The notes under the pieces are model-generated. The model was not told where the DNA came from. It saw only the letters and a program-made list of their open reading frames with translations, and ran no database searches. Positions 1 through 64,000 of a stretch of DNA of 64,000 bases are shown in pieces. A program made the translations under genes and the position numbers. Position 1 is the stretch's first letter. Each line of letters opens with the position of its first letter. This stretch comes from Variovorax sp. V93 (lineage in GTDB: Bacteria > Pseudomonadota > Gammaproteobacteria > Burkholderiales > Burkholderiaceae_C), in assembly GCF_041154485.1 (NCBI RefSeq), contig NZ_AP028669.1:3038001-3102000 (forward strand). Direction: 5' to 3'.

Positions 1-16
1 TTCCCTTTTTCAAAAC

Positions 17-92
17 TGGAGCGGGAAAAGAGTCTCGAACTCTCGACCTCAACCTTGGCAAGGTTGCGCTCTACCAACTGAGCTATTCCCGC
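17..92 (-). tRNA. tRNA-Gly (anticodon GCC)
   Basis: On the minus strand the sequence folds as a full cloverleaf. The acceptor arm GCGGGAA pairs with TTCCCGC, the D-loop contains AGCTCAGTTGGTAGAGC, and the anticodon stem CAACC/GGTTG encloses loop TTGCCAA with anticodon GCC. The T-arm is GAGAGTTCGAGACTC. A T discriminator and a genome-encoded CCA follow at 17-20. Length is 76 bases including CCA. It lies downstream of lon in the same orientation but has its own promoter. Confidence 0.97.
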
Positions 93-106
93 GTTTCGAG
101 CCTCGA

Positions 107-136
107 ATTATAGAACACTTTTTCGGGGCTCGGCAA
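107..136 (-). promoter_or_regulatory. Sigma-70 promoter of tRNA-Gly
   Basis: Reading the minus strand, TTGCCG (131-136) is followed after 18 bases by a perfect TATAAT (107-112). The predicted start is near base 100, a few bases before the mature tRNA 5' end at 92. The whole element sits just beyond the lon stop codon, so the tRNA need not depend on lon transcription. Confidence 0.7.
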
Positions 137-146
137 GTTCTGTCGA

Positions 147-2588
<2,442 letters not shown>

Positions 2589-2613
2589 GAATATCCTTTG
2601 ATTGATCAGGCAA

Positions 2614-2641
2614 AGATGGATGGGTGTTCGGGCATTTCAAG
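2614..2641 (-). promoter_or_regulatory. Possible sigma-32 (heat-shock) promoter of lon
   Basis: On the minus strand a perfect CTTGAAA (2635-2641) is followed, 13 bases later, by ATCCATCT (2614-2621), which matches the -10 consensus CCCCATNT at all but the first two positions. The start would fall about 20 bases upstream of the lon ATG. Control of lon by sigma-32 is established in E. coli. Its use here is inferred from the sequence match alone. Confidence 0.5.
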
Positions 2642-2707
2642 CCCATGCACCCGGTCTTTGTCGAAGGCGCCGGACGCCTTGCTGGAAAGTGCCGGCGCCG
2701 CGTTCAC

Positions 2708-3973
2708 TCAGGCCTTCTTGGCCGCTTCGCGGTACACGAGCAGCGGCGGCTTGTTTTCGTCGATTGTGGATTCCTCGACCACAACCTTGTCGACGTTGGT
2801 GGCATTCGGCAGCTCGAACATGGTGTCGATCAGCGACTGTTCGAGGATCGAACGCAGGCCCCGCGCGCCCGTCTTGCGGGCCAGCGCCTTGCGCGCGATG
2901 GCCTTGAGCGCCGCGGGGCGGATCTCGAGGTCGACGCCTTCCATCTGCAGCAGCTTGGTGAACTGCTTGACCACCGCGTTCTTGGGCTCGGTCAGGATCT
3001 GCACCAGCGCGTCTTCGCTGAGTTCGGCCAGCGAGGCCACCACGGGCATGCGGCCCACGAGTTCGGGGATCAGGCCGAACTTGATCAGGTCTTCGGGCTC
3101 GACTTCGCGGAACACCTCGGTGATGCTGCGCTGCGCCTTGCTCTTGACCGAGGCGCCGAAGCCGATGCCCGAGGCTTCGGTGCGGTTCTCGATGACCTTC
3201 TCGAGGCCGGCAAAGGCGCCGCCGCAGATGAACAGGATGTTGGTCGTGTCGATCTGCAGGAAGTCCTGGTTCGGGTGCTTGCGCCCGCCCTGGGGCGGCA
3301 CGCTGGCCATGGTGCCTTCGATGAGCTTGAGCAGCGCCTGCTGCACGCCCTCGCCCGACACGTCGCGCGTGATGGACGGGTTGTCGGACTTGCGCGAGAT
3401 CTTGTCGATTTCGTCGATGTAGACGATGCCGCGCTGGGCGCGCTCGACTTCGTAGTTGCAGCTCTGCAGCAGCTTCTGGATGATGTTCTCGACGTCCTCG
3501 CCCACGTAGCCGGCTTCGGTCAGCGTGGTGGCGTCGGCCATCACGAAGGGCACGTCGAGCATGCGCGCGAGCGTTTGCGCGAGCAGCGTCTTGCCCGAGC
3601 CCGTGGGGCCGATCAGGAGGATGTTGCTCTTGCTGAGTTCGACGTCGTCGCCCTTGGCCTTTTCCTTGTGGCGCAGGCGCTTGTAGTGGTTGTAGACCGC
3701 CACCGACAGCATGCGCTTGGCCGGCTCCTGGCCGATCACGTAGTTGTCGAGGTTGGTCTTGATTTCCAGCGGCGTGGGCAGGTCGCTGCGCGCCTCGCGC
3801 GCCTCTTCACCGGCCGGGAGCTCGTCGCGGATGATTTCGTTGCAAAGGTCGATGCACTCGTCGCAAATGAAGACCGAAGGGCCCGCGATCAGCTTCTTGA
3901 CCTCATGCTGGCTCTTGCCGCAGAACGAGCAATAAAGCGTTTTTTCGCTGGAGGAGCCTTTTTTTTCGGCCAT
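2708..3973 (-). CDS. clpX: ClpXP protease ATP-binding subunit ClpX
   Basis: ClpX is the AAA+ unfoldase that recognises substrates such as ssrA-tagged proteins and feeds them into ClpP. The 421-residue product begins MAEKKGSS. It carries the N-terminal C4 zinc-binding domain (CSFCGKSQ then [10 protein letters not shown], residues about 15-45), Walker A GPTGSGKT, Walker B IVYIDEID and a ClpX C-terminal domain. The frame stays open 15 codons upstream, but the start at 3973 matches the family N-terminus and has a GAGG ribosome site nine bases ahead. It follows clpP with a rho-independent terminator between them, so part of its expression is probably separate. Confidence 0.97.
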
Positions 3974-4012
3974 GGACAGGTGCCTCGTAAAGGGGTGGGG
4001 ACAATGATAACT

Positions 4013-4047
4013 AAACAAAAACGGCGTTTCCCGTGTGGAAAACGCCG
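4013..4047 (-). terminator. Rho-independent terminator between clpP and clpX
   Basis: The arms CGGCGTTT (4022-4029) and AAACGCCG (4040-4047) form an eight-base-pair stem. On the minus strand the stem is followed by a T tract interrupted by one G (complement of the A-rich run at 4013-4021). It lies between the clpP stop codon and the clpX start codon, so it should stop or attenuate tig-clpP transcripts before clpX. Confidence 0.8.
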
Positions 4048-4096
4048 GTTTTTGCCTTTTTGGCGCCGCCGGCGCCGCGGCACGGGCTCAATTGCC

Positions 4097-4705
4097 TCAG
4101 CTGCGCTTCGCAATGACCTGGTCCACCAGGCCGTAGTCCTTGGCTTCGTCGGCCGTGAGGAAATAGTCGCGTTCGGTGTCCGACTTGACTTTTTCGAGCG
4201 GCTGGCCCGTGCGTTCGGCCAGGATGCGGTTCATCTGGTCCTTGGTGCGCAGGATGTCGCGGGCATGGATCTCGATGTCCGTGGCCTGGCCGCGCGCGCC
4301 GCCGAGCACCTGGTGGATCATGATCTTCGAATTGGGCAGCGAGAAGCGCTTGCCCTTTTCACCGGCCGCCAGCAGGAAGGCGCCCATGCTGGCCGCAAAG
4401 CCGATGCACATGGTGGAAACGTCGGGCTTGATGAACTGCATGGTGTCGTAGATGGCCATGCCGGCGCTCACGCTGCCGCCCGGGGAGTTGATGTAGAACG
4501 AAATGTCCTTGTCCGGGTTTTCGCTCTCGAGGAACAGCAGCTGCGCCACCACGAGGTTGGCGGTCTGGTCGTTCACCTCGCCCACCAGGAAAATGATGCG
4601 CTCCTTGAGGAGACGCGAATAGATGTCGTAGGACCGCTCGCCGCGGCCCGACTGCTCGATGACCATCGGGATCATGCCGAGGCCTTTGATTTCCTGTGCG
4701 CTCAT
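4097..4705 (-). CDS. clpP: ATP-dependent Clp protease proteolytic subunit ClpP
   Basis: ClpP is the barrel-shaped serine peptidase that works with ClpX (and ClpA). The 202-residue product carries the catalytic triad Ser106 (GFAASMGAF), His131 (MIHQVLGG) and Asp180 (DTERDYF), matching Ser97/His122/Asp171 of mature E. coli ClpP. The frame is open upstream to 4783, but the ATG at 4705 has GGAGAG seven bases ahead and gives the family-typical N-terminus [15 protein letters not shown], including a short propeptide. It lies between tig and clpX, the conserved tig-clpP-clpX order. Confidence 0.97.
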
Positions 4706-4764
4706 TGAATTGCTCTCCGGAAAAGGGTTCGTTCGCTGTTCGAATTTACTGTACGCCTGAGTGA

Positions 4765-4798
4765 AATGGGGCTCGTGCCGCAAAGCACAAGCCCCATT
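4765..4798 (-). terminator. Strong hairpin between tig and clpP
   Basis: Arms of 14 bases (4765-4778 and 4785-4798) pair completely on the minus strand when one G-T wobble is allowed, around a six-base loop. No T tract follows the stem, so this looks like an mRNA-stabilising or processing hairpin at the end of tig rather than an efficient terminator. Confidence 0.5.
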
Positions 4799-4818
4799 GG
4801 CATGCAGGCGGCGGCGGA

Positions 4819-6132
4819 TCAGCCTTGTTGCGCCATCAGCTCGTCGAACGACACCGACTTTTCCTTGACCTTGGCCTTGGAGAGCACGAAATCGGTCACG
4901 TTGTTCTCGATGACCACGGCTTCGACTTCGGCCAGGCGGTTGTTGTCGCTGAAGTACCAGCGCACGACGTCTTGCGGCTTCTCGTAGCTGGCGGCCAGCT
5001 CGTCGATGTGGGCCTTGATCTGCTCGGGCTTGGCCTGCAGGTTGTTGGCGCGCACCAGCTCGGCCACCACGAGGCCCAGGCGCACGCGGCGCTCGGCCTG
5101 GGGACGGAACACTTCGTCGGGAATCGGCGCCTTGTCAGCGTCCTTGATGCCGCGCTGCTTGAGCTCGGCGCGGGCGCCTTCGACCATGCGGTTGACTTCG
5201 GACTGCACGCTCGCGTTGGGCAGATCGAGTTCGGCGTTGGCCACCAGGGCGTCCATCACGGCGTTCTTGTTGCGCGCCAGCAGGCGGAACTTCACTTCGC
5301 GCTCGAGGTTCTTCTTGATGTCGGCGCGCAGGCCCTCGACCGTGGCTTCGGCAATGCCGAGCGACTTGGCGAGCTGTTCGTTGACTTCGGGCAGGTGCGA
5401 GGCTTCGATCTTCTTCACGGTGACCATGAAGTCGGCCTGCTTGCCGGCCACGTCCTTGCCGTGGTAGTCGGCCGGGAACGACAGCGGGAAGGTGCGGCTG
5501 TCGCCGGCCTTCATGCCGCGCACGGCGTCTTCGAATTCCTTGAGCATCTGGCCTTCGCCGACGATGAACTGGAAGTCTTCGGCCTTGCCGCCCGGGAAGG
5601 GCTCGCCGTCGATCTTGCCTTCGAAATCGACCGTCACGCGGTCGTCGTCCTGGGCCACGGCATCCTGCGCGCGCTGGGCGAAGGTGCGGCGCTGCTTGCG
5701 CAGGATGTCCAGCGTCTTGTCGATGGCCTCGTCGCCCACTTCGGCCGAGAGCTTCTCGACCTCGGCGTTCGACAGGTCGTTGATCTTGACTTCAGGGAAC
5801 ACTTCGAAGACCGCGTCGAAGGCGAGCTGGCCTTCGGGCGACTCTTCCTTCTCGGTGATGCGGGGCTGGCCGGCCACGCGCAGCTTGGCTTCGTTGGCGG
5901 CCTGCGAGAAGGCTTCGCCGACCTTGTCGTTCATGACCTCGTAGTGCACCGAGTAGCCGTAGCGCTGGGCCACGACGTTCATCGGCACCTTGCCGGGACG
6001 GAAGCCATCCATCTTGACGGTGCGCGCGAGCTTCTTGAGGCGCGAATCGACTTCGGACTGGATGGTGCCGACCGGCAGGGTCAGCGTGATCTTGCGTTCG
6101 AGCTTCTCGAGAGTTTCAACGGTCACGGTCAT
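4819..6132 (-). CDS. tig: Trigger factor, ribosome-associated chaperone/prolyl isomerase
   Basis: Trigger factor binds ribosomal protein L23 at the exit tunnel and holds nascent chains. The 437-residue product has the usual three parts. The N-terminal ribosome-binding domain contains the signature GFRPGKVP (residues about 44-51). An FKBP-like prolyl isomerase domain follows (about 155-245, with [16 protein letters not shown]). The helical C-terminal arms complete it. The ATG at 6132 follows AAGGAAG. It is the first protein gene of the tig-clpP-clpX-lon block, only 26 bases downstream of the tRNA-Leu gene in the same orientation, so it may be cotranscribed with the tRNA. Confidence 0.97.
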
Positions 6133-6158
6133 GGTGTCTTCCTTGTGAGGGGTGTGGC

Positions 6159-6245
6159 TGGTGCGCGGGGCCGGACTCGAACCGGCACGTTCTTGCGAAC
6201 GTCAGGACCTAAACCTGGTGCGTCTACCAATTTCGCCACCCGCGC
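6159..6245 (-). tRNA. tRNA-Leu (anticodon TAG)
   Basis: The minus strand gives a class II tRNA of 87 bases. The acceptor GCGCGGG pairs with CCCGCGC, followed by A and an encoded CCA. The anticodon loop TTTAGGT carries TAG. A long variable arm (ACGTTCGCAAGAACGT) is typical of leucine tRNAs, and the T-loop is GGTTCGAGTCC. It sits 26 bases upstream of tig in the same orientation. Confidence 0.96.
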
Positions 6246-6271
6246 TTGCCAAATTTTTCAGGTGAATGCAA

Positions 6272-6338
6272 AGGCGGACGGCCCTGGTGCCGCGGGCATC
6301 CGATTGCCGGACACCCAAAGCCCAAAGACCGTCCGCCT
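6272..6338. repeat. Ten-base inverted repeat with a long loop
   Basis: AGGCGGACGG (6272-6281) is exactly complementary to CCGTCCGCCT (6329-6338), with 47 bases between. It fills the 114-base gap between the RND gene end and tRNA-Leu. No T tract is adjacent. It may be a 3' stabilising or processing structure for the efflux mRNA; the function is unknown. Confidence 0.5.
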
Positions 6339-6359
6339 GAAATCGGTCAACCGCGTATT

Positions 6360-9300
6360 TTAAGCGCTAATCGGGAGCTCTTTCGGCTCCCGCTTGACGC
6401 GGAAGGCAGCGGCGTACATTGCCGGCAGCGCCAGCAGGGTCAACACGGTGGCCACGATCAGCCCGCCCATGATGGCCACGGCCATCGGCCCCCAGAACAC
6501 GCTGCGGGAGAGCGGAATCATCGCCAGCACCGCCGCCGCGGCCGTCAGCACGATCGGCCGCAGGCGCCGCACGGCCGATTCCACGATCGCGTCCCAGGCC
6601 GGCACGCCGGCCTCGCGGTCGCTCTCGATCTGGTCGATCAGGATCACCGCATTGCGCTGGATCATGCCCATCAGCGCGATCACGCCCAGGAGCGCCACGA
6701 AGCCGAACGGCCGGTTCAGCAGCAGCAGCGCACCGGCCACGCCGGCAATGCCCATCGGGCCGGTGATGAACACCAGCAGCGAGCGGCTGAAGCTGTGCAG
6801 CTGCAGCATCAGCAGCGTGAACACCAGGAACAGCATGATCGGCACGCCCGCCACGATGGACGCCGAGCCCTTGCTGCTTTCCTCGACCGCGCCGGCCACC
6901 TCGATGCGGTAGCCGCCCTCGCCGGCCGCGTGCCAGCCGGCCTCGAGCTGGCGCAGCTTCGGCAGCAGCTGCTCGGTCACCGTGGCGCCCTGCAGGCCTT
7001 CGACCACGTCGCCCTGCACCGTGATGGCGTAGTCGCGGTTCTCGCGCCACATCACGCCGGGCTCCCAGCTGAACACCGGCCGGGCAATCTGCGTCAGCGG
7101 GATGGAGCGGCCCGAGGTCGTGGGCAGGTAGGCATTGCCGATGTCCGAGATGGCCTCGCGCTCGTCGGCCGACTGGCGCAGCACGATGTCGATCAGCAGG
7201 TCGTTCTCGCGGTACTGGCCCACGGTGGTGCCGGAGAACATCGTCTTGGACGCCTGGGCGATCGCCTGGCTGGTGACGCCGAGCGCGCGCGCCTTGGCCT
7301 GGTCGACCTCGAGCCGGATCACCTTGACCGATTCGTTCCAGTTGTCGTTCACGCCGCGCATGTTGGCGTTCTCGCGCAGCACGGCCTTGACCTCGTCGGC
7401 ATGCGCGCGCAGCTGGGCGGGGTCGGTGCCGATCACGCGGAACTGCACCGGGTACGGCACCGGCGGCCCGTTGGGCAGCAGCTTGACGCGGCCGCGCACC
7501 TCCGGGAATTCCTGCGCCAGCAGCGCCGGCAGCTTGATGCGCAAGGTCTCCCGCACCTTCAGGTCCTTGGCCAGCACGATGAGCTGCGAGACGTTGGTCT
7601 GCGGAAAGACCTGGTCCAGCGGCAGGTAGAAGCGCGGCACGCCGGAGCCGATCCAGGTGCTGACCGTCTTCACGCCCTCTTCCTTCATGATGCGCTGCTC
7701 GACGCGCTTGGCGACCTCTTCGTTGGCCGCGAACGAGGTGCCTTCGGGGAACCAGATGTCCACCATGATCTCCGGCCGGCTCGAATCCGGGAAGAACTGC
7801 TGCTGCACCTTGCCCATGCCCACGATGCCGAGCGCGAAGATCAGCACCGTGGCGCCGATGGTCAGCCAGCGGTGCTGCACGCACCAGTTCACGGCGCGGC
7901 GGAAGTTGTTGTAGAACGGCGTGTCGAACAGTTCGTGCGGCGGTGCATCGGGGTCGTGCGGCTTCACCTTGAGCAGCAGCGTGCCCAGGTAGGGCACGAA
8001 GTACACGGAGACGATCCACGACAGCACCAGCGCAATCACCGTCACCGCGAAGATCGCGAAGGTGTATTCGCCCGTGACCGACTTGGCGATGCCGATCGGC
8101 AGGAAGCCCGCGGCGGTGATGAGCGTGCCGGTCAGCATCGGCTTGGCCGTCACGTCGTAGGCGAAGGTGGCGGCGCGCACCTTGTCGTAGCCCTCCTCCA
8201 TCTTTCGCACCATCATCTCGACCGCGATGATGGCGTCGTCCACCAGCAGGCCGAGCGCGATGATGAGCGACCCCAGCGATATCTTGTGCAGCCCGATGCC
8301 GAAGTAGTTCATGGACAGGAAGGTCACGGCCAGCACCAGCGGGATCGTGATGGCCACCACCAGCCCCGGGCGGATGTCGATGTACCAGCCGAAGCGCCCG
8401 CCCTTGTGCAGGCCCAGCGAGATGATGCTCACGGCCAGCACGATGGCCACGGCCTCGATCAGCACGCCGACGAATTCATTGACCGAGCTGGACACCGACA
8501 CCGGCTGGTCCTGCACCTGCGCAAGCTTCACGCCGGCCGGCAGGCGCTGGTCGATCTGCGCGGTGGTGGCGCGCAGCGCCTTGCCCAGCGCGATGATGTC
8601 GCCGCCCTTGGCCATGGAAACGCCGAGCGCCACAACCTCCTTGCCCTGGTGGTGCACCTTCACGGCCGGCGGATCGATGTAGCCGCGGTGGATCTCGGCG
8701 ATGTCGCCGAGCCTGAGCTGGTTGCCCGAGCTGCCGCGGATCGGCATCTCGCGCAATTGCTCGACGCTGGTGAACTGACCGCCCACGCGCACCTGCACCA
8801 CGTCGAGCGGCGACTGGATCGTGCCCGCGCTCTCGATCGCGTTCTGCGAGCCGAGCTGGGCCAGCACCGCGTTGAAGTCCAGCCCCAGCTGCGCGACGCG
8901 CTTCTGCGAGATCTCGATGTAGACCTTCTGGTCCTGCACGCCGAACTGGTCGACCTTGGCCACGTCCTTCACGCGCAGCAGCTGCTGGCGCACCTCGTCG
9001 GCCAGCGTCTTGAGTTCGGCTGGGCTGAAGCCTTCGCTCTCCAGCGCGTAGATCACGCCATAGACGTCGCCGAAATCGTCATTGAAGAACGGCCCCTGCA
9101 CGCCCGGCGGCAGCGTGTTGCGCATGTCGCCGACCTTCTTGCGCACCGTGTACCAGACGTTGGCCACGTCGGCGGCCTTGGACGAGTCCTTGATCTGGAA
9201 GATGATCTGCGACTCGCCCGGCTTCGAATAGCTGCGGATCTTGTCGGCATACGGCGCCTCCTGCAGCGTGCGCTCGAGCTTGTCGGTGACCTGCTCGGCC

Positions 9301-9518
9301 ACCTGCTGCGCGGTGGCGCCGGGCCAGTAGGTGCGAACCACCATGGCCCGGAAGGTGAACGGCGGGTCTTCGTCCTGGCCGAGCTGGAAGTACGCGAAGG
9401 CGCCCAGCACCATCAGCACCACCATCAGGTAGCGCGTGAGGGGCGCGTGGTCCAGCGCCCATTTGGAAAGATTGAAGCCGGCGGGCTTGGTGGCGGTGGT
9501 TGCTGCGCCTTCCGTCAT
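6360..9518 (-). CDS. RND efflux pump inner-membrane transporter
   Basis: This is a proton-driven resistance-nodulation-division pump of the AcrB/HAE1 type, exporting hydrophobic or amphipathic compounds across the envelope. The 1052-residue product has the usual two halves of one plus five membrane segments with large periplasmic loops. TM4 carries the proton-relay aspartates in LGLLVDDAIIAVEM. It overlaps the upstream adaptor gene by four bases (ATGA), so the two are translationally coupled. No outer-membrane factor is encoded next to it, so the pump must borrow a TolC-like channel, for example the one encoded at 29125-30621 or elsewhere. The substrate cannot be told from the sequence. Confidence 0.93.
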   Translation of the reverse strand: MTEGAATTATKPAGFNLSKWALDHAPLTRYLMVVLMVLGAFAYFQLGQDEDPPFTFRAMVVRTYWPGATAQQVAEQVTDKLERTLQEAPYADKIRSYSKPGESQIIFQIKDSSKAADVANVWYTVRKKVGDMRNTLPPGVQGPFFNDDFGDVYGVIYALESEGFSPAELKTLADEVRQQLLRVKDVAKVDQFGVQDQKVYIEISQKRVAQLGLDFNAVLAQLGSQNAIESAGTIQSPLDVVQVRVGGQFTSVEQLREMPIRGSSGNQLRLGDIAEIHRGYIDPPAVKVHHQGKEVVALGVSMAKGGDIIALGKALRATTAQIDQRLPAGVKLAQVQDQPVSVSSSVNEFVGVLIEAVAIVLAVSIISLGLHKGGRFGWYIDIRPGLVVAITIPLVLAVTFLSMNYFGIGLHKISLGSLIIALGLLVDDAIIAVEMMVRKMEEGYDKVRAATFAYDVTAKPMLTGTLITAAGFLPIGIAKSVTGEYTFAIFAVTVIALVLSWIVSVYFVPYLGTLLLKVKPHDPDAPPHELFDTPFYNNFRRAVNWCVQHRWLTIGATVLIFALGIVGMGKVQQQFFPDSSRPEIMVDIWFPEGTSFAANEEVAKRVEQRIMKEEGVKTVSTWIGSGVPRFYLPLDQVFPQTNVSQLIVLAKDLKVRETLRIKLPALLAQEFPEVRGRVKLLPNGPPVPYPVQFRVIGTDPAQLRAHADEVKAVLRENANMRGVNDNWNESVKVIRLEVDQAKARALGVTSQAIAQASKTMFSGTTVGQYRENDLLIDIVLRQSADEREAISDIGNAYLPTTSGRSIPLTQIARPVFSWEPGVMWRENRDYAITVQGDVVEGLQGATVTEQLLPKLRQLEAGWHAAGEGGYRIEVAGAVEESSKGSASIVAGVPIMLFLVFTLLMLQLHSFSRSLLVFITGPMGIAGVAGALLLLNRPFGFVALLGVIALMGMIQRNAVILIDQIESDREAGVPAWDAIVESAVRRLRPIVLTAAAAVLAMIPLSRSVFWGPMAVAIMGGLIVATVLTLLALPAMYAAAFRVKREPKELPISA

Positions 9519-10708
9519 TTGGAAGCACCTGCAGCGATCTCCTTCTTCGTGGCCGCCACGGCCTCGACCGGCTGCGCCGATTCCTTCGCGTTGGCGGCTG
9601 CCGCTGCAGCCTCCTTCGACTGGTAGATGGTGACCTTCTGCCCCGGCGAGAGCACGTGCACGCCCGCGGCCACGACCATCATGCCGGGCGTGAGCCCGGC
9701 GCCGATCACGGCCTCGTTGCCGTCGGCCGTGACCACCTGCACGGGCTGCGATCGCACCGTCATGGTCGGCTTGTCGAGCACCCAGACCGAGGTGCCCTTG
9801 CCTTCCTGGCGCAATGCGCTGGTCGGCAGCTTCATGACCGCGCCGCCGGTGCGTGCCAGCGCCTGCGGGCGGGCGTACACGGTGGCGCCGAGCGCCGGCG
9901 ACGTGGCCGCGTCGATCGCCACCTTGACCGCGTAGGTGCGCGTGACCGCGTCCGCGCTGGCCGCCACCTCGCGCACCTGGCCCTGCAGCTCGCTGCCGCC
10001 CGACCAGCCGCGCACCGTGACCGGCGAGCCGGGCTTGATCAGCGCGGCGCGGTCTTCGGGCACTGCGAACACCACGTCGCGCGCGCCGTCCTGCGCAATG
10101 CGCACGACGGGCGTGCCCGCCTGCACCACCTGCCCGGGCTCGGCCTCGATCGCGGTGATGATGCCGGCCACGTCGGCCACCAGCGTGGTGTAGCTGGCCT
10201 GGTTGCCCTGCGAGGAAAGCTGGGCCTGCGCCTGCTCGAGCTGCGCCTGCGCGGCCTTCCAGGTGGATTCGCGGCGTTCCAGCTCGGCCCCGCTGATGAA
10301 GTTCTGCGCACGCAATTCGGTATAGCGCTTGAGATCGGCCGCCGCGAGATCGCGGTTGGTCTGGGCCGCCGCCAGCTGCGCGCGCGCCGCTTCAGCGGCC
10401 AGCCGGTAGTCCTGCGGATCGAGCTGGGCCAGCACCTGGCCGGCCTGCACGTGCTGGCCGAGCTCGGCCTGGCGCCTGGTGATCTTGCCCGCCACGCGGA
10501 AGCCCAGCCGCGATTCGACGCGCGCCCGGACTTCGGCCGAGAACTCGGGCTGGGCCTCGAAATCGCTGGTGCCCACGGTCACCAGCTTGACCGCGCGCAC
10601 AGGTTCCTCGGCCGGCTTCGACTGCGAACAGCCGGCCAGGAACAAGGCGGGAAGCAGCAGCCAGGCGGCACCGCGGGCAAGAGGAGAAAAGCCGGAAGAG
10701 GCAGTCAT
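9515..10708 (-). CDS. RND efflux periplasmic adaptor lipoprotein (MFP family)
   Basis: This is the membrane-fusion subunit that links the inner-membrane pump to an outer-membrane channel. The 397-residue product begins with a lipoprotein signal ending in FLAGC (lipidated Cys about residue 26). A biotinyl-lipoyl-like domain, an alpha-helical coiled-coil hairpin (residues about 100-180, rich in Ala/Gln/Glu) and beta-barrel and membrane-proximal domains follow. The start is the ATG at 10708. It is the first gene of a two-gene operon driven by the promoter at 10759-10787. Confidence 0.92.
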   Translation of the reverse strand: MTASSGFSPLARGAAWLLLPALFLAGCSQSKPAEEPVRAVKLVTVGTSDFEAQPEFSAEVRARVESRLGFRVAGKITRRQAELGQHVQAGQVLAQLDPQDYRLAAEAARAQLAAAQTNRDLAAADLKRYTELRAQNFISGAELERRESTWKAAQAQLEQAQAQLSSQGNQASYTTLVADVAGIITAIEAEPGQVVQAGTPVVRIAQDGARDVVFAVPEDRAALIKPGSPVTVRGWSGGSELQGQVREVAASADAVTRTYAVKVAIDAATSPALGATVYARPQALARTGGAVMKLPTSALRQEGKGTSVWVLDKPTMTVRSQPVQVVTADGNEAVIGAGLTPGMMVVAAGVHVLSPGQKVTIYQSKEAAAAAANAKESAQPVEAVAATKKEIAAGASK

Positions 10709-10737
10709 GAGACACCCTAGAAAGGTCGAACCCGGTC

Positions 10738-10787
10738 ATTACTGACCCATTGGTTAGTAATTTAGGGTAAACCTCAGGGGCTGTCAA
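10738..10787 (-). promoter_or_regulatory. RND operon promoter with overlapping palindromic operator
   Basis: On the minus strand TTGACA (10782-10787, consensus -35) is followed after exactly 17 bases by TAAATT (10759-10764). Covering the -10 and start site is a 24-base palindrome at 10738-10761 with outer half-sites ATTACT/AGTAAT and inner ACC/GGT; 20 of 24 positions are symmetric. A strong promoter occluded by a dyad of this size is typical of TetR-family repressor control of efflux genes. No regulator gene is adjacent, so the repressor is unidentified. Confidence 0.8.
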
Positions 10788-10804
10788 TCGCGATTCGGGG
10801 GTCG

Positions 10805-12727
10805 TCAGGTCCTCTGCCCCATTTCGACCAGCCGGTTGTCCGGCAGCTCGAAATAATCGGACGCGCGGCCCGCGTTGCGCTGCAGCCAGCCGAAGAGCGC
10901 GCGCCGCACCGGGTTCATGCCGGGCAGGTTCTCCTCCCCCACCGAGGCGCGCGAGACGAAGTAGGAAGTGGTCATCGAATCGATGGCCAGCGTCTTCTGG
11001 TAGGCGAGGATGCGGATGAATTCGGGCACGTCGGGCCGCTCCATGAAGCCGTGGCGCGCCGTGACCACCCAGATGCCATCCATCAGCTGCTCGGCCTCGA
11101 TGCGCTGGCGCGCGTCCACGCGGGGCGTGTCGCAGGCCAGCACCCGCAGCACGATCACCTGCTCGTGCAGCACCTGGTTGTGCTTGAGGTTGTGAAGCAG
11201 CGCATGGGGCACGGCGGTGGCATCGGCGTTCAGGAACACGGCCGTGCCGCGCACGCGGTGCGGCATGTTGAGCGCCAGCGATTCGACGAAGGACTTCAGC
11301 GGCATGCTTTCGGCCGCGGCCGCCTCCAGGCCCAGCCGGCGGCCCTTGGCCCAGGTGGTGAACAGCAGCATCACGCCCGCGGCCACGGCCAGCGTAAGCC
11401 AGCCGCCTTCGGCGACCTTGAGGCTGTTGGCCACCACGAAGGTCAGGTCCACCGCAGCGAAAGCTGCCACCCCGAGCACCACCGCCACCCTGTTCCAGCG
11501 CCACAGCCCCCAGGCCACGACGCCCGCCAGCAGCGTGGTGGCCACCATCGTGATCGACACCGCGATGCCGTAGGCCGCCGACAGCGCGCCCGAACTGCGA
11601 AAGCCCAGCACCAGCAGCAGCACACCCGTCATCAGCAGCCAGTTGACCACCGGCACGTAGACCTGGCCGATGGCCGAGCCCGAGGTCTGCACCACGCGCA
11701 TGCGCGGCAGGTAGCCCATGCGCATGGCGTGGACGGTAAGGGAAAAGGCACCGGAGATCACGGCCTGCGACGCGATGACGGTCGCCATCGCGGCCAGCGC
11801 CACCATCGGCACGACGCCCCACGAAGGAAAGAGCCGGAAGAAGGGGTTGTCGACGGCCGCAGGCTCCGCCAGCACCAGCGCGCCCTGCCCGAAGTAGTTC
11901 AGCACCAGCCCGGGCAGCGCGATGAAGAGCCAGGCAAGCCGGATCGAGCGCGCGCCGAAGTGCCCCATGTCGGCATACAGCGCCTCGCCGCCGGTAAAGG
12001 CAAGAAACACCGCGCCCAGCACCGCCAGCGACTGCAGCCGGTGCTCGACCAGGAAGCCGATGGCCCGGCGCGGATCGAGCGCCGCCAGCACCTGCGGATG
12101 CTGCAGCACCTGCCAGCCGCCCGCGACGGCCAGCACCAGGAACCACAGCAGCATGACCGGCCCGAACACCTTGCCCACGGCACCGGTGCCCTTGCGCTGC
12201 ACCGCGAAGAGCCCGAGCAGGATCAGGATGGTGATCGGGATCACCACCCGCTGCAGCACCGGCGCCTGCACCTCCAGCCCCTCGACGGCCGACAGCACCG
12301 AGATGGCCGGCGTGATGAGGCTGTCGCCATAGAACATGGCCGCGCCGACCAGGCCGAGCACCCCGATGGCGTTCCACACCCAGGGCCGCGTCTGCGGGCC
12401 CCCAGCCGCATTGCGCGCAAGCGCCTGCAGCGCAAGAATGCCGCCCTCGCCGTCGTGGTCGGCGCGCAGCACGAACACCACGTACTTGAGCGTGACCACG
12501 AACATCAGGCCCCAGAAGATCAGCGAGAGCAGCCCCAGCACCGCATCGGGCGTGAACGCCACGCCGTGCTCGGGGTTCAGCGTTTCCTTGAAGGCGTAGA
12601 GCGGCGATGTGCCGATGTCGCCGAACACCACCCCCAGCGCGGCAATCATCAGGCCCGGTCCGGCCGCATGGGGCGCCTCGCCTGTCGTTGGAATCGGGGC
12701 GGCGGGAGCCTTCGTCGGTGGATTCAT
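10805..12727 (-). CDS. kup: Low-affinity potassium transporter Kup
   Basis: Kup is a proton-coupled K+ uptake protein of the KUP/HAK/KT family in the inner membrane. The 640-residue product has the family signature GVVFGDIGTSPLYA (residues about 32-45), twelve predicted membrane segments and a hydrophilic C-terminal domain. The frame is open another 31 codons upstream, but the ATG at 12727 (MNPPTKAPA) gives the usual short Pro/Ala-rich leader. The gene diverges from hpnC across 73 bases. Its product length is within the 620-650 range normal for the family. Confidence 0.95.
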   Translation of the reverse strand: MNPPTKAPAAPIPTTGEAPHAAGPGLMIAALGVVFGDIGTSPLYAFKETLNPEHGVAFTPDAVLGLLSLIFWGLMFVVTLKYVVFVLRADHDGEGGILALQALARNAAGGPQTRPWVWNAIGVLGLVGAAMFYGDSLITPAISVLSAVEGLEVQAPVLQRVVIPITILILLGLFAVQRKGTGAVGKVFGPVMLLWFLVLAVAGGWQVLQHPQVLAALDPRRAIGFLVEHRLQSLAVLGAVFLAFTGGEALYADMGHFGARSIRLAWLFIALPGLVLNYFGQGALVLAEPAAVDNPFFRLFPSWGVVPMVALAAMATVIASQAVISGAFSLTVHAMRMGYLPRMRVVQTSGSAIGQVYVPVVNWLLMTGVLLLVLGFRSSGALSAAYGIAVSITMVATTLLAGVVAWGLWRWNRVAVVLGVAAFAAVDLTFVVANSLKVAEGGWLTLAVAAGVMLLFTTWAKGRRLGLEAAAAESMPLKSFVESLALNMPHRVRGTAVFLNADATAVPHALLHNLKHNQVLHEQVIVLRVLACDTPRVDARQRIEAEQLMDGIWVVTARHGFMERPDVPEFIRILAYQKTLAIDSMTTSYFVSRASVGEENLPGMNPVRRALFGWLQRNAGRASDYFELPDNRLVEMGQRT

Positions 12728-12800
12728 GAAGAAATGGGGAAATGGGGTGGAGGCAACGCCGCGAGCATAGTCCGCGCCGCGTGTCGCGGACAATCGCGGC

Positions 12801-13712
12801 GTGCCTGCACCACCCAACATTGCCGCGCCGCCGGCGCATTACGAGAACTTCCCCGTGGCCTCCTGGCTGTGCCCGCCGCATCTGCGCGCGCCGATTGCCG
12901 CGATCTACCATTTCGCTCGAACCGCGGACGACATCGCGGACGAGGGCGATGCCTCGCCCGGCGAGCGGCTGGCGGATCTTCGCGCCTACCGCGAAGAACT
13001 GGCGGCGGCTGCGCGCGGCCAGGCGACGCCCTCCTCGCGCTGGCCGCAGGTGTTCGGCCCACTCGCCCACAGCATCGCGCAGTTCAAGCTCCCCGAAGAA
13101 CTGCTCGCCGACCTGCTGAGCGCCTTCATGCAGGACATCGAGAAGACCCGCGACGGCGCAAGCTATGCCGACCGCGCCGAACTGCTCGACTACTGCCGCC
13201 GCTCTGCCAACCCGGTCGGCCGCCTGCTGCTGCATCTGTACGGCGTGAACGACCCGCAGGCGCTGGCGCAAAGCGACGCCATCTGCAGCGCGCTGCAACT
13301 CATCAATTTCTGGCAGGACCCGAGCGTGGACCTGCCGCGCGGCCGCTTCTATCCGCCGCTCGCCGACTGCGCCCGGCGCGGCCTGGCGCGCGAGAGCTTC
13401 AAGGTCTTCATGCCGCTGGCCGAGGCGCCGCCCCCGCAGGAAGCCATCAACCTGATTGCCGTCGAAAGCGCCTGGGCGCGGGAGCTGATGATGCAGGGCG
13501 CACCGCTGGTCCATCGCCTGCCGGGCCGCGCCGGCTGGGAGCTGCGCTTCGTCGTGCAGGGCGGCCTGCGCATTCTCGACAAGATCGAGGACCTGGGCTT
13601 CGACACCTTTTCGCAGCGCCCGAAAATCGGCAAGGCCGATGCGCCGCTGCTGGCCTGGCGGGCACTGCGGATGCGGAGACAATTGCGGCCCATGAAAGCG
13701 CCCCTCCGATGA
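12801..13712 (+). CDS. hpnC: Squalene synthesis protein HpnC (hydroxysqualene synthase)
   Basis: HpnC converts presqualene diphosphate to hydroxysqualene in the bacterial three-enzyme route to squalene. The 303-residue product is a trans-isoprenyl diphosphate synthase-fold protein. It has the first aspartate-rich motif FARTADDIADE (residues about 39-49) and the second region LQLINFWQDPSVDLPRGRFYPP (about 163-184). The start is GTG at 12801. It overlaps hpnD by four bases, and the genes are in hpnC-hpnD-hpnE order. Confidence 0.93.
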   Translation: MPAPPNIAAPPAHYENFPVASWLCPPHLRAPIAAIYHFARTADDIADEGDASPGERLADLRAYREELAAAARGQATPSSRWPQVFGPLAHSIAQFKLPEELLADLLSAFMQDIEKTRDGASYADRAELLDYCRRSANPVGRLLLHLYGVNDPQALAQSDAICSALQLINFWQDPSVDLPRGRFYPPLADCARRGLARESFKVFMPLAEAPPPQEAINLIAVESAWARELMMQGAPLVHRLPGRAGWELRFVVQGGLRILDKIEDLGFDTFSQRPKIGKADAPLLAWRALRMRRQLRPMKAPLR

Positions 13713-14548
13713 CTCCCGAGCAATACGTACAAGACAAGGCCGCCGCCTCGGGCAGCAGTTTCTATTACGCGTTTCTGTTCCTTCCCAAGCCGCGGCGCGC
13801 CGCGATCACGGCCTTCTATGCCTTCTGCCGCGAGATCGACGACGTGGTCGACGAGGTCAGCGACCCCGGCGTGGCCGCGACCAAGCTGGCCTGGTGGCGC
13901 ACCGAGGTGGCGCAATCCTTTGCGGGCCCGCCGCGCCATCCCGTGATGCAGGCGCTGGTGCCGCATGCCGCCGCCTACGGCATCGAGCCCGCCCAGCTCA
14001 ACGAGGTCATCGACGGCTGCCAGATGGACCTCGAGCAGACCCGCTACCTCGACTTTCCCGGCCTCGCGCGCTACTGCCACCTGGTGGCCGGCGTGGTGGG
14101 CGAAGTCGCGGCGCGCATCTTCGGCCAGACCGATCCGCAGACCACCGCCTATGCGCACAAGCTCGGCCTGGCGCTGCAGCTCACCAACATCATCCGCGAC
14201 GTGGGCGAGGACGCCCTGCGCGGCCGCATCTACCTGCCCGTGAACGAGCTGCAGAAATTCGACGTCAAGGCGCACGAGATTCTCAACCGCGTGCATTCGG
14301 AGCGCTTCGTGGCGCTCATGAAGTTCCAGGCCGAGCGCGCGCATGCGGCGTACGACGAAGCCCTCGCCCTGCTGCCCGCCGCGGACCGCCGCACACAGAA
14401 GCCCGGCCTCATGATGGCCAGCATCTACCGCACGCTGCTGCGCGAGATCGAGCGCGACGACTTCCAGGTGCTGAACCAGCGCGTGAGCCTGACGCCGGTG
14501 CGCAAGTTCTGGCTCGCATGGAAGGTCCAAGCGTTGGGGCGCATTTGA
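13709..14548 (+). CDS. hpnD: Presqualene diphosphate synthase HpnD
   Basis: HpnD condenses two farnesyl diphosphates to presqualene diphosphate, the first step of the HpnCDE squalene pathway. The 279-residue product carries both aspartate-rich motifs of the squalene/phytoene synthase family: FCREIDDVVDE near residue 40 and NIIRDVGEDALRGRIYLP near residue 160. The ATG at 13709 overlaps the hpnC stop codon (ATGA), giving translational coupling. Length is normal for the family. Confidence 0.94.
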   Translation: MTPEQYVQDKAAASGSSFYYAFLFLPKPRRAAITAFYAFCREIDDVVDEVSDPGVAATKLAWWRTEVAQSFAGPPRHPVMQALVPHAAAYGIEPAQLNEVIDGCQMDLEQTRYLDFPGLARYCHLVAGVVGEVAARIFGQTDPQTTAYAHKLGLALQLTNIIRDVGEDALRGRIYLPVNELQKFDVKAHEILNRVHSERFVALMKFQAERAHAAYDEALALLPAADRRTQKPGLMMASIYRTLLREIERDDFQVLNQRVSLTPVRKFWLAWKVQALGRI

Positions 14549-15804
14549 GAACAGCCATCGTCGGCGCCGGCTGGGCCGGCCTCGCCTGCGCCGTCGAAGC
14601 CACGCGCCTCGGCCATGCCGTGACGCTTCATGAAGCGGCGCACATGGCGGGCGGCCGCGCGCGGCGCGTCGACCACATGCACGGGCTGGTGCTCGACAAC
14701 GGGCAGCACATCCTGATCGGCGCCTACGCCGCGACGCTGAAGCTGATGCGCGAAGTGGGCATCGATGCCGACCGGGCGCTGCTGCGGCTGCCGCTCTCGC
14801 TGCGCTTTGCCGATGGCGGCGGCCTGAAGCTGCCGCGGCTGCCCGCGCCGCTCGACCTGCTGGCGGGCATCTTCACGGCGCGCGGCTGGTCATGGCGGGA
14901 CAAGTCCGCGCTGCTGCGCACCGCCGTGCAATGGCGCCTCGCCGGATTCCGCTGCGCCGCCGGCACCACCGTGGCCGCGCTCTGCACCGGCCTCACGCCG
15001 CGCGTGATGGAAGAGCTGATCGAGCCGCTGTGCGTGTCCGCGCTCAACACGCCGATCGATCAGTCGAGCGGCGAGGTGTTCCTGCGGGTGCTGCACGACG
15101 CCCTCTTCAGCGGCAGCGGCGGCGCCGACCTGCTGCTGCCGCGCGTCGACCTGGGCGCGCTCTTTCCCGACGCGGCCCTGGCGTGGCTCGCGCAACACGG
15201 CACGACGCTGCGCATCGGCACGCGCGTGCATGCCATCTCGCCCGAAGGCGCGGCATGGCGGGTTGACGGCGAATGCTTCGACCACGTCGTTCTGGCGTGC
15301 GCGCCCTGGGACGCGGCGCGGCTCGTGCGCGCGTCCGGCGCGGCGGCGCAGCGCTGGTGCGAAACCACCGAGGCCTTGCGCTTCGAGGCCATTGCCACCA
15401 TCTACGTGCGCGGCGCCTCGCCGCTTGCGCAGCCGATGCTGGCGCTGCGCAGCCATCCCGCCACTGCACCGGCGCAATTCGTGTTCGATCGCGGCCAGCT
15501 CGGCGGGCCGGAAGGCGTGCTGGCCCTGGTGGTGAGCGCGAACGAGACGCCGCGCGAAACGCTGGAGCAGCAGGCGCTTGCGCAAGCCGCCACGCAGCTC
15601 GGCCAGACGGCGCTGCACATCGTGCAGACCGTGGTCGAAAAACGCGCCACCTTCGCCTGCGTGCCCGCGCTCGCACGGCCGCCGATGCGCATCGCGCCCG
15701 GCCTGCAAGCCTGCGGCGACTACACCGAAGGCCCCTACCCTGCGACACTCGAGGGCGCGGTCCTGAGCGGACTGGCCGCCGCCAAGGCATCGACAACACC
15801 ATGA
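14518..15804 (+). CDS. hpnE: Hydroxysqualene dehydroxylase HpnE
   Basis: HpnE is an FAD-dependent amine-oxidase-fold enzyme that reduces hydroxysqualene to squalene. The N-terminal dinucleotide-binding motif AIVGAGWAGLACAVEATRLG is followed by the conserved GGRARR region and VLDNGQHILIGAY. The C-terminal ACGDYTEGPYPATLEGAVLSG is the FAD-binding tail. From the ATG at 14518 it has 428 residues and overlaps hpnD by 31 bases. A TTG at 14545, overlapping the hpnD stop codon, is a credible alternative start that removes nine residues. The gene order supports pathway coupling. Confidence 0.92.
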   Translation: MEGPSVGAHLRTAIVGAGWAGLACAVEATRLGHAVTLHEAAHMAGGRARRVDHMHGLVLDNGQHILIGAYAATLKLMREVGIDADRALLRLPLSLRFADGGGLKLPRLPAPLDLLAGIFTARGWSWRDKSALLRTAVQWRLAGFRCAAGTTVAALCTGLTPRVMEELIEPLCVSALNTPIDQSSGEVFLRVLHDALFSGSGGADLLLPRVDLGALFPDAALAWLAQHGTTLRIGTRVHAISPEGAAWRVDGECFDHVVLACAPWDAARLVRASGAAAQRWCETTEALRFEAIATIYVRGASPLAQPMLALRSHPATAPAQFVFDRGQLGGPEGVLALVVSANETPRETLEQQALAQAATQLGQTALHIVQTVVEKRATFACVPALARPPMRIAPGLQACGDYTEGPYPATLEGAVLSGLAAAKASTTP

Positions 15805-16103
15805 CCGAACTGCGCTACCTGGATTTCGACTACAGCGAAGACACCGAGGGCCACGGCACCTTCGATGCCATGGCCTCGACCGTGCCTGCAAGAACACACG
15901 AAGTGCTTGCCGAAATCGCCCAGGTGCTGGCCTGGGCCGATGCCACCTTTCCCGACGCGCGCGGCGCGCTCGACGACGGGGCAGCCTGGGACTTCGACCT
16001 GCAGCAGGCCCGCGAAGCGCCGGAGCTGGACACGGTGACCTTCTCGCTCAGCGGCACGCAAGATTTCTGCGCGGCGCTGCGCGCGCACTTCGGCCTGGAC
16101 TGA
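15801..16103 (+). CDS. Hypothetical protein coupled to hpnE
   Basis: The product is an acidic 100-residue protein beginning MTELRYLDFDYSEDTEG. It has no signal peptide, no membrane segment and no cysteine cluster. I do not recognise the family. Its ATG overlaps the hpnE stop codon by four bases, the same spacing used within hpnCD, so it is very likely translated as the fourth gene of the squalene operon. The composition (many Asp/Glu, a FDLQQAREAPELDTVTFSL stretch) suggests a small soluble cytoplasmic protein. A role in isoprenoid metabolism is only a positional guess. Confidence 0.75.
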   Translation: MTELRYLDFDYSEDTEGHGTFDAMASTVPARTHEVLAEIAQVLAWADATFPDARGALDDGAAWDFDLQQAREAPELDTVTFSLSGTQDFCAALRAHFGLD

Positions 16104-16132
16104 CGGCCGCTCTGTTCATGACGGAAAGAACC

Positions 16133-16438
16133 ATGGTCACCTGCTACCTGCGCTACATCGTCGATCCCTACAAGCTCAAGGAATTCGAGCACTACGGCAA
16201 GCTGTGGATTCCGCTGGTCCGGAAGTTTGGCGGCCAGCACCACGGCTATTTCCTGCCGTCGGAAGGCGCGAACAACGTGGCGCTCGCGATGTTCAGCTTT
16301 CCGAGCCTGGCCGCCTACGAGCAGTACCGCTGCGATTCGATGCAGGACCCCGAATGCCAGGCCGCCTTCAGGTACGCCGAGGACACCCGCTGCATCCTGA
16401 GCTACGAGCGCAGCTTCTTCAGGCCGATTTTCTCGTAG
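16133..16438 (+). CDS. NIPSNAP family protein
   Basis: The 101-residue product [15 protein letters not shown]... matches the NIPSNAP fold, a ferredoxin-like dimeric alpha/beta-barrel group. It shows the typical ELR/YLRYIVD strand, the [18 protein letters not shown] helix-turn and the later [13 protein letters not shown] segment. An in-frame ATG lies at 16118, but the ATG at 16133 has GGAAAG just upstream, so I prefer the latter. The biochemical function of bacterial members is unknown. It follows the hpn genes after about 30 bases and converges on the HAD hydrolase gene with one base between stop codons. Confidence 0.85.
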
Positions 16439-16439
16439 C

Positions 16440-17171
16440 TCAGGCGCCGAGCGCCACGCACAGCGCGTGCAGGTTCGGCACGATCAGCTGCGGCCGCGCG
16501 CCATGCACCCACGGGCGCTCGTCGCGCACCAGCCAGGCGGCCTGCATGCCGGCGTTGAGCGCACCGACCACGTCGAGCTCCGCGTCGTCGCCCACGTGCA
16601 GCACGTCCTTGGGCAGCAGGCCGACCGATGCGGCCGCAGCACGGAAGATCGGCGCATGCGGCTTGCCGCTGCCGAAGGCGCGCGCGCTGAATGCGGTGCG
16701 GAACCAGCGGCCGACCCCGGTCTGGTGGATATCCGCATTGCCGTTGGAAACCGCCACCAGCGGATAGCGCTCGCTGAGCCACTTGAGGGCCGGCAGCGCG
16801 TCTTCGTAGAGCGTCACGCGCTGGCGTTCGGCAAAGAAGGCGTCGAAGGCCGGATCGGCCAGCGCCGGGTCTTCGCCCGCGTGCTTCAGTGCCGCGCGGA
16901 TCGACTCGCGGCGCAGCGCGCTCAGGTCGTGCGCGAGGTCGGAGCGCTCCTTGGCGGTGGCTTCGCGCAGTTCGCGCAGAACGCCCGGCGTGAGCAGCAG
17001 CGAGGCGGTCTTGGGTGCCTCGCGCAGCAGCCACTGCTGCAGCACGGTCTCGGCGCGCTCGATGGTCGGCCAGATCGGCCAGAGGGTGTCGTCCAGGTCG
17101 AGCGAGATCGCCGAGATGCGCTTGATATCGAGGGGCGCGGCGCCTGCCGGCGCCGTGGAAGCGGAGGTCAT
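16440..17171 (-). CDS. HAD-family hydrolase (subfamily IA)
   Basis: The 243-residue product is a haloacid-dehalogenase-fold phosphatase. Motif I is [10 protein letters not shown] near residue 25. Motif II is the [10 protein letters not shown] segment. Motif III contains the lysine in [10 protein letters not shown]. Motif IV is [20 protein letters not shown]. The cap is alpha-helical. The sequence does not define a substrate. The start codon at 17171 lacks a good ribosome-binding site and lies only 15 bases from the divergent hemH start, so promoter positions are unusual. Confidence 0.9.
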
Positions 17172-17186
17172 GCCCGAGAATATCGC

Positions 17187-18251
17187 ATGCCTCAAGACAA
17201 TGGGAACCATGGTTCCATCGCCCCCGAACGCGCCATCGAACGCACCGCCATCCTCTGGTGCAACCTGGGCTCGCCCGATGCCCCCACCGCGGCCGCCGTG
17301 CGGCCCTACCTGGCGGAGTTCCTGGGCGACCCGCGCGTGGTCGAGATTCCCAGGCTGCTCTGGGCGCTGATCCTTTACGGCATCATCCTGCGCGTGCGGC
17401 CCACCAAATCGGCCGCCAAGTACGCAAGCATCTGGATGGCCGAGGGTTCGCCGCTGAAGGTGTGGACCCGCAAGCAGGCCACGCTGCTCGCCGGTTGGCT
17501 CGGCGAGCGCGGCCACCGCGTGGCGGTGCACGACGCCATGCGCTACGCCAGTCCGTCGATCGCTTCGCGCCTCGATGCGCTGCAGGCCGAAGGCGCCACG
17601 CGCGTGCTGGTGCTGCAGGCCTATCCGCAGTATTCGGCCACCACCACGGCCAGCGTGATCGACGCGGTGAACGACTGGAGCCGCCGCCAGCGCCGCATAC
17701 CGGAGTTCCGCTTCGTCAACCAGTACCACGACGACCCGGCCTACATCGATGCGCTGGCACTCGGCATCGAAGCGCACTGGAAGCGCGAAGGCCGCGGCGA
17801 GCTGCTGCTGATGAGCTTCCACGGCATTCCGCTGCGCAACATCGCGCTCGGCGATCCCTACCAGGCCCAGTGCCTCGAAACCGCGCACCTGCTTGCGGCG
17901 CGGCTGGGCCTTGCGGACACCGGATACCGCGTGACCTTCCAGTCGCGTTTCGGCCGCGCCAGATGGCTCGAACCCTACACCGAGCCGACCCTGCGCGAGC
18001 TCGGCGCGAGCGGCGTGAAGCGCGTCGACGTGGCGTGCCCGGGCTTTCCGGCCGACTGCCTCGAGACGCTCGAAGAAATTGCCATGGAAGGCCGCGAAGC
18101 CTTCCTGCACGCGGGCGGCACAACCTTCAGCTACATCCCCTGCCTCAACGACAGCCCGGCGTGGATCACCGCGCTGGCGGGCATCGCCGAGCGCAACCTC
18201 GCGGGCTGGCCCACCCGGCCCGCCGCCAACGCTCAGAACTTGCCCAGGTAG
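17187..18251 (+). CDS. hemH: Ferrochelatase HemH
   Basis: HemH inserts Fe2+ into protoporphyrin IX, the last step of protoheme synthesis, at the inner face of the membrane. The 354-residue product contains the family landmarks [13 protein letters not shown] near the N-terminus, [12 protein letters not shown] with the metal-binding histidine, [19 protein letters not shown], and the C-terminal [15 protein letters not shown]. Length is normal for proteobacterial enzymes. Its last 19 bases overlap the convergent DUF1993 gene. Confidence 0.96.
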
Positions 18252-18739
18252 TCCATCTTGCCGATGGGCATGCCCTTGTGGCGCAGCACATCGTAGGCCG
18301 TGACCACGTGGAAGTAGAAATTGGGCAGCGCGAACTGCAGCAGGTAGCGCTGCGCCGTGAAATGCGCCTCGCCTTCACGCGCCTTGATGGTCACGGGGCG
18401 CTCCTCCTGGCCGTCGACCAGCGCGCGGTCCACGGTCGCGAGGAAGTCCTGCGTCTTCGCGATGCGGGCCAGCAGATCGTCGTAGGTCTTTTCCTCGTCG
18501 GGAAAGCTCGGCGCCGTGATGCCCGCGATGCGCGCCATGCCGAGCTTCGAGGCATCGCTCGCGCGCTGGATCTGGCCGGCCAGCGTGAGCATGTCCGGCG
18601 CGAGCCTCGCGTCCACCAGCGTTGCCGGATCGATGTCGTTGGCCCGGGCGTGCGCCAGGCTCTTCTCGAGCAGGTGGGTGAGCTGGCCGAGCCCGCGGGA
18701 GAAGACCGGCACGGAGAGGTCGTACATCGAAAGCGCCAT
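18233..18739 (-). CDS. DUF1993 family protein
   Basis: The 168-residue product begins [27 protein letters not shown] and ends [26 protein letters not shown]. These are the conserved start and end of the DUF1993 (DinB-like four-helix) family. No function is established for the family. The ATG at 18739 gives the standard N-terminus. It lies 53 bases downstream of the alpha/beta-hydrolase gene in the same direction and may be the last gene of the transporter operon, although no other link is visible. Confidence 0.88.
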
Positions 18740-18792
18740 GGCGTGGATCCTTGTGGTTGGAAATCGGCGGCGATTGTCTCGCCGACGCGCGC

Positions 18793-19680
18793 CTAGCGGC
18801 CGGCGGCCCGGATAAACCCTTCGATCAGCTGCAGTTGTTCGGGCACGTTGAGCGCGGGCGCGTGGCCGCACCCCTGGATTTCGACCACCTTCAGCAGCCC
18901 GGCGGCGCCCGGCCCCCGCTGCTGCATCTGCTGCGTCACCTCGGGCAGCACCAGGTCCGACTCGGCGCCGCGCAGGCACAGCACCGGCGTCTCGATCACG
19001 TCGTAGTGCGGCCAGATCAGGTAGTCGTTGTCGTGCGCGCTGAACTGCCGGACCATTGCCGGGTCGTAGTGCGGCGTCACGCGGCCATCGGGCAGGCGGC
19101 GCGTGGAGCTCTCGGTCAGGCGGCGCCACTGCGCATCGCTGAGCCAGCCATAGGGCTTGTAGACGGTGCGGAAGAATGCCTCCAGCTCGGCCACCGTGCC
19201 GAACGCGGGCGGCTCGCCGGCATAGGCGCGGATGCGCTCGATCGCCGCCTGCGCGAGTTGCGGCGCGTTGTCGTTGAGCGTGAGGCTCGCGATGCGCGCC
19301 TTCATGCGCGGCTCGAACAGGCCCGACGCGCAGACCGTGCCGATGGCACCGCCCATCGACGTGCCGACCCAGTGCACGCGGTCCAGGTGCAGTTCGTCGC
19401 ACAGCGCGCCGGCCAGGCGCGCATAGAACAAGAGCTGGTATTCCTCGTCGGGCAGCGGGCTCCACTGGCTCAGGCCCCGGCCGAGGGTGTCGGGGCAGAC
19501 CACGCGGAAGCCGCGCGCTGCAAAGTGCTGCGCCAGTTCGTCCATGTCGCGGCAGGTGCGCGCGAGGCCGTGCCAGGCAATGACCACCGGCGCATCGGGT
19601 GCGCCCCAGTCGAGCCAGTGGATTTCGCGGCCCGCAAGCTGCGCGTAGCGGGAAGACGGAACGAGGAGATCGTTGCTCAT
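18793..19680 (-). CDS. Alpha/beta-fold hydrolase
   Basis: The 295-residue cytoplasmic protein has an alpha/beta-hydrolase core. The oxyanion segment is VIAWHGLARTCRDMDELA. The nucleophile elbow is VGTSMGGAIG (Ser near residue 111). A late acid and GCGHAPALNVPE carry the catalytic histidine. No signal peptide is present. Its start codon overlaps the permease stop codon (ATGA), so it is translated as part of the ABC-transporter operon that also contains an extracellular PHB depolymerase. An esterase acting on imported 3-hydroxybutyrate oligomers is an attractive role, inferred only from context. Confidence 0.88.
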   Translation of the reverse strand: MSNDLLVPSSRYAQLAGREIHWLDWGAPDAPVVIAWHGLARTCRDMDELAQHFAARGFRVVCPDTLGRGLSQWSPLPDEEYQLLFYARLAGALCDELHLDRVHWVGTSMGGAIGTVCASGLFEPRMKARIASLTLNDNAPQLAQAAIERIRAYAGEPPAFGTVAELEAFFRTVYKPYGWLSDAQWRRLTESSTRRLPDGRVTPHYDPAMVRQFSAHDNDYLIWPHYDVIETPVLCLRGAESDLVLPEVTQQMQQRGPGAAGLLKVVEIQGCGHAPALNVPEQLQLIEGFIRAAGR

Positions 19681-20744
19681 CGTGCAGCCCTCGCCCTGAG
19701 CTTGCCCACGATGCCGGTGGGAAAGTAATAGACCGAGAGCACGAACAGCACGCCCAGCCACAGCAGCCAGCGGTCGGGCGACAACAGCGCCGCGAGCCAC
19801 GGCAGCCCGCTCGCGGCCTCGCTGCCGACGCGCAGCAGGTCCTGCAGGTAGCTTTGCGCCACCACGAACAGCACCGCGCCAATCGCCGCGCCGTAGATCG
19901 TTCCCATGCCGCCGATCACCACGATCAGCAGCACGTCGATCATGATCTCGAAGCTCAGCGAAGTGTCCGGCCCGTTGTAGCGCAGCCAGATCGCGAGCAT
20001 GGCGCCGGCCAGCGTGGCGAAGAGCGCCGACAGCACGGCCGCCGTGGTGCGGTACACCACCACGCGGTAGCCGATGGCCTCGGCGCGGAACTCGTTCTCG
20101 CGGATGGCCTGCAGCACGCGGCCGAAGGGCGAATTCACGATGCGCAGCAGCGCGAGCACCAGCACCACCGCCGCCACGAAGAGGAGGTAATAGCACAGCA
20201 GCCGTCCGTCGAGCGAGACGCCGAGGAAAGGCTCCTCGGCAAACTCGAAGCTCGGCGAGATCAGCTCGGGCAGCTTGAAGGTCAGGCCGTCCTCGCCGCC
20301 GGTGAAGTCCGACAGCTGCGAGGCCAGCGTCTGGAAGGCCGAGGCCACCGCCAGCGTGATCATCGCGAAGAAGATCGCGCGCACCCTGAGCGAGAACAGC
20401 CCGATCGCAAAGGAAAGCACCAGTGAGACCGCGAGCGACGCCGCGAGCCCGAGCAACACCGCGCCCCAGCTGGGCCCGAGCCGCGACGCCGAGATGGCGA
20501 TGCCGTAGGCGCCGATGCCGAAGAACATGGTGTGCGCGAAACTCACGATGCCGGTGTAGCCCAGCAGCAGGTCGAAGCTCGCGACCAGCACCACGAACAC
20601 CAGGATCTTGGCGGCCACGCTGAGCGCCTTGACGCCCGGAAAGATGAACGGCGCGAACGCCAGTGCGATGAACAGCGCCAGCAGCAGCAGCGCCAGCAGG
20701 CGGCTGCGGGGCATGTCGTTGGAGAGAAGTCGTTTCAGGAACAT
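19677..20744 (-). CDS. Branched-chain amino acid-type ABC transporter permease (LivM-like)
   Basis: This is an inner-membrane permease of the HAAT/LivM family. The 355-residue product has eight to ten hydrophobic segments and the family core FDLLLGYTGIVSFAHTMFFGIGAYG near residue 60. A late cytoplasmic loop (AIRENEFRAEAIGY) contacts the ATPase. It pairs with the LivH-like permease 13 bases upstream and overlaps the hydrolase gene downstream by four bases. A second in-frame ATG at 20714 (MPRSRLL) is possible. The substrate is not set by the sequence and may not be an amino acid, given the PHB depolymerase in the same operon. Confidence 0.93.
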   Translation of the reverse strand: MFLKRLLSNDMPRSRLLALLLLALFIALAFAPFIFPGVKALSVAAKILVFVVLVASFDLLLGYTGIVSFAHTMFFGIGAYGIAISASRLGPSWGAVLLGLAASLAVSLVLSFAIGLFSLRVRAIFFAMITLAVASAFQTLASQLSDFTGGEDGLTFKLPELISPSFEFAEEPFLGVSLDGRLLCYYLLFVAAVVLVLALLRIVNSPFGRVLQAIRENEFRAEAIGYRVVVYRTTAAVLSALFATLAGAMLAIWLRYNGPDTSLSFEIMIDVLLIVVIGGMGTIYGAAIGAVLFVVAQSYLQDLLRVGSEAASGLPWLAALLSPDRWLLWLGVLFVLSVYYFPTGIVGKLRARAAR

Positions 20745-20757
20745 GGCAGCTTCTTTC

Positions 20758-21738
20758 TCAACGATTCGCCACCGGGTACACGCCCTGCGGCCGCCACAGC
20801 AGCACCGCCACCATCAGCAGGATGCTCGCGAACTGCGTGAGCGTGGGCAGCAGGAAACCGATGTAGTTGGTCATGAGCCCCACCAGCAGCGCACCGATCA
20901 GCGCACCGCCCGTCGAGCCGAGCCCGCCGATGATGATCACGATGAAGATCAGCACGTTGACCTGCGCGCCCATCTGCGGCACCAGGTTCTGCTGGAACAG
21001 CCCCCACATCACGCCGCCCAGACCGGCCAGCGCGCTGCCGACCACGAACACGCCGACGAACAGCCGGCCGATGCGGTAGCCGAGCGACTCGACCATCTCG
21101 CGGTCCTGCACGCCAGCGCGGATCAAGAGGCCGATCTTGGTGCGCGCGAGCGTCCATGCGAGCAGGCCGAACACCACCGCGCCCACCGCCACCGCGAGCA
21201 GCCGGTACTTGCTGATGGCCGCGTCGGCCACGAACAGCGAGCCCCGCAGCGCCTCGGGCAGCGGCAGCGGAATCTGTGCCGGGCCCCAGATCACCTTGAT
21301 GAGCTCCTCGCCGATGATCATGCCGCCCATGGTGATCAGGATCTGCTTCAGGTGCTGCCCATACACCGGCCGCACGATGAAGCGCTCGAACGCGAGGCCG
21401 ACCGCGCCGGCCACCGCCATGGCGACCAGCATCGCAGGGAACACGGCGACGAGGTTGCGCCACAGTTCGCCCGAGCCCGTCCAGTCGCCCATCAGGCCGA
21501 GCACGCTGCTGGCGACAAAGGCGCCCAGGGCAATGAACACGCCGTGGCCGAAGTTGAGCACGTCCATCAGCCCGAACACCAGCGTGAGCCCCGAGGCGAT
21601 GATGAAGATGATCATGCCCATTGCCAGCCCCGCGACCGTGAGCGTGAGCCAGGTCGAGAACGAGCCCGTGAACGGCAGCGCGGCCAGCGCGAGGATCGGG
21701 GCCAGCAGCAGCGGCTTCCAGTCGAAGTCGAATTTCAT
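20758..21738 (-). CDS. Branched-chain amino acid-type ABC transporter permease (LivH-like)
   Basis: The 326-residue inner-membrane protein has the LivH landmarks GLTLVFGLMDVLNFGHGVFIALGAF near residue 50 and the EAA-like loop containing AGVQDREMVESLGY. Repeated hydrophobic segments end in LLWRPQGVYPVANR. The ATG at 21738 overlaps the stop codon of the LivF-like ATPase gene (ATGA). The frame is open further upstream, but the N-terminus MKFDFDWKPLLLAPIL is the natural start. It forms the translocation pore with the LivM-like subunit. Confidence 0.93.
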   Translation of the reverse strand: MKFDFDWKPLLLAPILALAALPFTGSFSTWLTLTVAGLAMGMIIFIIASGLTLVFGLMDVLNFGHGVFIALGAFVASSVLGLMGDWTGSGELWRNLVAVFPAMLVAMAVAGAVGLAFERFIVRPVYGQHLKQILITMGGMIIGEELIKVIWGPAQIPLPLPEALRGSLFVADAAISKYRLLAVAVGAVVFGLLAWTLARTKIGLLIRAGVQDREMVESLGYRIGRLFVGVFVVGSALAGLGGVMWGLFQQNLVPQMGAQVNVLIFIVIIIGGLGSTGGALIGALLVGLMTNYIGFLLPTLTQFASILLMVAVLLWRPQGVYPVANR

Positions 21739-22463
21739 AGAGCCAATCCAAGCAGCGATTGCTGCAGTTGCGCGTCGGCGGAGAACGCCGCCATCGAGCC
21801 GCTGTGCACCACGCGGCCGTTGTCCATCACCGCGACGGAGTCGCCCAGGCGCTGGGCGAAGTTGATGTTCTGCTCCACCAGCAGGATCGTCACGCCGCTG
21901 GCCTTGAGCTCGGCGAAGGCGTCGATCATGTTGTTGATCATCACGGGCGCGAGGCCCTTGCTGGGCTCGTCGATCAGCAGCAGTTCGCGCGGCTCGACGA
22001 TGGCGCGCGACACCGCCAGCATCTGCTTCTGCCCGCCCGAGAGCTTGCCGGCTGGATGGTTCCAGAACTTCTCGACCGCGGGAAAGAGCTTGAAGATCCA
22101 CTTGAGGCGCGTGTCGTCGATCTCTGCCGCGTTCCTGGCCCCGCGCGCGGCGAGCAGCATGTTCTCCTTCACGGTGAGGTCGGAGAAGATGCCCATGCTC
22201 TCGGGCACGTAGGCGATGCCGCGGCCGGCGATCTGCGGCGTCTGCATCGCGGTGATGTCGGTGTCACCGAAGCGCACCCTGCCCTGCGACGCATGCCACA
22301 GGCCCATGATGGTCCGCAGCGTGGTCGTCTTGCCCGCGCCGTTGCGGCCCAGCAGCATGGTGAGCTGGCCCCGCGGCACGGCCAGGTCGACGCCGTGGAG
22401 GATGTGGTACGCCCCGATGTGCGTGTGCACGCCTTCGAGCGTCAGCAGGTTCTGGGTGGTCAT
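21735..22463 (-). CDS. Branched-chain amino acid-type ABC transporter ATP-binding protein (LivF-like)
   Basis: This is a cytoplasmic ATPase of the HAAT group with 242 residues. Walker A is GRNGAGKTT, the signature is KLSGGQKQML, Walker B is LLLIDEPSKGLAP, and the H-loop region is ILLVEQNINFA. The LivF-type N-terminus MTTQNLLTLEGVHTHIG follows the ATG at 22463. The gene overlaps the LivH-like gene by four bases but is separated from the LivG-like ATPase gene by a 139-base gap filled by an inverted pair of REP-like palindromes. Confidence 0.94.
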   Translation of the reverse strand: MTTQNLLTLEGVHTHIGAYHILHGVDLAVPRGQLTMLLGRNGAGKTTTLRTIMGLWHASQGRVRFGDTDITAMQTPQIAGRGIAYVPESMGIFSDLTVKENMLLAARGARNAAEIDDTRLKWIFKLFPAVEKFWNHPAGKLSGGQKQMLAVSRAIVEPRELLLIDEPSKGLAPVMINNMIDAFAELKASGVTILLVEQNINFAQRLGDSVAVMDNGRVVHSGSMAAFSADAQLQQSLLGLAL

Positions 22464-22470
22464 CGGTCTT

Positions 22471-22583
22471 GCTCCTTCCCCTTCCGGGGGAAGGTTGGGA
22501 TGGGGGCAGACGGCGCCTGAAAGGCTGCCGCGGTTAGAGGGCCGCGAGCCCCCACCCCTGCCGTCCCCCGGCGGGGGAGGGAG
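22471..22583. repeat. REP-like palindrome pair (REPIN-type element)
   Basis: Two GC-rich copies of about 36 bases lie in inverted orientation, at 22471-22507 and 22548-22583. Each contains a small palindrome (CCCC around a CGGGGG core) followed by a conserved GGG-TGGGGGC tail. The reverse complement of the second copy matches most bases of the first, including the CTCC start and the TGGGGGC end. The arrangement resembles the REP doublets common between proteobacterial genes. It sits between livG-like and livF-like genes, where it could alter mRNA decay or termination. Confidence 0.7.
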
Positions 22584-22602
22584 AAATTCATCATCAACGC
22601 CT

Positions 22603-23370
22603 TCATGTGGTCGCCTCCTTCGCGATGCCGAGGTAAGCCTCCTGCACCACCGGCGAGGCAATCACCTCGGCCGGTTCGCCATCCGCCACCAGCGTGCCGT
22701 TGTGCAGCACGATGATGCGGTCCGCGAGCTCGCGCACCACGTCCATCTTGTGTTCGACCAGGAGGATGGTCTTGGTCTTGTCCTGCTTGAGCTTGCGGAT
22801 CAGGTCGAGGATGACCGGCGCCTCGGCCGCGTTCATGCCGGCCGTGGGTTCGTCGAACATGAAGACCTTGGGCTCGAGCGCCATCAGCAGCGCCACCTCG
22901 AGCTTGCGCTGGTCGCCGTGCGGCAGGCTGGCGACCGTCGCGTGCTCGCGCGACTTCAGCGCCACGTCGGCCAGGATCTGGTCGGCGCGTTCGGTCAGCC
23001 CCTTGTGGTCGCTCCAGATGCTCCACAGGTTGAGCCCGCGCCGGTGCGCGCCATCGCGCGTGGCCTGCACCGCCAGGCGCACGTTCTCCAGCACCGTGAG
23101 GTTCGGGAACAGGTTGGTGAGCTGGAAGGCCCGCCCCAGCCCCGCATGCGTGCGCGCCGACGGCGACAGCCCCGAGAGCAGTTGCCCGTCGAGCGACACC
23201 GTGCCCGCGCTCGCCTTGAGCTGGCCCGAGATCAGGTTGAAGTAGGTGGTCTTGCCCGCCCCGTTGGGGCCGACGATGGCCGTCAGCGTGCCCGGCGCAA
23301 ACGCGCAGCTCACGCTGTTGACGGCCACGTGCCCGCCGAAGCGGATGGTCAGGTCTTGCGTCTCAAGCAT
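22603..23370 (-). CDS. Branched-chain amino acid-type ABC transporter ATP-binding protein (LivG-like)
   Basis: The 255-residue cytoplasmic ATPase has Walker A GPNGAGKTT, the signature-equivalent SLPHGDQRKLEVAL, Walker B VFMFDEPTAGMN and the ILLVEHKMD H-loop. The LGRAFQ element and the C-terminal VIASPVVQEAYLG are typical of LivG. It starts 38 bases after the PHB depolymerase gene. Together with the LivF-like protein it would power the two permeases. Confidence 0.94.
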   Translation of the reverse strand: MLETQDLTIRFGGHVAVNSVSCAFAPGTLTAIVGPNGAGKTTYFNLISGQLKASAGTVSLDGQLLSGLSPSARTHAGLGRAFQLTNLFPNLTVLENVRLAVQATRDGAHRRGLNLWSIWSDHKGLTERADQILADVALKSREHATVASLPHGDQRKLEVALLMALEPKVFMFDEPTAGMNAAEAPVILDLIRKLKQDKTKTILLVEHKMDVVRELADRIIVLHNGTLVADGEPAEVIASPVVQEAYLGIAKEATT

Positions 23371-23408
23371 CGTGTGTCATTGCAAACAGGAAAAGGTGCA
23401 GATCGGCC

Positions 23409-24866
23409 TCAGCAGGTGCCGATCACGTAGTAATTGGGCCCGGTCTGCTTGAGCGTGGTGGTGACGTAGACGTTCCACAGGCCCATCGACTGGCCCGAGC
23501 CGTAGGCATAGGTGAGGCCCCACAGCGCGTAGGCACGCCCCGCCACGGTGTGCGCATAGTTGCTGGCGGTGTAGCAGGTACCGCCGCCACCGCTGCCGGC
23601 CAGGGTGGTGCCCGTGGCCGCTGTCGACATCGCGCCTTGCGCATTGCTGGCGTCCAGCGCCGCCACGGTCCAGCTGTAGGTGGTGGACGGGGCCAGGCCG
23701 GTGTCGGTGTAGTTGGTGCCGGCCACCGGCGCGGCGTTGACCTTGCTGCCGCCGCGGTAGACGTTGTAGCCGCTCGCACCCGTGACACCGGCCCAGCCGA
23801 CCACCATGCTGCTGCTGGTCGCGCCCGAGGTGCCCACGCCGGTCGGCGCCGGCAGCGACGAGCCGCCGCCGGAGCCGGTCACGCGGTCGACCATGGCCTT
23901 GAGTGCCGCCATCTGCGGGCCCGACTTCTTCGCGTAGTTCGCGTTGTCGTAGCCCCACCAGTCCCAGCAGCTGTTGGTGGCTGCGGTGCTGGTCTGCGGG
24001 TAGATCAGCACGATGTTGTTGGTGTCGGCCCAGCGGTTGTAGCCGGTCTTCTTCACGTACTGGTCGGCCACGTCGGTGTAGTTCTGCTTGCAGCCGTGCA
24101 GCACCAGGTGCACGCGGCACGATGCCGTGGTGCAGGCCTGCGGCACGTAGATCCAGCCGGTGGCGGCCACGCCGTGGCCGGTGATGAATTCCGACTGGTT
24201 GAACTCGGTGAAGGTACCGCCCAGCGTGCCGTTGTTGCGCGGGTTCAGCGGGCCGTAGAGCTGCTGCAGGATTTCGCCCGCCAGGTCGAAGCCGCAGTTG
24301 TTGATGTAGGGCGCGGCCGTGGTGCTGCAGGCGCCGCCGTAGTCGTCGGTGACCATCGCATGGCCGGCGCCGATGTTGTTCCTGTAGACCGTGTTGGCCG
24401 CGGGCACGAAGCTCTGGTAGTAGGTCTTGAGGTCGTCCATCACCGCGGGCTTGACGGTATTGTCCGAGGTGCCCGAGAACATGTACACCTTGGAGTTGCT
24501 CATGTTCGACACCGGGTCGATCGCACCGCTGGCGGCCCAGCTGTTGGTGGTGCTCACGAGCGTCGACACCGGAATGCTGCTGCCGTGCGCCATGCAGCGC
24601 CCGGTGGCATTGAGCACCGAGCCCTCGGCGCAGTAGTACGGCCCGCCGGCCACCACGCCGGCGCCGCGCTTGAAGGTGGCCGAATAGGCCACGTGCAATT
24701 GCACGGCCATGAAGCCGCCCGCCGAGAGGCCGGACACGCTCACCTCCGCCGGATTGGCGCCCAATGCCGGCAGCGGCACTGCCGCTGTCGCGGCCTGCCC
24801 CGCCGCCATCGTGATCGCCGCAACCGCGGCCCATCCCTTCCAGTTTTTCCATCGCATCGCTGCCAT
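23409..24866 (-). CDS. Extracellular poly(3-hydroxybutyrate) depolymerase
   Basis: This secreted serine esterase hydrolyses short-chain polyhydroxyalkanoate to 3-hydroxybutyrate and oligomers. The 485-residue product starts with a Sec signal (cleavage about residue 28, after AATA). A type-2 catalytic domain follows, with the lipase box close to the N-terminus: Ser48 (SGLSAGG), Asp135 (TSDNTV) and His169 (GAGHAMV) form the likely triad. A fibronectin-III linker spans about 335-425. The C-terminal substrate-binding domain (about 428-485) contains CYTASNYAHTVAGRA and ends in YYVIGTC. A glycine-serine hinge precedes each of the last two domains. The gene sits inside an ABC-transporter operon between binding protein and ATPase, which suggests uptake of the products. 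Confidence 0.92.
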   Translation of the reverse strand: MAAMRWKNWKGWAAVAAITMAAGQAATAAVPLPALGANPAEVSVSGLSAGGFMAVQLHVAYSATFKRGAGVVAGGPYYCAEGSVLNATGRCMAHGSSIPVSTLVSTTNSWAASGAIDPVSNMSNSKVYMFSGTSDNTVKPAVMDDLKTYYQSFVPAANTVYRNNIGAGHAMVTDDYGGACSTTAAPYINNCGFDLAGEILQQLYGPLNPRNNGTLGGTFTEFNQSEFITGHGVAATGWIYVPQACTTASCRVHLVLHGCKQNYTDVADQYVKKTGYNRWADTNNIVLIYPQTSTAATNSCWDWWGYDNANYAKKSGPQMAALKAMVDRVTGSGGGSSLPAPTGVGTSGATSSSMVVGWAGVTGASGYNVYRGGSKVNAAPVAGTNYTDTGLAPSTTYSWTVAALDASNAQGAMSTAATGTTLAGSGGGGTCYTASNYAHTVAGRAYALWGLTYAYGSGQSMGLWNVYVTTTLKQTGPNYYVIGTC

Positions 24867-25031
24867 CGCTGTCTCCTTCTGTTGTAGGTGTATCGAACGC
24901 TTGCTGGATTGCTGACGAATCGGCCGTTGGTTGCACCGCCCGCGCCTCGGCGGCGCAGGCTGGCGCTTCGCCCGGCGGCCACTCCGGGGCGAAGGGAGTG
25001 CGGCCTCAGGGCCGCGGCTGTGGATTGGCGC
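24867..25031 (-). other. Structured intercistronic region after the binding-protein gene
   Basis: The 165 bases between the binding-protein stop codon and the depolymerase start codon contain several adjacent GC-rich stems on the minus strand, for example GCGGCC/GGCCGC near 25000-25016, ACTCC/GGAGT near 24980 and GCCTGCGCC/GGCGCGGGC near 24950. None is followed by a T tract. The pattern would fit protection of the upstream binding-protein mRNA from 3' decay. I see no open frame or other gene here. Confidence 0.4.
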
Positions 25032-26225
25032 TCAGCGCTTGTTTTTGATGGGGATGTCCATCTCTTCGGGCTTGATCTCGCGCACCAGCTCCGGCACCCC
25101 CCAGGCGAAGGCCGGGTCGGCCTTGATCTTGAAGTGGTACATCGACTGCATCGCCTGGTGGTCTTCCTTGCGGAAGGTCATCTTGCCCTTGGGTGTGTCG
25201 AAGCTCATGCCTTCCATGGCGCCGATGAGTTTGTTGGTGCCGGTGTCGCCGCCCGTCTTCTTGAGCGCGGTGACCACTGCCATGGCGGCCGAGAAACCGC
25301 CGGCCGTGAAGAAGTCCGGCGGTGCCTTGAACTGCTTGTAGTGGGCCGACACCAGCGCCTCGTTGACCGGGTTCTTCGGGATGCCGAAGTAGTAGTAGGT
25401 GGCGCCTTCCATGCCTGGAAAACGCTTGTACGCGGTCATGGCCGGCAGGATATTGCCGCCCGTGGCCACGTCGATGTTGTAGCGCTTCTTCAGCTCGGCA
25501 TCGGCCAGCGCGTTGAACGGGGTGGTGGCGCCCGCCCACACCACGGCGATCACCTTGCGGCCGGGCTTGTCCTTCAGCGCGTCGACCATGCGCTGGATGC
25601 CCGCGGTGAAGTCGGTGGTGGCCGGCGGCAGGTATTCCTCGTGGACGATCTTGGTCTTCTTCAGCGCATCCTTGAACGCCTTCACGCCATCGCGGCCAAA
25701 AGCCCAGTCCTGCGCCAGCATGACCATGGAGATGTCGCTCGCGTCCGCGGCCACCGCATTCGAGATCGCATCCTGGCTCGAATTGCGGCCGGTGCGGAAG
25801 ATGTACTTGTTCCACTTGTCGCCGGTGATCGAATCGGCGACGGCCGGCTCCACGATCAGGATCTTCTTGTACTCCTCGGCCACCGGCAGCATGGCCAGGG
25901 CCACGCCCGAAGCCGTGGGGCCCACCGCCAGCGCGGCCTTGTCGTCGGAGTACGCGGCGGCCAGCAGCGACTTGCCGAGGTCGGGCTTGCCCTGGTCGTC
26001 CTTCTCGATGACCACGAGCTTCTTGCCGTTGACCATCATCGTGCCGCCAGTGGCGTAGTCCAGGCCCATCATCAGGCCGGTCTGGGTCTGCTTGCCATAG
26101 GCCTCGAGCGGCCCGGTCTTGCTGTAGATATGGGCGATGCGGATTTCGTTGGACTGGGCCCAGGCGGGTGCAGCGGTGACGCAGGCGGCGAGTGCGGCCA
26201 GGGCGACGAGGTGGCGACGGTTCAT
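25032..26225 (-). CDS. ABC transporter substrate-binding protein (branched-chain amino acid type)
   Basis: The periplasmic binding protein of the transporter has 397 residues after the ATG at 26225, which has AGGAGA six bases ahead. A Sec signal (MNRRHLVALAALAACVTAAPAWA) is followed by the Peripla_BP_6 fold, with IRIAHIYSKTGPLEAYGKQ at the start and NKYIFRTGRNSSQDA in the first lobe. The distance from paralogues that bind leucine cannot be judged here. The PHB depolymerase immediately downstream suggests a ligand such as 3-hydroxybutyrate or its oligomers, which is inference. It is the first gene of the operon behind a -24/-12 promoter. Confidence 0.92.
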   Translation of the reverse strand: MNRRHLVALAALAACVTAAPAWAQSNEIRIAHIYSKTGPLEAYGKQTQTGLMMGLDYATGGTMMVNGKKLVVIEKDDQGKPDLGKSLLAAAYSDDKAALAVGPTASGVALAMLPVAEEYKKILIVEPAVADSITGDKWNKYIFRTGRNSSQDAISNAVAADASDISMVMLAQDWAFGRDGVKAFKDALKKTKIVHEEYLPPATTDFTAGIQRMVDALKDKPGRKVIAVVWAGATTPFNALADAELKKRYNIDVATGGNILPAMTAYKRFPGMEGATYYYFGIPKNPVNEALVSAHYKQFKAPPDFFTAGGFSAAMAVVTALKKTGGDTGTNKLIGAMEGMSFDTPKGKMTFRKEDHQAMQSMYHFKIKADPAFAWGVPELVREIKPEEMDIPIKNKR

Positions 26226-26256
26226 TCTGTGTCTCCTGAAATAGGTGACTGAATAT

Positions 26257-26272
26257 TGCACACTTCGTGCCA
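26257..26272 (-). promoter_or_regulatory. Sigma-54 (-24/-12) promoter of the transporter/depolymerase operon
   Basis: On the minus strand the sequence TGGCACGAAGTGTGCA carries the -24 GG and -12 GC dinucleotides with exactly ten bases between. It matches the TGGCACG-N4-TTGCA consensus in all but one position. The predicted start is near 26246, about 20 bases before the binding-protein ATG and its ribosome site. A sigma-54-dependent activator gene lies 467 bases upstream in the same orientation. Confidence 0.8.
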
Positions 26273-26326
26273 TCTGCTAACCCCTTGATACCAAACGCTT
26301 CTTCATTCGAAGGAAGCGCCAGTCGA

Positions 26327-26350
26327 CTGAATTCAGAACACTTGAAGTGT
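26327..26350. promoter_or_regulatory. Dyad upstream activator site candidate
   Basis: Two adjoining inverted repeats occur here: CTGAATTCAG (26327-26336, perfect) and ACACTTGAAGTGT (26338-26350, perfect around a central base). A further CTGAATT follows at 26351. They lie about 70-90 bases upstream of the -12 element, a normal distance for a sigma-54 activator binding site. The C-terminal Fis-type helix-turn-helix of the regulator at 26692-28236 is the likely reader. Confidence 0.55.
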
Positions 26351-26369
26351 CTGAATTTCAATCAATTGT

Positions 26370-26645
26370 CTATTTGTCGGTCAGGGTTTTCTCGGAGATT
26401 TGGCGCTCGGCGATCCAGCGCTGGAACTGGCGCTCGGCCTGCATGCGGAACTCGTTGCGCGCGTGGTTGCAGGCGGCGTGCGCAAGCCGGCGGTGCTTCT
26501 GCGAGCGGACGCCGCCGAGCGTCGAATCGATCAGGTGTTCGATGGTCGCGGACTCGGGCCTGCCGTGCGGCTCGTCGAAGTCCATGGCCAGGCCGCACCA
26601 ATGACAATTGGGGCCGAAGGTGGAACGCAGGGCGCGCACGCTCAT
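26370..26645 (-). CDS. HNH endonuclease-like protein
   Basis: The 91-residue product has the core of an HNH/McrA-type nuclease. A CHWCG zinc knuckle lies near residue 14, an IEHLIDSTLGG segment carries the first histidine near residue 36, and LAHAACNHARN supplies the second CxxH-type half near residues 55-65. The whole protein is little more than the domain, as in many free-standing small HNH proteins. It lies between the sigma-54 regulator and the transporter operon, all on the minus strand. No intron, phage or toxin context is visible, so its role is unknown. Confidence 0.8.
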   Translation of the reverse strand: MSVRALRSTFGPNCHWCGLAMDFDEPHGRPESATIEHLIDSTLGGVRSQKHRRLAHAACNHARNEFRMQAERQFQRWIAERQISEKTLTDK

Positions 26646-26691
26646 GGGCTCGCTCGCTTCAGGCCGATGCAGCGGGCGAGGCTCGAAGGCT

Positions 26692-28236
26692 TCACGCCGG
26701 CCGCTCCTGGTTCGTCATGCGCTCGTAGAGCGTGGCACGTGAAATGCCGAGCAGCCTCGACGTCGCCAGCTTGTTGCCACCGGTGGCCGCAAGCGCCGCG
26801 GCGATCGCCTTGCGCTCCAGTTCGGCGACCTGCTGCGCGAGCGGCCGCAGCAGCAGCGCCTCTTCGTCGGCATCGTGCGCGCTCTGCAGGGTGGCGGGCA
26901 GCTCGATCTGCTCCAGCCCCGCTTCGCGCAGGATGCGTTCGAGTTGCGCGGCATCGATGCGCTGCGAGTCGCTGCGCATCGTGACCTGCTCCAGCACGTT
27001 GCGCAGTTCGCGGATGTTGCCGCGCCAGTGCTGGCCGGCCAGCAGCGCGAGCGCATCGGGCGTGATCTCGGGCGGCGCCTCGCCGCTGCGTAGCGCCATA
27101 TCCTCCCCCAGCGCCTCGACCAGCGCCGGAATGTCGCTGCGCCGCTCGCGCAGCGGCGGCACGCGCAGCGGCAGCACGTTGAGGCGGTAGTAGAGGTCTT
27201 CGCGGAACTGGCCGCGGCGCACCAGCTCGGGCAGGTCGCGCGAGGTGGCGGCGATCACGCGCGCATCGAAGGGCACGAGCTTGTTGGAGCCCAGCGGCTC
27301 GATCTCGCCCTCCTGCAATGCGCGCAGCAGCTTGGCCTGCAGGCCGAGCGGCATGTCGCCGATCTCGTCGAGAAAGAGGCTGCCGCCGTCGGCCAGCTTG
27401 AACTTGCCTTCGCGCCCTCGCCTGTCGGCGCCCGTGAAGGCACCGGGCGCGAAGCCGAAGAACTCGGCCTCCAGCAATGTGTCGGGCACGGCCGCAATGT
27501 TGACGCTGACGAACTGCCCCTTGGCGCGCGCCGAGGCCGCATGGATCGCATGCGCGAGCAGTTCCTTGCCGGTGCCGGTTTCGCCCAGCAGCAGCACCGG
27601 GCTCGCGGACTGCGCGGCGCGGCGCGCATGGCGCTTCACCTCCACCGCGGCCGGGCTGCTGCCGATGAAGCTGGCAAAGGTGTACTTGGAGCGGCGCTGC
27701 CCGTCGGCCGCATGCTGGTAGAGCGGGTTGTTGCGCTGGCTTGCAAGCTCGCGACGCGCATCGTCGAGGTCGCGCTGCAGCAGCGCGAACTTGCTGATGA
27801 GCGGCTGCAGCGTGGTCTCGGGCTGGTCGAACAGCACGATGCCGATGGCACCGATGACTTCTCCCGCCTCGCCCTCGCGCCCGCCGCTCTCGGCGCGCAG
27901 CGGAATGCGGCTGACCACGAAGGTACCCGCCTTGTTGTTGAGCAGGTCGACCAGGATCGGCTCGCCGGTCTCGAGCACGCGCCGCATCTGCGTGTTGGGA
28001 ATGACGTCCTCGACCATGTGGCCCATGAACTGGTCGATCGACGAAAAGCCCAGTGCCGGCAGGAAGCGGCGATAGCCTTCGTTGACCCACACGATGCGAC
28101 CGCTGCGGTCCACCAGGAACATGCCCTGGCTGATGCTCGAGAACAGATGGAACATCGAGCGCGCGGCCAGCGCAAGGATGCCTTCGGCATCCAGAGGCAG
28201 GGCGGGCGATGCGGCGGCGGGCGGAACGGCGGACAT
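26692..28236 (-). CDS. Sigma-54-dependent transcriptional activator (PAS-AAA+-Fis)
   Basis: The 514-residue protein is an enhancer-binding activator of RpoN-dependent promoters. A PAS sensor domain spans about residues 25-135 (GMFLVDRSGRIVWVNEGYRRF). The central AAA+ domain has Walker A GETGTGKE, the sigma-54 contact motif GAFTGA and Walker B GGSLFLDEIG. The C-terminal Fis-type helix-turn-helix is GNKLATSRLLGISRATLYERM. It lacks a receiver domain, so it senses a ligand or redox state directly rather than by phosphorylation. The start at 28236 gives MSAVPPAAASP. The -24/-12 promoter and dyad just downstream make the PHB depolymerase/ABC operon its probable target. Confidence 0.94.
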   Translation of the reverse strand: MSAVPPAAASPALPLDAEGILALAARSMFHLFSSISQGMFLVDRSGRIVWVNEGYRRFLPALGFSSIDQFMGHMVEDVIPNTQMRRVLETGEPILVDLLNNKAGTFVVSRIPLRAESGGREGEAGEVIGAIGIVLFDQPETTLQPLISKFALLQRDLDDARRELASQRNNPLYQHAADGQRRSKYTFASFIGSSPAAVEVKRHARRAAQSASPVLLLGETGTGKELLAHAIHAASARAKGQFVSVNIAAVPDTLLEAEFFGFAPGAFTGADRRGREGKFKLADGGSLFLDEIGDMPLGLQAKLLRALQEGEIEPLGSNKLVPFDARVIAATSRDLPELVRRGQFREDLYYRLNVLPLRVPPLRERRSDIPALVEALGEDMALRSGEAPPEITPDALALLAGQHWRGNIRELRNVLEQVTMRSDSQRIDAAQLERILREAGLEQIELPATLQSAHDADEEALLLRPLAQQVAELERKAIAAALAATGGNKLATSRLLGISRATLYERMTNQERPA

Positions 28237-28365
28237 GGGCGGATCGTAGCGCGCCTCATTCGGCCGCTCGCCGGGCCGCTTGCGGTGGCATCGATGCAGC
28301 CGGCGGAAATGCGCCAAAAGCGCATTCACCGCCAATGCGAAGAAAGCCCTCATCGCGCCATAAGT

Positions 28366-28383
28366 AAATCAAACGTTTGATTT
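28366..28383. promoter_or_regulatory. Perfect 18-base palindrome, probable TetR/CerR operator
   Basis: AAATCAAACGTTTGATTT is its own reverse complement over all 18 bases. It ends 22 bases before the ATG of the TetR-family regulator that heads the RND operon. Such a site in front of a TetR-family gene is the classical autoregulatory operator. I could not place a convincing -35/-10 pair around it. Confidence 0.75.
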
Positions 28384-28405
28384 GCTGCATGGTCTAATCG
28401 CCTGC

Positions 28406-29128
28406 ATGAGCGCCTCCGCCCTGCAAGCACTTTCCGCCCGCGCGCCGCGCAGCGACGGCGTCGAAGCACGCCAGCGCCTGCTCTACGCCGCCCTGGCGCT
28501 GTTCGCCGCCAACGGCTACGCCAAGACCTCGACCCGCGAGATCGCGCGCGCCGCGGGCGTGAACATCTCGGCCATCAGCTATTACTTCGGCGACAAGGCC
28601 GGCTTGTATGCCGCCACCTTCGGCGAGCCGATGGGCGGCAACGCGGGCGATTTCATCTCGCTCTATGCCGCGCCCGAGCTGCCGCTGGAAGAGGCGCTGC
28701 GGATCTTCTTCACGCGCATGATCGAGCCCCTCAAGCAGGGAGAGATCGTGCGCCAGTGCATCCAGCTGCACCTGCGCGAAATGCTCGAGCCGACCAGCCA
28801 GTGGGCCGAGGAGATGGAGCGCGACATCAAGGGCCCGCACAATGCCATTGCCCGCGTGCTGTGCCGGCGCCTGGGCCTCGCGCGGCCCGACGACGACGTG
28901 CACCGGCTGAGCTTTGCCATCACCGGCCTGGCGATGCAGCTTTTCGTGAGCCAGGACCTTGTCGAGGCGATACGCCCCTCCCTGCTGAACACGCCGCGCA
29001 GCGTGGACACCTGGGCCCAGCGCCTCACGGGCTATGCCGTCGCGCTGGTCGAGGCCGAAGCCCTGCGCCGCCAAACCGCCGCCAGGCCCGCGGCCGCGCC
29101 TGCCCGTTCAGGGAGAAAGAAGACATGA
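28406..29128 (+). CDS. TetR/AcrR-family regulator, CerR-like
   Basis: The 240-residue repressor has an N-terminal TetR helix-turn-helix (residues about 24-70: ARQRLLYAALALFAANGYAKTSTREIA, then GVNISAISYYFGDKAGLYAA) and a C-terminal domain of the CerR/DUF1956 type (LREMLEPTSQWAEEME). The start at 28406 is the ATG; a TTG 24 bases earlier lies inside the palindrome and is less likely. Its stop codon overlaps the ATG of the outer-membrane factor gene, so regulator and pump form one coupled operon, probably autorepressed through the palindrome at 28366-28383. Confidence 0.92.
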   Translation: MSASALQALSARAPRSDGVEARQRLLYAALALFAANGYAKTSTREIARAAGVNISAISYYFGDKAGLYAATFGEPMGGNAGDFISLYAAPELPLEEALRIFFTRMIEPLKQGEIVRQCIQLHLREMLEPTSQWAEEMERDIKGPHNAIARVLCRRLGLARPDDDVHRLSFAITGLAMQLFVSQDLVEAIRPSLLNTPRSVDTWAQRLTGYAVALVEAEALRRQTAARPAAAPARSGRKKT

Positions 29129-30621
29129 GACGACTCCGATCGATTGCCGCCCTCTGCCTGACACTGGGCCTTGGTCTCGGCCTTGCGGGCTGCGGCCTGA
29201 CGCGTCCGCCAGCCACGGTCGAGGCGCCCTTCCCCGCGCAATGGCACGCGCCGCTGCCGCACGGCGGTTCGCTGGCGTCGCTCGCCGACTGGTGGCGCCA
29301 GCTCGACGATCCGCTGCTGGTCGAGCTGATCGCCGCGGCCGAGGCCGCAAGCCCCACTCTCGCAAGCGCCGCGGCGCGCGTGGCCGAGGCGCGTTCCACG
29401 CGCGTGCAGGCCGGCGCGGCGCTGCTGCCCAACCTGGACGCCACGGCCTCGGCGAGCCGCGGCGTCTCGGGCTCCTCCTTCGGCGCCGGCGGCGCGGCTT
29501 CCTCGTCCAGCAGCAGTACGGCCGCCGTCGCGCCGCTGACCACGCTGCAGGCCGGCCTGCAGTCCAAGTGGGAAATCGACCTGTTCGGCCGCCTGCGCGC
29601 CGACCGCGATTCGGCCGAGCAGAAGTTCAACAGCGCCACTGCCAAGTGGCACGACGCGCGCGTGGCCGTCGCGGCCGAAACGGCCAACGCCTACTTCGCC
29701 GAACGCGCCTGCCAGCAGCAGCTGCGCGTGGCCGAGTCCGATGCCAGATCGCGCGGCGAAACCGCGCGCCTCACCGACCTGTCGGCGCGCGCCGGCTTCA
29801 CCGCGCCGGCCGATGCAGCGCTCGCGCGCGCCAGTGCCTCGGACGCCTCGGGTCGCCTGACCCAGCAGCGCGCCCAATGCGCGGTTCAGCGCAAGGCGCT
29901 GGTGGCGCTCAGTGGCATCGACGAGCCCACGCTTGAACGCAAGCTCGCCGCCTCGCCCGCGCAGCGCACGCTGCCCGCGATCGGCAGCATCGCCAGCGTG
30001 CCGGCCGAGGCGATCTCGCAGCGGCCCGACGTGTACGCGGCTGAGCTCGGCGTGGCGTCGGCCAGCGCCGATGTGGGCTCCGCCGAGGCCGAGCGCTATC
30101 CCAAGCTCAGCATCTCGGGCTCGATCGGCCGCATGCAGATCCGCACCAGCGGCTTCCGCGAATCGCTCGACACCTGGACCATCGGCCCGGTCTCGCTCAC
30201 GGTGCCGCTGCTCGACGGCGGCGCCCGCGCGGCCAACAGCGACGCGGCCAAGGCGCGCTACACCGAAGCCGTGTCGCTCTACCGCGCGAACGTTCGGCAG
30301 GCGGTACGCGAGGTGGAGGAAGCGCTGGTCAACCTCGACGCCACCGACGCGCGCGCGGCCGATGCCGACGCCGCGGTGAGCAACTACCAGGCCTCGTTCG
30401 ATGCCACCCAGGCGCGCTACCAGAGCGGCCTGGCCAGCCTGTTCGAGCTCGAGGATTCGCGCCGCACGCTCTTCGCCGCGCAGACCGCCCGCGTCTCGCT
30501 GCAGCGCGAACGCACCGAAGCCTGGGTGGCGCTCTACCGCTCGATGGGCGGCGGCTGGGCCCGCCCCGAATCGCCCTCAATGACTTCCAACCCGGCCGCC
30601 AAGGTCGCGACGTCGCCATGA
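29125..30621 (+). CDS. RND efflux outer-membrane factor (NodT/OprM family lipoprotein)
   Basis: This is the outer-membrane channel subunit of a tripartite efflux pump. The 498-residue product begins with a lipoprotein signal ending in GLAGC. It carries two OEP repeats rich in long helices, with landmarks DWWRQLDDPLLVELI, WEIDLFGRLRADRDSAEQ and the second-repeat IGPVSLTVPLLDGGARAA. A serine-rich run near residue 130 is a loop variant. ATGA overlaps join it to the upstream regulator and the downstream adaptor gene. Confidence 0.93.
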   Translation: MRRLRSIAALCLTLGLGLGLAGCGLTRPPATVEAPFPAQWHAPLPHGGSLASLADWWRQLDDPLLVELIAAAEAASPTLASAAARVAEARSTRVQAGAALLPNLDATASASRGVSGSSFGAGGAASSSSSSTAAVAPLTTLQAGLQSKWEIDLFGRLRADRDSAEQKFNSATAKWHDARVAVAAETANAYFAERACQQQLRVAESDARSRGETARLTDLSARAGFTAPADAALARASASDASGRLTQQRAQCAVQRKALVALSGIDEPTLERKLAASPAQRTLPAIGSIASVPAEAISQRPDVYAAELGVASASADVGSAEAERYPKLSISGSIGRMQIRTSGFRESLDTWTIGPVSLTVPLLDGGARAANSDAAKARYTEAVSLYRANVRQAVREVEEALVNLDATDARAADADAAVSNYQASFDATQARYQSGLASLFELEDSRRTLFAAQTARVSLQRERTEAWVALYRSMGGGWARPESPSMTSNPAAKVATSP

Positions 30622-31847
30622 AAAGAATCAAACGCTCCACCCTTGCCATCGCGCTGCTGGCGCTGGTCGTCATCGTCGCCGCGGCCGTGTGGCTGACCCG
30701 CAAGCCCGCGAACGAAGCCGGCACGCCGGCCGCCACCAAGGGCAAGGCGGGTGCGCCGGCCGCTCGCCCGACGCTGACGGTCACCGTCGCCAAGGCCGAG
30801 CCCACCGAACTCGCGCTCACGCTTGCGGCCAACGGCAATGTGGCGGCCTGGCAGGAGGCCAGCGTGGGCTCCGAATCCAGCGGCCTCAAGCTCGCCGAAG
30901 TGCGCGTGAACGTGGGCGACGTGGTGAAGAAGGGCCAGCTGCTGGCCGTGTTCTCGCCCGAGACGGTGCGCGCGGACATCGCGCAATCGCGCGCCTCGCT
31001 CGCCGAGGCCAGGGCCACCGCGGCCGACGCCGCGGGCAACGCGGCGCGCGCGCGCACGCTGCAGGCCACCGGCGCACTGAGCCAGCAGCAGATCAACCAG
31101 TACCAGACGGCCGAGCAGACCGCCAAGGCGCGCGTCGAGGCCGCCGAAGCCGTGCTCGCGGCGCAGGAAGTGCGCGGCCGCAACACGCAGGTGCTGGCGC
31201 CCGACGACGGCGTGATCTCCTCGCGCACCGCCACGGTCGGCAGCGTGGTGCCCGCCGGCACCGAGCTGTTCCGCCTGATCCGCCAGGGCCGGCTCGAATG
31301 GCGCGCCGAAGTCACCTCGGCCGAGCTCAGCCGCATTGCCGTGGGCACCACCGCCTTCGTGGTCAGCGCGAGCGGCGCGCAGGTGCGCGGCAAGGTGCGC
31401 AGCATCGCGCCCACCGTCGATCCGCAGACCCGCGCGGCGCTGGTCTATGTCGACCTGCCGAACGTGCAGCAGAACACCGGCATCAAGGCCGGCATGTTCG
31501 CGCGCGGCGACTTCGAGTTGGGGCGCAGCTCCGCGCCCACCGTGCCGCAGAGTTCCATTGTTCCGCGCGACGGCTTCAACAACGTCTTCGTGCTGCAGCC
31601 CGACAACCGCGTGGTGCAGCTCAAGGTGCAGACCGGCCGCCGCGTCGGCGAGCGCGTGGAAATCACCAGCGCATTGCCCGAAGGCGCGCAGATCGTGGTG
31701 CAGGGCGCCGGCTTCCTGAACGACGGCGACCTGGTGCGCGTGGTGGCGCCGCCGGCCCCTGCGGCCGCGGGCGCCCGGCCTGCCGCAGCGCCGGCCTCGG
31801 CCGCCGCAGGCGGCCAGGGCAACGGCGAAGCGAGGGCACGCCCATGA
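30618..31847 (+). CDS. RND efflux periplasmic adaptor (MFP family)
   Basis: The 409-residue adaptor is anchored by an N-terminal membrane segment (residues about 8-26) rather than a lipobox. It shows the lipoyl-like half-motifs (VGSESSGLKLAEVRVNVGDVVKKGQLLAVF), a helical hairpin and the closing half ALEVRGRN-like segment TQVLAPDDGVISSRTATVGSVV, then beta-barrel domains. An Ala/Pro-rich tail ends the protein. It overlaps its neighbours by four bases on both sides. Confidence 0.93.
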   Translation: MKRIKRSTLAIALLALVVIVAAAVWLTRKPANEAGTPAATKGKAGAPAARPTLTVTVAKAEPTELALTLAANGNVAAWQEASVGSESSGLKLAEVRVNVGDVVKKGQLLAVFSPETVRADIAQSRASLAEARATAADAAGNAARARTLQATGALSQQQINQYQTAEQTAKARVEAAEAVLAAQEVRGRNTQVLAPDDGVISSRTATVGSVVPAGTELFRLIRQGRLEWRAEVTSAELSRIAVGTTAFVVSASGAQVRGKVRSIAPTVDPQTRAALVYVDLPNVQQNTGIKAGMFARGDFELGRSSAPTVPQSSIVPRDGFNNVFVLQPDNRVVQLKVQTGRRVGERVEITSALPEGAQIVVQGAGFLNDGDLVRVVAPPAPAAAGARPAAAPASAAAGGQGNGEARARP

Positions 31848-34800
31848 ACGTCTCCGCATGGTCCATCCGCAACCCGATTCCGGCGGTGATGCTGTTCGTG
31901 CTGCTCACCTTCGGCGGGCTGCTGTCCTTCAACGCCATGAAGGTGCAGAACTTTCCGGACATCGACCTGCCGACCGTGACGGTCTCGGCATCGCTGCCCG
32001 GCGCGGCGCCTTCGCAGCTGGAGACCGACGTCGCGCGCAAGCTCGAGAACTCCATTGCCACGGTGCAGGGCCTCAAGCACATCACCACCAAGGTGCAGGA
32101 CGGCGCCGCCACGCTGATCGTCGAGTTCCGCCTCGAGAAGCCGGTGCAGGAAGCCGTGGACGACGTGCGCTCCGCGGTGCAGCGCGTGCGCGCCGACCTG
32201 CCGGCCGACGTGCGCGACCCGGTGGTCACCAAGCTCGACTTCGCAGCCCAGCCGGTGCTGGCCTTCACCATCGCCTCGTCGCGCATGGACGCCGAGGCAC
32301 TGAGCTGGTTCGTGGACAACGACATCACCAAGAAGCTGCTCGCGCTGCCCGGCGTGGGCGCGGTGAACCGCGTGGGCGGCGTCACGCGCCAGGTGCACGT
32401 CGATCTCGACCCGGCCAAGCTGCAGGCATTGGGGGCTTCAGCGGCCGACATCTCGCGCCAGTTGCGCCAGGTGCAGACCGAAAGCGCGGGCGGCCGCATC
32501 GACCTGGGCGGCAGCGAGCAGCCGGTGCGCACCCTGGCCACCGTGCAGTCGGCCGACCAGCTGGCCGACATGCAGATTGCGCTTTCCGACGGCCGCCGCA
32601 TCCGGCTCGACCAGGTGGCGCGCATCAGCGACACCATTGCCGAGCCGCGCGCCGCGGCGCTGCTCAACGGCAAGCCGGTGGTCGGCTTCGAAGTGGCGCG
32701 CAGCCGCGGCGCGAGCGAGGTCGAGGTGGGCCGCGCGATCCAGAAGGCGTTGGCCGAACTGCGCGCGCAGCGCCCCGACATCGAGCTGACCGAGGCCTTC
32801 AATTTCGTCGAGCCGGTGGAAGAAGAGTACGAAGGCTCGCTGCACCTGCTGTACGAGGGCGCAATCCTGGCCGTGATCGTGGTGTGGCTGTTCCTGCGCG
32901 ACTGGCGCGCCACCTTCGTCTCGGCCGTGGCGCTGCCGATGTCGGTGATTCCGGCCTTCATCGGCATGCACCTGCTGGGCTTTTCGGTCAACGTGATCTC
33001 GCTGCTCGCGCTCTCGCTGGTGGTCGGCATCTTGGTGGACGACGCTATCGTGGAGGTGGAGAACATCGTGCGCCACCTGCGCATGGGCAAGTCGCCCTAC
33101 GAGGCGGCCATGGAAGCGGCCGACGAGATCGGGCTGGCGGTGATCGCCACCACCTTCACGCTGATCGCGGTGTTCCTGCCCACCGCCTTCATGAGCGGCG
33201 TGGCCGGCAAGTTCTTCAAGCAGTTCGGCTGGACCGCCTCGCTCGCGGTGTTCGCGTCGCTGGTGGTGGCACGGATGCTCACGCCCATGATGGCGGCCTA
33301 CATCCTGAAGCCGGTGGTGGGGGCCGAGAAGGAGCCGCGCTGGCTCACGGCCTACATGCGCGCGGTGGAATGGAGCACGCACCACCGCTTCAAGACGATG
33401 GTGCTCGCCACCCTCTTCTTCTTCGGCTCGCTGGCGATGATTCCGCTGCTGAAGACCGGCTTCATCCCGCCTGACGACAACTCGCAGACGCAGATCTACC
33501 TGTCGCTGGCGCCCGGCTCCACGCTCGCGCAGACCACCGCGGCCGCGGAGGAAACGCGCAATCGCGTGATGAAGATCGACCATGTGCGCAGCGTCTACAC
33601 CACCGTCGCCGGCGGCAGCGCGGGCGGCGATCCGTTCGCCAACTTCGGCACGCCCGAAACGCGCAAGGCCACGCTCACCATCAAGCTCGACGAGCGCGGC
33701 GACCGTCCGCGCAAGCAGGTGATCGAGAACCAGATCCGCGCCGCGCTCGAAACGCTGCCCGGCGTGCGCAGCACCGTGGGCCTGGGCGGCTCGGGCGAAA
33801 AATACATCCTCGCGCTCACGGGTGAAGACCCCGCGGCGCTGGCCAGCGCCGCCAGCGCGGTCGAGAAAGACCTGCGTACGGTGCCCGGCCTCGGCAACAT
33901 CACTTCCACCGCGAGCCTGATCCGCCCCGAGATCGCCGTGCGCCCGGACTTCGCGCGCGCCGCCGACCTGGGCGTGACCAGCTCGGCCATCGCCGAGACG
34001 CTGCGCGTGGCCACGCTGGGCGACTACGACCAGGCACTGGCCAAGCTCAACCTCGCGCAGCGGCAGGTGCCCATCGTGGTGAAGCTCGAAGACTCGGCGC
34101 GGCAGAACCTCGAGCTGCTCGGCCGCCTCTCGGTGCCCGGCGCGCGCGGCCCGGTCATGCTGAGCCAGGTGGCCTCGCTGACGATGGAAGGCGGCCCGGC
34201 TGTCATCGACCGCTACGACCGTTCGCGCAACGTCAATTTCGAGATCGAGCTCTCGGGCGTGGGCCTGGGCGACGCCAAGGCCGCGGTCACCGCGCTGCCC
34301 TCGATCCAGAAGCTGCCGCCCGGCGTGCGCGTGACCGAGGTGGGTGACGCGGAAGTGATGACGGAGCTGTTCAACAGCTTCGGCCTCGCGATGCTCACGG
34401 GCGTGCTGTGCATCTACATCGTGCTGGTGCTGCTGTTCAAGGACTTCCTGCATCCGGTGACGATCCTCTGCGCGCTGCCGCTGGCGCTCGGCGGTGCCTT
34501 CGTGGGTTTGCTGATCGGGCAGAAGGCGCTGTCGATGCCGTCGCTGATCGGCCTGATCATGCTGATGGGCATCGCCACCAAGAACTCGATCCTGCTGGTG
34601 GAATACGCCATCGTGGCGCGCCGCGACCACGGCATGAGCCGCTGGGACGCGCTGCGCGACGCCTGCCACAAGCGGGCACGGCCCATCATCATGACCACGC
34701 TCGCGATGGGCGCCGGCATGCTGCCGATTGCCGTGGGCCTGGGCACTGCCGATTCGAGCTTCCGCTCGCCGATGGCGATGGCGGTGATCGGCGGATTGAT

Positions 34801-34963
34801 CACTTCGACCGTGCTGAGCCTCCTGGTGGTGCCGGCGGTGTTCACCTACGTGGACGACATCGAGCACTGGATGCGGCGGACCGTGCGCAAGCTGCGGGGG
34901 CAGCCGGCCGATCCGCATATCGACGACGACCTGGTCGAGACGCCGCCCCGTCCCGCGGCCTGA
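31844..34963 (+). CDS. RND efflux pump inner-membrane transporter
   Basis: The 1039-residue AcrB/MdtB-like pump starts MNVSAWSIRNPIPAVMLFVLL. It has twelve membrane segments and two periplasmic loops. The TM4 proton-relay pair is in VVGILVDDAIVEVEN. The C-terminal half contains LIMLMGIATKNSILLVEYA. It completes a regulator-channel-adaptor-pump operon joined by four-base overlaps. The substrate is unknown. It differs in sequence from the pump at 6360-9518, so the two systems are not a recent duplication. Confidence 0.94.
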   Translation: MNVSAWSIRNPIPAVMLFVLLTFGGLLSFNAMKVQNFPDIDLPTVTVSASLPGAAPSQLETDVARKLENSIATVQGLKHITTKVQDGAATLIVEFRLEKPVQEAVDDVRSAVQRVRADLPADVRDPVVTKLDFAAQPVLAFTIASSRMDAEALSWFVDNDITKKLLALPGVGAVNRVGGVTRQVHVDLDPAKLQALGASAADISRQLRQVQTESAGGRIDLGGSEQPVRTLATVQSADQLADMQIALSDGRRIRLDQVARISDTIAEPRAAALLNGKPVVGFEVARSRGASEVEVGRAIQKALAELRAQRPDIELTEAFNFVEPVEEEYEGSLHLLYEGAILAVIVVWLFLRDWRATFVSAVALPMSVIPAFIGMHLLGFSVNVISLLALSLVVGILVDDAIVEVENIVRHLRMGKSPYEAAMEAADEIGLAVIATTFTLIAVFLPTAFMSGVAGKFFKQFGWTASLAVFASLVVARMLTPMMAAYILKPVVGAEKEPRWLTAYMRAVEWSTHHRFKTMVLATLFFFGSLAMIPLLKTGFIPPDDNSQTQIYLSLAPGSTLAQTTAAAEETRNRVMKIDHVRSVYTTVAGGSAGGDPFANFGTPETRKATLTIKLDERGDRPRKQVIENQIRAALETLPGVRSTVGLGGSGEKYILALTGEDPAALASAASAVEKDLRTVPGLGNITSTASLIRPEIAVRPDFARAADLGVTSSAIAETLRVATLGDYDQALAKLNLAQRQVPIVVKLEDSARQNLELLGRLSVPGARGPVMLSQVASLTMEGGPAVIDRYDRSRNVNFEIELSGVGLGDAKAAVTALPSIQKLPPGVRVTEVGDAEVMTELFNSFGLAMLTGVLCIYIVLVLLFKDFLHPVTILCALPLALGGAFVGLLIGQKALSMPSLIGLIMLMGIATKNSILLVEYAIVARRDHGMSRWDALRDACHKRARPIIMTTLAMGAGMLPIAVGLGTADSSFRSPMAMAVIGGLITSTVLSLLVVPAVFTYVDDIEHWMRRTVRKLRGQPADPHIDDDLVETPPRPAA

Positions 34964-35106
34964 GCCGCTGCGACCCGCTCCACGGGATGGCAGGGTGGCC
35001 GATTGGCGGGGTCATAGGCTGCATGGCGGATTCCGCAGGCGGCCGGCTCTTCGAATAATCCGGTGCCTGTTCACACACGACGCCGGCCTTGCCGGGGAGA
35101 CCCGCC

Positions 35107-36033
35107 ATGATTCGACCCACCCTGCGATTCGGCTCAACAGGCGCCGATGTTTCGCTGCTGCAATCGGCCCTGAACCTGTGGATGGCCTCCAGGCTTGCGC
35201 AGTTGGTGCCCGACGGACAGTTCGGATCCAAGACCACGTCGAAGGTGAAGGAATACCAGGGATTCTGCAAGCTCGTGCCCGACGCCATCGTCGGGCCGAA
35301 GACCTGGGGCATGCTCGAAGCGCTGATCGCCCAGCTCGTCGGAATGGCAACGCCGCCGCCCGGCGACAAGCCTGCGTCGGCGCTGGGCGACCGCGTGGTC
35401 GCGGCGGCGGAGGCGGCGCTGCTCAGATGGGGCTGGACGACCTCGTCCCAGCCCGGTCCGAGCAATGAGCGCATTGCCGCGGCGCTGTGCGCCAATCCGG
35501 CGAGCCCGCAGCGTCCGCGCCAGGGCGGCATGGGGCTGCAGAAGATCTTCCAGGATGCGAACGCCGCCGGCGCCTACATCAGCCGCTGCCCCACCATCAC
35601 CGCGGCGGCGGTGTCGAAATGGCAGGAAATGGACGCCGGCAATTGGCGCAACGCCAACGACCTGTGCGCCTGGTGCGGCATCTTCTGCATCTACGTGTAC
35701 CGCACCGCCGGCGTCCATGTGCCGGGCGGCTGGGCCCAGCACGGCAAGAACGTGTTCGACAGCACGGTGTTCCGCCGGATCACAGACTATTCGACCGTGT
35801 TTCCGGGCTGCATCGGCGTGGTGAGCGGCATCGCCCCGGGCGGACGCAATCACCACTTCATCGTCACCTCGAACGGCAACGACCGGATGGAGAGCATCGA
35901 CGGCAACGCCTTCGGCCCCGACCGCAACGACAAGAGCAAGGGCAACAAGAGCGTGATCGCGCGCAACGAGTACAGCTACGCCGCGCTCAGGCAGGAGACG
36001 GCGTACTTCCTCGCGCCCGTGTCGGCGGCTTGA
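35107..36033 (+). CDS. Peptidoglycan-binding domain protein with CHAP-like cysteine peptidase domain
   Basis: The 308-residue product begins with a PG_binding_1 domain (residues 1-75: LRFGSTGADVSLLQSALN, then VPDGQFGSKTTSKVKEYQ and VGPKTWGML). The C-terminal half resembles CHAP/NlpC amidases: a nucleophile region with Trp189-Cys190 (CAWCGIFCIYVYR), a histidine region at 249-250 (NHHFIVTS) and a closing glycine-rich strand. The ATG at 35107 has GGGGAG seven bases ahead. No Sec signal or membrane segment is visible, so export would need another route (for example a type VI effector or lysis protein); this is open. It stands alone between the RND operon and the tct genes. Confidence 0.8.
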   Translation: MIRPTLRFGSTGADVSLLQSALNLWMASRLAQLVPDGQFGSKTTSKVKEYQGFCKLVPDAIVGPKTWGMLEALIAQLVGMATPPPGDKPASALGDRVVAAAEAALLRWGWTTSSQPGPSNERIAAALCANPASPQRPRQGGMGLQKIFQDANAAGAYISRCPTITAAAVSKWQEMDAGNWRNANDLCAWCGIFCIYVYRTAGVHVPGGWAQHGKNVFDSTVFRRITDYSTVFPGCIGVVSGIAPGGRNHHFIVTSNGNDRMESIDGNAFGPDRNDKSKGNKSVIARNEYSYAALRQETAYFLAPVSAA

Positions 36034-36075
36034 AAAAAGAAAAATGCCGCGGGGCCAACAAGGCACCGCGGCATT
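36034..36075 (-). terminator. Rho-independent terminator of the tctCBA operon
   Basis: On the minus strand the arms AATGCCGCGG/CCGCGGCATT (36066-36075 and 36043-36052), extended by GCC/GGC inside, form a stem of about 13 base pairs. It is followed by a long T-rich tract opposite the A-rich run at 36034-36044. It lies 35 bases beyond the tctA stop codon. Confidence 0.88.
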
Positions 36076-36110
36076 CCGGGAAGAAGAAAGAGGACGATCC
36101 GCGAGAAGGC

Positions 36111-37625
36111 TCAGGCCGCCAGCCTCGCCAGCTTCCGCTCGCTCATCCGCTTGGCAACGCGCGGCAGCACCAGCACAGCCACGATGACGACCACCAGCGT
36201 GATCGACATCGGCCGCTGGAAGAACACCGAGGCACTGCCCTCCCCGATGGACATCGCGTTGCGCAGCTGCGCCTCGGCCAGCGGCCCGAGAATCATGCCC
36301 ACCACCACGGGAGCGGTCGGAAAGTCGAAGCGCCGCATCGCCACGCCGAGCAGGCCGATGCCGTAGAGCAGGAACAGGTCGAATGCGCTCTGGCGCATGC
36401 CGTAGGCCCCCACCGTCGCAAAGATCAGGATGCCGGCGTAGAGCTGCGGCTTGGGAATCTTCAGCAGCTTGACCCACAGGCCCACCATCGGCAGGTTCAG
36501 CACCAGCAGCATCACGTTGCCGATGTAGAGCGAAGCGATCAGCGCCCACACCAGCGCAGCCGACGTGGTGAACAGCTGCGGCCCCGGCTGGATGCCGTAG
36601 TTCTGGAACGCGCCGAGCAGGATGGCGGTGGTGTTCGAGGTGGGGATGCCAAGCGTGAGCAGCGGGATCAGCGCCGCCGTCACCGTGGCGTTGTTGGCGG
36701 CTTCGGGGCCGGCCACGCCTTCGATGGCGCCCTTGGTCCCGAACTCGGCCCTGGCGTCCGTGTCCTTGGCCAGCTTCTTTTCCGTCGCATAGCTCAGGAA
36801 GGTCGGAATCTCGGTGCCGCCGGCCGGAATGCAGCCGAACGGCGTGCCGATGGCGGTGCCGCGCAGCCATGCCGGAATCGAGCGCTTCCAGTCGCGCGCC
36901 GTCATGTGAACGCGGGTCAGCTTGTTCTGGTCCTCGACCACCTTGCCCTCGTAGAGCACGGCGTACAGCACCTCGGCCACCGCGAACAGGCCCACGGCCA
37001 CCAGCACGATCTCGATGCCGTCGAGCAGTTCGGGAATGCCGCCGGTGTAGCGGCCCTGGCCCGAGATCTGGTCCAGGCCGACGCAGCCGGCCGCCAGGCC
37101 GATGAACAGCGCCGTCATGCCGCGCAGCGTGCTCTTGCCGAGCACCGCGCTCACCGTGGTGAAGGCCAGCAGCATCAGCAGGAAATACTCGGGCGGGCCG
37201 AGCTTCACGGCGAACTCGGCCACGAACGGCGCGAACAGCGTGACGATCACGGTGGCGATGGTGCCGGCCACGAAGGAGCCGATGGCGGCGGTGGCAAGCG
37301 CCGCGCCCGCCCTGCCGCTCTTGGCCATCTTGTTGCCTTCCATCGCCGTCACCATGCTGGCCGTTTCGCCGGGCGTGTTGAGCAGGATGGACGTGGTCGA
37401 GCCGCCGTACATGGCGCCGTAGTAGATGCCCGAGAAGAAGATCATCGAGGCCGTGATGTCGACCTTGCCGGTGATGGGCAGCAGCATGGCCACCGCCACC
37501 GCCGGGCCGATGCCCGGCAGCACGCCCACGGCCGTGCCCAGCGCGCAGCCCACCAGGCACCAGAGAAGATTGACAGGGGTGATCGCCGCGGCGAAACCCG
37601 TCATGAGTGCGTTGAAAATGTCCAT
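36111..37625 (-). CDS. tctA: Tripartite tricarboxylate transporter large permease (TctA family)
   Basis: This is the large membrane subunit of a solute-binding-protein-dependent secondary transporter for carboxylates. The 504-residue product starts [23 protein letters not shown] at the ATG at 37625, behind GGGAGG. It shows the family motif [19 protein letters not shown] near residue 40 and a second related motif around [16 protein letters not shown]. About twelve membrane segments are predicted. It is the last gene of tctCBA and is separated from tctB by 89 bases that contain a GC-rich repeat. Confidence 0.94.
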
Positions 37626-37636
37626 GTCAGGCCTCC

Positions 37637-37710
37637 CGCCGGGCCGCCCCAAGGCAGGCCTGCGCCCCCTCGGGGGGCAGCGAATACACGAAGTGATGAG
37701 CGTGGGGGTT
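37637..37710. repeat. GC-rich intergenic repeat, copy 1
   Basis: The segment starts with CGCCGGGCCGCC, passes through a small palindrome (CCCCCTCGGGGGG) and an ACACGAAGTG block, and ends in a GTGGGGGT run. The same order of elements recurs at 51993-52067. Both copies lie in short gaps between minus-strand genes. Repeats of this form are common between Comamonadaceae genes, to my knowledge; their role is not established. Confidence 0.65.
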
Positions 37711-37714
37711 CATG

Positions 37715-38251
37715 TCAGATCCAGCCGGTGGTCGTGAGGCCCGGCAGGTTGATGGCCAGGAACTTGGTGAACATCCAGAACACGGGCGCCGAGATGAGCG
37801 CGCCGGTCAGCAGGTCGATGGCCCAGGTGCGCGGCTGGTTGGCCGAGGGCTGGCCGCTCGCGCGGCGCAGGCCCTGCACCGCCAGCACGTAGCACAGCGT
37901 GCAGCTCAGGATGAAGCCCAGCGTGGTGATCAGCGCCGCATTGAGCAGCAGGCCGGCCGACACCCAGACGAAGCCCGGCCAGTAGGCGTGCTCCGCGCCC
38001 GAGGGTGCATCGAGCTCGCGAAAGCCGCCGGTGCGCGCCTCCCAGAGAATCCAGCCGCCGCACAGCGTGAGCACGCCCGACACCAGCCAGGGCAGGAAGT
38101 TGGGGCCGACGCCGCCGTAGCCGGCCTCGGAAGAAATGCCGATGGCGCCGAAAGCCAGCGCCAGGCCGGTCAGGAACACGCCGATGCCGACCAGCGTTTG
38201 GGGCCAGATGGCCGTCGGTGGCGGCGCGGCCGAGGAGTCTGGAGTTGTCAT
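37715..38251 (-). CDS. tctB: Tripartite tricarboxylate transporter small permease (TctB family)
   Basis: The 178-residue membrane protein has four hydrophobic segments separated by short loops, the TctB pattern, with GYGGVGPNFLPWLVSGVLTLCGG in the first half and an end in FLAINLPGLTTTGWI. The ATG at 38251 follows GAGAG. It lies between tctC and tctA, matching the usual tctCBA order. Confidence 0.9.
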   Translation of the reverse strand: MTTPDSSAAPPPTAIWPQTLVGIGVFLTGLALAFGAIGISSEAGYGGVGPNFLPWLVSGVLTLCGGWILWEARTGGFRELDAPSGAEHAYWPGFVWVSAGLLLNAALITTLGFILSCTLCYVLAVQGLRRASGQPSANQPRTWAIDLLTGALISAPVFWMFTKFLAINLPGLTTTGWI

Positions 38252-38348
38252 TTTTTCTCTCGGGATGTGGAACTGGATTTGAAAACGGCACGCTGTCGTC
38301 TCTTTCGAGGACAGCGCGCCGTGTGGCGGCCAGTGGTGCGCGCCGGGT

Positions 38349-39308
38349 TCAGACCATGCCGGACTTGGCCATGATGGCGCGCAGGCTCGCGAAGTCGTCG
38401 TCGACGAACTTGGCAAAGGCCTCGCCCGAAAGCACGGCCGGCGTCCAGTCGTTCTTCTTGAGCGACTCGGCCCACGACGGACTCTTCATGGCGGCCAGCA
38501 CCATGTCGGTCAGCGCCTTGCGCTGCTCGGCGCTGATGCCTGGGGCACCGTACACGCCGCGCCAGTTGCCGATCTCCACGTCGATGCCCTGCTCCTTGAG
38601 CGTGGGCACGTTGATGCCGGGCAGGCGCTGGGCCGACGTGACCGCAATGGCCTTCATCTTGCCGGCGGCAATGTACTCGGCGAACTCGCTGTAGCCACTG
38701 CCGCCGATCGTGACGTTGCCGCCCAGGATGGCCGCGGTGGCCTCGCCGCCGCCGCGGAAGGCCACGTAGTTGATCTTGGACGGATCGGCACCGACCTTCT
38801 GGGCGATCATGGCCGCGGCGATGTGCTCGGTGGAGCCGCGCGAACCGCCGCCCCACTTGACGCTGCCCGGATCCTTCTTGAGCTGCTCGACCACGTCCTT
38901 CATGGACTTGAAGGGCGAGTTGGCCGGCAGCACGAACACGTTGTATTCGGTGGTCAGGCGCGCGATCGGCGTGGCCTGCGAGAGATTGACCGGCGGCTTG
39001 CCGGTGATGATGCCGCCCAGCATGACGGAGCCCATCACCATGAGCGCGTTCGGATCGCCCTTGGAGCCGTTCACGAACTGGGCCAGGCCCAGTGCGCCGG
39101 CGGCACCGCCCTTGTTGTCGTAGGTGACCGTGTCGGCCACCTTGGCTTCGGTCATGGCCTTGCCCAGCGCGCGGCCCGTGGTGTCCCAGCCCCCACCCGG
39201 GTTGGCCGGGATCATCATCTTGACGTTGGCAGCGGCGCGTGCCGACAACGGCAGGGCTCCGGCGGCGGCCAGCGCGGCCAATGACTTCAAAAAGGTGTCG
39301 CGACGCAT
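38349..39308 (-). CDS. tctC: Tripartite tricarboxylate transporter substrate-binding protein (Bug/TctC family)
   Basis: This periplasmic binding protein of 319 residues captures a carboxylate ligand for TctAB. The signal MRRDTFLKSLAALAAAGALPLSARA is followed by the Bug fold, with the ligand-loop region VKMMIPANPGGGWDTTGRALG and GGGSRGSTEHIAAAM. The ATG at 39308 has an AGGAG site. It is the first gene of tctCBA and diverges from tctDE across 127 bases, implying regulation by that two-component pair. The exact ligand is not determined by the sequence. Confidence 0.94.
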   Translation of the reverse strand: MRRDTFLKSLAALAAAGALPLSARAAANVKMMIPANPGGGWDTTGRALGKAMTEAKVADTVTYDNKGGAAGALGLAQFVNGSKGDPNALMVMGSVMLGGIITGKPPVNLSQATPIARLTTEYNVFVLPANSPFKSMKDVVEQLKKDPGSVKWGGGSRGSTEHIAAAMIAQKVGADPSKINYVAFRGGGEATAAILGGNVTIGGSGYSEFAEYIAAGKMKAIAVTSAQRLPGINVPTLKEQGIDVEIGNWRGVYGAPGISAEQRKALTDMVLAAMKSPSWAESLKKNDWTPAVLSGEAFAKFVDDDFASLRAIMAKSGMV

Positions 39309-39435
39309 CGTTGTCTCCTGAGAACTAAAGAAAACCTGACTTGAACCTGAGCCGCTATCATGCGCCGCCCTGCTGTCAGTTGGCTGTCCACCGGACTGGG
39401 GAAAACACCGAAGTACCATTCCCTCACCACACCCC

Positions 39436-40116
39436 ATGAAGCTGCTGCTGGTCGAAGACGATCCCTCGATGCAGGTCACCCTGCAGCGCGCCCTCGCCCG
39501 CAGCAGGATCGACGTGCGCATCTGCGGCGACGGCGCGCTGGCCGTCGAGCAATGGCGCGCCCTGGAGCCCGATGTGGTGGCGCTCGACCTGAGCCTGCCG
39601 AACCTCGATGGCCTGCAGGTGCTGGCCCAGGCGCGCGCCGCGGGGCTGCGCACGCCCGTGCTGCTGCTCACGGCCCGCGGCACGGTCGGCGACCGCATCA
39701 TGGGCCTGAATGCCGGTGCCGACGATTACCTGCCCAAGCCTTTCGATCTCGACGAACTGGAAGCGCGCATCCGCGCACTGCGCCGTCGCCACCAGAATGC
39801 CGGCGCCGACGCGGGCCCGAACCCGCAGGAAGTGGGTGGGCTGCGCTTCGAGCCCGAGAGCGGCGCCATCTATCACAAGAGCGGCATCCTGGAGCTCACG
39901 CCGCGCGAACTGGCGCTGCTCAAGGCGCTGATGATGAAACCCGGCCATGCGGTGAGCAAGGAGCGGCTCTTCGAACTCGTGTTCCCGGGCGAGACCGATG
40001 TGCAGTACGAGGCCATCGAGGTGGTGGTGTATCGGCTGCGCAAGAAGCTCGCAGGCACCGGGGCGGCGCTGATGACGCTGCGCGGGCTGGGCTACCTGCT
40101 GCGCGCCGAGCCATGA
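39436..40116 (+). CDS. tctD: OmpR-family response regulator (TctD-like)
   Basis: The 226-residue regulator has a receiver domain with acidic pocket EDD at residues 7-9, phospho-acceptor Asp51 (VVALDLSLPNLDG), and LPKPF with the conserved lysine. A winged-helix OmpR output domain follows (ELTPRELALLKALM, then VVVYRLRKKL). It overlaps the sensor kinase gene by four bases. It diverges from tctCBA and presumably activates it when the substrate is present. Confidence 0.93.
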   Translation: MKLLLVEDDPSMQVTLQRALARSRIDVRICGDGALAVEQWRALEPDVVALDLSLPNLDGLQVLAQARAAGLRTPVLLLTARGTVGDRIMGLNAGADDYLPKPFDLDELEARIRALRRRHQNAGADAGPNPQEVGGLRFEPESGAIYHKSGILELTPRELALLKALMMKPGHAVSKERLFELVFPGETDVQYEAIEVVVYRLRKKLAGTGAALMTLRGLGYLLRAEP

Positions 40117-41534
40117 AGACGGCCTTGTCGCTGCGCGCGAGGCTGCTGCTGGGCATTCTCGCGCCGGTGGCGCTGTTCATCGTGATCAACAGCGTGAGCC
40201 TGTACCGCCAGAGCCTGGCCGCGGCCACCACGGCCTACGACCGCACCCTGCTCGCCTCGGCCAAGACCATCGGCGAGCAGCTCGACGTGGAAGGCTACGA
40301 CGAGCATGCGCGGCTGCGCGCGATCGTGCCCTATTCCGCGCTCGAAGCCTTCGAGGCCGACAACCGCAGCCGCCTTTTCTACCGCGTGTCCGCGCTCGAC
40401 GGCGAGATGGTCTCGGGCTTTGCCGAACTGCCGTTCTGGCGCGGCCGCATCCCGGACCGCGGCGCCTATGCGGCGCTGGTCGATTTCTACGACGCGCGCT
40501 TTCGCAACCAGCCGGTGCGCATGGCGGTGTTGCTGCAGCCCGTGGCCAGCGGGCACGGCCGCGGCATGGCCGTGGTGCAGGTGGCCGAGACGCTGGAACT
40601 GCGCGAAACCCTGGTGCGCAAACTGCTGGTGGACATGCTGTGGCGCCAGTTGCTGCTGATGGGCGTGATCGCGCTGGTCACCGTGCTGGTGGTGCAGCGC
40701 GCCACGCGGCCGGTGCGTGAGCTCGGCGAAGCCATCGAGAAGCGCGCCGCCGACGACTTTTCCCCCATCGACGCGCCCGATGCGCCGCGCGAACTGCGCC
40801 CGCTGGTCGACGCCACCACCGAGGTCATGGGCCGGCTGCAGCGCCTGCTCGACCACCAGAAGCGCTTCGTGCGCGACAGCGCCCATCAATTGCGCACGCC
40901 GCTGGCGGTGCTCAAGGCGCAGGTGCAGTCGGCGCAGCGCGGCGACGTGCCGCCCGGGCAGGCCCTGGGCGAGATCAGCCAGACCGTGGAGCGCGCCACC
41001 GTGCTCGCCAACCAGATGCTGTCGCTTGCCAAGGTCGAGCAGCTGCGCCAGCAGCCGGAATCGGTGCCGCTGGAGCTCGGCGAGGTGGTGCGCCAGATTG
41101 CGCTGGACCTGTCGCCGCTGATCGCCGACAAGGCGCTCGACTTCGAACTGGCCATCGACGGCCCCGTGACGGTGCGGGCCCACCAATGGATGCTGCAGGA
41201 ACTCACGCGCAACCTGCTGCACAACGCCATCAAGCAGAGCCCGCGCGGCGGTGCCCTTTCGGTGACGGTGCGCTCCAACGGCCCGGAGGCAGTACTGACC
41301 GTGCGCGACGACGGGCCCGGCATTCCGGCCGAACTCCGCCAGCGCCTGTTCGCGCCCTTCTCCGCCGGCGACGCGGCCGGCGGCTCGGGACTGGGCCTGG
41401 CCATCTGCCGCGAAATCGTGCTGGCGCTGGGCGGGCGCATCCACCTCGACAACCGCAGCACGCGGGAAAATTCCGCACAGGTGATTGGCCTCGATGCTGT
41501 CGTGCGCCTGCCCGTCTACCGCCACAATTCCTGA
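40113..41534 (+). CDS. tctE: Sensor histidine kinase (TctE-like)
   Basis: The 473-residue membrane kinase has a first membrane segment at about 9-29, a periplasmic sensor region and a second segment near 170-190. A HAMP-like linker follows, then the phospho-acceptor H-box FVRDSAHQLRTPLAVL and the ATPase domain (N-box LLHNAIKQSP, G1 DDGPGIP, G2 GGSGLGLAI). It lacks a receiver domain. Its start overlaps tctD (ATGA). The pair lies next to tctCBA, so a tricarboxylate or related organic acid is the probable signal. Confidence 0.93.
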   Translation: MKTALSLRARLLLGILAPVALFIVINSVSLYRQSLAAATTAYDRTLLASAKTIGEQLDVEGYDEHARLRAIVPYSALEAFEADNRSRLFYRVSALDGEMVSGFAELPFWRGRIPDRGAYAALVDFYDARFRNQPVRMAVLLQPVASGHGRGMAVVQVAETLELRETLVRKLLVDMLWRQLLLMGVIALVTVLVVQRATRPVRELGEAIEKRAADDFSPIDAPDAPRELRPLVDATTEVMGRLQRLLDHQKRFVRDSAHQLRTPLAVLKAQVQSAQRGDVPPGQALGEISQTVERATVLANQMLSLAKVEQLRQQPESVPLELGEVVRQIALDLSPLIADKALDFELAIDGPVTVRAHQWMLQELTRNLLHNAIKQSPRGGALSVTVRSNGPEAVLTVRDDGPGIPAELRQRLFAPFSAGDAAGGSGLGLAICREIVLALGGRIHLDNRSTRENSAQVIGLDAVVRLPVYRHNS

Positions 41535-41538
41535 ACCT

Positions 41539-41973
41539 ATGGATCGCCTGCGCATCGACAAATGGCTCTGGGCCGCCCGCTTCTTCAAGACGCGCTCGCT
41601 GGCCGCGGACGAAATCGGCAAGAACCGGGTGCAGGTCAACGGCGACATCGCCAAGGCCTCGCGCGAGGTCAAGCCGGGAGACACGGTGGCCATCCGCCTG
41701 GGCGCCGTGACGCGAACCGTCACGGTGCGCGGCCTGAGCGGCCAGCGCGGGCCGGCGCCGGTGGCGCAGCAGCTCTACGAAGAAACGCCCGAAAGCATTG
41801 CCGCGCAGGCGGCCCTGCGCGAGCAGCGCCGCATGGGCAGCGAGCCGGCGCTGGCCATCGAGCAGGGCCGGCCCACCAAGCGCGACCGGCGCGAGCTCGA
41901 CGGCGCCGCTCGGCATGCCGAATGGGACAGCCGCTGGAGCGCTTCCATCGATCCGGACGACAGCGACCGCTGA
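41539..41973 (+). CDS. hslR: S4-domain RNA-binding protein, Hsp15-like
   Basis: The 144-residue product begins with an S4 RNA-binding domain: MDRLRIDKWLWAARFFKTRSLAADEI, then NRVQVNGDIAKASREVKPGD. The basic/acidic C-terminal tail matches Hsp15 (HslR). Hsp15 in E. coli binds free 50S subunits carrying a nascent chain and rescues stalled ribosomes after heat shock. The start codon is four bases after the tctE stop codon. I cannot tell if it is heat-inducible here. Confidence 0.85.
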   Translation: MDRLRIDKWLWAARFFKTRSLAADEIGKNRVQVNGDIAKASREVKPGDTVAIRLGAVTRTVTVRGLSGQRGPAPVAQQLYEETPESIAAQAALREQRRMGSEPALAIEQGRPTKRDRRELDGAARHAEWDSRWSASIDPDDSDR

Positions 41974-42022
41974 CCGGGCGCCGATCGCGTACGCTGCGTG
42001 CTTTTGCACGGAGTCCGGATTG

Positions 42023-42829
42023 ATGGCCAGCTTCAAGAAATACCGCGTCGACAGCAAGTTCAAACTCTCGCAGGTGGACCCCGGCGAATCTCCGTTCCTG
42101 GACGGCAACGAAGCCGCCCAGCTCGCCGAGATCGACGCCCTGGCCATCGAGCTCGACGAGATGCAGAACCTGCTGCATGCCGAGGGCCGCCGCAAGGTCC
42201 TGCTGGTGCTGCAGGGCATGGACACCAGCGGCAAGGACGGCACCGTTCGCTGGGTGTTCTCGCGCACCTCCCCGCTGGGTGTGCGCGTCACCGCCTTCAA
42301 GGCACCCAGCGACGACGAGCGCGCGCACGACTACCTCTGGCGCTGCCATGCAGTGGTGCCGCGCAGCGGCGAGATCGCGGTCTGGAACCGCAGCCATTAC
42401 GAGGACGTGCTGGTGCCCGTGGTCGAAGGCTGGATCGACAAGGCCGAGACCCAGCGGCGCTATGCGCAGATCAACGATTTCGAGCGCCTGCTCGTCGAGA
42501 CCGGCACGGTGATCGTCAAGTGCATGCTGCACATCGACAAGGACACGCAGCGCGAACGCCTGCAGGCGCGCATCGACACGCCCGGCAAGCAATGGAAGTT
42601 CAATGTGGGCGACCTCGAGGTGCGCACCAAGTGGAGCGCCTACCAGCAGGCCTACGACAAGGCACTGCGGTCCACCTCGACCGAGCACGCGCCCTGGTAC
42701 GTGATACCGGCCAACAACAAGCGGCACCGCAACCTGATGATCGCGCGGCTCCTGATGAAGATCCTGCGGCAGATGAAGCTCAAGGCGCCGCCCGCCGACC
42801 CCGCGCTCAAAGGCATGCTCATCAAGTGA
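42023..42829 (+). CDS. ppk2: Polyphosphate kinase 2 family protein
   Basis: PPK2 transfers phosphate between polyphosphate and nucleotides. The 268-residue product has Walker A GMDTSGKDG near residue 65, the lid/basic region and the WNRSHYEDVLVPVV motif near residue 120, and WKFNVGDLEVRTKW toward the end. This is a single-domain protein. The substrate class (AMP, ADP or both) cannot be fixed by eye. Upstream GGAG lies nine bases from the ATG at 42023. The gene follows the Hsp15-like gene by 49 bases. Confidence 0.9.
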   Translation: MASFKKYRVDSKFKLSQVDPGESPFLDGNEAAQLAEIDALAIELDEMQNLLHAEGRRKVLLVLQGMDTSGKDGTVRWVFSRTSPLGVRVTAFKAPSDDERAHDYLWRCHAVVPRSGEIAVWNRSHYEDVLVPVVEGWIDKAETQRRYAQINDFERLLVETGTVIVKCMLHIDKDTQRERLQARIDTPGKQWKFNVGDLEVRTKWSAYQQAYDKALRSTSTEHAPWYVIPANNKRHRNLMIARLLMKILRQMKLKAPPADPALKGMLIK

Positions 42830-42844
42830 CGAGCGCCCGCGCCG

Positions 42845-43516
42845 TCAGGAGGAGCGCCGGACGGCCGACTGGCCCAGCACGCGGCACTTGCCGAATTCGC
42901 AGCGCACGGCCCAGGCCGTGCCGTTCGAGCAGGGCACGCTGTACGACTCGTAGCCCGGGCCCTTGGCCGTGAGCTCGGCGCGCGGCTGGATGCTGCACTG
43001 CCCGGCCTTGGCAAGCACTTCGGCGTTGTAGGTGTCGACCCCGGTCCTGCGCGGCGCGAGCACCACTTCCGGGTTGAAGGCATGTCCGTAGAAGGTGTCG
43101 CGCACGTTCGGGTCGAGGTTGCGGTAGCCGCGCTTGGCCATGCAGTGCACCACGGCGATCTGCTGGTGCTCGGCAACCAGCTCCGCGCTGGGCCGGTAGG
43201 ACATGTCGATCACCGCAGCCGAAATGCCGGTGTACGAGGCCGCAGCCACGATGCCCTGTCCATGCACGGTGATCAATCCCAGGCCCAGCGCAAGCCACAT
43301 GGCGTCGCCGGTTTCGCTGCGCGCGGTGATCCGCATCGCGGCCGTGCGGCAATCGGCCACGTCGCTGTCGTAGCGGGCCCGGTCCACGCCTTCCATGGCG
43401 ACCATGGGCACGTAAGACAGCCCGGTTCCGGTGCCGGGTTGGGTCGGCGTGGGCGGCGTGCTGGCGCACCCTGCCAACGCAACAACGGCGCACACGATGC
43501 TCAGCAGCAGCTTCAT
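42845..43516 (-). CDS. Putative lipoprotein of unknown function
   Basis: The 223-residue product begins with a short lipoprotein signal whose lipobox LAGC places the modified cysteine at residue 17. The mature part has GYxxxDP-like spacing with paired cysteines (DVADCRTAA, VVHCMAKRGYRNLD, AGQCSI, VPCSNGTAWAVRCEFGKCRVLG) and one glycine/alanine-rich hydrophobic stretch near 70-95 that may form a membrane hairpin. I do not recognise a family beyond this. It converges on ppk2 and starts 135 bases downstream of the fds regulator, on the same strand. Confidence 0.8.
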   Translation of the reverse strand: MKLLLSIVCAVVALAGCASTPPTPTQPGTGTGLSYVPMVAMEGVDRARYDSDVADCRTAAMRITARSETGDAMWLALGLGLITVHGQGIVAAASYTGISAAVIDMSYRPSAELVAEHQQIAVVHCMAKRGYRNLDPNVRDTFYGHAFNPEVVLAPRRTGVDTYNAEVLAKAGQCSIQPRAELTAKGPGYESYSVPCSNGTAWAVRCEFGKCRVLGQSAVRRSS

Positions 43517-43651
43517 GGAGATCCCTCGTCCTCTTCGCGATAGTTCGGGCGATTTAACCATACAGATGGTTACTTTTGAGCCTGCTTTGTCGCGAAGTTG
43601 CGACGAACGAGTTGCTGAGTGCTTTCTGCTGACAGCGGAAGAGCGCCTCTT

Positions 43652-44767
43652 CTACCTGGATCGCGTGGCCGTGCGGCGCTTGCCGGCCGCCGCGGGGCGA
43701 AGCGACTCGAAGGCCTCCGCCAGCGACAGCACGCGGCCGCAGTTCACCGCCTGGTAGCCCGGCAGGCGGTTCACGGCGCTCTGGTAGGCCTCGCTTTGCA
43801 GGATGTCCAGCATCCGCCGCACGATCGGCGCGGCAAGCGAGCGCTCCTCGCACAGCAGGAAATAGCGCTCCACCTGGTTGGAGATGAAGTCGAGCTTGAA
43901 CTGGCGCGCCGGCGTTTCCACGCCATATCCCGCATCCGCCATGCCGCTGGCCACGAAGGCCGCGACGGCCGCGTGCGTGAACTCGCACTGCTCGTAGCCC
44001 TTGATGGCTTCGGGCGCGATGCCCTGCTCGCGCAACTGCAGGTCGAACAAATAGCGCGTGCCCGAGCCCGCCTGCCGGTTGATGAATCGGACGCCGGGGC
44101 GCGCCAGGTCGGCCAGCGTGTAGATCTTCTTCGGGTTGCCGGGCGCCACCATCAGGCCCTGGTGCCGCGTCGCCATGCCGATGACTTTCTGCGTGCCGGC
44201 GTTGAGCCAGGAACCATAGTGCGCGACGGCTTCGGCCTCGAACGCACCCAGCGGTACGTGGAAGCCCGCCACGTCGCAGCTGCCGTGGTGCAGCGAGGCC
44301 ACGGCCTCTTCGCTGCCGCAGTAGCGCAGGTCGCCCGGCACCTGCGCCGCGGCCAGGAAGCCATGCAGCGCCTCGATCGCGAAGCCATGGCTCGCGTGGA
44401 TGCGCAGCAGCGTGGGCGCGGTGGGAATCAGTTTCTCGATTTCCGCGCCCAGTTCGGAGGCCAGCGAATCCAGGAGCGGCGACAGGCGCGCGGTGATGCG
44501 GCGGTCGGCCCACACCAGCTTTTCGCCGAGCGGCGTGAGGCTGGAACCCTTGCCGCGCTGCATCGCCACCAGCGGCTGGCCGAACATGGCTTCGCCCTGC
44601 CGGATCAGCTCCCAGGCGTGGCGGTAGGACACACCGGACACGGTGCAGGCGCTGGACAGGCTGCCGTGCTCCAGCACCTGCACCAGCAGTTCGATCACCC
44701 GCGGCGCCAGCGCCGCGCCGTCGGCCTGGCGGATGGTCCATTGCGGCCTGATGTGCACTTCATGCAT
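43652..44767 (-). CDS. fdsR: ModE-type helix-turn-helix regulator with periplasmic-binding-protein-like domain (probable FdsR)
   Basis: The 371-residue regulator has an N-terminal winged helix of the ModE/LysR kind (residues about 20-90: GSLSSACTVSGVSYRHAWELIRQGEAMF) and a C-terminal type-2 periplasmic-binding-like domain (about 105-345, with GVRFINRQAGSGTRYLFD), the arrangement used by molybdate- or formate-responsive regulators. It diverges from fdsG across 122 bases. By position and architecture it corresponds to FdsR, described in Cupriavidus as controlling the fds operon. The ligand is not known from sequence. Confidence 0.82.
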   Translation of the reverse strand: MHEVHIRPQWTIRQADGAALAPRVIELLVQVLEHGSLSSACTVSGVSYRHAWELIRQGEAMFGQPLVAMQRGKGSSLTPLGEKLVWADRRITARLSPLLDSLASELGAEIEKLIPTAPTLLRIHASHGFAIEALHGFLAAAQVPGDLRYCGSEEAVASLHHGSCDVAGFHVPLGAFEAEAVAHYGSWLNAGTQKVIGMATRHQGLMVAPGNPKKIYTLADLARPGVRFINRQAGSGTRYLFDLQLREQGIAPEAIKGYEQCEFTHAAVAAFVASGMADAGYGVETPARQFKLDFISNQVERYFLLCEERSLAAPIVRRMLDILQSEAYQSAVNRLPGYQAVNCGRVLSLAEAFESLRPAAAGKRRTATRSR

Positions 44768-44781
44768 GGGTTTCGGCTTTC

Positions 44782-44891
44782 CAAAGCATATTTATTGGGC
44801 TGAACGCCTCATATTGTGGCATTCGATTCCTCTCCATAGACTCGCGCCACCACGGTATGGCAGCTCCAACATTAGGAGATTCAAAGCATAT
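44782..44891. promoter_or_regulatory. Direct repeats in the fdsR-fdsG control region
   Basis: The decamer CAAAGCATAT occurs at 44782-44791 and again, exactly 100 bases later, at 44882-44891, where it overlaps the fdsG start codon. A third related element CATATT lies at 44810-44815. The region lies between the divergent regulator and fdsG. These could be regulator-binding sites, which would place one of them over the fdsG translation start. No dependable -35/-10 pair was found. Confidence 0.4.
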
Positions 44892-45354
44892 GAACAATCT
44901 GGGCATCGCGGCATCCATCGCCGCTGCGCACAAGGACACCCCGGGCGGGCTGCTTCCTGCGCTGCACGGCATCCAGGACGCGCTGGGGCATGTTCCACCC
45001 GACGCCGTCCCCCTCATCGCCGAGCAGTTCAACCTGTCGCGTGCCGAGGTGCATGGCGTGGTCAGCTACTACCACCACTTCCGCTCGGCCCCGGCAGGCC
45101 GGCTGCTGGTGCAGGTCTGCCGAGCAGAGGCCTGCAAGGCCATGGGTGCGGATGCGCTGCTCGCGCATGCCGAGCAACGCCTGGGCTGCGGCGTGCACGG
45201 CACGTCGGCGGACGGCCAGTACTCGCTGGAGCCGGTGTTCTGCCTCGGCCTGTGCGCCTCGTCGCCCGCCATCGCGGTGAACGATGAGGTGCATGCGCGC
45301 ATCACGCCGGCGCTGTTCGACGGCATCGTCGAGGAAGCGCGGCAAGCCTCATGA
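44890..45354 (+). CDS. fdsG: Formate dehydrogenase gamma subunit FdsG
   Basis: FdsG is a NuoE-like [2Fe-2S] subunit of cytoplasmic NAD-dependent formate dehydrogenase. The 154-residue product shows the thioredoxin-like ferredoxin cysteines in QVCRAEACKAMG and VFCLGLCASSPA. An upstream in-frame ATG at 44857 exists, but MNNLGIAASIAAAHKD from 44890 matches the family length and follows AGGAGA. It overlaps fdsB by four bases. Confidence 0.94.
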   Translation: MNNLGIAASIAAAHKDTPGGLLPALHGIQDALGHVPPDAVPLIAEQFNLSRAEVHGVVSYYHHFRSAPAGRLLVQVCRAEACKAMGADALLAHAEQRLGCGVHGTSADGQYSLEPVFCLGLCASSPAIAVNDEVHARITPALFDGIVEEARQAS

Positions 45355-46907
45355 CCACCACCGTCTATGTCCCCCGCGACTCCGCGGCGCTGGCGGTCGG
45401 CGCCGAGCGGGTCGCCAAACAGATCGCGGCACAAGCCCGTGCGCGCAACGCCGATGTGCGCATCGTGCGCAACGGCTCGCGCGGCCTGTTCTGGCTGGAG
45501 ACGCTGGTCGAAGTGGCCACGCCGCAAGGCCGCGTGGCCTACGGCCCGGTCGCGCACGCCGATGTCGCCGGCCTGTTCGACGCCGGCTTTCTTTCGGGCG
45601 GCGCCCACGCGTTGAACCTGGGCCTGACCGAGGAGATTCCGTACCTGAAGAAGCAGGAGCGCCTGACCTTCGCCCGCATGGGCGTGACCGATCCGGTGTC
45701 CGTGGCCGACTACGAGGCGCACGAAGGCTTCGCGGGGCTGCGCCGCGCGCTCACCCTCGCACCGGCCGAGATCGTGCAGCAGGTGCTGGACTCCGGACTG
45801 CGCGGCCGCGGCGGCGCCGCATTTCCGGCCGGGATCAAGTGGAAGACGGTGCTGGCCGCAGAGGCGCCGCAGAAATACATCGTCTGCAATGCGGACGAAG
45901 GCGACTCGGGCACCTTCTCGGACCGCATGACGATGGAAGGCGATCCGCTGATGCTGGTGGAAGGCATGGCCATCGCGGGCCTTGCGACCGGCGCGACCGA
46001 GGGCTACGTCTATGTGCGCTCGGAATACCCGCATGCCATTGCCACGCTCGATGAGGCCATCCGCCATGCCGAGCAGGCCGGCTTCCTGGGCGACGACATC
46101 CTGGGCTCGGGCCGCAGCTTCCGCCTGACCGTGCGCAAGGCCGCCGGAGCCTACGTGTGCGGCGAGGAAACCGCGCTGCTCGAAAGCCTGGAAGGCCGCC
46201 GCGGCATCGTGCGCGCCAAGCCGCCGCTGCCTGCCCTGCAGGGGCTCTTCGGCCAGCCGACCGTGATCAACAACGTGATCACGCTGGCCTCGGTGCCCCT
46301 CATCCTGGCGCGCGGCGCGGACTTCTACAGGAACTACGGCATGGGCCGTTCGCGCGGCACGCTGCCGTTCCAGCTGGCCGGCAACATCAGGCATGGCGGC
46401 CTGGTCGAGAAGGCCTTCGGCCTGAGCCTGCGCGAACTGCTCTACGACTTCGGCGGCGGCAGCGCGAGCGGCCGGCCGATCAAGGCGGTACAGGTGGGCG
46501 GTCCGCTGGGCGCCTACGTGCCCGAGTCGCAATGGGACCTGCCGCTGGACTACGAGGCCTATGCGGCCGTGGGCGCAGTGGTCGGGCACGGCGGCATCGT
46601 GGTGCACGACGACACGGCCGACATGTCGCAGCTGGCGCGCTACGCGATGGAGTTCTGCGCGATCGAGTCCTGCGGCAAGTGCACGCCCTGCCGCATCGGC
46701 TCCACGCGCGGCGTGGAAGTGATCGACAAGATCACCAGCAACCAGAACCGGCCGCAGCAGGTCGTTCTCCTGCGCGACCTGTGCGACACCATGCTGCACG
46801 GCTCGCTCTGCGCCATGGGCGGCATGACGCCCTACCCCGTGCTGTCGGCCATCAATCACTACCCCGAGGACTTCGGCATCGAAGCCCCCGACCGCGCCGC
46901 AGCCTGA
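45351..46907 (+). CDS. fdsB: Formate dehydrogenase beta subunit FdsB (NADH-binding)
   Basis: FdsB is the NuoF-like flavoprotein that passes electrons from formate to NAD+. The 518-residue product has an N-terminal thioredoxin-like domain, the NADH/FMN-binding regions GLRGRGGAAFPAGIKW and CNADEGDSGTFSDR, and the C-terminal [4Fe-4S] site CGKCTPCRIG plus a later cysteine in DTMLHGSLCAMGG. It overlaps fdsG (ATGA). The next gene, fdsA, begins 28 bases on. Confidence 0.95.
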   Translation: MTTTVYVPRDSAALAVGAERVAKQIAAQARARNADVRIVRNGSRGLFWLETLVEVATPQGRVAYGPVAHADVAGLFDAGFLSGGAHALNLGLTEEIPYLKKQERLTFARMGVTDPVSVADYEAHEGFAGLRRALTLAPAEIVQQVLDSGLRGRGGAAFPAGIKWKTVLAAEAPQKYIVCNADEGDSGTFSDRMTMEGDPLMLVEGMAIAGLATGATEGYVYVRSEYPHAIATLDEAIRHAEQAGFLGDDILGSGRSFRLTVRKAAGAYVCGEETALLESLEGRRGIVRAKPPLPALQGLFGQPTVINNVITLASVPLILARGADFYRNYGMGRSRGTLPFQLAGNIRHGGLVEKAFGLSLRELLYDFGGGSASGRPIKAVQVGGPLGAYVPESQWDLPLDYEAYAAVGAVVGHGGIVVHDDTADMSQLARYAMEFCAIESCGKCTPCRIGSTRGVEVIDKITSNQNRPQQVVLLRDLCDTMLHGSLCAMGGMTPYPVLSAINHYPEDFGIEAPDRAAA

Positions 46908-46935
46908 CCGACGAGACGAACAGAGGAGACATCCC

Positions 46936-49809
46936 ATGCTGAACCCATCGCAAGACATCGACCACGGCACGCCCAGGCGCGAATCCACCGAGGAAGTCAC
47001 GCTCGAGATCGACGGCATGCCGGTGACGGTGGCCAAGGGCACCTCGCTGATGCGCGCCGCGGTCGACGCGGGCGTGCAGGTGCCCAAGCTGTGCGCGACC
47101 GACAGCCTGGAGCCCTTCGGCTCCTGCCGGCTCTGCCTGGTGGAGATCGACGGACGCAAGGGCTATCCGGCGTCGTGCACCACGCCGGCCGAGGCCGGCA
47201 TGAAGGTGCGCACGCAGAGCCCGAGGCTGCAGGAGCTGCGCAAGGGCGTGATGGAGCTCTACATCTCCGACCATCCGCTCGACTGCCTCACCTGCGCCGC
47301 CAACGGCGACTGCGAACTGCAGGACATGGCCGGCGTCACCGGGCTGCGCAACGTGCGCTACGGCTACGACGGCGCCAACCACCTGAAAAGCGCCAAGGAC
47401 GAGTCCAACCCCTACTTCACCTACGACCCGGCCAAGTGCATCGTCTGCAACCGCTGCGTGCGCGCCTGCGAGGAAACGCAGGGCACCTTCGCGCTCACCA
47501 TCAGCGGCCGCGGCTTCGAGTCGCGCGTCTCGCCGGGCCAGGACCAGCCCTTCATGGAATCCGAATGCGTGAGCTGCGGCGCCTGCGTGCAGGCCTGCCC
47601 CACCGCCACGCTGCAGGAAAAATCGGTGATCTGGCTGGGCCAGGCCGAGCACAGCGCCATCACCACCTGCGCCTATTGCGGCGTGGGCTGCGGCTTCAAG
47701 GCCGAGATGAAGGGCAACGAAGTGGTGCGCATGGTGCCCTGGAAGGACGGCAAGGCCAACGAAGGCCACTCGTGCGTGAAGGGCCGCTTTGCCTGGGGCT
47801 ACGCCACCCACAAGGACCGCGTGCTCAAGCCCATGATCCGCAGCAGGATCACCGATCCGTGGCGCGAGGTGAGCTGGGACGAAGCCGTCAACTACGCCGC
47901 CAGCGAGTTCCGCCGCATCCAGGCGAAGTACGGCACCGATTCCATCGGCGGGCTCGTGTCCTCGCGCTGCACCAACGAAGAGGGCTACCTGGTGCAGAAG
48001 CTGGTGCGCGCGGCCTTCGGCAACAACAACGTCGACACCTGCGCGCGCGTGTGCCATTCGCCCACAGGCTACGGACTGAAGCAGACCATGGGCGAATCGG
48101 CCGGCACGCAGACCTTCAAGTCGGTGGAAAAATCGGACGTAATCATGGTGATCGGCGCCAACCCGTCCGACGGCCACCCGGTGTTCGCCTCGCGCATGAA
48201 GAAGCGCCTGCGCGCCGGTGCCCGGCTGATCGTGATCGACCCGCGCACCATCGACCTGGTGAAGTCGCCGCACGTCAAGGCCGACCATCACCTCAAGCTC
48301 AAGCCCGGCACCAACGTGGCGGTCATCAGCGCCATGGCGCATGTGATCGTGACCGAAGGCCTGGTCGACGAAGCCTTCGTGGCCGAGCGCTGCGAGCCCA
48401 AGTCGTTCAACGAGTGGCGGGAATTCGTTGCGCGCCCGGCCAACTCGCCCGAGGCCATGGAAGCCGTGACCGGCGTGCCGGCAGCCGAGCTGCGCGCTGC
48501 CGCGCGGCTGTTCGCCAAGGGCCACGACGGCAAGCGCAATGCCGCCATCTACTATGGCCTGGGCGTGACGGAGCACAGCCAGGGCTCGACCATGGTGATG
48601 GGCATTGCCAACCTCGCCATGGCCACCGGCAACGTGGGCCGCGAAGGCGTGGGAGTGAATCCGCTGCGCGGCCAGAACAACGTGCAGGGCTCCTGCGACA
48701 TGGGCTCGTTCCCGCACGAGCTGCCGGGCTACCGCCATGTGTCGGACAGCACCGCGCGCGGCAGCTTCGAAGACGCCTGGGGCGTGGCGCTGCGGGCCGA
48801 GCCGGGGCTGCGCATTCCCAACATGTTCGACGCCGCCATCACCGGCAGCTTCAAGGGCCTGTACTGCGAGGGCGAGGACGTGGTCCAGTCGGACCCGAAC
48901 ACGCAGCACGTGGCCGAGGCCCTGATGGCGATGGAATGCATCGTGGTGCAGGACCTGTTCCTGAACGAAACCGCCAAGTACGCCCACGTGTTCCTGCCGG
49001 GCGCGTCGTTCCTGGAGAAGGACGGCACCTTCACCAACGCCGAGCGCCGCATCTCGCGCGTCACCAAGGTCATGCCGCCCAAGGCCGGCTATGCCGACTG
49101 GGAGGTGACGCAGCTGCTCTCCAACGCGCTGGGCTATCCCATGAACTATGCGAGCGCCGAAGAGATCATGGACGAGATCGCCGCGCTCACGCCCACCTTC
49201 ACGGGCGTGAGCTACGCCAAGCTGGCAAAGCTCGGCAGCGTGCAGTGGCCGTGCAACGAGGCCGCGCCCGAAGGCACGCCGACCATGCACATCGGCGAGT
49301 TCGTGCGCGGCAAGGGCAAGTTCATCATCACGCAGTACGTGCCGACCGACGAGAAGGTCACGCGCATGTACCCGCTGATCCTGACCACCGGGCGCATCCT
49401 GTCGCAGTACAACGTGGGCGCCCAGACCCGCCGCACCGAGAACAACCAGTGGCACAGCGAGGACCGGCTCGAGATCCATCCGGCCGACGCCGAGGACCGC
49501 GGCATCGCCGAGGGCGACTGGGTCGGCATTCGCAGCCGCGCGGGCGAAACCGTGCTGCGCGCCACCATCACCGAGCGCGTGCAGCCGGGCGTGGTCTACA
49601 CCACCTTCCACTTCCCCGAATCGGGCGCCAACGTGATCACCACCGACAACTCCGACTGGGCCACCAACTGCCCCGAGTTCAAGGTGACCGCGGTCCAGGT
49701 GATGCCGGTGATGCAGCCTTCCGAATGGCAGCAGGAATACAGCCGGTTCAACGCGCTGCAGGAAGAGCTGCTGAGCAAGCGCATCGAAGAAACGGCGGCC
49801 GCCAAGTGA
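46936..49809 (+). CDS. fdsA: Formate dehydrogenase alpha subunit FdsA (molybdenum catalytic subunit)
   Basis: FdsA oxidises formate to CO2 at a bis-MGD molybdenum centre. The 957-residue protein has an N-terminal [2Fe-2S] ferredoxin domain (Cys53, 64, 67, 81), a His113/Cys117/120/126 [4Fe-4S] site, two ferredoxin-type clusters (Cys168/171/174/178 and 211/214/217/221) and the cofactor-domain cluster Cys245/248/252/280. The active-site pair is Cys373-His374 in RVCHSPTG, so it uses cysteine, not selenocysteine. MopB domains fill the rest. It is translated after fdsB, and its stop codon overlaps the GTG start of fdsC. Confidence 0.97.
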   Translation: MLNPSQDIDHGTPRRESTEEVTLEIDGMPVTVAKGTSLMRAAVDAGVQVPKLCATDSLEPFGSCRLCLVEIDGRKGYPASCTTPAEAGMKVRTQSPRLQELRKGVMELYISDHPLDCLTCAANGDCELQDMAGVTGLRNVRYGYDGANHLKSAKDESNPYFTYDPAKCIVCNRCVRACEETQGTFALTISGRGFESRVSPGQDQPFMESECVSCGACVQACPTATLQEKSVIWLGQAEHSAITTCAYCGVGCGFKAEMKGNEVVRMVPWKDGKANEGHSCVKGRFAWGYATHKDRVLKPMIRSRITDPWREVSWDEAVNYAASEFRRIQAKYGTDSIGGLVSSRCTNEEGYLVQKLVRAAFGNNNVDTCARVCHSPTGYGLKQTMGESAGTQTFKSVEKSDVIMVIGANPSDGHPVFASRMKKRLRAGARLIVIDPRTIDLVKSPHVKADHHLKLKPGTNVAVISAMAHVIVTEGLVDEAFVAERCEPKSFNEWREFVARPANSPEAMEAVTGVPAAELRAAARLFAKGHDGKRNAAIYYGLGVTEHSQGSTMVMGIANLAMATGNVGREGVGVNPLRGQNNVQGSCDMGSFPHELPGYRHVSDSTARGSFEDAWGVALRAEPGLRIPNMFDAAITGSFKGLYCEGEDVVQSDPNTQHVAEALMAMECIVVQDLFLNETAKYAHVFLPGASFLEKDGTFTNAERRISRVTKVMPPKAGYADWEVTQLLSNALGYPMNYASAEEIMDEIAALTPTFTGVSYAKLAKLGSVQWPCNEAAPEGTPTMHIGEFVRGKGKFIITQYVPTDEKVTRMYPLILTTGRILSQYNVGAQTRRTENNQWHSEDRLEIHPADAEDRGIAEGDWVGIRSRAGETVLRATITERVQPGVVYTTFHFPESGANVITTDNSDWATNCPEFKVTAVQVMPVMQPSEWQQEYSRFNALQEELLSKRIEETAAAK

Positions 49810-50642
49810 ACCTATCCGACCTACCGCTTCGGCCCGGAAGCGCCGAGCTGCTGCCCGTGCGCGGCGTGCGCGCCCGCCGGGCCTTCGACAACCGCGACTG
49901 GGTGGCCGTGGAGGTGCCGGTCGCGCTGGAGTTCAACGGCATTGCGCACGCCGTGATGCTTGCAACACCCACCGACCTGGCCGACTTCGCGCTGGGCTTC
50001 GCGCTCAGCGAGGGCATCCTGCTCGGACGCAATGAGCTCTACGGCGTCGAGGAAGCGTACGCACCCGAAGGCATCACGCTCAAGCTCGAGGTGGCGAGCG
50101 CGGCCTTCGCGCGGCTGAAGGCGCGCCGCCGCTCGATGGCCGGGCGCACGGGCTGCGGCCTGTGCGGCACCGAGAGCTTGGCGCATGTCACGCGTGCGCT
50201 GCCGCCCCTGCCCGAGGGCCCCGCGCTCTCGACCCGCGCCGTCGCGCGCGGCATGCGGGAGCTTGCATCGCTGCAGGTGCTGCAGAAGGTCACCGGTGCC
50301 GTGCACGCGGCGGCCTGGTGCAGCGCGCAAGGCGAAGCGCTGCTGGTGCGCGAGGACGTCGGCCGCCACAACGCGCTCGACAAGCTCGTCGGCGCGCTCG
50401 CAAGAAACAGCGTGCCCGCCTCCACCGGCTTCATCGCGGTGACCAGCCGCGCCAGTTTCGAGATGGTGCAGAAGACCGTCGCCGCCGGCGTGCCGCTGCT
50501 GGCGGCGGTATCGGCCTCGACCTCGCTGGCCACGGCGGTTGCGCAAGACGCGGGCCTCACGCTGGCGGGCTTCGTGCGCGACGACGACCTGGTCATCTAC
50601 ACCCACCCGTGGCGGCTCAACGGCCTGCCCGCCAACGCCTGA
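49806..50642 (+). CDS. fdsC: Formate dehydrogenase accessory sulfurtransferase FdsC/FdhD
   Basis: FdsC is the FdhD-family protein that transfers sulfur to, or inserts, the molybdenum cofactor so that FdsA becomes active. The 278-residue product contains the conserved CGLCG cysteines near residue 118 and the FdhD features FALGFALSEGI and GRHNALDKLVGA. Translation starts at a GTG that overlaps the fdsA stop codon (GTGA). The position between fdsA and fdsD is the standard fdsGBACD order. Confidence 0.95.
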   Translation: MNLSDLPLRPGSAELLPVRGVRARRAFDNRDWVAVEVPVALEFNGIAHAVMLATPTDLADFALGFALSEGILLGRNELYGVEEAYAPEGITLKLEVASAAFARLKARRRSMAGRTGCGLCGTESLAHVTRALPPLPEGPALSTRAVARGMRELASLQVLQKVTGAVHAAAWCSAQGEALLVREDVGRHNALDKLVGALARNSVPASTGFIAVTSRASFEMVQKTVAAGVPLLAAVSASTSLATAVAQDAGLTLAGFVRDDDLVIYTHPWRLNGLPANA

Positions 50643-50655
50643 GGTCTTTTTTGCA

Positions 50656-50880
50656 ATGCACGTCGACCAGCTGATCCGCATGGTGAACCAGATGGGCAGC
50701 TTCTTCGAAGCCATGCCCGACCGCAGCGAAGCCCTGCATGACCTGGCGCTGCACCTGAAGCGCTTCTGGGAACCGCGCATGCGGCGCGAGCTGCTGGCGC
50801 ACCTGGACGCCGGCGGACCGGGGGAACTGAACCCCGTCTCGGCCGAGGCGATCCGCGTGCACCGGGCGCTGCTCGAATAG
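50656..50880 (+). CDS. fdsD: Formate dehydrogenase delta subunit FdsD
   Basis: The small 74-residue subunit or assembly factor of the Fds complex starts MHVDQLIRMVNQMGSFF and contains the helical FWEPRMRRELLAHL segment, typical of FdsD. It lies 13 bases after fdsC and closes the operon, converging on cbbA, whose stop codon is 16 bases away. FdsD is reported to be needed for an active enzyme in other bacteria; no catalytic motif is expected. Confidence 0.93.
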   Translation: MHVDQLIRMVNQMGSFFEAMPDRSEALHDLALHLKRFWEPRMRRELLAHLDAGGPGELNPVSAEAIRVHRALLE

Positions 50881-50896
50881 CAGCGCCGCACAGCGC

Positions 50897-51913
50897 CTAC
50901 TGCAGCGCCGCCGGCTTGATCCGCGAGGCCATGCCCGCGGTGCCGAAGGCCTGGAAGCGGTCGATGCAGACGTCGCGCGCGGCCGCGGTCGCCTCCTTGA
51001 GGAACTTGCGCGGATCGAATTCGCTGCGGTCCTGGCCCATGGCGCGGCGCATTGCGCCGGTCATCGCGAGCCGGATGTCGGTGTCGATGTTGACCTTGCG
51101 CACGCCGTGGCGGATGCCTTCCTGGATCTCCTCCACCGGCACGCCGTAGGTTTCCTTGATGTCGCCGCCAAAGTCGCGGATCACCGCCAGCCATTCCTGC
51201 GGCACCGACGAAGAGCCGTGCATCACGAGGTGCGTCTTCGGAATGCGCGCATGGATCTCCTTGATGCGGTCGATCGCGAGGATGTCGCCGGTCGGCTTGC
51301 GGCTGAACTTGTAGGCGCCATGCGAGGTGCCGATGGCAATGGCCAGCGCATCCACGCCGGTGCGCGACACGAAGTCGGCCGCCTGCTGCGGATCGGTCAG
51401 CAGCTGGTCGTGTGACAGCACGCCCTCGGCGCCGCTGCCGTCTTCCTCGCCGGCCATGCCCGACTCGAGCGACCCGAGGCAGCCCAGCTCGCCCTCGACC
51501 GAGACGCCGACCGCATGCGCCATCTCCACCACGCGGCTGGTCACGCCCACGTTGTAGTCGTAGCTCGCGGGCGTCTTCGCGTCTTCCATCAGCGAGCCGT
51601 CCATCATCACGCTGGTGAAGCCCGAGCGGATGGCCTGCATGCACATCGACGGGCTCGCGCCATGGTCCTGGTGCATCACGATCGGGATCTCCGGGTACAT
51701 CTCGGCCGCCGCCTCGACCATCTTGCGCAGGAAGGGTTCGCCCGCGTATTTGCGCGCGCCGGCCGAGGCCTGCAGGATGACCGGGCTGTCGGTCTTGCGC
51801 GCGGCCTGCATGATGGCCTGGATCTGCTCCAGGTTGTTGACGTTGAACGCCGGCACGCCGTACTGGTGCTCGGCGGCGTGGTCCAGCAGTTGGCGCAGCG
51901 AAATCATGGCCAT
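50897..51913 (-). CDS. cbbA: Fructose/sedoheptulose-bisphosphate aldolase, class II (CbbA)
   Basis: CbbA is the zinc-dependent aldolase for fructose-1,6- and probably sedoheptulose-1,7-bisphosphate in the Calvin cycle. The 338-residue product has zinc-site HQDHGASPS near residue 83, [22 protein letters not shown], and GTSHGAYK. The ATG at 51913 has AGGAGAG six bases ahead; an ATG two codons later is also possible. It is the last gene of the cbb operon, 154 bases downstream of pgk, with a GC-rich repeat in the gap. Confidence 0.95.
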
Positions 51914-51992
51914 GGGAAGCTCTCCTGTGAAGTTGGAAATGGGTTGGATGGAAGCCGGCGGGCCCATTCCAGAGACACCGCGGAACCGGCTT

Positions 51993-52067
51993 CGCCGGGC
52001 CGCCGGTGTCGCCCCCGGCGAGGGGGTTGGCGGAGCGACACGAAGTGCGCGAAGACTGGGGGTGGGC
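51993..52067. repeat. GC-rich intergenic repeat, copy 2
   Basis: This is a second copy of the element at 37637-37710. It begins with CGCCGGGCCGCC, has a palindromic CCCCCGGCGAGGGGG segment and an ACACGAAGTG block, and ends in a TGGGGGT run, directly abutting the pgk stop codon. No T tract follows. Confidence 0.65.
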
Positions 52068-53249
52068 TCATTTCCTGCGGTCCTGGAGCGCCTTGACCGC
52101 GGGCAGGCTCTTGCCTTCGAGGAATTCGAGGAACGCGCCGCCCGCCGTCGAGACGTAGTCGATGCACTCCTCCACCTCGAACTGGTTGATGGCGGCCACG
52201 GTGTCGCCGCCGCCCGCGAGCGAGAACGCGTCCATCCGCGCGATCGCGTGGGCCAGCGTGCGCGTGCCGTGCGAGAACTGCTCGATCTCGAACACGCCGA
52301 GCGGGCCGTTCCAGACGATGGTCTTGCATGGGCCGAGCATGGCGACGAGCCGCGCCACCGAGTCCGGGCCGAAGTCCAGGATCATGTCGTCGGGCGCCAC
52401 GTCGGCCACGGCTTTCACCGTTGCCACCGCATTTGGCGAGAACTCGGTCGCCGTGACCACGTCGGTCGGCATGAAGAGCTGCGCACCGCGTGCCGAGAGC
52501 GCCGCGCCCACGGCGCGCGCCGTGTCCACCATCTCGGGCTCGCACAGCGACCGGCCGACCGGATGGCCCGCCGCGAGCAGGAAGGTATTGGCCATGCCGC
52601 CGCCGACCACCAGCCATTCAACCTGCGCCGCCAGCGATTCGAGGATCGACAGCTTGGTCGATACCTTGGCACCGCCGACGATCGCGGCCAGCGGCCGCGC
52701 GGGGTTCGCAAGCGCACGGCCGAGCGCGTTCAGTTCCGACGCCATCAGCGGACCGGCGCAGGCAACGGGCGCGAGCCGGGCCAGCGCCTCGGTGGTGGCC
52801 TCGGCGCGGTGCGCGGTGCCGAAGGCATCGTTCACGTACACGTCGCACAGCGCTGCCATGCGCCGCGCCAGGGCTTCGGCATTGGCCTTCTCGCCGACGT
52901 TCGCGCGGCAGTTTTCAAGCAGCGCCATCTGGCCGGGCGCGATGTCGAAGGGGCGATCGATCCAGTCGCCGACCAGCGCCACCGGTGCGCCCAGCAGTTC
53001 GCCGAGCCGCTTCGCCACCGGCGCCAGCGATTCGCCGGCTGCAAGCTGGCCCTCCTTCGGCCGGCCCAGGTGCGATGTGACCATCACACGCGCGCCTTGC
53101 GACAGCGCATGGCGAATGCCGCCCAGGCTGGCGCGGATGCGCGTGTCGTCGCTGATGCGGCCCGACGCGTCGAGCGGCACGTTGAGGTCGCAGCGGATGA
53201 AGACGCGCTGTCCGCGCAGGTCGATCTGGTCGAGCGTGTTGAAGCTCAT
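52068..53249 (-). CDS. cbbK: Phosphoglycerate kinase (CbbK)
   Basis: CbbK phosphorylates 3-phosphoglycerate with ATP in the Calvin cycle. The 393-residue product has [13 protein letters not shown] near the N-terminus, SHLGRPK, the nucleotide segment [13 protein letters not shown] and the C-terminal GGGDTVAAI loop. It starts at the ATG at 53249, which overlaps the transketolase stop codon by four bases. In many cbb operons cbbG lies before this gene; here it does not. Confidence 0.96.
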
Positions 53250-55285
53250 GCGGCCTCTTTCACGCTGGCCTGCGCGGCGTTCGCGAGCAGGCGGCGGGCG
53301 CGCCCGGCCACCACTTCGGCTGTCAGGCCGAACAGCTTGAAGAGCTCGCCGGCCGGCGCCGATTCGCCGAAGCGGTCGAGCCCGACCACGTCGCCGTATT
53401 CGCCGACGAACTTCCACCAGAGGCCCGTGCTGCCGGCCTCCACCGCCACGCGCGGCAGGTGGCGCGGAATCACCGCATGGCGCCACTCGGCGTCCTGGCG
53501 TTCGAACACGTCCATGCATGGCACGGACACCACGCGTGCCTCGACGCCCTCCTGCGCCAGCAGGGCCGCGGCGGCCAGCGCCACGCCCACTTCGGAGCCG
53601 CTTGCCAGCAGTGCCACGCACTCGGCCTCCGGGCGGCGCAGCACGTAGGCGCCGCGCGCAATGGATTCGATGCGCTCGCCGGCGTCGCCGGCATGCGGCA
53701 GCGCCTGGCGCGTCAGCAGCAGGCAGCTCGGCCCGTCCACGCGGCGCAGGGCCTGGCGCCAGGCCACGGCCGTCTCGGTGGCATCGGCCGGGCGCCAGAC
53801 GTCGACATCGGGAATCAGCCGCAGGCTCGAGGCATGCTCCACCGGCTGGTGCGTCGGGCCGTCCTCGCCGAGCCCGATCGAGTCGTGCGTGAAGACGTAG
53901 ATGACCGGCAGCTTCATCAGCGCCGACATGCGCACGCCGTTGCGCGCGTAGTCCGAAAAGGTCAGGAAGGTGCCGCCGAAGGGACGGAAGCCGCCGTGCA
54001 GCGCGAGCCCGTTCATGATGGCTGCCATCCCGAACTCGCGCACGCCGTAGTGCACGTGGTTGCCGGTGCCCGTGCCCTTGAGCGCGCGGTGGCCCTTCCA
54101 GTCCGTGAGGTTCGATCCCGTGAGGTCGGCCGAGCCGCCGATCAGTTCGGGCATCGCGGGGCCGACTTCGTCGAGCACCTGCTGCGAGGCCTTGCGCGTG
54201 GCGACCGATGCCTTGCGCTGCTCCGCGCCCGACGCGGCCGCAGCCAGTGCGGCTTCGGCTTTTGCAGTGAGCGGCGCATCGGTGCGATGGCGCCGCAGCA
54301 GCTCGCGCGCGAGCGCTGGGTGCTCCTGTGCGTAGGCGGCAAAGCGCTCCTGCCAGGCCTTGTGCAGCGCGGCGCCCGATTCGCGCGCGGACCAGGCTTC
54401 TGCAATGGCCGCCGGCACTTCGAAGGGCGCGGCGCTCCAGCCGAGCGCCTGCCGCGTCAGCGCGATCTCGGTCTCGCCCAGCGCTTCGCCGTGCGCCTTG
54501 GCGGTGCCGGCGCGGTTCGGCGAGCCCTGGCCGATGCGCGTCTTGCAGCACACCAGCACCGGCCGGTTCGCGGCCGTGGCGCTTTCAATGGCTGCGTCGA
54601 GCGCCGCAGCGTCGTGGCCGTCGACGTCGCGCAGCACGGTCCAGCCGTAGGCTTCGAAGCGGCCCGGCGTGTCGTCGCTGAACCAGCCGCCGACCTCGCC
54701 GTCGATCGAGATGCCGTTGTCGTCGTAGAACGCCACCAGCTTGTGGAGGCGCCAGGTGCCTGCGAGCGAGCAGGCCTCGTGGCTGATGCCTTCCATCAGG
54801 CAGCCGTCGCCCAGGAACACGTAGGTGCGGTGGTCGATCACCTCGTGGCCGGGCCGGTTGAATTCCTCGGCCAGCAGCTTCTCGGCCAGCGCCATGCCCA
54901 CCGCATTGCTGATGCCCTGCCCCAGTGGCCCAGTGGTGGTCTCGACGCCGGGCGTGACGCCGGCCTCGGGGTGGCCCGGCGTGCGCGAATGCAGCTGGCG
55001 GAAGCGCCGCAGCTCCTCCATCGGCAGCGCATAGCCGCTCAGGTGCAGCAGCGCATACAGCAGCATCGAGCCGTGGCCGTTGGAAACGACGAAGCGGTCG
55101 CGGTTCATCCAGCGCGGATCGGCCGGGTCGTGCTGCAGGCGGTGCCGCCACAGGGCCTCGGCAATGTCGGCCATGCCCATCGGCATGCCCGGGTGGCCCG
55201 AGTTGGCGGCTTGCACGGCATCCATGGCCAGCGCACGGATGGCGTTGGCGCACTGCGTGCGCAGGGCGAGGTTGTCGATCGTCAT
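53246..55285 (-). CDS. cbbT: Transketolase (CbbT)
   Basis: CbbT is a thiamin-diphosphate enzyme for carbon rearrangement in the Calvin cycle. The 679-residue product has the N-terminal [20 protein letters not shown], the thiamin-binding region [18 protein letters not shown] followed by the Mg-binding [10 protein letters not shown], and the pyrimidine-domain [20 protein letters not shown]. Length is normal. It lies 55 bases downstream of the phosphoribulokinase gene. Confidence 0.97.
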
Positions 55286-55340
55286 GCGGGGTTCCGGTGG
55301 GTTCGTTGTGCGTGAGGTGTTCGTGCGGCGCTCTCGCGCC

Positions 55341-56219
55341 CTAGATCGCGTAGGCCTTCTTGCGGCGCTCCATGAGGCGCAGGATCATCGGCGTGAAGAT
55401 CAGCTGCATCGCGAGCTCCATCTTTCCGCCCGGCACCACCAGCGTGTTGGCCCGCGACATGAAGGAGTCGTGCAGCATGCTCAGCAGATAGGGAAAGTCG
55501 AAGCCCGTGGGGTTGGCGAAGCGGATCACGACCAGACTCTCGTCCGGGCTGGGGATGGTGCGCGCAATGAACGGGTCGGAGGTGTCCACCACCGGCACGC
55601 GCTGGAAGTTGATGTGCGTGCGCGTGAACTGCGGGCAGATGTAGTGCACGTACTCGTTCATCCGGCGCAGGATCACGTCGGTCACGGCCTCGGTGGAATA
55701 GCCGCGCGTGTTCTTGTCGCGGTGCAGCTTCTGGATCCACTCGAGGTTGATCACCGGCACCACGCCGATCAGCAGGTCGACGTGGCGCGCGATGTCGACC
55801 TTCCCGGTGGTCACGCCGCCATGCAGGCCCTCATAGAACAGCAGCTCGCTGTCGGGCAGCGTTTCCCACGGCGTGAAGGTGCCGGGCTCCTGCTTGTAGG
55901 GCGCGGCCTCCTGCGCATCGTGCAGGTACTTGCGGCTCTGGCCGACGCCCGCCTCGCCGTAGTCGCGGAACAGCGCCTCGAGTTCGGCGAACAGATTGGC
56001 GTCCTCGCCGAAGTGGCTGAAGTTGCGGTTGCCGGCGGCCTCGGCCTCGGCCATGGCCACCTTCATGGAATTGCGGTCGTAGCGGTGGAAGCTGTCGCCC
56101 TCCACGATGGCCGCCTTGACGCTCTCGCGGCGGAAGATGTTCTCGAAAGTCCGCGTGACGGACGTGGTGCCCGCGCCGGACGAGCCGGTGATGGCAACGA
56201 TGGGATGTTTGGCTGACAT
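55341..56219 (-). CDS. cbbP: Phosphoribulokinase (CbbP)
   Basis: CbbP makes ribulose-1,5-bisphosphate from ribulose-5-phosphate and ATP, a reaction diagnostic of the Calvin cycle. The 292-residue product is the bacterial octameric class. Walker A is GSSGAGTTS (residues 11-19), followed by [10 protein letters not shown] and the substrate region [10 protein letters not shown]. It lies 42 bases after cbbF. Confidence 0.97.
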
Positions 56220-56261
56220 GGTGGCCTCGGGGAGATGAAGAATTCGTGCAGGTGGTCTCGT

Positions 56262-57338
<1,077 letters not shown>

Positions 57339-57356
57339 GTTCGTCTCCTGGTTGAA

Positions 57357-58082
57357 TCAAAAAATCCGGGTCGTTTCTTCGTCGCGGCGGACGGCGCGCG
57401 ACTCGCGTGCCGTCAACAGCAGCTGCTGCGGCGTCGAGACGCGCCATGCGGACGCCGCTTCAGCCGCGTTCGCCGCCGCATGGCCGCCATAGCCCCAGGC
57501 CACCAGCGCCGCCGGCGAGCCCGCTGCCTGCGCGGCAAGCAGATCGGCCGGGCCGTCGCCCACCATCAGCAGCCGCGCGGGTTCCACGCCCAGCTGGCGC
57601 GCCGCGGCCTGCAGCAGGAACGGCGCGGGCTTGCGCTGCGCCGCGGTGTCGGCGCCGTAGACCCCCGCCATCGCCGGCAGCAGACCTGCTGCATCCAGCA
57701 CGGCGCGTGCCAGGGGCGTCGGCTTGTTCGTGACCACCACCATCGGCAGCGTGCGGCGCAGGCCCGCGACGAGTGCGGCGATGCCCTCGAACACGCTGCC
57801 GAACTTCAATGGCGCCGCCAGCGTGGCGGCATCGAAGGACTTGCGCAGCCGGCCGCGTAGCGCCTCGCTGCCGCCGAGCCCGTGCTCGCGCAGCGCCTGC
57901 AGGATCAGCGCGTCGGGTCCGTCGCCGATCCATGCGCGCACCGTGTCCAGCTCGAAGCAGGCCAGCCCGGCTTCCTCGAGCGCGCAGTTCAGCGCGTGCC
58001 GGATGTCCGGCGCGCTGTCGACCAAGGTGCCGTCGAGATCGAAGGCGATCGCATCGATGCCGCGCAGGTCTTCTTTCGTCAT
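57357..58082 (-). CDS. cbbZ: Phosphoglycolate phosphatase (CbbZ/Gph)
   Basis: CbbZ removes phosphate from 2-phosphoglycolate produced by the oxygenase side-reaction of RuBisCO. The 241-residue HAD protein has motif [14 protein letters not shown], motif II VVTNKP, the lysine in QRKPAPF and motif [14 protein letters not shown]. Its start overlaps the cbbE stop codon by four bases. The location inside the cbb operon supports the assignment over other HAD phosphatases. Confidence 0.94.
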
Positions 58083-58783
58083 GCGGGACGCCCTTCCATC
58101 GACTGGCGGCCCTGCAGTGCCTGCGCGCGAATGGCGCCAATGGCCTCGCGGTAGCGGCCGCCGTTGAACACCGCCGAGCCCGCCACCAGCGTGTCGGCAC
58201 CCGCGGCGCCGATGCGCGCGGCGTTGTCGGGCTTCACGCCGCCATCGACCTCCAGCCAGATCTCGCGCCCGCTGGCATCGATGCGGCGGCGCACCGCCTC
58301 GATCTTCGGCAGCACGCTCTCGATGAAGCTCTGGCCGCCGAAGCCGGGGTTGACCGACATCAGCAGCACCAGGTCGAGCTGGTCCAGCACATGGTCGAGC
58401 ACCGCAAGCGGCGTGGCGGGGTTGAGCACCAGGCCGGCCTTGCAGCCGCTGTCCCGGATCAGCCGGACGGTGCGGTCGATGTGCTCGCTGGCCTCGGGGT
58501 GGAACGAAATGATCGAGGCACCGGCCTGCGCGAACATCGGGATCAGCGCATCGACCGGCTTGACCATCAGGTGCACGTCGATCGGCACCGTCGCATAGGG
58601 CTTGATGGCCTCGCAGACCAGCGGACCGATTGTCAGATTTGGAACATAGTGGTTGTCCATGACATCGAAATGGATCAGGTCGGCACCGGCCTCGATGACC
58701 GCCGTGACCTCTTCGCCGAGCCGCGCGAAGTTCGCCGACAGCAGGCTGGGCGCGATCCGCATGGTGTTCTTTTCGTTCTGCAT
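58079..58783 (-). CDS. cbbE: Ribulose-phosphate 3-epimerase (CbbE)
   Basis: CbbE interconverts ribulose-5-phosphate and xylulose-5-phosphate. The 234-residue TIM-barrel product has [17 protein letters not shown], the metal region [14 protein letters not shown] and the phosphate loop [13 protein letters not shown]. The ATG at 58783 directly follows the cbbY stop codon and has GAGGA upstream; an ATG seven codons later lacks a good ribosome site. Confidence 0.96.
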
Positions 58784-59587
58784 CTAACAGTCCTCGCGGT
58801 AGAGCGCCTGCACGGCATTGATCGGCGGGGCCACGGTGGCCATCCGCATCAGTTCATCGATTCCAAGCCACGCGGCGGAGTCAAGACGCCCGCCGGGCTC
58901 GCCGGCCAGCGGCTGGCTGGGGTCGCCCAGGCCGGGCAGCACCAGCCCGGCGCCGCTGAAGTCGCTGCCCTCGGTCCAGAAGGTGGGCGTGACCAGCGTC
59001 CAGAGCCCGGCACCCAGGGCCGAGCGCAGCCCGTTGGTCGAGTCCTCGATGGCGATGGCGCGCTCGGGCGGCACGCCCAATGTGTCGAGCGCCAGCAGGT
59101 AGATGTCGGACGCCGGCTTCTTCGCGCGCACCTGGTCGCCGCAGGCAATCACGTCGAACATCGTGAGGCCGCGCGGACCCAGCGTGGCCTGCAGCAGCGC
59201 GTCGATGTTGACGGCGGTGGTGGTGCTTGCAATCGCCAGGCGCAGGCCGGCATCCTGGGCCTCCTCGAGAAAGCGCAGCACGCCCGTGCGCAGCTCGATG
59301 CCGCCGCGCCGCGCGATGTCGGTGTAGTGCTGCGTCTTGGCGGCATGGACGGCCGGCACCCGCTCGTGCAGCCGCTTCTTCTGCGATGCGCCCAGCGGGA
59401 GCGAATCGACGTAGGCCTTCATGCGCTCCTTGCCGCCCGTGACCGCCAGCAGCGCGCGATACTCGGCCTGGCCCCAATGCCAGTCGAGCCCGAGCTGCTC
59501 GAAGGCCAGGTTGAAGGCCATGCGGTGCACTTCCTCGGTGTCGGCCAGGGTGCCGTCGACGTCGAAGACCAGGGCTTCGATGCTCAT
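58784..59587 (-). CDS. cbbY: CbbY, xylulose-1,5-bisphosphate phosphatase-type HAD protein
   Basis: CbbY proteins remove the RuBisCO inhibitor xylulose-1,5-bisphosphate in red-type systems. The 267-residue HAD product has [15 protein letters not shown] at the start, the Thr/Ser segment [14 protein letters not shown], the lysine in [10 protein letters not shown] and [14 protein letters not shown]. The ATG at 59587 follows AAGGAG and overlaps the cbbX stop codon. Gene order cbbX-cbbY-cbbE-cbbZ is seen. Confidence 0.95.
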
Positions 59588-60507
59588 CTTTTTTCTCCTT
59601 CGGCCTGCGTGGCGTCTGCCGCCGGATGGAAGACGCGGCTGGACAGGATGTCCTGCGCCTGCAGCGTGCAGAGCTGCTCGCGCGTCAGGGCCTCGTCGCT
59701 GCCGAACAGGCGCGTGGCGTGGCGCAGCCGGATGCGGTCGAGCGCGTTGCGGATCGATCGCGCATTGGCAAAGTGCGGCTGGCCCCGGCGCAGGCTCACG
59801 TAGCGCGAGAAGGTGGAGACCGCGCCGTCGTCGAAGCTGTAGTTCAGCCGCCCCAGCATGAGCTGCGCGATCTGCATCAGCTCGGCCTCGCTGTAGTCCG
59901 GAAAGTCGATGTGGTGCGCAATGCGCGAAGCCATGCCCGGGTTGCTGCCGAAGAAGGTCTCCATGCGGTCCTTGTAGCCCGCAAGAATCACGACCAGGTC
60001 GTCGCGCTGGTTCTCCATCACCTGCAGCAGGATCTCGATGGCCTCCTGCCCGTAGTCGCGTTCGTTCTCGGGCCGGTAGAGGTAGTAGGCCTCGTCGATG
60101 AACAGCACGCCGCCCATCGCCTTCTTGATCACTTCCTTGGTCTTGGGCGCCGTGTGGCCGATGAACTGGCCCACCAGGTCGTCGCGCGTCACCGCCACCA
60201 GGTGGCCCTTGCGCACATAGCCCAGCTGCTTGAGCACCTCGGCCATGCGCATCGCCACCGTGGTCTTTCCGGTGCCCGGGTTGCCCGTGAACGACATGTG
60301 CAGCGAAGGCGGCTGCGACTGCAGCCCCTGCTCCTGGCGCAGCTTGTCGATCAGGAGCAGCGCCGCGATGTCGCGGATGCGGCCCTTGACCGGTGCCAGG
60401 CCGATCAGCTCGGCGTCGAGCTGGTCGAGCAGCGCCTTCACGCCCGAGGACTCGAAGAGCTGCCTCGGTGCCGTGGCCATTGCGGCGGGGGTTTCGGTGG
60501 CGTCCAT
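59584..60507 (-). CDS. cbbX: Red-type RuBisCO activase CbbX
   Basis: CbbX is an AAA+ ATPase that remodels inhibited form IC/ID RuBisCO by pulling on the large-subunit C-terminus. The 307-residue product has Walker [10 protein letters not shown] near residue 78, a pore-loop segment ([22 protein letters not shown]), Walker [15 protein letters not shown] and sensor-2 elements near [12 protein letters not shown] chose the ATG at 60507 because GAGG lies five bases ahead; the frame extends five codons further to a TTG. Confidence 0.96.
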
Positions 60508-60543
60508 GCGTGCCTCTTGCAATGCGCGTGCGAAAGGGTTCGA

Positions 60544-60963
60544 TCAGTAGCGGCTGCCTTCGGGCCGCGCCTGGGCCGCGTAGCTCTCGATGCTGTAGCG
60601 GATCGTGCGGCCCGGCTCCTCGGAGCGGATCAGGCGGAAGCCCGGTTCGTTCGACGGCCGGTTGACGATGAAGGACATCACGACCGACTCGGTGCCGTGC
60701 GTCGAGTCGAAGGCGGTCACGCGGATGTATTGCTGCGGGAAGGTCTTGCGGCAGGCCGCGAGTTCGAGCATGACGCCGGCCGCATCCTTGATGTCGAACA
60801 TCGGGTTGCCGAACATCTCCCAGAAGGTGTTGCGCGGATGCGGGTCGTCGGTGTATTCGAGGCCGATGGCCCAGCCCTTGTCGAGGCAGTACTCGACCTG
60901 GCGGCTGATCTGCTCGTCGCTCAGGTCCGGCAGGAAGGAAAAGGTGCCTTGTGTGATTCGCAT
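60544..60963 (-). CDS. cbbS: RuBisCO small subunit (red type, CbbS)
   Basis: CbbS is the small subunit of ribulose-1,5-bisphosphate carboxylase/oxygenase. The 139-residue product starts MRITQGTFSFLPDLSDEQI and has the C-terminal extension (after NRPSNEPGFRLIR) typical of red-type small subunits, which form the central beta-barrel. The ATG at 60963 follows AGGAG. It lies 32 bases downstream of cbbL. Confidence 0.97.
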   Translation of the reverse strand: MRITQGTFSFLPDLSDEQISRQVEYCLDKGWAIGLEYTDDPHPRNTFWEMFGNPMFDIKDAAGVMLELAACRKTFPQQYIRVTAFDSTHGTESVVMSFIVNRPSNEPGFRLIRSEEPGRTIRYSIESYAAQARPEGSRY

Positions 60964-60995
60964 GTCTGTTGCTCCTGGAACTGGAAAAGGCGGAT

Positions 60996-63578
<2,583 letters not shown>

Positions 63579-64000
63579 TCAAACGCCCAGCTGCACCCGC
63601 ATGCCGATCCACACCGCACGCGGCGCGCCCGGCGCCACGAACTGCGCATTGCGCCATGCATCGGGCGCCGCCACCACGCCGCTCGCATCGAAGCCGTTGC
63701 GGCCCAGCTGGCCCGCGGTGGCATAGCGGCGGTTGAACACGTTCGCCACCTTGGCAAAAAGCTCCACGTTGGGTCCAAGCTTCCAGCGTGTCGTGAGGTC
63801 GAGCAGTGCGTAGCCGCCGATGCGGCCGCTGCCGCTGAAATCGGCCCCGTCGGGTGCGTGCAGGCCGTTCTCGTTGCCGCGCACCGTCTGCTTCGAATAC
63901 ACGCGGTACTGCGCTCCCAGCGTCCACTCGGGCGTCACGCGCCAGTCGACATTGAGCTTGAGCGAATGCGCCGGCAGCCCCGGCAGGCGGTCGCCGCGGC
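63579..64000 (-). CDS. TonB-dependent receptor, C-terminal part (cut by the window end)
   Basis: The frame is open to the right edge, so the gene starts beyond 64000. The visible 140 codons encode the last strands of an outer-membrane beta-barrel: LPGLPAHSLKLNVDWRVTPEWTLG, then ALLDLTTRWKLGPNVELFAKVANVFNRRY, which is the conserved terminal region of TonB-dependent receptors. The protein ends in GMRVQLGV. The likely substrate is an iron or other metal chelate, or vitamin B12; nothing here decides. It converges on cbbR with 18 bases between stop codons. Confidence 0.9.
   Translation of the reverse strand, partial: RGDRLPGLPAHSLKLNVDWRVTPEWTLGAQYRVYSKQTVRGNENGLHAPDGADFSGSGRIGGYALLDLTTRWKLGPNVELFAKVANVFNRRYATAGQLGRNGFDASGVVAAPDAWRNAQFVAPGAPRAVWIGMRVQLGV

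Follow-up and report, generated by a model that had tools for sequence, protein, structure and literature searches.

A sigma-54-type gene unit joining a type-2 PHB depolymerase to a HAAT-type ABC transporter in Variovorax, probably serving the use of external PHB

Results

Organisation of the locus

The window analysed here is a stretch of 64,000 nucleotides from Variovorax sp. V93, in which a run of genes from an activator to an alpha/beta hydrolase, with a DUF1993 gene beyond it, lies entirely on the minus strand. The run opens with a predicted sigma-54-dependent activator of 514 amino acids (26692-28236, in an ORF that opens at 28353) with PAS, AAA+ and Fis-type HTH domains (PF00158 at 219 bits, PF02954, PF08448). 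It is followed by a small HNH-like ORF of 91 amino acids (26370-26645), by an imperfect palindrome (26331-26356) that the conservation of its half-sites suggests as a putative activator-binding site (UAS), and by a promoter-like sigma-54 site, TGGCACGAAGTGTGCA (26257-26272), which starts 47 bases before the start of a gene for a HAAT-type periplasmic binding protein with a signal-like N-terminus (25032-26225; PF13458, 176.9 bits). Next come a type-2 short-chain PHA (PHB) depolymerase, predicted to be secreted (23409-24866), a LivG-like ATPase (22603-23370; PF00005, PF12399), a LivF-like ATPase (21735-22463; PF00005), a LivH-like permease overlapping LivF by four bases (20758-21738; PF02653) and a LivM-like permease (19677-20744; PF02653). 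The alpha/beta hydrolase (18793-19680; PF00561) is without an obvious signal peptide and is a candidate oligoester hydrolase. An earlier note on this DNA had described this gene order on one strand and a four-base overlap of the hydrolase with LivM; both hold, and the order recurs in other genomes far above chance. To its gene list we add the DUF1993 protein (18233-18739; PF09351, 199 bits), next on the same strand after the hydrolase, which was found at 23 of 80 named loci and is probably a downstream passenger.

Activator and promoter

The activator combines an AAA+ sigma-54 interaction domain and an HTH domain with a -24/-12 site downstream, and by these features is a predicted member of its family. 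At 68 of the 76 named loci whose sequence extends far enough upstream, it precedes the binding protein by no more than 2.5 kb. A promoter-like site scoring at least 11 was present in 72 of 79 upstream regions and in none of 79 shuffled ones, and the half-site TTCAGRCA/TGYCTGAA occurred in 56 of the 79 (the window and 78 named loci); across all upstream regions the half-site count was 57 of 94, against a mean of 2.5 in shuffles. This conserved promoter and its upstream half-sites back the link, proposed earlier, between the operon and a sigma-54 activator of its own. An ATG at 26273, upstream of the binding-protein start, abuts the promoter-like site.

Searched over its own genome, the promoter pattern gave three matches: one is the PHB operon, another precedes an ORF judged by eye to be aldehyde-dehydrogenase-like, next to one judged activator-like, and the third has no recognisable gene downstream on the same strand. 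There is just one other plausible promoter besides the operon's, with its own activator-like neighbour, and the palindrome pattern returned zero sites in this genome, the window's own being missed since its spacing differs; we count both results against a role in PHB use. The small ORF that the earlier note called an HNH protein matched no Pfam family at E<=0.001 and is HNH-like by eye alone. Because it lies 5' of the promoter-like site and was seen at 9 of the 80 named loci, each with a Variovorax title, we exclude it from the unit; it looks like a passenger.

Depolymerase

The depolymerase scored 398.6 bits with the curated model for e-dPHAscl type 2 (NF050059, cut-off 280), and its structural match to 2d80 had an E value of 1.7e-67. 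Ser48, Asp135 and His169, read directly, align with 2d80, and 2d81 has Ala at the Ser position; we take these three positions to be catalytic in type-2 depolymerases. The protein is made up of a signal-like N-terminus (by eye), a catalytic domain, an fn3-like stretch below the Pfam cut-off and a C-terminal extension. These results agree with the earlier description of a secreted type-2 enzyme, secretion being predicted from the N-terminus, and the protein is probably a secreted PHB hydrolase. It shares with e-dPHAscl type 2 (2d80/2d81) the full-length catalytic domain, the Ser-Asp-His triad and the signal-like N-terminus, but the Variovorax gene sits inside an ABC-importer operon behind a sigma-54-type promoter. 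It is the one type-2 depolymerase above cut-off in this genome.

The expectation that close relatives keep the depolymerase at this position was borne out only in part: of the 33 other Variovorax genomes judged, 14 have an operon that lacks it, which counts against a role in PHB use. G001, G022 and G029 were excluded from this count because their contigs end or are fragmented. The depolymerase is therefore an accessory, an optional addition to a broader conserved unit consisting of the activator, binding protein, transporter and hydrolase. In a depolymerase tree (76 different rows of 86, long branches flagged) the operon copies split into two deep clades, with 7 label changes of which at least 5 are forced by well-supported branches. 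Of the 61 depolymerase rows that the family survey gave outside the window, the tree includes 29, so that non-operon depolymerases are under-sampled. We read the two clades in favour of a role in PHB use, as we do a paralogous operon in genome G020 with its own type-2 depolymerase. In the V93 genome a PHB-esterase-like gene (C1:4185570) lies within a few kilobases of a further HAAT binding protein; it was not counted as a second depolymerase-HAAT pairing because other ORFs intervene.

Transporter

PF13458, two PF00005 and two PF02653 matches within one gene run identify a HAAT-type importer. Its subunit types are those of E. coli LivJ/LivK-LivHMGF, but the Variovorax order is G-F-H-M and the scores fall below the Liv cut-offs: 196 against 362 bits for LivG, 191 against 441 for LivF, 68.5 against 379 for LivH, 90 against 366 for LivM and 64.9 against 477 for the Liv binding-protein model. 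The Urt models gave 200 of 304 (UrtD), 212 of 286 (UrtE), 158 of 250 (UrtB) and 122 of 296 bits (UrtC). LivK residues Thr102, Asp121 and Glu226, which we take to bind the amino group in LivJ/LivK, are not kept in 134 family rows, although the columns shift in a second alignment. Of the 39 other above-cut-off HAAT proteins in this genome, 30 served as a control, and 28 of these also lack the acidic LivK residue. Because HAAT proteins often show such loss and the columns differ between the two alignments, this binding-pocket argument weighs little.

The binding protein matched RPA4397 of Rhodopseudomonas palustris (3n0x, 3nnd) with an E value of 2e-167, sharing its fold, with 69% identity across 373 columns of the structural alignment; the name RPA4397 was not found in the open-licence literature searched. 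The closest solved HAAT proteins with a named ligand (4ey3, 4eyg, 4evq, 4evs, also 4f06) share the fold at 21-27% identity and hold, by title, non-amino-acid carboxylates, namely aromatic acids, which suits hydroxyacid uptake and uptake of another carboxylate alike. Since solved HAAT-type proteins with aromatic acids or urea as ligand exist, hydroxyacid uptake would be a new substrate, as the earlier note had it, but no break with the family.

Recurrence in related genomes

In a survey of 250 same-family genomes, in which only same-strand neighbours were counted, 137 had a LivG ortholog. The gene order was looked for in these, and a type-2 depolymerase lay directly upstream of LivG in 34 of 41 cases, LivG lying 183-763 bases after the catalytic-domain match. 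PF10605 hydrolases lay 2.8-3.4 kb downstream of LivG in 43 of 57 cases. PF10605 matched in 86 of the 250 genomes and not in control genomes; the count uses 85 rows scoring at least 683 bits, 13 weak or fragment rows having been dropped. Three of the dropped rows are parts of a disrupted copy that follows LivG in G085. Of the 62 depolymerase rows, 3 score under the curated cut-off. One or both enzymes stand at the operon in 59 of the 137 LivG genomes (both in 18). The link between transporter and polyester enzymes is not due to chance.

Other counts stand against a role in PHB use. Neither enzyme is at the operon in 78 of the 137 LivG genomes, some perhaps hidden by contig ends, so that the transporter and hydrolase also occur without these enzymes. 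Genomes without this LivG hold 21 of the 62 depolymerases and 28 of the 85 PF10605 genes, and a further 7 and 14, respectively, lie away from the operon in LivG genomes. Among the 80 named loci the depolymerase occurs at 27, PF10605 at 17 and at least one of them at 35; outside the family, 13 of 14 loci were without either in the 10-17 kb examined. At L282, by contrast, a non-orthologous HAAT operon stands beside a depolymerase, a PF10605 gene and a homologous activator, which favours a role in PHB use.

Ester-cleaving enzymes

The alpha/beta hydrolase follows LivM at all 42 named loci having more than 4 kb beyond LivM, including loci without an extracytoplasmic oligomer hydrolase, such as the window. 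Ser108 (in GTSMG) and His273 are among its invariant columns. It scored 31.9 bits, far below the cut-off of 300, with the model for intracellular scl-PHA depolymerases (i-nPHAscl, NF050089) and bears no close likeness to any solved PHA enzyme, both of which speak against a role in PHB use; the nearest structural neighbours of its predicted model were varied, generic relatives, and the source names of its relatives were uninformative among the 120 matches listed.

PF10605, the 3HB-oligomer hydrolase family (four members checked, 957-1093 bits), gave no match in the 25 Variovorax genomes searched. At 2 of the 80 named loci its slot is filled by an unrelated lipoprotein-like carboxylesterase, and at L263 an acyl-CoA synthetase lies between LivM and PF10605; both fit a role in PHB use. 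The N-termini of 3HBOH (PF10605) and of the carboxylesterase carry a lipoprotein-like motif as read by eye.

Discussion

We consider it probable that these genes form a sigma-54-controlled unit serving the use of external PHB, whose transporter most likely imports PHB breakdown products (3-hydroxybutyrate, 3HB, and/or short oligomers), a ligand suggested by gene context. The catabolic unit of the earlier note is thereby supported, with the HNH-like gene placed outside it and the depolymerase an accessory rather than core. Some signal would activate the PAS-type activator, which would bind the palindromic sites 5' of the binding-protein gene so that transcription, presumably of the genes together, begins at the -24/-12 promoter. 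The secreted depolymerase would cut PHB to 3HB and oligomers, the small products would enter the periplasm and be captured by the binding protein, and the LivFGHM-like ABC transporter would move them into the cell, where a presumably cytoplasmic alpha/beta hydrolase would split leftover ester bonds to give 3HB that feeds central metabolism. A lipoprotein-like PF10605 oligomer hydrolase or a carboxylesterase of the same operon may, in relatives, add an extracytoplasmic cutting step. By analogy with oligosaccharide uptake loci, we further propose, at a little under even likelihood, a polyester utilisation locus widespread in Comamonadaceae, in which a dedicated ABC importer would take up oligoesters (3HB dimers and trimers), the last cleavage would happen in the cytoplasm and the secreted enzymes would be modular.

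Within such a PHB unit the 3HB monomer may instead be the sole import, oligomers being cut outside the cytoplasm and the hydrolase otherwise employed (on a lactone or thioester). The lipoprotein-like N-termini of 3HBOH and the carboxylesterase mean that oligomers may be cut before uptake, and the hydrolase's varied structural neighbours are consistent with another employment; its constant presence, even where an extracytoplasmic oligomer hydrolase is lacking, fits rather the import of ester-bearing species, and we regard the monomer-only case as a serious but somewhat doubtful possibility. It is unlikely that the transporter carries some other small carboxylate or another hydroxy ester, such as an aromatic or a branched hydroxyacid, polyester enzymes having joined it through a shared signal or acting on another polyester. 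The transporter, and partly the activator and hydrolase, do occur without polyester enzymes at the 13 outside-family loci, at one of which genes for a hydrolase, a TetR-like protein, an enoyl-CoA hydratase and an acyl-CoA synthetase follow, and hydroxybenzoate and, judging by a truncated title, probably vanillate are the ligands in the closest structures that name one; against this, three kinds of apparently exported ester-cleaving enzymes, two belonging to named PHB/3HB families, recur at fixed slots, and the same partners stand at one non-orthologous HAAT operon. The idea of an ordinary importer of branched-chain amino acids whose operon received a depolymerase by chance, for which the family names alone speak, is close to refuted by the sub-cut-off Liv and Urt scores of its four subunits, weakly by the unkept amino-group-binding residues, and by co-location in 34 of 41 cases although the V93 genome encodes 40 HAAT binding proteins that pass the cut-off and one such type-2 depolymerase; chance insertion is rejected on the last ground.

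The sections available of a 2026 review (PMC13373117) name importers for terephthalate and adipate, and neither these nor the available sections of a second 2026 review (PMC13372988) name an importer for 3HB or its oligomers; as far as these sources go, bacterial uptake of PHB breakdown products looks like a missing step. The operon is a specific, testable candidate: because the cluster recurs in related bacteria, import of PHB breakdown products can be tested directly. It may also help to mark out PHB users, as well as scavengers in which the importer is retained but the depolymerase is lacking, and, if the proposed function is true, many 'branched-chain amino acid' transporter annotations would need correcting. 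We recognised no description of the operon or importer in the open-licence literature searched.

Ralstonia eutropha has the 3HB-oligomer hydrolases PhaY1 and PhaY2, the latter being H16_A1335 (PMC3430594). The loci studied here share with this system a PF10605 enzyme, placed in the orthologous operon at 17 of the 80 named loci; the 25 Variovorax genomes searched differ in showing none. PhaY1 is presumably a PF10605 member, and PhaY2 may resemble the alpha/beta hydrolase.

A last observation concerns the binding-protein gene, in which a tract (25386-25746) matches V. beijingensis at 67-80% identity and the sequence on either side at 95-100%; this divergence is likely the result of recombination.

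Operon structure and promoter

The gene order read in the earlier note was borne out on the minus strand of the host genome (6.74 Mb, two contigs), where the activator is followed by genes for the HAAT-type binding protein, the PHB depolymerase, LivG, LivF, LivH, LivM and an alpha/beta hydrolase; a small HNH-like ORF lies between activator and binding protein and a DUF1993 gene after the hydrolase, both on the minus strand. The proposed four-base overlap of LivM and hydrolase was confirmed, LivF and LivH also overlap by four bases, and 38 bases separate the depolymerase from LivG. The depolymerase is indeed of type 2 (398.6 bits with the curated type-2 model, cut-off 280), its catalytic triad is complete as read in the sequence, and its catalytic domain aligns with the solved enzyme 2d80 (serine replaced by alanine in 2d81). 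Among the named loci mapped, which are the best 80 of 571 encoding stretches and are titled mostly Comamonadaceae, the closest operon is that of Variovorax beijingensis (L075), with 98-100% identity gene by gene and 90% in the binding protein. A CecR-type TetR regulator and efflux-like genes (the latter judged by eye) lie at 28382-31847, divergent from the activator.

A sigma-54-type site, TGGCACGAAGTGTGCA, was found at 26272-26257, its first base 47 bases ahead of the binding-protein start, with an imperfect palindrome upstream at 26356-26331. In 79 upstream regions (the window and 78 of the best 80 of 571 loci) such a site scored at least 11 in 72, at -84 to -43, and in 0 of 79 when shuffled. 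The half-site TTCAGRCA/TGYCTGAA is present in 56 of these 79 regions, in one of 15 others (14 loci outside the family and the second operon of genome G020) and in 57 of all 94 (shuffle mean 2.5). The stretch 17800-28500 yielded no sigma-70-like site (0.7 in shuffles). The HNH-like gene precedes the promoter-like site, and 9 of the best 80 of 571 loci were found to carry it, each with a Variovorax title and a depolymerase; the DUF1993 gene (18233-18739) follows the hydrolase in 23 of these 80, titled Variovorax, Xenophilus and unclassified MAGs.

Co-location of PHB enzymes with the transporter

Type-2 depolymerases, PF10605 enzymes (3HB-oligomer hydrolases) and HAAT importers are each already known; in open-licence papers we found no description of an operon joining the three, or of the PHB-product importer that it implies. 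One paper (PMC13372988) counts Variovorax, Comamonas and Roseateles as likely consumers of soluble products of PHA.

Of 250 genomes sampled from the family, 137 have a LivG ortholog (E<=1e-75, with 10 candidates per genome scored). Counting same-strand neighbours only, 34 of the 41 type-2 depolymerases (E<=1e-40) of these LivG genomes have the LivG start 183-763 bases past the catalytic-domain match, and 43 of their 57 PF10605 genes lie 2827-3359 bases after LivG; 59 of the 137 genomes have at least one of the two enzymes at the operon and 18 have both, related genomes being non-independent observations in all these counts. Genomes lacking this LivG hold 21 type-2 depolymerases and 28 PF10605 genes. 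In a depolymerase tree of 76 rows, which under-samples non-operon enzymes, operon members form two deep clades, one of them with a branch length of 1.07, and the operon label changes 7 times versus 13.9 with shuffled labels; at least 5 of the 7 changes are forced by well-supported branches.

The earlier note had proposed looking for the same order in other Comamonadaceae, and there it recurs. Among the best 80 of 571 loci, 70 have all four transporter genes complete (LivG was not seen in three), the activator is upstream in 68 of 76 with sufficient sequence, and the alpha/beta hydrolase is downstream in all 42 whose sequence extends over 4 kb past LivM. Of these 80, 27 have the depolymerase, 17 have PF10605 (two proteins scored 1013 and 1053 bits) and 35 have at least one of them; binding protein and LivG lie 1628-1912 bases apart in the 27 loci with the depolymerase versus 3-304 in 50 loci without it.

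Within the genus, the binding protein was matched in 36 of 36 other genomes searched, partially in two. That the depolymerase would keep its position in close relatives held only in part: in 19 of the 36 genomes gene mapping placed it between the binding protein and LivG, in 14 it was absent, and three genomes were not judgeable. Of 18 type-2 depolymerases over the cut-off in 23 genus genomes, host included, 14 are at the operon position, one is in the second G020 operon and three are elsewhere, with no LivGFHM neighbours seen around those three. The second G020 operon (L322, G020 C2:194500-214000) is 49-73% identical; it carries a type-2 depolymerase of its own, and its activator is oriented divergently. 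A search of 37 genomes, of which 23 belong to the genus Variovorax, gave no match to PF10605, and its control genomes likewise gave none; the family-wide search detected it in 86 of 250 genomes, three Variovorax-genus genomes there again being negative.

Ligand of the transporter

The structure nearest to the binding protein (model mean pLDDT 86.4) is RPA4397 of R. palustris (3n0x/3nnd), followed by HAAT-fold proteins titled with hydroxybenzoate or, from a cut title, probably vanillate; proteins named as amino-acid binders come further down. The residues that hold the amino group of the ligand in LivK are not conserved across 134 family rows of the binding protein, and the acidic one is also absent in 28 of 30 other HAAT proteins of the host genome. 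Because this loss is common among host HAAT proteins, the comparison shows only that the binding protein is not LivJ/LivK-like, and the substrate assignment therefore rests on gene context.

We put first the import of 3HB together with short oligomers, and second that of the 3HB monomer only. The alpha/beta hydrolase is constant even where the operon has no oligomer hydrolase, which favours import of species carrying an ester bond; lipoprotein-like hydrolases in other loci favour cleavage before import. The PF10605 slot of Ramlibacter L103 and L121 is filled by a carboxylesterase (PF00135, about 300 bits) whose start is lipoprotein-like.

Eight Acidovorax-titled loci among the best 80 of 571 carry activator, binding protein, depolymerase, LivG, F, H, M, PF10605 and a second binding protein, where the stretch ends; in four relatives (L325-L328) PF10605 and the second binding protein are followed by the alpha/beta hydrolase. 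With L146, a second HAAT binding protein (L124:17717-19105; L146:14285-15427) is in the operon in 9 of these 80, which suggests that one transporter serves two ligands.

A tract of about 360 bases in the binding-protein gene of the window (25386-25746) is 67-80% identical to V. beijingensis versus 95-100% on either side, and its best match found was L074 (90-92%). It spans about residues 160-280, probably part of the second lobe, so allele exchange there may alter ligand binding.

Independent operons and loci outside the family

The HAAT operon of genome G251 (L282:4808-17602) is non-orthologous: its LivG, LivF, LivH and LivM are 39%, 38%, 29% and 36% identical to those of the window, and its binding protein belongs to a different subfamily. 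It is flanked by PF10605 on one side and by an MCP-type chemoreceptor, a type-2 depolymerase and an activator (56% identical to that of the window) on the other, on one strand throughout; the chemoreceptor possibly directs chemotaxis toward PHB products. In L277 and L278 a depolymerase adjoins PF10605 and no transporter was recognised; in L263, a relative from the same order, LivM and PF10605 are separated by an acyl-CoA synthetase.

At the other 13 loci outside the family, neither depolymerase nor PF10605 was found in the stretch examined. Their binding proteins are 53-67% identical, 12 with a LivGFHM run and one alone; three have an activator (48%), and a hydrolase occurs in two at 47-51% and, as a weaker match of 31%, in one. 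In L264 (308-3978), also from the same order, the orthologous transporter comes after an alpha/beta hydrolase and a TonB-dependent receptor, which perhaps offers the substrate a way through the outer membrane. Downstream of an ortholog in another class of the phylum (L270:2713-6472) are genes for a hydrolase, a TetR-like protein, an enoyl-CoA hydratase and an acyl-CoA synthetase, which hints that the substrate is a non-amino-acid carboxylate.
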